A stretch of DNA of 34,848 nucleotides, taken from positions 1 to 34,848 of the forward strand of contig JAENWV010000005.1 in the NCBI GenBank assembly GCA_016650015.1, written 5' to 3'. Both the position numbers and the translations under genes were made by a program. The notes under the pieces were generated by a model. It worked only from the letters and a program-made list of their open reading frames with translations. It ran no database searches and was not told where the DNA came from. This DNA is from Thermoleophilia bacterium. GTDB taxonomy: Bacteria; Actinomycetota; Thermoleophilia; BMS3ABIN01. The stretch's first letter is position 1; every line of letters starts with the position of its first letter. Shown here piece by piece: positions 1 to 34,848 of the stretch.

Positions 1-87
1 AAAACGACCTCGTGTTGCACTTGGGAGTTGAAACCGCCGTGCATTAGAATATAAACATGTACTTTAATCCCAACCAGGAGGCGGCAT

Positions 88-570
88 ATGTCTGCCAACA
101 AAGTTCTATCGGTTTTGATACTCATCGTAGGGGTCGCACTGCTCATCGCCCCTGTCGGCTACAAGATGTTCGACCGGGCGCCGGCCGGAGCTGACATGAT
201 GAAGGACTTCGAGCCCGTGCTGACACGTCCGAATGTCACGACTTTCCAGGGACACATGCAGACCTTCGGGGGTATGCAGACCGACATGGAAAAAATGATT
301 CCCGCGTTCGCGCAACAAATGGGAGTCAGCGAGGACCAGCTTAACCAGATGATGCAGAAGCAGTTCCCCGGAGTGGCGAATGGAATAGGCCAGATGGACA
401 AGATGGGCCAGGACTTCAGCACGGTTATCACTGTCATGGACCAGAATGTGGAAAACTTCCAGAAGGCTGATCAGCTGCCCATGAGAACGATGCCCTGGTT
501 CTTTGTTATCGCTGGCGGCGTGCTGATAGTTCTCTCAGGCGCTCAGTTGCTGATGCCCGTCAAGAAGTAA
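88..570 (+). CDS. Hypothetical protein with N- and C-terminal transmembrane segments, Met/Gln-rich middle
   Basis: ORF 160 aa; ribosome-binding-like aggaggcggcat upstream of ATG; hydrophobic segments VLSVLILIVGVALLIAPVGY and WFFVIAGGVLIVLSGAQLL. Confidence 0.75.
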   Translation: MSANKVLSVLILIVGVALLIAPVGYKMFDRAPAGADMMKDFEPVLTRPNVTTFQGHMQTFGGMQTDMEKMIPAFAQQMGVSEDQLNQMMQKQFPGVANGIGQMDKMGQDFSTVITVMDQNVENFQKADQLPMRTMPWFFVIAGGVLIVLSGAQLLMPVKK

Positions 571-619
571 ACAAAGCGGTGGCAACTTACTGCCTGCTCT
601 TCAAATCAGGAATAAACAT

Positions 620-650
620 GCCGCGCCGCTTTCAGCGGCGCGGCTTTTAT
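620..650 (+). terminator. Rho-independent terminator
   Basis: gccgcgccgct-ttc-agcggcgcggc hairpin followed by ttttattt. Confidence 0.85.
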
Positions 651-656
651 TTGGCG

Positions 657-1016
657 TCAGATGTCTCTCAGCTGCTCCTCGGACATCCCGAAGTAATGCC
701 CCAGCTCGTGCATGACCGTATTGCGGACCTGGGTCTTGATATCGCTGTCGGAGCGTGACATTTCCTCGATGGGGATGCGAAAGATTGTTATGCGGTCCGG
801 CAGGGCGCCGTCGTAGGCCCGGGGTCTTTCGGTCAGCGGGATGCCTTCGTAAAGGCCCAGCAGGTGATGGCGGTCCCTCAGGTTTACCTTGCCCAGCTGG
901 TCCGGCGATGCCCAGTCCTCGACCATGATGGTGACGTTGTCGAGGCGCGCGGCGAACTCCGGCGGCAGATCGGCCAGCGCTTCCTCCACCAGTTGTTCAA
1001 AATGGGCGCGGTTCAA
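657..1016 (-). CDS. Metallopeptidase family protein (minimal zincin, HExxH)
   Basis: 119 aa ORF with MHELGHYFGMSEEQL motif and N-terminal FEQLVEEALADLPPEFAARLDNV typical of this small zincin-like family. Confidence 0.85.
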   Translation of the reverse strand: MNRAHFEQLVEEALADLPPEFAARLDNVTIMVEDWASPDQLGKVNLRDRHHLLGLYEGIPLTERPRAYDGALPDRITIFRIPIEEMSRSDSDIKTQVRNTVMHELGHYFGMSEEQLRDI

Positions 1017-1136
1017 TTAGAGTACGACGCAAATGGAAACAGGTCCGTCAGAGCTCACGATTCAGGAAATTCAGGCGACGTATATCGCCGGAATTGTTCC
1101 GAATCAGGAAACAGGCAACCCGCGTCCCTGAAGAGT

Positions 1137-1514
1137 TCAGCGTTCGTGGGGGTAGGCCCGCGCCTCTGTTTTGTCAGTCGAGTAACGCTTGAGCAGCGCC
1201 TGGCGGCAGGATTCCCCCTGCTCGCGGTTGTAGGCCTTCTCCACGGTAACGTAGCAGCGTTCACGGGGCGGGCGCACGACCTTGACCGCGCCGAAGCCGC
1301 CCTTGCGCTTCTCCAGCTCCAGAAATCCCGCCATGTCGATCTCCACGGCGAACACCTTGTACAGGCAGCCGAAATAGGTGGAGCCGGCCTGGTCGTACGA
1401 ATAGATATATTTGCATTCCGAGTCGATGCAGTTGGCGGGGTAGACAACCTTTTCGCAAAGCACCCCGCACTCCTTGCAATCAAGCTCTTCGGACAGTTCC
1501 AGCAGTAAAGACAT
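1137..1514 (-). CDS. Conserved cysteine-rich protein
   Basis: ORF listed as 1137..1553; internal ATG at 1514 has an SD-like agaaaggg and gives MSLLLELSEELDCKECGVLCEK...; multiple Cys residues suggest metal binding. Confidence 0.6.
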   Translation of the reverse strand: MSLLLELSEELDCKECGVLCEKVVYPANCIDSECKYIYSYDQAGSTYFGCLYKVFAVEIDMAGFLELEKRKGGFGAVKVVRPPRERCYVTVEKAYNREQGESCRQALLKRYSTDKTEARAYPHER

Positions 1515-1812
1515 TTTTCCCTTTCTCAATCCGCGGCTCGCCAAAAGTTCCATTTTCAGCTCCTGTTAGTCTGAACCCGAGCGGCCGCACTGTTTCCAAT
1601 TGCGAGTATTGTACTGCGCTACAGCTGTTTACAGCAAGTTTCGACCGTTAAGAACTGGTTAAGTTTCGCCGGGAATGGGAAATAATATACGGCGTTTTGC
1701 AGGTATTGTTTTCTGCCACAGGAGCCGGTGATCCGAACTGGATGGGCGAAACGACCATAAAATCCATACATCTGCCTGATGGCGGCAGCGAGTCGTCGGA
1801 AAGCTCCCCGGT

Positions 1813-3660
1813 ATGAAGAACGACCTGCATCTGCCGCCAAACGCGCTGACAGTTCTGTCGCGGCGCTACCTGATGAAAGATCGGCAGGGCAGAGTCGTGG
1901 AAACACCGGCGGAACTTTTCCGGCGGGTGGCCCGGCAGGTGGCCGCTGCCGATGCGGCTTACGGGGACGACCCGGCTTTTTCCGCGGAACAGTTCTATCA
2001 GGCAATGGCGTCGCTCGAGTTCCTGCCGAACTCCCCCACCCTGATGAACGCCGGCACGGAACTGGGGCTGCTCTCAGCCTGCTTTGTCCTGCCGGTGCCC
2101 GATTCCATCACCGGGATTTTTGACTCGGTCAAGTCCATGGCCATCATCCACCAGGCGGGCGGCGGCACCGGGTTCTCCTTCTCCCATCTGCGGCCAAAAG
2201 GCGACCTCGTGGGAACAACGCATGGTGTCGCTTCCGGTCCGGTGAGCTTCATGGGCGCCTTCGACAGCGCCACCGAGGTGGTCAAGCAGGGCGGGCGACG
2301 GCGCGGCGCCAACATGGGGGTGCTGCGCGTTGACCATCCGGACATCCTGGAGTTCATCGGGTCCAAGCAGCAGGAGGACTTTCTACGGAACTTCAACATT
2401 TCCGTGGCGGTGACTGACGAGTTCATGGAAGCGGTGAGAACGGATAGTGAGTACGATCTGGTAAACCCGCGAACCGGCGCGGCGGCCGGGCGGCTCAAGG
2501 CGCTCCCCGTTATGGAGGCGATCGCCGCGGCGGCCTGGGCCGGCGGCGACCCGGGCATGATCTTCCTCGACCGGATCAACGAGTCAAATCCCACGCCGCG
2601 GTTGGGGTCGATGGAAACCACTAATCCCTGCGGCGAGCAGCCGCTGCTGCCTTACGAGTCGTGTAACCTGGGCTCGATAGATCTGTCGAAATTCGTCACT
2701 GGCGGTGAATCGGTCAGCGGTGAGGCAAGCGATGGCCGTGCCGCGGGAGATGGCCGTGCCGCGGGAGATGGCCGTGCCGCGGGAGATGGCCGTGCCGCGG
2801 GAGATGGCCGTGCCGCGGGAGATGGCTATTCCGCGGGCGGCGAGCTCGACTGGGCGCGGCTCGGCGAGCTGGTCGATATCGCGGTACATTTTCTCGACAA
2901 CGTCATCGACGCCAACCACTTCCCGCTGGACGAGATCGGGAAGATGACCGACGGCAACCGGAAGATCGGCCTTGGCGTGATGGGCTTCGCCGAGGCGCTG
3001 GTGAAGCTGGGAATCCGCTACGACTCGGAAGCGGCGCTGGCCATGGCGGAGGAGATCATGAAGTTCATCGAGGAGCGGGCGGTGGCGAAATCGGTAGAGA
3101 TCGCCGGCCGGCGCGGGTCCTTCCCCAATTTTGAGGGCAGCCTCTGGCAACAGCGCGGCTATGAAGCCATGCGGAACGCCACCGTGACGACCATCGCGCC
3201 AACCGGGACCATAAGTGTGATCGCCGGCACCAGTAGCGGCATCGAGCCACTGTTCGCCATCTCTTTCGTGCGGGACGTGATGGATGGCACGCGCCTTTTT
3301 GAGACCAATGCCGAGTTCGAACGCCTGGCGCGCGAACGCGGATTCCATTCAGAAGAATTGATGGCGGAGATCGCCCGCAGTGGCAGCGTGGCCGGAAACG
3401 AGCGAGTGCCAGCCGACTTGCGCGAGCTTTTCCGAACCGCCCTGGATATCGAACCCGAGTGGCACGTGCGCCTGCAGGCCGCCTTCCAGAAGCATGTGGA
3501 CAACGCGGTTTCCAAGACGGTCAACCTGCCACGGGACTCCGGAATTGATGATGTAAAGCGCGTCTTTCTGCTAGCCTGGGAGCTGGGCTGCAAGGGCATC
3601 ACTGTTTTCCGTTACGGCAGCCGCCGGCAGCAGGTGCTCTACCTCAACCCCTCCAAATAG
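1813..3660 (+). CDS. nrdJ: Adenosylcobalamin-dependent (class II) ribonucleotide reductase
   Basis: Class II RNR motifs: NSPTLMNAG, LSACFVLPV, NPCGEQPLLPYESCNLGSIDLS, TTIAPTGTISVIAGTSSGIEP, GCKGITVFRYGSR. Confidence 0.93.
   Translation: MKNDLHLPPNALTVLSRRYLMKDRQGRVVETPAELFRRVARQVAAADAAYGDDPAFSAEQFYQAMASLEFLPNSPTLMNAGTELGLLSACFVLPVPDSITGIFDSVKSMAIIHQAGGGTGFSFSHLRPKGDLVGTTHGVASGPVSFMGAFDSATEVVKQGGRRRGANMGVLRVDHPDILEFIGSKQQEDFLRNFNISVAVTDEFMEAVRTDSEYDLVNPRTGAAAGRLKALPVMEAIAAAAWAGGDPGMIFLDRINESNPTPRLGSMETTNPCGEQPLLPYESCNLGSIDLSKFVTGGESVSGEASDGRAAGDGRAAGDGRAAGDGRAAGDGRAAGDGYSAGGELDWARLGELVDIAVHFLDNVIDANHFPLDEIGKMTDGNRKIGLGVMGFAEALVKLGIRYDSEAALAMAEEIMKFIEERAVAKSVEIAGRRGSFPNFEGSLWQQRGYEAMRNATVTTIAPTGTISVIAGTSSGIEPLFAISFVRDVMDGTRLFETNAEFERLARERGFHSEELMAEIARSGSVAGNERVPADLRELFRTALDIEPEWHVRLQAAFQKHVDNAVSKTVNLPRDSGIDDVKRVFLLAWELGCKGITVFRYGSRRQQVLYLNPSK
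2731..2838 (+). repeat. 18-bp in-frame tandem repeat (5 perfect copies plus 1 degenerate) inside nrdJ
   Basis: gatggccgtgccgcggga x5 at 2731-2820, then gatggctattccgcgggc; encodes (DGRAAG)n. Confidence 0.97.
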
Positions 3661-3724
3661 AGGTTATATGGTCGTAACGGCGACCTCAACCCCTCCAAAT
3701 AGAGGTTATATGGTCGTAACGGCG
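3641..3724 (+). repeat. 42-bp perfect tandem duplication spanning the nrdJ stop codon
   Basis: acctcaacccctccaaatagaggttatatggtcgtaacggcg at 3641-3682 and again at 3683-3724. Confidence 0.97.
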
Positions 3725-3744
3725 AAATAGGATTTCGGATTTGT

Positions 3745-3771
3745 GCCGGGCCTTCTAGCCGGAGGCCCGGC
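3745..3771 (+). terminator. Putative terminator hairpin downstream of nrdJ
   Basis: gccgggcct-tctagccgg-aggcccggc 9-bp stem; no strong T-tract. Confidence 0.45.
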
Positions 3772-3889
3772 CGGCTCTTCTCGTTTTGCTCCATACCTCG
3801 GGGTAAGGAAAAACGTTTTCGCTTTGAACACTCAGTCAAAAACCGCCCTGGGCGGTGAGGGGCTCGCCGAGGAGCTGCCCCGCTCGGGA

Positions 3890-5161
3890 ATGGCTACGCG
3901 CTTTATCGCCGCCAACTTCGGTGCGCTGTTGTTCGCCGGCGCCGCCAGCCTGCTGGCATTTCGCTGGATCGGCGACCTCGATGACCTGCTGACCTTGCCC
4001 GGCGCCATCATCGTGGTCGCCTTCATCGCCATCATCCCCGGCTACCTGAACATCTTCCTACTGCTCAGCCTGCTTTCCTACCGTCAGCCGAAACTCAGTC
4101 TCGAGGGAACGTTTCCGGGCGTTTCCATCCTTATTGCCGCCTATAACGAAGAGAAAAACCTGGCGGAGACTTTCCGCGGCCTGGCGGGTCAGGACTTTCC
4201 GGCGGAGATCGAGGTGATAGTCGTCGACGACGGCTCCACCGACGGGACCCTCAACTATCTGCGTTCGCTGAGGAAGCCCTGCCTCGAAGTCATCTCCATC
4301 CCCCATCAGGGGAAGGCGGCGGCGCTAAACGCAGGGCTGGAAGCGGTTTCCCACCGGGTATTGGTAACCATCGACGCCGACACCTTCCTGCATCCACAGG
4401 CGCTGCGCCGGATTGTCGCCCGGCTGATGCAAAGCCCAGACTGCGCCGCCGTGGCGGGTTCGGTGCTGGCCAAGAATTCGCGGGAATCCAGTTTTACCCG
4501 ACTGCAGGAGTGGGATTATTTCCTGGGCATCGGCGCCGTCAAGCGCCAGCAGAGCATGTACCGGGGGACGCTGGTGGCGCAAGGCTCCTTCAGCGCCTTC
4601 CGCACCGGCGTGGTGCGCGCCGCCCGGGGCTGGCCGAACCGCATCGGCGAGGACATCGTGCTCACCTGGGCGCTGATCGGTGAGGGCTACCAGATCGTCC
4701 ATGAGCCGACCGCTATCGCGTTCACCAGAGTGCCCCATACATTCCGCGGTTTCTACCGCCAGCGCCAGCGCTGGGCCCGCGGCATGATCGAGGCTCTTCG
4801 AGGCCATCTGGGAAATGTCTGGCGCCAACACCGCTTCGCCAGCTTCTTCGTGGCGATGGACCTGCTCTTCCCGCCCCTGGACCTCGTCTTTACCCTGGCT
4901 TTTCTCCCTGGCGTGGCACTGGCCTGCTTCGGCCACTTCTACCTGGCCGGGGCGATGACCCTGCTGGTGCTGCCGTTAACCGCTTTGATCGTGCTGATCA
5001 TGCTGCGCTATCAGAAGGGCATTTTCGACCTCGTGGGCCTGAAGATCCGCCGGAATCTACTGGGTTTCCTGGCCTATTTCCTGCTCTACCAGTTCATCGT
5101 CTCACCGATCTGCGTGGTCGGCTACACCAGGGAGCTCTTGAACCTCGAGCGGAAGTGGTGA
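3890..5161 (+). CDS. Glycosyltransferase family 2, membrane, poly-GlcNAc-synthase-like
   Basis: ORF open from 3743 but the region before ATG 3890 overlaps the hairpin; motifs VSILIAAYNEEKNL, VVDDGSTDGT, TIDADT, GEDIVLTW, RQRQRWARG and C-terminal TM helices. Confidence 0.88.
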   Translation: MATRFIAANFGALLFAGAASLLAFRWIGDLDDLLTLPGAIIVVAFIAIIPGYLNIFLLLSLLSYRQPKLSLEGTFPGVSILIAAYNEEKNLAETFRGLAGQDFPAEIEVIVVDDGSTDGTLNYLRSLRKPCLEVISIPHQGKAAALNAGLEAVSHRVLVTIDADTFLHPQALRRIVARLMQSPDCAAVAGSVLAKNSRESSFTRLQEWDYFLGIGAVKRQQSMYRGTLVAQGSFSAFRTGVVRAARGWPNRIGEDIVLTWALIGEGYQIVHEPTAIAFTRVPHTFRGFYRQRQRWARGMIEALRGHLGNVWRQHRFASFFVAMDLLFPPLDLVFTLAFLPGVALACFGHFYLAGAMTLLVLPLTALIVLIMLRYQKGIFDLVGLKIRRNLLGFLAYFLLYQFIVSPICVVGYTRELLNLERKW

Positions 5162-5577
5162 GCGGGACAGCTTTCCTCAAGGAGGAGTGAGAGCCTGACC
5201 AGGGTGTCCCACTTTGCGCCGCATTGTCCTCTGCGGCATTTCGCCCAATCGTCCCGAACTGTCCTGCACTGTCCCGCCTTTTATCCATCAGGATAAAAAC
5301 TTCAGCGCGATTCGAAATCGCGACATTCTTGAGATTTCACCTGTACCGGCTAGCTGATTAAATATTAGCCTGCAAAATGTGGCTTTATTACAAAAACCTT
5401 CTTCAAGCAGACACAACCGACCCACTAATATTAGTTATAGTGATAATAAAGATGGGGGTTTTCCCCGATAGTAGCGGGTTCCCGGGGAGGATATGCTCAT
5501 TACGTAAGTTTACGGCACAAGGTTGAAAGCGTTGGTACATGCCTGCGCAAAAAATTATTCGTGCGAGGAGGTGACAA

Positions 5578-6051
5578 ATGCAACTTACCAGGCAAGCTGA
5601 TTACGCGATTAGAGCACTGCTGCATCTGTCGGCTGAAAAGACCGGCAACGTGGTGCAGACCAAAGAAATCGCCTCCAGTGAGGGAATCCCCGAGAAGTAT
5701 CTCCCCACCATCATGCGCACTCTGGCCCGCGCCGGCCTAGTCAGGACGCTCCGCGGCAACCAGGGCGGTGTGCTGCTGGCCAGGAAGCCGGATGAAATCA
5801 ACCTGCGTGAGGTCATAGAGGCAATCGAGGAACCGATAGTTCTCAACCGCTGCCTGCGGGACGACGGCGAATGTGACCGGGAAAGTTTCTGTCCCGTGCA
5901 CCCCGTCTGGGAACGCATCCAGCAGACCCTGATCGACCAGCTGGAGTCGACGACATTCGCCGATTTGGCAACGGATAAGATCAATTACGAGGCAGGCTCT
6001 TCCAAGGGATGGGAATTTTCTGATTCCCAAAGTGAAAGGATTCTAGCTTAA
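5578..6051 (+). CDS. Rrf2 family transcriptional regulator with three conserved Cys
   Basis: MQLTRQADYAIRALLHL..., LRGNQGGVLLARKPDEINLREVIEAIEEP, CLRDDGECDRESFC; strong SD gaggaggtgac. Confidence 0.93.
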   Translation: MQLTRQADYAIRALLHLSAEKTGNVVQTKEIASSEGIPEKYLPTIMRTLARAGLVRTLRGNQGGVLLARKPDEINLREVIEAIEEPIVLNRCLRDDGECDRESFCPVHPVWERIQQTLIDQLESTTFADLATDKINYEAGSSKGWEFSDSQSERILA

Positions 6052-6064
6052 TCCTAGCTTAATC
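6043..6064 (+). repeat. 11-bp tandem duplication at the Rrf2 stop codon
   Basis: ctagcttaatc ctagcttaatc; first copy contains the TAA stop. Confidence 0.9.
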
Positions 6065-6289
6065 CTCTCCAGACGTGCGCGTGGCAAGCGCAGAGGTTTG
6101 TGAATAACAGTTGACGTGGACGTGGTGTCGGGTCAGGAGCGGGTGTTGCGAGCGGATTTGCCGACCCGGCTAACTTTGTAGGCTTGCCCAGTACCTGCCA
6201 TAGAGGGCGTGGTCGAATCGAGGCACGTTGATGGCGGCGCATTTAGCGATCGAGTATTCCCCCCCCCCCCAAGTTTGTAACTGTGCGCG

Positions 6290-6399
6290 GTTCTCCAGGA
6301 GTACAACTTCCCTCCGGGTTTGGAACATCGATACTTTGTGAGACTCGCTGCAGGCTGGAGCTGTTTTCCAGTAGTACGACTTCCCTCCGGGTTTGGAAC
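6290..6399. CRISPR. Possible minimal/decayed CRISPR unit (two 37-bp repeats, one 36-bp spacer)
   Basis: 6290-6326 gttctccaggagtacaacttccctccgggtttggaac and 6363-6399 gttttccagtagtacgacttccctccgggtttggaac (3 mismatches), separated by 36 bp; no cas genes in window. Confidence 0.4.
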
Positions 6400-6441
6400 C
6401 CTCCTGTGTTTGCGATACCATTGGCTGAGCCGGAAACGGCG

Positions 6442-6771
6442 GTGACACCACCTTCAAGCAAACATGGATCAAAAAACCAGCCAGCCTTGAAAGACTATTA
6501 CCGTATCCTCGAAGTCCACCCTGAAGCTTCACGGGAAGTGATCGACCGCGCCTACAGGGCGCTGGCGCGCAAGTATCACCCCGACGCTTATCCCGCGGAA
6601 CGGCAACAATGGGCCAACCTCATGATGCAGGAGATCAACGAGGCGCACGACGTGCTCACCGACCCGGGCCGCCGGGCCGCCTACGCCCGCTATCAGAAGA
6701 CTGAGTTCTGGCGCGTGTTCTGGCGCGAGGGGCTGTCCGGTCTTTCGCGGCGCTGGGCGGGAAAAGGCTAA
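6442..6771 (+). CDS. J-domain (DnaJ-like) protein
   Basis: DYYRILEVHPEASREVIDRAYRALARKYHPDAYP..INEAHDVLTDPGRRAAYARY; start uncertain (GTG 6442, or ATG 6464 requiring a frame correction). Confidence 0.75.
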   Translation: MTPPSSKHGSKNQPALKDYYRILEVHPEASREVIDRAYRALARKYHPDAYPAERQQWANLMMQEINEAHDVLTDPGRRAAYARYQKTEFWRVFWREGLSGLSRRWAGKG

Positions 6772-6772
6772 G

Positions 6773-7207
6773 CTACTCGGGCATCGGGGTGTCCGTGGGC
6801 TCACCGCGTTCTGAATACTTGGCGTCGATCCTCTCCCGAATAGCCAGCACCGACAATCCTTCCCCCTGCCACTGGCCGATATCCATCGCCTCGTCAAGAC
6901 AGGTTGTGCACCCGGCGGCGTGCTCGTCAAAGTCGCCGGTCTGGCGATTGTAGAAACAGTCCTTGAGGTTCTGGTATTTCTCAGGATCCTGTTTACAGCC
7001 ACAGTAACAGGGCACACGTTCCAGAATAGACTGGTTGGCGGCGGCAATTCGGTAGCCGTTCAGGGACTCTTCGGAACGGTAGACGAACTCGGGAAAGGCC
7101 GGGTCGTTGCCGGCGGTCGAGTCACCGCAACCAGCAATGAAGAAGACGATCAGCAGCATCGCCAGAACCGCTCCCATGCCACCTGCTCTTCTGGTCCAGG
7201 CACTCAT
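6773..7207 (-). CDS. PCYCGC-motif lipoprotein
   Basis: Lipobox-like VFFIAGCGDS; VPCYCGCKQDPEKYQNLKDCF...GCTTCLDEA. Confidence 0.85.
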   Translation of the reverse strand: MSAWTRRAGGMGAVLAMLLIVFFIAGCGDSTAGNDPAFPEFVYRSEESLNGYRIAAANQSILERVPCYCGCKQDPEKYQNLKDCFYNRQTGDFDEHAAGCTTCLDEAMDIGQWQGEGLSVLAIRERIDAKYSERGEPTDTPMPE

Positions 7208-7211
7208 CGGG

Positions 7212-8597
7212 CTAGCACGCTCCGCTCATCGGCAGCAGAAAGAGGAATCCGAAGCCGCTGAAAGCAGCCAGCACTACGGCGCTGCGGCTGAGAGCTCCGG
7301 CTCTCATATCTTTCCGGGCAATCCCCAGGGAGAAGTAAAGGCCCATCCCCAGCAACGCCAGTTGCAGAAACTTCAGTGGGATACTGACGAAGTAAACGTT
7401 GGTCGGCGGCATATGGCCGGACCAGTCGATGAGCCGTGATTCCAGCAGCACCGTCTGCAGTGACGGCCAGGCGCCCGACCACAAGTGCTGCAGCGACAGT
7501 GACAGGAAAACTCCCAGGGTCAACGGCAAAAAACTGAATGCCATTGAGTCAAATCTGGAAGATAAGGCTTTGCCGGCGGACGAGTATTTGACACCTGTGT
7601 TATCTCCAGCACCGGCGACGCCTGTAACCTGCACGCGCCCGCCCAGTAATCGCGCCACGCAAAGCTGCAACAGGAGGATCGTGCCCACCAGAACCGACAC
7701 GCCCAGGACGACGGTCAACCGGTAGTTGTAACCCAGGTAGGGAAGTGCGAATTGCTGATAGCGGGCGAATAGCTGGGTCATACGCACCGAATCGGCGGCC
7801 ATCAGACCCAGAAGGAGTAACGACAGCACGCCCTCGGTGCGGCCGAACTCCTGGAGACCGGGCAGTCGCGGCGACACCGGTGTCACTGTTGTGGTGATGC
7901 CGCGAGCGCCAGGATCGTGCGTGCAGACGCCACACATCTGGCACTGGCTCGGCTGCCTCAGGCTCGCGGGCGACTGCCCTACCGGACAGACCGCCATGGC
8001 GCCCTGCATCCGTGTGCTGCCATGAGGCCTCAGCCAGGAGAAAAAGGAATAGACCCGGGTGATCAGCCCCACGGGACAAAGATAGCGGCAAAATGTCCGA
8101 CCGCGAAAAGCCAGCGACAGCCCGAAAGCCAGCAAGGTCATGCCGATGAGAATGATCCCGGTGGCGCCCGCGTTTCCTTCGAGCCCGAGCGCCAGAAAGG
8201 CCAGGCCAAAAGCAAACACCGAGGCTACCCCCAACCAGGGGCCAAGACGGCGAAAAACACCCGGTGGAGCCGGACGCTCCTTGATGATCTTGCCAACCAG
8301 ATCAGCGACGCCGCCGAATGGGCAGACACCGCACCAGATCCTGCCGCCGAAGAGCAGCAGAAACCCCAGTCCCGGCCACCAGAGACGCCAGACAACCTCG
8401 GTAGCCAGGTTGCCTTCGCCACGCTGGCCGGGCGCGAAGGCAAAATAAATCAGGGCCGCAAGGACGGCGTAGAACAGCCAGTGGAATAGCCCCGGATAAA
8501 AACGCCAGCGCAGCAGGGGATCTATGCCCGGCGGCGGCAACTTGAGGCTTGCCGCACCCGCCCGGCCGGCAGCCGCTTCATTTGTCTGTTCAGTCAT
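7212..8597 (-). CDS. Multi-TM 4Fe-4S binding protein (NapH/NosR C-terminal/polyferredoxin-like)
   Basis: WCGVCPFGGVADL, FCRYLCPVGLITRVYSFFSWLRP, CQMCGVCTHDPGARG plus several TM helices. Confidence 0.85.
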   Translation of the reverse strand: MTEQTNEAAAGRAGAASLKLPPPGIDPLLRWRFYPGLFHWLFYAVLAALIYFAFAPGQRGEGNLATEVVWRLWWPGLGFLLLFGGRIWCGVCPFGGVADLVGKIIKERPAPPGVFRRLGPWLGVASVFAFGLAFLALGLEGNAGATGIILIGMTLLAFGLSLAFRGRTFCRYLCPVGLITRVYSFFSWLRPHGSTRMQGAMAVCPVGQSPASLRQPSQCQMCGVCTHDPGARGITTTVTPVSPRLPGLQEFGRTEGVLSLLLLGLMAADSVRMTQLFARYQQFALPYLGYNYRLTVVLGVSVLVGTILLLQLCVARLLGGRVQVTGVAGAGDNTGVKYSSAGKALSSRFDSMAFSFLPLTLGVFLSLSLQHLWSGAWPSLQTVLLESRLIDWSGHMPPTNVYFVSIPLKFLQLALLGMGLYFSLGIARKDMRAGALSRSAVVLAAFSGFGFLFLLPMSGAC

Positions 8598-8600
8598 GAA

Positions 8601-9158
8601 TTAAATATAGTTCGCCCTCACCGACACCTTGCTGACGGCTGGAGAGGGATCGTTGGATTTGATCGTCACCTCAAAGAGATGCTGGCCGCCCATGCCCTTG
8701 TGCATCAGCATGGAAACGGTAACAGTTGTGCTTTCACCCGGTTCGATGGTCGTGGAACCCACGACCGCCTGAGCGTCTCAGCATCCTTCCAGTCTCTTGA
8801 CGTCGAGCTTGCCCAGACTAAGAGGACCGCTACCGGTGTTTCTAATGGTAAACGAGTGTTCGACTTTCTGATCCACCGGAACGCTGCCAAAGTCGTAGCT
8901 GGTCTCGGCAATCTGCATTCTGCCACCCGAGTCGGCCGGCAGGATTGTCGCTGCCTCCGTTTTCTGGTCGGCTGACCCCGTTGCCGTATCGGATTTTTGA
9001 TCGCCGCCGCAGCCAGCGATTATGGTCAACGTCAACAAGACCCCCGCTAATGCCGCGGTCATGGCTATAAATCGCTTCCCAAACCCCGGCCTTCCTGCCG
9101 TTCCAATAAATTTTCCCGCACTTCTTCTATACGGACCAGACCTGCTGTCATCCGCCAT
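8601..9158 (-). CDS. DUF1573-like lipoprotein, predicted selenoprotein (TGA 8778-8780 read as Sec)
   Basis: ORF track stops at 8778 with ...KLDVKRLEGC*. In-frame continuation is DAQAVVGSTTIEPGESTTVTVSMLMHKGMGGQHLFEVTIKSNDPSPAVSKVSVRANYI, ending at TAA 8601-8603. Lipobox IIAGCGG; SD aaggag before ATG. Confidence 0.75.
8748..8766 (-). promoter_or_regulatory. Candidate bacterial SECIS hairpin
   Basis: Minus strand GGTCGTGG-GTT-CCACGACC, perfect 8-bp stem starting 11 nt after the TGA, G at first loop position. Confidence 0.65.
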
Positions 9159-9383
9159 GAAATTGTCTCCTTTGAAGTATTCAGGACGACCCTATTTTAT
9201 CAACTTGGCGTCCTTTATTTATGATACCCAAGTGCGGACTTATCCAAAGCAGGGCGGCATTAAGAAAGATTAAGCCACCGGAGGTGAACTTACAGCCCGT
9301 TTGCCATATAATCCATAACTATCATCAATTTGCCGGGGGGCATTTTGCGTCCCGCGTATCTCTGCGCAAGGAAAAAGTAATCA

Positions 9384-11701
9384 TGCATGTTCCTCGCCTG
9401 CCAAAACAGTTCCCGGGACGCCATCTGGTCCTGATCCTGATCGTGGGCGTCCTGTTGGCATTCGTCGGCCTCCTGGACGTACTGCTGATGGATGACTTAC
9501 CCTGGATCGACCTGGCCTGGGCCGTCCCGATAGTCACCGCGGCTTACCTCTTAAGCCCGCTGGAGACTGTCATGGTCGCCCTTGTCGCGATGATCATCTG
9601 TGCGGCGAGCGTGGTCAGCGGTGACACCGATGTCAATTTCTGGACTTCTGCCGCGGTCGGCGCTTTCGGCGTTCTGGTAGCCATCATGGCTATCCTTATC
9701 CGCCGTTATTTCAGACGGATAAACCTGATCCGGGATGCCCTCGAAGAATCTCCCCTCGCCTACGCCGAGTTCAGCTTCCCTGGATACAAACTGGCTAGCT
9801 TCAACCAGACTTTCACGAGGCTTGCCAATAACAACTGCAAACCGGGCACCAGGCTATCCGAATTGTTATCTGAAGAAAACGCCGGCGAAATGGCCGCCAA
9901 AATGGACGAGGCAATCGCTACCAGGACGCGTGTCGACTCGGACGAGTTCCATCTGCCCGGGGAAGAAGGACGCGGCAGCTTCTGGCAAATAAACTTTATC
10001 CCGGTTTCCACTCAGGGAGGGGGACAGCCGCGGTCCGTGGCGCTCTTCGCGTACGACATCACCGATTCGGTAAACCGTGGACGCACACGCGAGGCGGCTC
10101 TCAGGATCAGCGCCGCGGTCATGTCGAGCCTCAGCCTGGGCGAAACGTTGCGAGTAGTGCTCGACAACATGGTCTTTACTTCCGGTACGGATGCCGGTGC
10201 CCTTCTCCTGCTCGAAGACGACCAGTGGGTAGGCAAGGCAGGTTACGGCCAATATTCCGACGAGATGATCCAACAGCTGCGCTTCCCTTATGACGACATA
10301 CCGGTCAGTGTCGCCGCCCTGGAAAGCAAGGAGGCCATTGCTTTGGAAAACCCGGCCGAGGACGGGCGCTTCAGGCCGGAGCTGATCAGAAACCTGAAAG
10401 TCAGATCATTGCTGATGGTGCCGCTCGTTTCCTCCAACCGGTCAATCGGCGTCGTCTGGCTCGTCCAGACCGACGAGATACGCAAGTTCACCGAGGAGCA
10501 GATCAAATTCGCCATGATCATCGGCTCACACGCGGCATTGGCGATCGAGAACGCCGGCATCTATGAGAACGAGCATTACATACGCAAGTCGCTGGAAGCC
10601 ATCGAAGCGATTTCCGAGGCCGGGCTGGTCTCACTCGACCTCGAGGAGGTCCTGATCGAGCTGGTAACGCGGGCCCAGGATGTCATGCAGATGGACGCCG
10701 CCATGATCCTGCTGGCCGACGAAACCGGCAACGAACTGGTGGCGCGGGCGGCGGCCGGTAATCTGGCGACGCCACTGGCGGATATCCGGGTCGGGATCGG
10801 TCAAGGACTGGCAGGGCGCGCTTTCCAGGAAGGTGTGCCGATGAAGGTCGACAATCTGCAAAACGACCCGGAGGCGCGTGATTTTTCTCTTTTTACCGAG
10901 AGCTCGGGTATCAGGTCGGTGCTGGCGGTGCCGCTGAAAGTGGGCGGCAGAATCTCCGGCATACTGCAAATCGGCAGCCAGCGGGAAAAGGCTTTTTCGG
11001 CCCGCGAGTGGGGACTGATCCAGGTTCTGACCGACCGGGCGTCGATGGCGGTGCAGAACTCGGTCCTGCACGAAAAGACGATGAAGGAGCTTGCCCGCGT
11101 GGCGATGCTCCGGGACGTGGCAGCCGCCTGCGCCGGGTCGCATGATATCAGAAAGATCGCCAGCAGTGCCATGGAAGCGGTCTACGAGCAGATGGGCTGC
11201 TTTCGCGCCAGCGTCTTTTATCTGGACGAAGAGCTGGACGGCCTGGTCAACCTGGCCTTTATGGGGCATTCACCAAAGGTCATGGACGAGTTCAAGTTCT
11301 CGCCGATGTCCCGCGGCACACTGCTGACCCGCGCCGTTCTGGAGCGGCGGATGATCACCCACGAGGAGGTCGATCTCTCCAATGCGACCGAGTCCGAAGG
11401 CTACATCCTCAAGGCGTTGCATGTAGGCGACAACCGCCGCTGCACGCTGCCTATTATTTACAAGGAAAAAGTAGTCGGGGGCATGGCTTTGGTCTGGCCT
11501 GACAAACGGCCGTTCACACCAGCGGCGATCGAGACGATTATGAGTGTCGCCAACCAGCTGGCTGTGGCAATCCATACCTGTGAGTTGCCGGGCGTGGAAG
11601 AAGTCATCAGGGAAACCGCAAGCGTGGATCCGGCCGGGGTCGGTAACATTCCGGAAGCGGGGGCGGAAACGACAGCCGATGCTGAAACGACGGTGAACTA
11701 G
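9384..11701 (+). CDS. Membrane-anchored multi-GAF sensor protein without a recognised output domain
   Basis: ORF open from 9221; ATG 9384 gives MHVPRLPKQFPGRHLVLILIVGVLL. N-terminal TM region, PAS-like segment, several GAF-like domains (e.g. SVLAVPLKVGGRISGILQIGS, CTLPIIYKEKVVGGMALVWP). Confidence 0.8.
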
Positions 11702-12457
11702 CTAAAACAGGGTCGCCACCAGGCTCAGCAGTGCCGCCATCCTCCCCAGCTCCACCGCTGCTCCCATCAAGTCTCCACCAGCGCCGCCAAACCAGTGTCT
11801 GCCCGCCGCCGCCAGAATCAATCCCGTGAAAACCGCGGCGGCGCCCGCCGTGATTATACCGGCCAACGGCAAAGCCAGGGCCAGCGCCGCCAGACCGGAC
11901 GCCGACAGCACGATTCCCAGAATGCTTCGCCAGCCCTTCAGGTTCGCGAGGAAGACGCTGCCGCTGCCTTCGTGGGAGGGCGCACTGACAGCGGTGACCA
12001 TGAGCAGGCTCAGGCGCGCTGAAATTTCCACGGCCATCAGGCTCCAGACGATGCGAACCCCCTGACCGGATGAGATGAGCAGCTGCAAGAGCGCGGCCCA
12101 GGAGATGAGGTAGGTCAGAAATACGGCGCCGATGGCGCCGATGCCCATGGTCCTGTCCTTGAGAACCTCGATGCGGCGAGCGGCGTCACCGTGAACCATG
12201 ACGGCGTCACCAATATCGGCAAGCCCATCAGAGTGATGAAATCCGGTAAGCAGGAGCGCCATGGCCAGAATGGCGGCGGCAGCGACGGGTTGGCCGAAAA
12301 GCCGCTCGCAACCCCAGCCGGCCAGGCCTTCGATGCCACCGAGCACCGCCGCGACCAGGGGCAGCAGATAGCCGGCACGTGCGGTGTCTTTAATCGTGCC
12401 CGCCCGCGAAAGCGGCAGAATGGTGAAAAACCCGAAGACGTGGCGCGCGCTGTTCAA
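11702..12457 (-). CDS. cobS: Adenosylcobinamide-GDP ribazoletransferase
   Basis: FFTILPLSR..., FHHSDGLADIGDAVMVHG, C-terminal GGAGGDLMGAAVELGRMAALL. Confidence 0.92.
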   Translation of the reverse strand: MNSARHVFGFFTILPLSRAGTIKDTARAGYLLPLVAAVLGGIEGLAGWGCERLFGQPVAAAAILAMALLLTGFHHSDGLADIGDAVMVHGDAARRIEVLKDRTMGIGAIGAVFLTYLISWAALLQLLISSGQGVRIVWSLMAVEISARLSLLMVTAVSAPSHEGSGSVFLANLKGWRSILGIVLSASGLAALALALPLAGIITAGAAAVFTGLILAAAGRHWFGGAGGDLMGAAVELGRMAALLSLVATLF

Positions 12458-13311
12458 GCTCCAGGCACCGCTCTGTCAGCAGCTACCTCGATGCAGCCGG
12501 CAGAATCTGTGATTCCGGCTGAAGCATCTCTGGATCCTTCACTGGCAAGCGATGCGTTGAGCCTGCTCACCAAAACGTCCAGGTCATGGATGGCGTCCGG
12601 TTCTCCGGGCCTCCGGACCAGAATGACAGCGGCGCCCTCAAGCTCGGCGGCCTTCAGTTTTTCCTCCAGACCGCCCTCACGGCCGGAATCCTTGGTGACC
12701 AGGGTCGACGCCCCGCATTGCCGCAGGCAGGCGCGGTTAAAGTCGACGCTGAAAGGCGGCCAGACGGCGATTATGTTTTGAGGTTTTATCCCCAGCCGCA
12801 GGCAATCTTCAAAGGATTCGGACAATGGCAGTATGCGTGCGGCAAAGTCCAGGCCGGCCTGGACGAATGGCTCGAGATTCCGCGTGCCGAGGGTCAACAG
12901 GGAACGGGCACCGCTTTCCCGAAGCCGGCTGGCCGCTTCATCGAAAGAGTCGACGGTATCCGGTGGCGAACCGGCGCCGATGTTTGCGGTTTGCTTCCAG
13001 GGCGGCCGCGAGCTGCGAAAGTAGGGCAGGCCGGCAATGTCAGCGGCAAGCCTTGCCTGCTCGCTGGCCTCCCGGGCAAATGGATGAGAACAGTCGACGA
13101 TGGCGGCGCAGTCCAGGCTGGCGGCGCTGGCCGCCATACCGCCGGAGTCCTTCCTGCCGGTATCGGTTTTAAGTCCGGCGGCGGCCGCGACTGAGGCGCC
13201 CAGCGGTGTGGCCACGCTGACGATCACGCGATAACCTTGTTCCTGCAGACGCCTGGCGGCCTGGTTGGCCTCGGTAGTGCCACCTATCAGGTATATGGTC
13301 TGGTTGATCAT
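12454..13311 (-). CDS. cobK: Precorrin-6A / cobalt-precorrin-6A reductase
   Basis: IYLIGGTTEANQAARRL, DCSHPFAREASEQA, TLGTRNLEPF, LVTKDSGREGGLEEKL; ATGA overlap with the cobS start. Confidence 0.92.
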   Translation of the reverse strand: MINQTIYLIGGTTEANQAARRLQEQGYRVIVSVATPLGASVAAAAGLKTDTGRKDSGGMAASAASLDCAAIVDCSHPFAREASEQARLAADIAGLPYFRSSRPPWKQTANIGAGSPPDTVDSFDEAASRLRESGARSLLTLGTRNLEPFVQAGLDFAARILPLSESFEDCLRLGIKPQNIIAVWPPFSVDFNRACLRQCGASTLVTKDSGREGGLEEKLKAAELEGAAVILVRRPGEPDAIHDLDVLVSRLNASLASEGSRDASAGITDSAGCIEVAADRAVPGA

Positions 13312-15216
13312 TGGTCCGAGGTTTCGGCTTTGATCCTTTTTCCCTCATAACCACGCGCGGTGACCATCCTGCCGTTGATGATCGCCGTGCGGGAGTTGCC
13401 GATGATGATAATCGTCCGCATGTCGATCTGCCGGGCCGGCAGTTCATCCAACCGGATGACGCCGCTGGTCTCGTTGGCGCCTCCCGCTTCGCGCACCCAG
13501 CCGACCGGTGTATTCGCCGGACGCTGCGGCAATCAGGCCGCTGACTTCTTCATACAGCGCCCGCCGTTTTTTACTGGTGGGGTTGTAGAGGCAGATGACC
13601 AGGTCAGAGGCCGCGGCCAGCCGCGCCCGCCGCAGGACTTCTTCCCGCGGCGTCAGCAGGTCGCTCAGACTGAGGGTGATGTAGTCGTTCATCAGCGGCG
13701 CGCCGAGCCTGGCGGCGGCGATCTGGGCTGCGGTCACCCCCGGTACGACGGTCACCGGCGCCTCGCCGGCGAGCTCCAGCAACGGTCCAGCCATGCCGTA
13801 GACTCCCGGGTCGCCGCTGGAAACCAGGGCGACCGTCCTCCCCTCCGCCGCCAGCCGGAGAGCCTCACGGCAGCGATCGATCTCGGCGCCCATGGAGCCG
13901 GTTATATATTCCTTGTCAGGGAAGAGCGGCCTGACCTGCTCGATGTAGGTGCGATAGCCCATGATGATCTCCGCTTCGCCAAGCGCGGTGGCGGCGGCGG
14001 CTGTCAAAAGCGGTGCGGTCCCCGCGCCGGTGCCGATGACCAGGACGGGCGCGGGTGCCTGATTTTGTATCGATGCCGTGGGAACAGGTTGAACCTGCCT
14101 GAAATCGTCAGACTCGACCGCCAGTGCCACAGTCACCCTGCCGATTGTTTCCTTCCCCGAAACCAGCATGGCGTTCTCACCGGCGGCCAGGAGCGCCGCC
14201 GGTTCACAGACGGCGGGGGTTCCCACTGTCTCGGCGACAAAGCTGTTACCGGGCCGGTCCAGTGCTGCAAGTTCAGCCGCCGTGAAAAAGACGATATCCG
14301 CATCAAGGGCGGCGGCGGCTTCGATCAGTCCGCTTTCCTCCTGCTTGATATCGATTGAGGCGACCCGGGCGATGGCGCGCTGGTCTATGCCGTGTTTTTC
14401 ACAGACAGTCTCGATGGCCTTTTTGATTTCCGCCGCCGGCGTACCCCGGCGACAGCCGATGCCCACCACGACGACTCGTGGGATCAGGCAGGCAGTCGGG
14501 ATGGCGCCACCATCGTTCATCTTCTCGTGTGTAATTAAAAGTCGTCCGGCGTAGCCGCTACTATCGCTGCCAGGCGGCAGCCAGCCGTAACCATCAATCC
14601 GCGGATCCTCACGGCTCTCAATACAGACGGGCTTGCCGTCAACCAGCAGCGCAGTAACTCGCCGAAGGGCGACCGGGTCGCTGACCACAAGACCCAGCTG
14701 ACGGGCGGCCTCGTCGGGAGCGGTCAGGCCCTGGACATCGCTGGAGGTCGTAATAACCGCATCGCCATCCAGGAAATCAGCGATCTCACCGGCGAACCGG
14801 TTGGCGCCGGCGGCATGGCCGCCGAGCAGGGGCACCACGTAGCGTCCCTCCTCATCGACAACGATGATGGCCGGATCGCTCTGCTTGGAGTCCAGGTGCG
14901 GCGCCAGCACGCGGAAGGCGATGCCCGCCGCCATGACACAGACGAGGGTTTCACCGGCGCGGAATCGCTCAGGCAAGGCTTCGGTGATGCTGTCGAAGGG
15001 ATCGCAACGCGGACAGCCCATGCTGTGACTTCGGGGCAGGTGGGCGGTGCCGCCAAAACGGTCGCGCAGCTTGAGCGCCAGCAAGGCCCCGCCCGCAGTC
15101 AATGAGAAATAGCTGATTTCGCGATTATCTTCCATCCTGCTGATATTCAGCTCCTGGATTTCGTGCTCACTTCCGGTAACCGTGGGAAAATCCGTCCTTA
15201 TAAAGCAGGGACTCAT
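13308..15216 (-). CDS. cbiGH: CbiG-CbiH/CobJ fusion (cobalt-precorrin-5A hydrolase / precorrin-3B C17-methyltransferase) with an apparent frameshift near 13530
   Basis: Main ORF 13444-15216 (likely start ATG 15135): CbiG part VGIGCRRGTPAAEIKKAI, CobJ part VLVIGTGAG..., GDPGVYGMAGPLLEL, LYNPTSKKR. Homology continues in the +1 frame at 13308-13532 (RPANTPVGWVREAGG...RTIIIIGNSRTAIINGRMVTARGY). Confidence 0.85.
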
Positions 15217-15919
15217 CCCCTGCCTGGGCGAGCGCTTCCCCCACCAGTATGATGGCGGTGCGGTCGATTCCCGCCGCCTCGATGTCGCTGGCCAGTTTAG
15301 CCACGGTTGTCCTCATAATCCGCTGGTTCTGCCGGCTGGCGTTCTGCACCACGGCGACCGGCGTCTCCGGTTTATACCCCTCAAGTAGTTGTTGCTGGAC
15401 CTCGGCTGCGAGCCCGGCGCTCAGAAATATGGCCATGGTTGCGCCGTGAGCGGCCAGCCGGGCGATGCTCTCACTCTCTGGCACCGGCGTCCGGCCGGCG
15501 GCGCGGGTGATGATGACCGTCTGGGAGACTCCCGGCACGGTCAGTTCGCTGGCGAGTGCGGCGGCTGCCGCGTTCAGGGAGGAAACACCGGGGACCACCT
15601 CGAAATCAATGCCCTCCAGCCGCAGCCAGGCGATCTGCTCCTTGATCGCTCCGTAGAATGAGGGATCGCCGCTATGCAGCCGCACCACGCGTTTGCCGGC
15701 ACGCGCCCGGGTGACCATCACCTTGACGATATCGTCAAGGCAGAGTGGCGCGCTGTCCACCAGCTCGGCCCGGGGGCAGAAACCCAGCAGCTCCGGGCTG
15801 ACCAGCGAGCCGGCGTGGATGACCGTTTCCGCCTGTTCCAGCAAACGCTTGCCCCGGATTGTCATCAGCTCCGGATCGCCGGGTCCGGCACCGAGAAAAT
15901 ATATTTTGCTGTCAGTCAT
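15167..15919 (-). CDS. cobM: Precorrin-4 / cobalt-precorrin-4 C11-methyltransferase
   Basis: ORF 15167-15988; likely start MTDSKIYFLGAGPGDPELMTIRG; AETVIHAGSLVSPELL, RLHSGDPSFYGAI, VVPGVSSLNAAAA. Confidence 0.93.
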   Translation of the reverse strand: MTDSKIYFLGAGPGDPELMTIRGKRLLEQAETVIHAGSLVSPELLGFCPRAELVDSAPLCLDDIVKVMVTRARAGKRVVRLHSGDPSFYGAIKEQIAWLRLEGIDFEVVPGVSSLNAAAAALASELTVPGVSQTVIITRAAGRTPVPESESIARLAAHGATMAIFLSAGLAAEVQQQLLEGYKPETPVAVVQNASRQNQRIMRTTVAKLASDIEAAGIDRTAIILVGEALAQAGDESLLYKDGFSHGYRK

Positions 15920-15956
15920 CTGTTCATCTCCTGCGAGCTTTCGCTTTAGCGGTTTT

Positions 15957-16697
15957 TCATTCGGGCGGCTGGATCCAGAGAATGGCAAAGTACGGCAGGG
16001 CTGCCGCCGACTCCCGGTCCAGCTTCTCCAGAACCCGCTCGCCGGTGCCGCCCAGCTCGATTACACCGCGGGCGCGTGCCCAGGCGCCGTTGGCGTCCAG
16101 CATTTCCAGGGACTCCTCCGACAGAGAGCGCGGTTTGATGATAACCACCGAAGCCCTCATCGCCAGAGCCTGTTCCAGGGCCGCGTGGGCCTGCCCGGTG
16201 ACCACCACCGTGGGCGTGTCTCCGGCTGCCAGAGGCAAGCCGAGAGCCGCAGCCATGGCGCTGGCCGCCGTGACGCCGCTGACCACTTCTACCCGGCCGG
16301 GAAAACGCTCCGCCAGGTAGCCGAAAGTACTGTAGAAAAGCGGGTCGCCCAGGGACAGATAGGCTACGTCCATGCCGCCGGCGGTGGCGGCGATAACGGT
16401 TTCCGCAGCGGCGGCGTGGGCCTGTTCGAGCCGCTCCCGGTCACGGGTCATCGGCATGAGCAGCGGCAGGCGGATGGTCGCTTCCGGCAGATGGTCGGCC
16501 ACCGTCTCGAAAGCGCGGCTGCCCGCGCCTTCCCGGTTTACCGGATAAGCCACGGCACCCACGCGCTTTATCACCTCGAGGGCCTTGAGCGTCAACAGGC
16601 CGGGATCCCCCGGTCCGACGCCCACTCCGTATAGAGTTCCCGGTTCCCGGCTCATGGCGCCCGGCTCCTCGCTGATGTCTTCCTGTTCATGGTTCAT
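15957..16697 (-). CDS. cobI: Precorrin-2 / cobalt-factor II C20-methyltransferase
   Basis: GTLYGVGVGPGDPGLLTLKALEVI, VAYLSLGDPLFYSTFGYL, VVSGVTAASAMAAALGLPLA; ATG 16697 overlaps the upstream stop (ATGA). Confidence 0.92.
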   Translation of the reverse strand: MNHEQEDISEEPGAMSREPGTLYGVGVGPGDPGLLTLKALEVIKRVGAVAYPVNREGAGSRAFETVADHLPEATIRLPLLMPMTRDRERLEQAHAAAAETVIAATAGGMDVAYLSLGDPLFYSTFGYLAERFPGRVEVVSGVTAASAMAAALGLPLAAGDTPTVVVTGQAHAALEQALAMRASVVIIKPRSLSEESLEMLDANGAWARARGVIELGGTGERVLEKLDRESAAALPYFAILWIQPPE

Positions 16698-18022
16698 CGT
16701 TCCGTGGTTACAGCCGCAGGCTCCTCGTCTGCCTGCGGTTTGTCTCCGGTAAAGATTATCACCGGATTGTGCTCCAGCCACTGCGTCGCCTCACCACGGG
16801 CGACCGATACCCTGGTGACGCTCCGACCTTCAAGGCCGGAATGTGCGAACAGGTTGTGCGCCGCTTTTTTGGTCTGCTCCAGCAGCGCCGTGACCAGTAT
16901 CCTGCCGCCGGGAGCGAGAGCCTCCAGGGCTCCCTGGAAAATCTTTTCCAGCCGGCCGTCGTTGCCGCCGACAATCACCAGGTCGGGCCGCGGCAATCCC
17001 TCGAAACAGTCCGGCGCCTCGCCGCTGACAGTTTCGATAACGGCTCCAAAGCGCCGGGCGTTTCGCGACGCCAGGTCACAGGCTTCGGAGTTCTTGTCAA
17101 TTGAGTAGACGCGGGCGACAGGTTCGATCAGGGAGCACTCGATTCCATATGAGCCGGTGCCGGCGCCTGAGTCCCAGATAACCCGTCGTCCAAGTGGCTG
17201 GGCCTTGGCGAGCAAGACGGCGCGTACTTCACTTTTGGACAGAGGGATCCCCTCGCCGCGCAACCACAACTCGTCGGGAATGCCCGGCGCTGAAGCGGAG
17301 CGTCCGGTTTCCATTCGGTCGGTATCCCCGGAGGCGTTCCGGTCTTCTTCCGGAAGAATCAGAAGCAGAGAGTTGCCCGGGAAGCCAAGAAGTGCGGCGT
17401 CCCCCAGGCGGCCCTGCCAGATCTGCTCTTTTGGCAGGCCGAGGTCGGAACCGACGGCGGCGCGGCGATTGGCCAGGGCCAGAGGCATGCTTTTGGCGAT
17501 CACCTGGGGAGAGCTGGACGCGTCACAGAAATAGAGGGTCGGCTGCGACACGTCCGGCAGGGGCGCCAGTTCCGAAGCGCGGCCATGCAGGCTCACCAGA
17601 CGCCAGTCCTGCCAGGACAAGTGCAGCCTGGCCGCCAAGATCTGCAGCGAAGAGATGCCCGGAGCAATATGAATCCGGTCAGCGAAATTCTCCTTGAGAA
17701 AAGGCAGGATGCCGAAACAGCCCGGGTCGCCACTGGCCAGCACGCAGACATCAGAATGCTCGAGTCCCGCGGCAACGAAACGCCGAGTCTCCTCCAGGTC
17801 GGCCGTGATGGCATGCAGTTCAGCGCCCTCAGGGGCCAGCTCCAGCAGACGCCGTCCGCCGGCGAAACTCCGGCAGCGGGCGATCAGGGATCGGGCCTCC
17901 CCGGTAAGCATCGCCCCGGTCCCCGGACCGACGCCGACTATATACAACATGTTCCGGTTTTCATCCATGTGCGTGTTTTGATGCATGTGTTTGTTTTCAT
18001 CCATGTGTTTGTTTTCATCCAT
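16694..18022 (-). CDS. cobL: CbiE-CbiT fusion (precorrin-6Y C5,15-methyltransferase, decarboxylating)
   Basis: MLYIVGVGPGTGAMLTGEA, LASGDPGCFGI (CbiE); GEGIPLSKSEVRAVLLAKAQPLGRRVIWDSGAGTGSYGIE (CbiT); N-terminus repeated (MDENKH)n, true start may be as late as 17950. Confidence 0.92.
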   Translation of the reverse strand: MDENKHMDENKHMHQNTHMDENRNMLYIVGVGPGTGAMLTGEARSLIARCRSFAGGRRLLELAPEGAELHAITADLEETRRFVAAGLEHSDVCVLASGDPGCFGILPFLKENFADRIHIAPGISSLQILAARLHLSWQDWRLVSLHGRASELAPLPDVSQPTLYFCDASSSPQVIAKSMPLALANRRAAVGSDLGLPKEQIWQGRLGDAALLGFPGNSLLLILPEEDRNASGDTDRMETGRSASAPGIPDELWLRGEGIPLSKSEVRAVLLAKAQPLGRRVIWDSGAGTGSYGIECSLIEPVARVYSIDKNSEACDLASRNARRFGAVIETVSGEAPDCFEGLPRPDLVIVGGNDGRLEKIFQGALEALAPGGRILVTALLEQTKKAAHNLFAHSGLEGRSVTRVSVARGEATQWLEHNPVIIFTGDKPQADEEPAAVTTER

Positions 18023-18029
18023 GTGCGCT
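17958..18029 (-). repeat. Four 18-bp tandem repeats over the cbiET start region
   Basis: Plus-strand units ttttcatccatgtgcgtg / ttttgatgcatgtgtttg / ttttcatccatgtgtttg / ttttcatccatgtgcgct; each encodes one in-frame ATG on the minus strand. Confidence 0.93.
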
Positions 18030-18064
18030 TATTTCTCGCTTCATATCCGGCTTATGCAAAAAAA

Positions 18065-19234
18065 CTATGCACGACCGACGATTTTCCCCCGTCCGTCCGT
18101 CAGGATCACCTCTGCCGTGATGCCGTATTCATCATTGACCCGCGCTGCAACGCGCCTGGCCGTCTCTTCCAGAACCAGGGCGCCCTCCGCGCCCGCTTCC
18201 ACGAGCCTGGTCAGCGCCGCCTCGGTGGTCGGCAGTAGCAGGAGTTCCCGCGTCCGGCTACCGCTCCATCCCGCCGCCTCGGCGCATTCAACCAGTACAT
18301 CGAGGGGCATCGGCGAACGCCGCGAATGGGTGTTGAAATCACCTCGCGCCAGCTTGGCTACCTTGGCGGCGTGGCCCAGGATCACTACCTGCCGCATGCC
18401 ACGCTCCCGCGCCGCCGCCAGCATCATGCCGGTAAAATTTCCCGTCTGCACCACTGCCAGCGGCTCGAAGCCCGCCGCCAGCGCCGCCCTCTCACCCTTG
18501 GCGCCGGGCACCAGTACCGGCCGTTTCACACCGGCTGCCCTGGCCACGTCCAGCTGCGGCAACAACGATTCCTGGTAGGCCGCCGAAGACCAGGGCTCAA
18601 CCCGCCCAGTCGTTCCCAGGATGCTGAGACCACCGATAATGCCAAGCTTCGGATTGAATGTCCTGGACGCCAGCTCCTCACCTTCCGGGATGGAAATCGT
18701 GACCTCGGCGCCCAGCGGCAACACGCGCTTCGCCTCCTTGATAATGAACTTCAGGGGTACCGGGTTGATGGCCGCTTCTCCCGGCTTCACCGGCAGCCCC
18801 TCCAGCGTCACCCGGCCCACGCCTTCGGCGCCATCCACATAAAACTGTCCATCAAGCCGCCCGACGACGCAGACAAAAATCTGAATCCCGTTAGTGATGT
18901 CCGGGTCGTCGCCCGCGTCCTTGACGACGGACACCACACCCTCATCATGCATGGTCATCGGGAAGATCACGTTCTCGCCATTGGGCAGAGTCACATCGAC
19001 CAGCCCCCTGGTATCACAGACGATGCTTGTCTCTTCCTCGGCCGCCGGGTTGCAGGACGGGTAGCCGATGGCGACGGTCAGCGCCGCCGCCCTGGTCGCC
19101 GCCTGGGCGCAGGCACCGGTGGTATAACCGCGGCGCGGCACACGCTTCCCTGAAGCTCCTTGATGGTCGTCTGTGCGCGGGTCCCGGCCGATCTTCCCCG
19201 AATCCTGATTCCCGATCTGCGGCTCCCGGCTCAT
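18065..19234 (-). CDS. cbiD: Cobalt-precorrin-5B C1-methyltransferase
   Basis: RRGYTTGACAQAATRAA, DDPDITNGIQI, GGLSILGTTGRVEPWSSAAY, LGHAAKVAKLARGDFNTHSR. Confidence 0.95.
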   Translation of the reverse strand: MSREPQIGNQDSGKIGRDPRTDDHQGASGKRVPRRGYTTGACAQAATRAAALTVAIGYPSCNPAAEEETSIVCDTRGLVDVTLPNGENVIFPMTMHDEGVVSVVKDAGDDPDITNGIQIFVCVVGRLDGQFYVDGAEGVGRVTLEGLPVKPGEAAINPVPLKFIIKEAKRVLPLGAEVTISIPEGEELASRTFNPKLGIIGGLSILGTTGRVEPWSSAAYQESLLPQLDVARAAGVKRPVLVPGAKGERAALAAGFEPLAVVQTGNFTGMMLAAARERGMRQVVILGHAAKVAKLARGDFNTHSRRSPMPLDVLVECAEAAGWSGSRTRELLLLPTTEAALTRLVEAGAEGALVLEETARRVAARVNDEYGITAEVILTDGRGKIVGRA

Positions 19235-20094
19235 GTCAGGCCTTCCTCCACCTCGAGCAGCTCAAGCCCGACAGCTCCGAGCTCGCCACGCTCCAGCAAT
19301 TCTTCGAGCTTGTGGCGAGCCATGCCTACGGTCAGTGGCAGCTCCTCGACATCGGGGATCATCTCAAAAAGGTAGGAGATCCGTGGCAGCCGCAAATGGC
19401 AACGCTCGATCAGCTCCGGGTCGCTGAAGACTTCGCGCAGGCCGCCGGTGACCGCCAGCCGGCCGCGCCGCAACAGGCAGACCTGCCGGGCATAAAGCGG
19501 CACCAGATCGACGTCGTGCGTCGCCATGACAATGGTCATGCCCTGCCGGTTGAGTTCCAGCAGCAACCGCATCAACCGGCGCTCGCCCATCGGGTCGAGG
19601 CTGGCGGTGGGCTCATCCAGAACCAGAACCCGCGGCTCCATGGCCAGCACCCCGGCGATGGACAGGCGCTTCTTCTGGCCGTAGCTCAGGTGATGGATCG
19701 GCCGGTCGAGCAAGTCGGTAATCGCCACCTGCGCCGCCACCCGCTGTAGCCGGCGCTCCACTTGCTCATCCGGCAGACCCAGGTTCCGCGGCCCGTAACA
19801 GATGTCGTCGCGCACGGTCGGCGCGAATATCTGGTCGTTTGGATCCTGGAAGACAAAGCCGACAGCCCGATTAACTTCGTCAAAGTTCTTGCGCTCGACC
19901 TCCAGGCCAGCCACCGTGACCGCGCCCGACTGGGCCAGCAACAACCCGTTGATATGCTTGAGCAGCGTCGACTTGCCCGAGCCGTTGGCGCCCATCACCG
20001 CCAGGAAGGAACCCTCGGGCACCTCCAGGGAGACGCCGTCAAGCGCCCGGGTGCCGCCGGGATAGGTAAAATGAAGATCGTCGATGCGGATCAC
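19231..20094 (-). CDS. cbiO: Cobalt ECF/ABC transporter ATP-binding protein
   Basis: Walker A GANGSGKSTLLKHINGLL, Q-loop FQDPNDQIF, LSYGQKKRLSIAGVLAMEPRVLVLDEPTASLDP. Confidence 0.95.
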   Translation of the reverse strand: MIRIDDLHFTYPGGTRALDGVSLEVPEGSFLAVMGANGSGKSTLLKHINGLLLAQSGAVTVAGLEVERKNFDEVNRAVGFVFQDPNDQIFAPTVRDDICYGPRNLGLPDEQVERRLQRVAAQVAITDLLDRPIHHLSYGQKKRLSIAGVLAMEPRVLVLDEPTASLDPMGERRLMRLLLELNRQGMTIVMATHDVDLVPLYARQVCLLRRGRLAVTGGLREVFSDPELIERCHLRLPRISYLFEMIPDVEELPLTVGMARHKLEELLERGELGAVGLELLEVEEGLT

Positions 20095-20858
20095 GCCGGG
20101 CCTCCCAGGGCCAGCAGGCTCAAGGCGCCGAGAAACACCGCGACGGCAAGCCCGGCGAGAATATCCAGCCGGCCGGGACGGGACAGCGCGCCGTTGACGA
20201 CCGGCCCCGAACCGCGGCAGCGCATCGCTTCAGAGGACCGTAGTCCACGTTCGTAGACCCGCAGAAAAAGGGAACCGCCCAGCAGGCGGCTGCTCGCCAG
20301 GCCGCAGCGCGCCGAGGACCAGCCGAGCCGCGCCTGCTGGGCCTCCCGCATCCGGGAAAACTCCGCGTGTATGTCAAAAAGATAGCGGTAGGTCAGCTGC
20401 ATGATCTCGATAAAGGTGGCGGGAGCCCTGAACCACCTCAAAGCCAGGCAGAGACGGTTGAGCGGCGTGGTCACCCCCAGGACGACGACAATAAGGCCGC
20501 CGGCGATGACGCGCAAGGAAAGGTAGAGCCCATGAAAAAACCCCTCGAGATGCAGGTCGAACGGACCCAGCGCGGCGAAGACCTCTCCCCCTTTAAAAAC
20601 GGTCTGCGATATTATGGCGAAAAGGGCGAAGGTCGCGGGGAAAGCAATCATCAGCAGCTGCCGGCGGTAGGGAATGCGCCCGGCGATCATCAACAGGGCC
20701 ATGGCGAGGGCGATCACCCCGGACACCAGGTATGAGGCTGCGAGCAGGTTGACCATCAGCAGTCCTGTGACACCGGCGATTTTCACCCTGGGATCGATGC
20801 GGGAGAGAAAGCTGTCACCCCAGGCGTAGCCGTCATCGTTGCGGGAAGCTCCGGTCAT
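20091..20858 (-). CDS. cbiQ: Cobalt ECF transporter T component
   Basis: DPRVKIAGVTGLLMVNL, AREAQQARLG-type and GSLFLRVYERGLRSSEAMRCRG motifs, multi-TM; position next to cbiO. Confidence 0.9.
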   Translation of the reverse strand: MTGASRNDDGYAWGDSFLSRIDPRVKIAGVTGLLMVNLLAASYLVSGVIALAMALLMIAGRIPYRRQLLMIAFPATFALFAIISQTVFKGGEVFAALGPFDLHLEGFFHGLYLSLRVIAGGLIVVVLGVTTPLNRLCLALRWFRAPATFIEIMQLTYRYLFDIHAEFSRMREAQQARLGWSSARCGLASSRLLGGSLFLRVYERGLRSSEAMRCRGSGPVVNGALSRPGRLDILAGLAVAVFLGALSLLALGGPA

Positions 20859-21133
20859 TTCTGGGCCATTTCCTTTTCATCGGCCCCCGGGAAAAGCGTC
20901 CGCCAATAATAACCCGCGGCGAAGCCGGCAATGGCGCCGCCGGAGAGAAAGAAGAAAAGCAGCAAGTCGCCATCTATCTTCCAGGGAAGGACCTGGGATT
21001 CGGCAACGCCTGCCTTTTCCGCGAGAGGCGCGGCGGCGCCTTCAGTGACATCCCCTTGCCATTGCGATTCGGTGAAGAGGACAGCAGTCAGGAATATCGC
21101 CACCACGGCAATTACTATCAGCCAGCGCTTCAT
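20855..21133 (-). CDS. Small two-TM cobalt transport accessory protein (CbiN/PDGLE-like)
   Basis: 92 aa, N- and C-terminal TM, located between cbiM and cbiQ with overlapping start/stop. Confidence 0.65.
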   Translation of the reverse strand: MKRWLIVIAVVAIFLTAVLFTESQWQGDVTEGAAAPLAEKAGVAESQVLPWKIDGDLLLFFFLSGGAIAGFAAGYYWRTLFPGADEKEMAQK

Positions 21134-21789
21134 GGGCGCACCACCACACCCTCGAGAATCTCCGCCCGCTGATTGGCGATAAATACCACCACTCCCGCGG
21201 TGAACAGCGCTTCAGCGATGGCCAGAGGTACCTGGGTCGGCAGGAATGAAGCAAATGCCGCCCCCCAGACATACGACACCGGCTCATCTCCGTGCAAAGC
21301 CAGGGCGAGCTGTAGCGAAGTCAGGCCATAGGTGACCAGATCGCCGATGAAACCGGCCATCCCAGCGGATATCCCGAGGCCAAGCCCGGCTCGGCGGGAA
21401 ATCCTGAACGCGGCGAAGCCGGCAAAGGAGCCGCCGACGGCCATGGAAATGATGTTGGCGCCCCAGCTGGTGATGCCGCCGTGGGCAAAGAAAAGCGCCT
21501 GCAGGAGCAGAGCGACCGAGCCCAGCACCGTCGCGGTCAGCGGCCCTAGAAGTATGGCCGCCATGGGGGTGCCACAGGGATGGGATACCGTCCCCAGTCC
21601 GGGGACGGGGATGGGCATCAGCGATATCACGAAGACGAAGGCGCCCAGCAGGCCGATCAGCGGTCTGGCTGATGGTTGTATGGCCAGACGTCGCTTGAGC
21701 CCGACCAGCCCCGCCCCCACAAATGCCGCCGCCGGCGCATACCAGGCCGCCGCCTGCTGCGCGGGTATCAGTCCTTCCGGTATATGCAT
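21130..21789 (-). CDS. cbiM: Cobalt ECF transporter S component
   Basis: MHIPEGLIPAQQAAAWY, MPIPVPGLGTVSHPCGTPMAAILLGP, LFFAHGGITSWGANIISMAVGG. Confidence 0.95.
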   Translation of the reverse strand: MHIPEGLIPAQQAAAWYAPAAAFVGAGLVGLKRRLAIQPSARPLIGLLGAFVFVISLMPIPVPGLGTVSHPCGTPMAAILLGPLTATVLGSVALLLQALFFAHGGITSWGANIISMAVGGSFAGFAAFRISRRAGLGLGISAGMAGFIGDLVTYGLTSLQLALALHGDEPVSYVWGAAFASFLPTQVPLAIAEALFTAGVVVFIANQRAEILEGVVVRP

Positions 21790-21881
21790 TTAAATTTTCC
21801 TCTTCCTTCCATCGCCTTTTCGATTTACAAGGAAGGTCCTTCGGGACCGGCTTCCGCCTACGGAGCGGTATTGTTTTCCTG

Positions 21882-23141
21882 TCATAATTGCTGTTTGTTG
21901 TCCGCGCTTAAGCGGATCAGCGCGTTGACTATGGCCGCGGCCACGGTGCTGCCGCCGCGGTTGCCAGGCAGGGTTATACAGGGAATGACTGAAGCCGCCA
22001 GTGCTTCTTTGCTGGCGGCGGCGCCGACAAAACCAACCGGCACCCCGACGACCAGCGCCGGGCGCAGCCCCTGCTCCTCAACCAGCCGCAACAGCTCGAA
22101 GAGCGCCGTGGGCGAGTTACCGATGGCGACGATGGCGCCATCGAGGACAGGAGCCGCCAGGCGAATAGCCGCCGCGCCGCGGGTAATGCCCTCCTCTGCC
22201 GCCAGCTCGGCCGACGCCGTGTCCGCGACCAGACAGGTCACTTCGAGTCCACGGATTTGCGTGGTCGGCTGGATGCCGGCGACCACCATGTTGACATCGC
22301 AATAGATGCTGGCGCCGGCGGCAATAGCCTCAACGCCGGCCCCGATGGCAGCAGTGGAAAAAAACATCGCCCTGGCCAGCGAGGGATCACCGGTGGTATG
22401 AACCACACGGCGGATCACCTGGTACTCGGGTTCCCCGGCGTTAGCGGGCTCCAGCAAGCTGTCGATGATCTCAAAACTTTCCACTTCGATCGGGTGCCGG
22501 GCTATCGGCGTGCGGGCAAAGCCGGTGATGGATTTTCCGCTGCCGTCGGTGGTGTCGTCCCGATTGCCGCAGCTGGTATCAACGCCACTTCCGCCGGTGG
22601 AATCATCCCCGCCGCCGCAGCTTGTTTCTTCCCCATCGCCGCAGGTTGCATCGCCCGAACCGCAGGCTGCGCTGCAAAGGGCTGCGAATAAATCCGCGAC
22701 ATCGTCATTGGCTGACCGATCCGCGCTATCTCCGTCCCCGAGCTGATCCATTTTCGCCAACGTGCGGCGGGCCAGAACTTCTACCAGCAGGTCGTCGGTC
22801 CCCAGTGAATCGGCCAGGATGAACTCGGTCCCGGGCAGTTCCAACCGCAACCGGTCCAGTTCTTCGGGGATATCCTGCTTCAGGTGGTTGCCATCGAAAA
22901 GGAAGTAGGGCGCCACCACAACGCGGCGGGCTCCGGCAGTCGCCAGCTCCCGGCAGCATTCGCCCAGCGTCGGCTTGTTGAACTGCAGGGAAGCCACCAG
23001 CACAGGCAACTCCAGCCGTTCCGCCAGGTGGTCGGCAACCCAATTTAGAAGAACGAGCGCTTCGGGAGCCCGGCTACCATGGCCGATGACGACCACGCCG
23101 GTTTCACCACCGGCTTTTCCGGAAATATCAGAGGCTTGCAC
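21882..23141 (-). CDS. CbiX-CbiC fusion (sirohydrochlorin cobaltochelatase / precorrin-8X methylmutase)
   Basis: N-term VVIGHGSRAPEALVLLNWVADHL, VVVAPYFLFDGNHLKQDIPEEL (CbiX); C-term HPIEVESFEIIDSLL, RRVVHTTGDPSLARAMFFS, DVNMVVAGI, NSPTALFELL, VGVPVGFVGAAASKEAL (CbiC). Confidence 0.93.
   Translation of the reverse strand: MQASDISGKAGGETGVVVIGHGSRAPEALVLLNWVADHLAERLELPVLVASLQFNKPTLGECCRELATAGARRVVVAPYFLFDGNHLKQDIPEELDRLRLELPGTEFILADSLGTDDLLVEVLARRTLAKMDQLGDGDSADRSANDDVADLFAALCSAACGSGDATCGDGEETSCGGGDDSTGGSGVDTSCGNRDDTTDGSGKSITGFARTPIARHPIEVESFEIIDSLLEPANAGEPEYQVIRRVVHTTGDPSLARAMFFSTAAIGAGVEAIAAGASIYCDVNMVVAGIQPTTQIRGLEVTCLVADTASAELAAEEGITRGAAAIRLAAPVLDGAIVAIGNSPTALFELLRLVEEQGLRPALVVGVPVGFVGAAASKEALAASVIPCITLPGNRGGSTVAAAIVNALIRLSADNKQQL
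22540..22685 (-). repeat. Degenerate repeats encoding a Cys/Gly/Asp-rich linker in CbiX-CbiC
   Basis: Encodes CSAACGSGDATCGDGEETSCGGGDDSTGGSGVDTSCGNRDDTTDGSG; recurrent ccgcag(c/g)ytg motif at about 21-48 bp spacing on the plus strand. Confidence 0.75.
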
Positions 23142-24597
23142 GAACGCTCGCTCCCTTCACGCCGGCGCAGGCCCCGATCAGCCGTTCGGCCGCCCGGGGG
23201 TTACCGGCGAAATTTATATGAACATATGACGCCAGCAGGTTGCCGGCACTGAATCCGTCTGCCCTGCCACCGGGCTCCCGGCTGGAAAAACAGTCATAGG
23301 CCAGGTTTTCCTCCTGCCAGTCGATGGTGGACCAATGGAACTCGTGGCCGCGAACCCGCTCCCCGCTCGCGAACATCAGGTTGTCAGTCCTGGCTTCGGC
23401 CTCCACATATCCCAGCGCCTGGCGGCTGCCGGTCATGCGTGCCGTAAGCGGCAAGGCGCCAACCATCGTCCGCCGCCGGCCATCGACCTCCAGCTCGCGG
23501 CAGAGGTAGACCAGTCCGCCACACTCGGCATACACCGGCAAGCCATCCCCGACTGCGGCGGCTACGGAAACCCGCATTGACCCGTTGGCCTCGAGCCCGG
23601 CCGCAAACATTTCCGGGTAACCGCCTCCGATATAGAGGCCGTCGCAAGCGGGCAGCTCCGGGTCATGCAGGGGGCTGAAGTAAATCAGTTCCGCGCCAGC
23701 GGCCTCCAGCGCTTCGAGACTGTCAAGATAATAAAAAGAAAAGGCTTCGTCCCGCGCCACCGCCAGGCGGATGCGGGATTGCCCGGGCAGAACCGGCGCC
23801 GCTGGCGCAACAGCAGCCGTCGGCCGTGGTTCAACAACAGCAGTCGCTCCGCGGGACAGCCCCAGCATGGCCTCGAGGTCCAGATTGCCTTCTACATGAT
23901 CGATTATCCGTTCGATCACTTCGGCGGCGGGCTCCCCTTTTTGCCTGACCGCGGCCGCTAACGGTTCATCCGCCTGAACCAGTCCAAGGTGGCGGGAATC
24001 AAGCGAGATATCCCGGCGCCGCGGCAACACGCCCAGCAGTGGCACCCCGGCCTCACGGGCGGCGTCTTTGAGAATGCGCGTGTGTGCGGGACTGCCAACA
24101 TTATTGAGGATTGCCCCCGCCAGATTCAGCCGCCTGTCGAAGGCGGCAAAACCGGTCAACACCGGCGCCAGGCTGCGTGCCTGGCGGGCACAGTCGACCA
24201 CCAGCACCACTGCCGCGCCGGTGAGTCGCGCGATTTCAGCGGTGCTGCACTGATCGCCGGCGCCGGCGCGCCCGTCAAAGAGGCCCATGGCCCCCTCGAT
24301 TACCGCCACCTCAGCCTCGGCAGAACCGCGCGCGTAGATTTCCTGAACCACCTGAGCGGATGTCAGCCAGGTGTCGAGGTTCCGCGACGGAACCCCGGTG
24401 GCCGCCAGATGGTAACCGGGATCAATATAATCGGGACCCGTCTTGAACGGGGCCACCCTGATTCCCTGGCGCCTGAACGCGCCCATCAGGCCGATTGCGA
24501 CCGTCGTCTTGCCGACGCCGCTGGCAACCCCGCCTATCGCCAGAGGGATCACTGGAGCGCCTCCCGAAGCCGGCTCGCGCCGGCCGGAGACGCCCAA
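23128..24597 (-). CDS. cbiA: Cobyrinate a,c-diamide synthase
   Basis: IGGVASGVGKTTVAIGLMGAFRRQGIRVAPFKTGPDYIDPGYH, VIEGAMGLFDGRAG, YAECGGLVYLCREL, GHEFHWS. Confidence 0.95.
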   Translation of the reverse strand: MGVSGRREPASGGAPVIPLAIGGVASGVGKTTVAIGLMGAFRRQGIRVAPFKTGPDYIDPGYHLAATGVPSRNLDTWLTSAQVVQEIYARGSAEAEVAVIEGAMGLFDGRAGAGDQCSTAEIARLTGAAVVLVVDCARQARSLAPVLTGFAAFDRRLNLAGAILNNVGSPAHTRILKDAAREAGVPLLGVLPRRRDISLDSRHLGLVQADEPLAAAVRQKGEPAAEVIERIIDHVEGNLDLEAMLGLSRGATAVVEPRPTAAVAPAAPVLPGQSRIRLAVARDEAFSFYYLDSLEALEAAGAELIYFSPLHDPELPACDGLYIGGGYPEMFAAGLEANGSMRVSVAAAVGDGLPVYAECGGLVYLCRELEVDGRRRTMVGALPLTARMTGSRQALGYVEAEARTDNLMFASGERVRGHEFHWSTIDWQEENLAYDCFSSREPGGRADGFSAGNLLASYVHINFAGNPRAAERLIGACAGVKGASVRASL

Positions 24598-24618
24598 AGC
24601 CGGCTCGCGCCAGCCGGA
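24567..24618. repeat. Imperfect 22-bp direct repeat (period 30) at the cbiA start / intergenic junction
   Basis: aagccggctcgcgccggccgga (24567-24588) and aagccggctcgcgccagccgga (24597-24618). Confidence 0.85.
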
Positions 24619-24646
24619 ACAAACATTCCTCCGCCTGCGGACAACA

Positions 24647-25756
24647 TCATTTCAGCGCCTTTCTCATTGCCGAGACAAGTTGGTGGTTATCCCGCTCGGA
24701 ACGAACCGCCACGCGGATATAGCTGTCGCCCAGGCCCGGAAATGAACGGCATTCCCGCACCAGGATACCCTGGCTCCCCAGCCATTCGGTTATAGCCGCC
24801 GAACCGGCGTCGGAAAGGCGGCACAGCAAAAAGTTGGCCTCGGAAGGCAGTGGCTCTATACCCGGGATAGCCTCGAGGTCGGCGTACAACCGCGCCCGCG
24901 CGGACGCGTTCTGGCGACGGCTGCGCGGCATGTATTCCCAATCGCCCAGCGACGCCTCTCCCGCCGCCAGGGCGAAAGAGTTGACGTTCCAGGGCGGCAT
25001 CAGGGACCGCAGCCGCGAGGCGAAATTCGCCTCGGCCACCAGGCAGCCAAGCCGCAATCCCGCCAGTGCGTGCGACTTGGTGAATGAGCGCACCACGAAA
25101 AGTCCCGGGGAAGCGCCATGGGTAAGAATCGACTGCTCGGGCCCGGAAAAATCGATGAACGCCTCATCAACCACCAGGGCCGCCCCGGCCAGGCGGCATC
25201 GCTGCCACAAAGAGGCTATTTCCTCGATCGGCGCCAGGTAACCGGTGGGATTGTTCGGATTACAGACGAAAACCAGGTCATAGCCATCGGGTTGCAGCCG
25301 CGCGGTTTCGAAAGCGAAGTCCTCGTCCTCTTCCAGCATGAAGGAGTCACAGCTGGCGCCGACCGACTCGCAGGCCCGGCGATACTCGGAGAAAGTCGGC
25401 TCGACGATCAGCACCCGACGCGGTTTTAACGCCGCGGCCAGCCAGTAGATCACCTCGATGCTGCCGTTGCCCGGAACGACCTCATCCGGGAAGACACCCA
25501 GGTAGCTCGCCACCAGGCGCGAAAAGCCGTCGGCATTTTCATCCGGATAATAGTGGATGTCCACCGCGGCCGCCTTGACGGCCGCCAGCGCCGCCGGTGA
25601 AGGACCGAGCAGATTGATGCTGGCGCTGAAGTCGAGCAGCTCTTCCTTGGGTATGCCATGACGGCGCGCCGCATCCAGGCGGCGCCCACCGTGGGCGGGG
25701 ATGGCGTCCGTGCCCGAATCACTGCCGATATAATTTTTTCCGCTCAAATCTTTCAA
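24647..25756 (-). CDS. cobD: Threonine-phosphate decarboxylase (PLP aminotransferase fold)
   Basis: LLDFSASINLLGPSPAALAAV, NPNNPTGYLAP, VVDEAFIDFSG, VRSFTKSHALAGLRLGCLVA. Confidence 0.9.
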   Translation of the reverse strand: MKDLSGKNYIGSDSGTDAIPAHGGRRLDAARRHGIPKEELLDFSASINLLGPSPAALAAVKAAAVDIHYYPDENADGFSRLVASYLGVFPDEVVPGNGSIEVIYWLAAALKPRRVLIVEPTFSEYRRACESVGASCDSFMLEEDEDFAFETARLQPDGYDLVFVCNPNNPTGYLAPIEEIASLWQRCRLAGAALVVDEAFIDFSGPEQSILTHGASPGLFVVRSFTKSHALAGLRLGCLVAEANFASRLRSLMPPWNVNSFALAAGEASLGDWEYMPRSRRQNASARARLYADLEAIPGIEPLPSEANFLLCRLSDAGSAAITEWLGSQGILVRECRSFPGLGDSYIRVAVRSERDNHQLVSAMRKALK

Positions 25757-26370
25757 TATTCGGTCCCCTCGCGGGCCCTGACGTCGTTGTGATAGGGGTG
25801 TTTGATTTCACGCATTTCCGTGACATAGTCGCAGACCCCGATCAGCTCCGGCAGCGCGTAGCGGCCAGTCAGCACCAGCTCGACGCTGCGCGCCTTGTGC
25901 CTCACGAGGTCGATGAGGTCCGCCAGCTTTATCTGCCCGTTTTTGACGACATGGGTGATCTCATCGAGCACCACGAGATCGTGCTCGCCGGCGGTAACCA
26001 GCTCCCGGGCGACCTCCCAGCCGCGCTCGACAGTGTAGCCGCTCTCTTCCACCGCCCGCTGCTCCTGCTTCGTGGCGAAACGCGAGGCCCCGAACTGGCG
26101 GATGGTCAAAGGGCCGCCCATTTTTTCGGCGAAGACCATCTCGCCGGTCATGATTGTCGTCCGCTTGAGAAACTGGATCACCGCCACCTTGCGATCCCGT
26201 CCCAGGGCCCGGAGCGCCAGCCCCAGCGCCGCCGTGGTCTTGCCTTTGCCGTTCCCGGTGTAGAGATGGACCAACCCCTGTCGGCGCGCCTGTTCCCAGA
26301 GCACCCGCGCCAGGCGGTCGTGGTCCTCAAAATTCCTGCCCTTCCCTTTATCCGGGCCTTTTGCGCTCAC
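25753..26370 (-). CDS. cobO: Cob(I)yrinic acid a,c-diamide adenosyltransferase (CobO/BtuR family)
   Basis: GLVHLYTGNGKGKTTAALGLALRALGRDRKVAVIQFLK, DLVVLDEITHVVKNGQI, VLTGRYALPELI. Confidence 0.95.
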   Translation of the reverse strand: MSAKGPDKGKGRNFEDHDRLARVLWEQARRQGLVHLYTGNGKGKTTAALGLALRALGRDRKVAVIQFLKRTTIMTGEMVFAEKMGGPLTIRQFGASRFATKQEQRAVEESGYTVERGWEVARELVTAGEHDLVVLDEITHVVKNGQIKLADLIDLVRHKARSVELVLTGRYALPELIGVCDYVTEMREIKHPYHNDVRAREGTEY

Positions 26371-27344
26371 CTTTTTCGCCTGCTACCCATGAATTTGAAC
26401 GCGGCGATGATCATTCTGGCCAGTAGTCCGGCGCCCAGCACCAGCGCCGAGGAGGCATACATCAGCCGGGCGGCGCGGCCGATGTCGTCATGGACCGGCT
26501 TCCGGAACTCCCCACCCATCACCGGTTTTTGCACCGGTGTGCCGGAGTAAAAATTCTGGCCGCCCAGCCGCACGCCCAAAGCCCCGGCATAAGCCGACTC
26601 GCAAACGCCGGCGTTGGGGCTGTCATGCAGCTTGGCGTCGCAGCGCCATATGGCCAGGGCATCGTTTGAGCTGCCGCCGACCAGAGAGCTGGCAGCCGCA
26701 GCCGCCAGCGCTGTCAGCCGGGCGGGAATAAAACCAACGCTGTCATCCAGCCGGGCGGCGGCCCCGCCGAAATACCGGTACTGTTCGTCCTTGTAACCGA
26801 TCATCGAATCCAGGGTGTTCACCATCTTGTAAGCCAGCGCCAGCGGCGCACCGCCGATGACGGCGAAGAAGAGCGGCGCGATGACCGCGTCGTTGGCGTT
26901 CTCGGCGACGCTCTCGACAGCGGCGCGGATGATATCGTCCTCGCCGAGTTCATCCGTGTCGCGGCCTACCATTGCCGAGACCGCCTCGCGGCCCTCCCCG
27001 ATGCCGAGCGCAACTCCATCCTCCGTGCGAATGGCCTGTTCATACAGGGAACGCGCCGCCAGCGCCGTCGATATGAGCGCCACCTCGGCCACACCGGAAA
27101 ACGGGCGTGGCAACAACCTTAAAAACCCGCGGGTGAGCAGATAGGTCCCTGTGGGCAGCAGAACCGCCGTCGCCGCCCCGGAAATACGCTGGCTACGAGG
27201 GAGCCGCTCCCGGCCGGGCGCCGCCCAGTCCGCCAGATCCACGGCCTTGCCCATCCAGCAAACCGGGTGCCAGGCCGCCGGCGGTTCTCCAGCCATCAGA
27301 TCCAGGGTATAACCCAGAAATATTTTAACCGCGGTTGCCGTCAT
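26367..27344 (-). CDS. cbiB: Adenosylcobinamide-phosphate synthase
   Basis: YTLDLMAGEPPAAWHPVCWMGKAV, VGRDTDELGEDDIIRAAVESVAENANDAVIAPLFF, YKMVNTLDSMIGYK. Confidence 0.95.
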   Translation of the reverse strand: MTATAVKIFLGYTLDLMAGEPPAAWHPVCWMGKAVDLADWAAPGRERLPRSQRISGAATAVLLPTGTYLLTRGFLRLLPRPFSGVAEVALISTALAARSLYEQAIRTEDGVALGIGEGREAVSAMVGRDTDELGEDDIIRAAVESVAENANDAVIAPLFFAVIGGAPLALAYKMVNTLDSMIGYKDEQYRYFGGAAARLDDSVGFIPARLTALAAAAASSLVGGSSNDALAIWRCDAKLHDSPNAGVCESAYAGALGVRLGGQNFYSGTPVQKPVMGGEFRKPVHDDIGRAARLMYASSALVLGAGLLARMIIAAFKFMGSRRKR

Positions 27345-28865
27345 CTAGCCGATCCCGATAATCTCATATATCTTCTCCATGTCAAGTGATGCCCGGAGTT
27401 CGCGCGCCAGGCGATCGTATTCGTGCTCCTTGAGCATCCCCCGACCCATCATGGGCAGTTCCGCCGGACAGCCGAAATAGGAAAGCAGCCCCGCGAGCAC
27501 GTCATCGCTGTCGAAAAAACCGTGGAGGTAACTGCCGAGCACCAGGCCGTCGGCGCTCACGGCTCCGTCGGCCCCGTGGCCGGTCTGCAAAAGCTGTTTC
27601 ACGCCCGGGCCCAGCTCGGATCGGCCCATGTGAATCTCGTACCCGGTCACCAACGCGCCCTCGGCGAGCAGCGGCGTGGCGGCCACCACTTCACCAGCCG
27701 TCTGCCGCGTTTCCTTTTCCGGAGAAAATACCGTCTCCATGTCCAGCAAACCCAGCGCCTTGACGCTGCCGGCGCTGGAGTCGAGCCCGTTGGGATCGAG
27801 AATCTTCGCACCCAGCATCTGATAGCCGCCGCAGATGCCGATGACCGGCGTGCCGGCCTTCGCCTTGCGGATGATTTCCGCCGCCATGCCGCTGGACCAG
27901 AGAAAGCGCAGGTCGGAAATGGTGCTCTTGGTTCCGGGAATGACGATGAGATCGGCGTCGGCCAACCCCGCCGAATGCTCCGCGAAGCGAAAATCAAAAC
28001 CGGGACAGGCCTCCAGCGAATCGAAGTCAGTGAAGTTGGAAAGCCGCGGCAGACGCGCCGCCCGCACCTTGACCGTCTTGCCGTTACTGTTCGCGTCCTC
28101 GCGCACATCTGAAGGCCAGAGGGCTTCACGCCGGTCGGAAAGCGCCACGGAATCCTCTTCCTCGATCATCAGGTCCTTGATATAAGGCACGACGCCCAGT
28201 ACCGGCCGCCGGCAGCGCCCTTCGAGAAAATCGAGGCCCGGCTCCAGGATGGACCGGTCGCCGCGAAACTTGTTGATGATCAGGCCGGCTACCCGTTCGC
28301 GCTCCTCGTCCAGGAGGAGCTCCATGGTGCCGACCAGGGCCGCGAAGACACCGCCCCGCTCGATGTCGCCGATCAGCAGCACCGGCGCGTCCCCCATCTC
28401 GGCGACCGTCATGTTGGCGATGTCGCGGCCGCGGAAGTTGACCTCCGCCGGACTGCCGGCGCCCTCGATGATCACCACCTGGAACTCGCGGCGAAGCCTC
28501 TCCAGAGACTCGGACACCGCGTCGAGCAGCCCCAGCTTGAAATCGTGATAGGCCTGCGCCGTCATGGTGCCCACCGGCAGGCCCTGAACCACGACCTGCG
28601 AACCGGTATCGCTGGTGGGCTTGAGCAGCACGGGGTTCATGTCGACCCGCGGCGGGACGCCCGCCGCCTCGGCCTGCACGACCTGCGCCCGCCCCATTTC
28701 GCCGCCGTCACTGTCGGCGTAGGAGTTAAGCGACATGTTCTGGCTCTTAAAGGGAGCCACCGAGTAGCCATCCTGGGCCATGATCCGCGCCAGTCCCGCC
28801 ACCAGCAATGTTTTACCGGCATGGGAGGCTGTCCCCTGCAGCATGATGGTCCTGGCCAGAGGCAT
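27345..28865 (-). CDS. cbiP: Cobyric acid synthase
   Basis: IMLQGTASHAGKTLLVAGLARI, APFKSQNMSLNS, IEGAGSPAEVNFRGRDIANM, IGICGGYQMLG, LGSYLHGFFD. Confidence 0.96.
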   Translation of the reverse strand: MPLARTIMLQGTASHAGKTLLVAGLARIMAQDGYSVAPFKSQNMSLNSYADSDGGEMGRAQVVQAEAAGVPPRVDMNPVLLKPTSDTGSQVVVQGLPVGTMTAQAYHDFKLGLLDAVSESLERLRREFQVVIIEGAGSPAEVNFRGRDIANMTVAEMGDAPVLLIGDIERGGVFAALVGTMELLLDEERERVAGLIINKFRGDRSILEPGLDFLEGRCRRPVLGVVPYIKDLMIEEEDSVALSDRREALWPSDVREDANSNGKTVKVRAARLPRLSNFTDFDSLEACPGFDFRFAEHSAGLADADLIVIPGTKSTISDLRFLWSSGMAAEIIRKAKAGTPVIGICGGYQMLGAKILDPNGLDSSAGSVKALGLLDMETVFSPEKETRQTAGEVVAATPLLAEGALVTGYEIHMGRSELGPGVKQLLQTGHGADGAVSADGLVLGSYLHGFFDSDDVLAGLLSYFGCPAELPMMGRGMLKEHEYDRLARELRASLDMEKIYEIIGIG

Positions 28866-28868
28866 GAC

Positions 28869-29405
28869 CTATTTGACCTTCATCGGGATTCCCGACACGC
28901 AGAGATAAACTTCAGCCGCCGCCGCCGCCGCCTTCTGATTGGCGCGCCCGGCCACGTCGCGGAAAGTGCGGGCAAGCATGTTATCGGGGACGATGCCCAT
29001 GCCCACCTCGTTGCTCACCAGGATGACCCGGCCGTTACCGCCCCGACAGACATCGACCAGCTGATCCATTTCGCGGTCAACAGCCCGTTTGGCCCGCTCT
29101 CCACTGGCGATGCCCTGATTCATCAGCAAATTCGATATATAAACAGTAAGGCAGTCGATCAAGACGATGCCTTCACCGGCCAAAGCGTCCTCGACGGCCT
29201 CCGTCAGCTTCTCCGGAGCCTCGACCGTCCGCCAGCCCTCCGGACGGCGCTCCCGGTGCTCAGCGATCCGCTCCCGCATCTCACCATCCTTCGCCTCGGC
29301 GGTCGCGATATATGTAACTGTCTCCGCCCGCTCCAGCGCCATCTTCTCCGCCAGCGAGCTTTTACCGCTCCGAGCCCCACCGGTAACAAAAATCATTCTA
29401 TACAC
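28869..29405 (-). CDS. cobU: Adenosylcobinamide kinase / adenosylcobinamide-phosphate guanylyltransferase
   Basis: MIFVTGGARSGKSSLAEKMAL, YIATAEAKDGEMRERIAEHRERRPEGW, VILVSNEVGMGIVPDN. Confidence 0.95.
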   Translation of the reverse strand: MYRMIFVTGGARSGKSSLAEKMALERAETVTYIATAEAKDGEMRERIAEHRERRPEGWRTVEAPEKLTEAVEDALAGEGIVLIDCLTVYISNLLMNQGIASGERAKRAVDREMDQLVDVCRGGNGRVILVSNEVGMGIVPDNMLARTFRDVAGRANQKAAAAAAEVYLCVSGIPMKVK

Positions 29406-29430
29406 CCATTCTGTTTAGAATTGCCACTAA

Positions 29431-29453
29431 AAAAGCCCCCTTCAAGGAAGAGG
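29431..29453 (-). terminator. Intrinsic terminator between cobalamin riboswitch and cobU
   Basis: Minus strand gccctcttccttgaagggggcttttttagt: GC-rich hairpin followed by a T6 tract. Confidence 0.75.
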
Positions 29454-29509
29454 GCCAAAAGGCAAAAATTCACCCAAGCCACTCCCTCCGCGAAGAGTGT
29501 GCTGGCTAG

Positions 29510-29689
29510 AGCCCGTGGGCAGGTCTCCTGGCTTCTGGATTTGCGCTCCGCTGGCGCCTTCCCGGGCTTTTGCCCAGTGGCTCACCCCTATGCGGGGCTA
29601 TTGCACGCGAAGCTACCAGTTACAGTGGCGGGACCGCGCCGGCGTTTCACCGGCTTCCCTTGGACGCCCCGGAGGGCGACCCACAGGCT
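29510..29689 (-). ncRNA. Cobalamin (AdoCbl) riboswitch aptamer
   Basis: Minus strand AAGGGAAGCCGGTGAAACGCCGGCGCGGTCCCGCCACTGTAACTGG...GAGCCACTGGG...GGGAAGGCGCC...CCAGAAGCCAGGAGACCTGCC; P1 AGCCTGTGGG / CCCACGGGCT pairs fully (one G-U). Confidence 0.95.
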
Positions 29690-29715
29690 GAAGCTGATAT
29701 GTGTATGACTAGCGA

Positions 29716-29744
29716 AGTATACGGGGGTAGGCGGAGATTTTCAA
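29716..29744 (-). promoter_or_regulatory. Sigma70-like promoter of the cob operon
   Basis: Minus strand TTGAAA (29744-29739), 17-nt spacer, TATACT (29721-29716), just upstream of the riboswitch. Confidence 0.8.
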
Positions 29745-29763
29745 GAACCGTCCCGGCGACCCC

Positions 29764-30441
29764 CTATTCGATCGCCTCGTCGAAATCGACCTGCAGCATG
29801 CCTTTCTTTATAGCGTATTTCACCAGTTCGGCGCGCTTGTGCAGGTTGAGCTTTTCCATGATGTTTGCCTTGTGCGTTTCCACCGTTTTTACACTTATGA
29901 AAAGAGTTTCCGCGATCTCCCGGTTGGTATGGCCCTCCGCGACCAGCGTCAGAATCTCCCGTTCGCGGTCGGTAAGGGTGTCGAAGCTGGAGGTCGGCTC
30001 CTGGCCGTGCTTGAGCTTGTCCAGGTAATCCTCGACCACCATCTTGGCTGCCGAAGGATAGAGGAAGCAGTCACCGCGGCTGACCACGTGGATGGCGTTC
30101 ACCAGGTCGCTGTCGGCGGCCTTTTTGAGCACATAGCCCGCCGCCCCGGCCTGCAGCACCTGAAACAGATACTCCTCGTTGTCGTGCATGGTCAGCACGA
30201 GAACCTTTACATCAGCGTCGCGCTTTTTGATCTGCTTGGTGGCCTCCATCCCGTTCATCACCGGCATCCCGATATCCATCAGCACGATGTCGGGATGCAG
30301 CTCCAGCGCCTTCTGGACCGCCTCGCGGCCGTTCTCGGCCTCGCCAACCACCTCTATATCCTTCTCTTCTCCCAGCAATCTGACCAGTCCGGCACGCAGA
30401 ATCGCGTGATCATCCGCCAGCAGTATCCTGATCTTGCTCAC
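29764..30441 (-). CDS. NarL/LiaR-type LuxR-family response regulator
   Basis: KIRILLADDHAILRAGLVRLL, DIVLMDIGMPVMNGMEAT, LTDREREILTLVAEGHTNREIAETLFISVKTVETHKANIMEKL. Confidence 0.95.
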   Translation of the reverse strand: MSKIRILLADDHAILRAGLVRLLGEEKDIEVVGEAENGREAVQKALELHPDIVLMDIGMPVMNGMEATKQIKKRDADVKVLVLTMHDNEEYLFQVLQAGAAGYVLKKAADSDLVNAIHVVSRGDCFLYPSAAKMVVEDYLDKLKHGQEPTSSFDTLTDREREILTLVAEGHTNREIAETLFISVKTVETHKANIMEKLNLHKRAELVKYAIKKGMLQVDFDEAIE

Positions 30442-31661
30442 CAGATGCCCTCCTCGCTTTGTAACGGAACCTCAATAAAAATCGTGGTGCCCTTGGCGGG
30501 CCTTGCGTCAAACTCGAGCGAACCACCCACCAGCTCGATGCGCTCCTTCATACCGTGTAATCCGAGGCCGCGGCCTTTTTCATCCGACAACATCACCGTC
30601 TGGGAATCGAATCCCTGACCGTTGTCCTCGATCACTCCCTGAACGGTCTGCTCCTTCCTTCTCAGGGTCACCCGGCAGCTGGTGGCGTTCGAATGCCGCG
30701 CCACATTGGTGAGCGCTTCCTGTATTACCCGGTAAAGCACGGTTTCGAGCTCCGGGGTCAGGCGATGGCTCATGCCCAGCAACTGCATTTCCACCGGAAT
30801 CCCGGTATTCTCGGTATATTCCTTGGCATATGACCGCAGCGCGGCAGCGAGGCCCAGGTCGTCCAGCACACTGGGCCGCAGACGCACGGCCATCGTATGC
30901 ACCTCGTTGAGCGTGGCATGGGCGAGGTCGTTGATGTTTTCGAGGCGCTCCTGGACATCGGGCATGTAGTCCGGCACGATTTCCTGCACCATTCTTATCC
31001 CGATCACCAGACCCGTCAAGCTCTGGCTGGTCTCGTCATGAAGTTCGCGGGCGATGCGTTTGCGCTCCTCCTCCTGGGCCTTGATCACCGAGGCCGCCGC
31101 TTTCTTGCGCTGCATGTCCATGGTATTGAGCATCGAGTTGAGGCTTTTTGAGAGCTCCTCGATCTGCGGATCATCGGTGACCTCCGGCACGCGGATGCCG
31201 CGATGTCCTGCCCGGATCGCCTTCATCGTATCGGAGACATCATCCAGTGGACGAAAGGCGATTTTGACCAGAAGATAATTTGTCAGGATGCTGAGCGCCA
31301 GGCCACTGGCCAGGAAAAGGGCGACGAAGCCCAGTTCGCCCCCCTCGAAGTAATTCTCTTCAATGAAATAGCCCATGACGCTGCCGATGGCGATCAGTAC
31401 TGTGTTGGCGATAATCACCTTCTGGAATAACGGCCGCCGCTTGACGCGGTTGAATACCAACTTTGCCTGCTCGATGATTCGCCGGCCCCAGGAGGCCTCC
31501 TGTGGCTCCGCGGCAGATTCGATGGCTGCCGGCTGCTTGATGGCTTCGTGGCTCGTGCTTTCCATCTTTTCCCCGGGTTTTAAAGATACGCGTCGATACG
31601 CGCAGGACAATCGATCCGTACTGAACCTGAAAAATGACCGGCCGCTACTCTGCCCCCTCAA
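30438..31661 (-). CDS. Sensor histidine kinase (HisKA_3/NarX-LiaS type) with HAMP
   Basis: EEERKRIARELHDETSQSLTGLV, VIQEALTNVARHSNA, VIEDNGQGFD, GRGLGLHGMKERIELVGG; TM segments; overlaps downstream regulator by 4 bp. Confidence 0.93.
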   Translation of the reverse strand: MRGQSSGRSFFRFSTDRLSCAYRRVSLKPGEKMESTSHEAIKQPAAIESAAEPQEASWGRRIIEQAKLVFNRVKRRPLFQKVIIANTVLIAIGSVMGYFIEENYFEGGELGFVALFLASGLALSILTNYLLVKIAFRPLDDVSDTMKAIRAGHRGIRVPEVTDDPQIEELSKSLNSMLNTMDMQRKKAAASVIKAQEEERKRIARELHDETSQSLTGLVIGIRMVQEIVPDYMPDVQERLENINDLAHATLNEVHTMAVRLRPSVLDDLGLAAALRSYAKEYTENTGIPVEMQLLGMSHRLTPELETVLYRVIQEALTNVARHSNATSCRVTLRRKEQTVQGVIEDNGQGFDSQTVMLSDEKGRGLGLHGMKERIELVGGSLEFDARPAKGTTIFIEVPLQSEEGIW

Positions 31662-31836
31662 ACAATCGGCCAGCAGCTCTTATGGTATCAGAATGACGCT
31701 ATTGAAAGCTACGGTAATCTACGGTCCGGATGGGCGCTGAAAACGTCTGTCTAAGGCATGGGGAAAGGACTTGCGGTGCTTGTGCCGTGATGCGGTTCTT
31801 GTGCCGTGAACTTCAGTCCTGCAGTTGTTTCATATC

Positions 31837-32262
31837 TCACGCGTCGCTGGTTTCCACGTAAGTACCGGTAGCGAGGTCGGCGAAAGTTGTCCCTTCCAGC
31901 TGACCCACCATAAGATCCTGAAGGTTCTGACAAACGGTTCTGAAGGAGCAGTCTTCCTCGCGGTCACACTGATTTGGCCCGCGCAGGCATTGGACGAGTA
32001 CGATAGGTCCTTCGATTGCCTCGATGACTTCGCGCAGACTGATTTCCTCGGGCGGCCTGGCGAGCATCACCCCTCCCTGGTTGCCTCGCAGGGTGCGGAT
32101 CAGCCCTGCCCGAGCCAGGGTACGGATAATGGAGGGCAGATACTTGCCGGGGATATCCTCGCTGGCAGCGATCAAACGGGTCTGGATCACGTCGCCATAG
32201 GGCACCATCGCGAGATGCAGGATCGCCCGTACCCCGTAATCACTCTGTCTGGTTAAATGCAC
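31837..32262 (-). CDS. Second Rrf2 family regulator with three Cys
   Basis: ORF 31837-32316; likely GTG start giving VHLTRQSDYGVRAILHLAM; CLRGPNQCDREEDC; strongly similar to the product of 5578-6051. Confidence 0.9.
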   Translation of the reverse strand: MHLTRQSDYGVRAILHLAMVPYGDVIQTRLIAASEDIPGKYLPSIIRTLARAGLIRTLRGNQGGVMLARPPEEISLREVIEAIEGPIVLVQCLRGPNQCDREEDCSFRTVCQNLQDLMVGQLEGTTFADLATGTYVETSDA

Positions 32263-32465
32263 CTTCCACCCACAGGAATATCCTTCATGATCGACATGAT
32301 GGGAGAGATCCACCAACCCGGCGATTACGGATTATCTGCAGGAGACGCCACGGCAAGCCCGCCGGCAGCCGTACCCCGAAACAGCGCCTCCCTAATCCCA
32401 CTCCCCAAAAGCAAAATTGCGAACCCTACCGTAGTGATTAAGTTTAAGCTGACTGCCTATTTTTG

Positions 32466-34592
32466 TCAATCATTTGACTGGGGTTGGCCCCGACCGGCTT
32501 CTTCTTTCAATCCAGATTCAGCCTCGCTGCGCACCTGCAGAAAAACCTCGACGATGCTGGCGTCGAACTGCTCTCCGCAACAGCGCTTGAGCTCTGCCAC
32601 CGCCTCATCGCGAGAAAGGCTTTCACGGTAGGGCCGGTCGGCGGTCATGGCCTCGTAAGCATCGGCGACCGCCAGGATGCGCGATCCCAGAGGGATATCC
32701 TCGCCACTGAGCCCGTCGGGATAACCGCTGCCGTCGTAGCGCTCGTGGTGGTGCCGGATCATCTCCTTGATCTCCTGATGCAGGCGCGCCTGCATCAGGA
32801 TCTTGTGGCTGGCGCCCGGATGCTCGCGCATGGTGTCCATCTCCTCGGGCGTCAGCACGCCCTGCTTGGTCAATATCGCGTCCGGGGTGCCGATCTTGCC
32901 GATGTCGTGGAGATAACCGGCGTCGCGGATGCTCGACACGAACTCGTCATCAAGACCCATGCCGGCGGCGATCGCCACCGCGTAGGCCGAAACCTTGTCG
33001 GAATGGCCGCGAGTATAGGTGTCCTTGGCGTCGACCGCCTCGGCCAGCGCCCGAATCGTCGAAAGGTACGCCTGCCTCAGGTTCTCGTAAAGGCGAACAT
33101 TTTCCACCACCACGCCCATCTCCTCGCCAATGGCATCCAGCAGCTTCCAGCCGTTCTCGTCGATCTCCTTTTGTTCAAGGCAAACGCCCACGATGACGCC
33201 AACCACATCGTTGATCGATTTCATCGGGAAGACCACCAGGCAGGCAGTTTCCGGGTCCAGCGACGACATATCCCCGTCGTCGGCGGGGTTCTGGATGATG
33301 ATGCCCTTGCCGCTGTTCAGCACACGACTGAAGATTCCGTCTCCGCCGGGAGCCCGGGAGATAAGACGCAGGAATTCCGCCGGCATCCCGTGCTGGGCTG
33401 CCAGGCGCAGCCTCCCGGTATCCTGGTCAACGACAAATGCCGCCGACGCGCTGGTGCCGAGAATCTGGTCCAGCTCGCCCAGGGCCACAACCAGCACTTC
33501 CGGCAGATCGAGGCTTTGGGTGGCGGCGGTCAGCACTGAATGCAGGGCCGCAAGCTCGCGCGTACGCCGCTGCAGATCTTCGGTGCGCTCATCAACCATC
33601 TGCTCCAGCCGTTCGGCATAGACACGGTTCTGCTCCTCGGACGCCAGCAGCCGGTTATACTGGTCCATCAGGGTGATGCTCGATTGCCGGAGTTCCTCGA
33701 TCAGCCGTTCCTTGTCCTCCATCTCCGGGGATACTGTTTCGCGCAACCGTTTTGCCGCCTGTTCGACTTCCCTGCGGCGGCGCAACTTCTCCAGATTATG
33801 GCGCACGGTCGGCAGCGGCTCGTCTTCGTCCAGCGGCTTGATAAGGTAGTCATCAGCGCCGCGCTTCAGAGCTTCGACGGCGACGTCTTCGGAACCATAG
33901 GCGGTCATCATGACGACGGAAGTCTCCGGCCGTACCTCCTTCACTTTCGACAGCACAGTCAGGCCGTCGATCTCGGGCAGCTTGACATCGAGAAGGATGA
34001 GATCGTAAGACAGGGCAAGCGCCTTGTTCTGGGCCTCCAGACCATCGCGGGCGATGTCGAGCTGGTAGCCTTCGTTCTCCAGCCGCTTGACAATCAACCT
34101 GACCGCCTCGGGGTCGTCATCGACGACCAGTATCTGCGGCGCCCCCGCGCCCTCCCCGGCTTTCTCTCCCTGCAGCAACATGGCCGTCGCTTCCAGCAGC
34201 GCTTCCTCCTGCAACGGCTTTCGCAGAGCCAGGTCCGCCTTGGCTACATACGTCTCGGCGCCTAGCTCGAATCCTTTGGCCATATCCTCATCGGTCACAT
34301 AAACCGCGGACATCATGATGATGGGGATAGAGTTGGTTTCGGGGTTTGACTTGAGCTGCTCCACCAGCTGAAACCCGTTCATCTTTGGCAGCAGAACATC
34401 GGTGATGATCAGGTCGGGCCTTTGGTGCACCGCCTGGTTGAGGCCGTCGACGCCATCGTGCGCGGTCAATGTCTTATAACCGGAAGCCTCCAGCCTTTTC
34501 TTCAGCAAAATTACGTGGTTGACATCATCGTCAACGACCAGGATCTTCTGGCCGTCTCCCCTGGGTAGCTCCATCTTTGCCTCTCTTGTCAA
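32466..34592 (-). CDS. REC-REC-GAF-HD-GYP response regulator (putative c-di-GMP phosphodiesterase)
   Basis: Two receiver domains (KILVVDDDVNHVILL; QILVVDDDPEAVRLI, DLILLDVKLPEIDGL); GAF; HD-GYP RGHSDKVSAYAVAIA, YLHDIGKIGTPDAIL, HHERYDGSGYPDGLSG. Confidence 0.95.
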   Translation of the reverse strand: MTREAKMELPRGDGQKILVVDDDVNHVILLKKRLEASGYKTLTAHDGVDGLNQAVHQRPDLIITDVLLPKMNGFQLVEQLKSNPETNSIPIIMMSAVYVTDEDMAKGFELGAETYVAKADLALRKPLQEEALLEATAMLLQGEKAGEGAGAPQILVVDDDPEAVRLIVKRLENEGYQLDIARDGLEAQNKALALSYDLILLDVKLPEIDGLTVLSKVKEVRPETSVVMMTAYGSEDVAVEALKRGADDYLIKPLDEDEPLPTVRHNLEKLRRRREVEQAAKRLRETVSPEMEDKERLIEELRQSSITLMDQYNRLLASEEQNRVYAERLEQMVDERTEDLQRRTRELAALHSVLTAATQSLDLPEVLVVALGELDQILGTSASAAFVVDQDTGRLRLAAQHGMPAEFLRLISRAPGGDGIFSRVLNSGKGIIIQNPADDGDMSSLDPETACLVVFPMKSINDVVGVIVGVCLEQKEIDENGWKLLDAIGEEMGVVVENVRLYENLRQAYLSTIRALAEAVDAKDTYTRGHSDKVSAYAVAIAAGMGLDDEFVSSIRDAGYLHDIGKIGTPDAILTKQGVLTPEEMDTMREHPGASHKILMQARLHQEIKEMIRHHHERYDGSGYPDGLSGEDIPLGSRILAVADAYEAMTADRPYRESLSRDEAVAELKRCCGEQFDASIVEVFLQVRSEAESGLKEEAGRGQPQSND

Positions 34593-34690
34593 TGCCGGTA
34601 CTCATGCCCCGGCTGAGATCGGGTAGCCCCAAATTACTTAAATATCAATACGGTCTAATGCCGCACTGCACGCCCGACGGTATGCGCCAA

Positions 34691-34848
34691 TCAGCGGGGG
34701 GCCATCGTTCCCCGCGTTAAAAATGTCTCGACCAGCCCCGGTAATGTTGAGATATCCACCGGTTTGGCGATAAAACCGCTGCAACCGGCCGCCCGGGCCT
34801 GCTGGCGGTCCCGCTCCAGCACGCTGGCCGTCAGCGCCACTACTGGCA
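34691..34848 (-). CDS. C-terminal part of a receiver domain protein, truncated by the window edge
   Basis: Minus-strand translation PVVALTASVLERDRQQARAAGCSGFIAKPVDISTLPGLVETFLTRGTMAPR*. Confidence 0.75.
   Translation of the reverse strand, partial: PVVALTASVLERDRQQARAAGCSGFIAKPVDISTLPGLVETFLTRGTMAPR

Follow-up and report, generated by a model that had tools for sequence, protein, structure and literature searches.

Our analysis strongly supports the prediction that the gene at positions 8601 to 9158 (minus strand) of the window, a 34,848-nt stretch of DNA from a Thermoleophilia bacterium, encodes a single 185-aa selenoprotein rather than a truncated DUF1573 protein. The proposed selenocysteine (Sec) is residue 127, specified by an in-frame TGA (8778-8780, minus strand), and the adjoining codon (TGC, 8781-8783, minus strand) encodes its partner Cys126, with Gly-Cys-Sec invariant in two alignments (A2 and A4). 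The original prediction had described this locus as an unannotated selenoprotein, and the selenoprotein reading is upheld by conservation of the TGA in 30 of 30 relatives, by a covarying downstream hairpin, and by purifying selection past the TGA. We consider it highly probable that one joint explanation best accounts for the locus, namely, that a 185-aa selenoprotein of a new subfamily is decoded by means of SelB, tRNA-Sec and the hairpin, and that the product is a lipoprotein with a Cys-Sec pair that may be redox-active.

The conventional ORF at this locus spans 8778-9158 (minus strand) and ends in KRLEGC followed by TGA; every coordinate proposed for it was reproduced, as were the 58 further open codons that lead to a TAA at 8601-8603. 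This TAA is followed by TTC and then by the ATG of the next gene at 8597, consistent with the tight spacing that had been claimed. Both the adjacent Cys-Sec pair and the lipobox (IAGC, with Cys50 at 9009-9011, minus strand) are likewise present. The lipobox (TIIAGC) places Gly-Cys after a hydrophobic stretch and is invariant in 12 of 12 genus and family sequences, suggesting that the product would be a lipoprotein positioned outside the cytoplasmic membrane.

To define relatives, we used as hallmark the GMGGxH motif, which lies downstream of the TGA. TGA directly after Gly-Cys was kept in all 30 distinct loci bearing this motif, from ~28 genomes. Among 60 related genomes there were 12 strong matches, one of them a paralogue in the genome itself, and each carries exactly one in-frame TGA, in the same column. 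When only the post-TGA part of the gene was used as query against ~85,000 species genomes, 25 loci were obtained, all with TGA directly after Gly-Cys; since the scan pattern (GMGG[QPM]H[LV]F) is situated downstream of the TGA, this codon was not selected for by the search. The 30 loci include the paralogue, genus and family mates, and MAGs labelled Thermoleophilia or Actinomycetes, together with MAGs labelled Chloroflexota, Dehalococcoidia, Anaerolineae, Desulfobacterales, NC10/Methylomirabilota, and Rokubacteria. A scan of viral contigs for the motif plus hairpin gave no match. The paralogue (L035, G000:C155:16736-17119, minus strand) is a second Cys-Sec DUF1573 gene, and it too is followed by a gene for an Fe-S membrane protein.

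Cys at the UGA column, which had been expected of some homologues, was found in two remote homologues from the window's own phylum, which read TGC-TGT (L123) and TGC-TGC (L124), respectively. The occurrence of Cys versus Sec at one column across homologues constitutes a classical Cys/Sec pair. The original prediction had also noted that TGC or TGT upon resequencing would speak against Sec; the same TGA codon is present in independent assemblies, and a sequencing error is thereby ruled out.

If the TGA were a true stop, the product would be a 126-aa truncated protein and the downstream frame a decayed remnant, as conventional gene calling implies and as would suit a window in which TGA is the commonest stop. 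However, the region after the TGA is conserved across phyla, with 33-45% identity over the domain to distant members, and purifying selection acts on the codons before as well as after the TGA. More specifically, post-TGA dN lies well below dS in comparisons with genus mates (0.07 versus 1.16 for L018; 0.12 versus 1.45 for L021), and the differences fall mainly at third codon positions. In addition, the Cys homologues read straight through this site, and a stop here would leave half an Ig domain. With hairpin covariation added to the Cys homologues, the cross-phylum conservation and the dN/dS values, the true-stop reading is refuted, and we regard it as very improbable.

The claim that the conventional call amounts to half a domain was borne out by both profile and structure analyses. 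The joined frame matched Pfam DUF1573 (PF07610; 45.8 bits, above the cut-off of 26.1) and PF22544 (49.3 bits; cut-off, 25.5), and these matches cross the TGA, covering residues 81-182 with Sec at 127; the corresponding DUF1573/HYDIN-like Ig domain occupies 8616-8915 (minus strand; residues 82-181). An AlphaFold model built with 23 aligned sequences yielded one Ig-like domain across the TGA, an eight-stranded sandwich (pLDDT, 93.0), of which a stop at the TGA would leave 4 strands; a model computed from the single sequence scored poorly (pLDDT, 67.7), and the aligned run was used instead. In the model, the single domain is predicted to present Cys126-Sec127 in an inter-strand loop (between strands 44-55 and 60-64, model numbering). 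The best match among solved structures was 2qsv from Porphyromonas gingivalis (E, 1.2e-06; TM, 0.76 by query), with HYDIN and other PapD-like domains ranking next.

Apart from the open frame itself, nothing favors the idea that this lineage uses TGA for a standard amino acid or misreads it as Trp. TGA is the stop of 15 of the 25 long ORFs in the window, many of which are Pfam-confirmed, indicating that the code is standard without reassignment. Moreover, the TGA considered here always follows Gly-Cys and is accompanied by the hairpin, and remote homologues have Cys, not Trp, in its place. Reassignment is refuted on these grounds and appears extremely improbable.

The prediction that the genome would hold the Sec machinery was confirmed for selA (586.9 bits), selD (375.6 bits) and the start of selB, whereas the MAG lacks tRNA-Sec and the greater part of selB. 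Only the first 80 codons of selB are present, after selA, running off the contig. tRNA-Sec was not found in this assembly (85% complete, 256 contigs), and the Rfam matches examined for it proved to be Ser, Cys, Leu and other tRNAs. tRNA-Sec with anticodon TCA is present in five genus mates, and in one of these (G001) a single contig carries selA with tRNA-Sec downstream of it; the gap in the MAG is thus best explained by the contig ending inside selB. selA was also detected in 16 of the 18 distant genomes that carry the gene, and the lack of a selA match in the other 2 possibly reflects MAG incompleteness. The selD gene (L089, G000:C237:17397-18323, plus strand) has a Sec codon of its own (HGAGUACK).

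A SECIS-like hairpin had been proposed to start 11 nt past the TGA, with the G of its loop at 19 nt, and both distances were reproduced. The hairpin (8748-8766, minus strand) consists of an 8-bp stem, 8759-8766 pairing with 8748-8755, and a loop at 8756-8758; its DNA reads GGTCGTGG, loop GTT, CCACGACC, and its RNA GGUCGUGG-GUU-CCACGACC. Counting only TGAs with open frames on both sides, we found 22 in the window, the selenoprotein TGA included, that are followed by a stem of 6 bp or more, and three of these stems reach 8 bp or more. By reason of this background, the hairpin alone is weak evidence and not decisive; what raises the case above chance is the TGA in 30 of 30 loci, the covariation of the hairpin, and the purifying selection past the TGA. 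The stem occurs at the same place, ungapped, in 29 distinct sequences, with pairing in 93.5% of cells and compensatory changes in 5 of the 8 stem pairs. Its covariation score was 0.354, versus 0.137 for shuffled data and ≤0.10 with one arm slid, and the loop is GUN in 28 of the 29 sequences (the exception, L116, has GGG). The same region also codes for conserved residues (VVGSTT), such that coding and hairpin constraints act on it together, and the substitutions by which pairing is restored speak for a role of the hairpin at the RNA level. Decoding of UGA127 as Sec by SelB and tRNA-Sec, probably aided by the GUN-loop hairpin, is strongly supported by these comparisons.

Directly downstream of the selenoprotein gene in the window lies a gene for a 461-aa membrane protein (7212-8597, minus strand) with Fer4_5 iron-sulphur motifs and a NapH/NosR-like region (Pfam/NCBIfam). 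In 8 loci, two of which are closely related loci of Chloroflexota MAGs, such an Fe-S membrane gene comes directly after the selenoprotein gene; it is nearby in a Dehalococcoidia MAG (L103), and it is not adjacent in several Chloroflexota and Methylomirabilota loci. In the window-family versions of this protein, the C-terminus PMSGAC is conserved in all, with Cys as the last residue. Farther along is a PCYCGC (OS_HP4/CYCXC-like) lipoprotein gene in Cys form (6773-7207, minus strand; PF13798, 75.2 bits; NF041379, 66.2 bits against a cut-off of 90); at 7 other loci, too, a homologue of it is encoded close to the selenoprotein gene. In some loci, cupredoxin/COX2 genes adjoin or lie near the selenoprotein gene, or an HMA-domain gene is directly downstream (L102, L103), and nearby genes in some Chloroflexota loci are read, from their sequences, as CcmE/CcmF-like. 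Two further genes near the selenoprotein gene (L103:3540-4592 and L107:6618-8030) share a Cys-rich stretch (CC...C.H..A..GLA.YL), and their products end in Gly-Cys or Gly-Gly-Cys; Pfam gave no match for the former and only FKBP_C for the latter. Elsewhere in the window we observed a large cobalamin biosynthesis cluster (11702-28865 and 29501-29699, both minus strand; CobS, CbiJ, CbiG, CbiD, CbiC/CbiX, CobD/CbiB and CbiA-type genes) with a cobalamin riboswitch (106.6 bits), as well as a B12-dependent ribonucleotide reductase (1813-3660).

The Fe-S, PCYCGC, CcmE/CcmF-like, cupredoxin/COX2 and HMA neighbors suggest extracytoplasmic electron transfer or metal handling. From neighborhood and motif we infer that the protein may provide an extracytoplasmic Cys-Sec redox or soft-metal center linked to a membrane iron-sulphur protein. 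For the redox version, we put at about even the chance that the Cys-Sec pair cycles between selenol/thiol and selenenylsulfide, exchanging electrons with the downstream Fe-S membrane protein. Alternatively, the main task of the pair might be to bind or deliver soft metals (copper or mercury), as a ligand or chaperone site, and not to transfer electrons. Families with a listed CU motif include HgcA, SaoL, SaoC and MbdU, which are associated with mercury, organometallic or metal chemistry (PMC13188914), and the cupredoxin/COX2 or HMA-domain neighbors in some loci point the same way; however, the most conserved neighbor is an Fe-S membrane protein of electron-transfer type, which also suits a redox role, and no mer genes were identified adjoining the selenoprotein gene. 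We hold this metal-site role to be possible, at somewhat less than an even chance. A broader proposal, which we advance tentatively and consider rather doubtful, is that the Cys-Sec Ig protein, the NosR/NapH-like polyferredoxin and the PCYCGC lipoprotein might together make up an extracytoplasmic module for electron transfer that spans phyla. In it, a vicinal selenenylsulfide, borne by an Ig fold rather than a thioredoxin fold, would carry electrons or metal for the assembly of respiratory copper or haem centers.

Reading these genes through the TGA would extend the catalogued prokaryotic selenoproteins by a subfamily whose genes ordinary gene callers would halve. It would comprise Ig-like surface proteins that carry neighboring Cys and Sec residues, occur nearly always in the Sec form and, in part of their range, are linked to an Fe-S membrane protein, and would place a concrete Sec site on a fold rarely considered redox-active; most characterized selenoproteins have a thioredoxin-like fold (PMC13188914). 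The lineages concerned (Actinomycetota-related, Chloroflexota, and Methylomirabilota) are known mostly from MAGs.

DUF1573 selenoproteins are already known as OS_HP2 (Zhang and Gladyshev 2007, as cited in PMC9312934 and PMC13188914). The reviews of 2022 and 2026 contain one DUF1573 entry, with the motif UGC (PMC9312934, PMC13188914), and UGC is the only motif given for DUF1573 among the 119 families catalogued in May 2026 (PMC13188914); a DUF1573 entry with CU is absent from the 2026 review's table, though other literature could mention one. That review treats different Sec positions as separate subfamilies (PMC13188914). Our gene could be merely a diverged OS_HP2 member without a real difference at the Sec site, given that NF041425 (OS_HP2) is its best NCBIfam match and that the Ig/DUF1573 fold is common to both. 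However, this match scored only 47.5-49.3 bits against a cut-off of 100, and four distant members scored 17-37 bits; no scanned member was shown above the cut-off, and across 149 genomes of the phylum only the window gene, the paralogue and one family member matched NF041425, all below it. Scoring of motif variants (CGCT, 57.1 bits; EGCC, 49.3 bits) did not pin down the matching column, since there is a difference of ~2 residues in the loop. Gly-Cys-Sec, rather than Sec-Gly-Cys, was the order in 30 of 30 loci, and the UGC arrangement was absent among the hallmark members found. Likewise, the Sec of L125, a UGC-type protein of the same phylum (PSUGCMAG), aligns with Cys126, or with Glu124 if Gly-Cys is matched, and never with Sec127. 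A diverged OS_HP2 member therefore seems unlikely. The L125 locus (G338:C82:4021-4338) is itself a UGC-type DUF1573 selenoprotein candidate, after which an in-frame stretch carries two CxxCH haem motifs.

On the basis of the Gly-Cys-Sec order, the sub-cut-off OS_HP2 score, the L125 alignment and the 2026 table, we call the proteins described here a putative new Sec-position subfamily of DUF1573 selenoproteins, with the motif (D/E)-G-C-U and a downstream GMGGxH. OS_HP2 (NF041425, PF07610) likewise has a DUF1573 Ig-like domain with a single mid-domain Sec from UGA, but there the order is Sec-Gly-Cys, whereas the window protein has the adjacent pair Gly-Cys-Sec plus GMGGxH and scores at half the family cut-off. 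Ordinary Cys-Gly-Cys DUF1573 proteins, such as L126 (SCGCAA), share the domain, without Sec at this site and with a Cys pair split by Gly rather than vicinal. OS_HP4/CYCXC (PCYCGC) is a family with known Sec members that lies nearby in several loci; the window copy has Cys only and is a neighbor. HgcA, SaoL, SaoC, MbdU and KCU-star also have an adjacent Cys-Sec, but are listed under other families and domains; the CU in common is a resemblance that does not by itself imply homology. What goes beyond the known OS_HP2 is the Sec adjoining a Cys, together with the spread across phyla.
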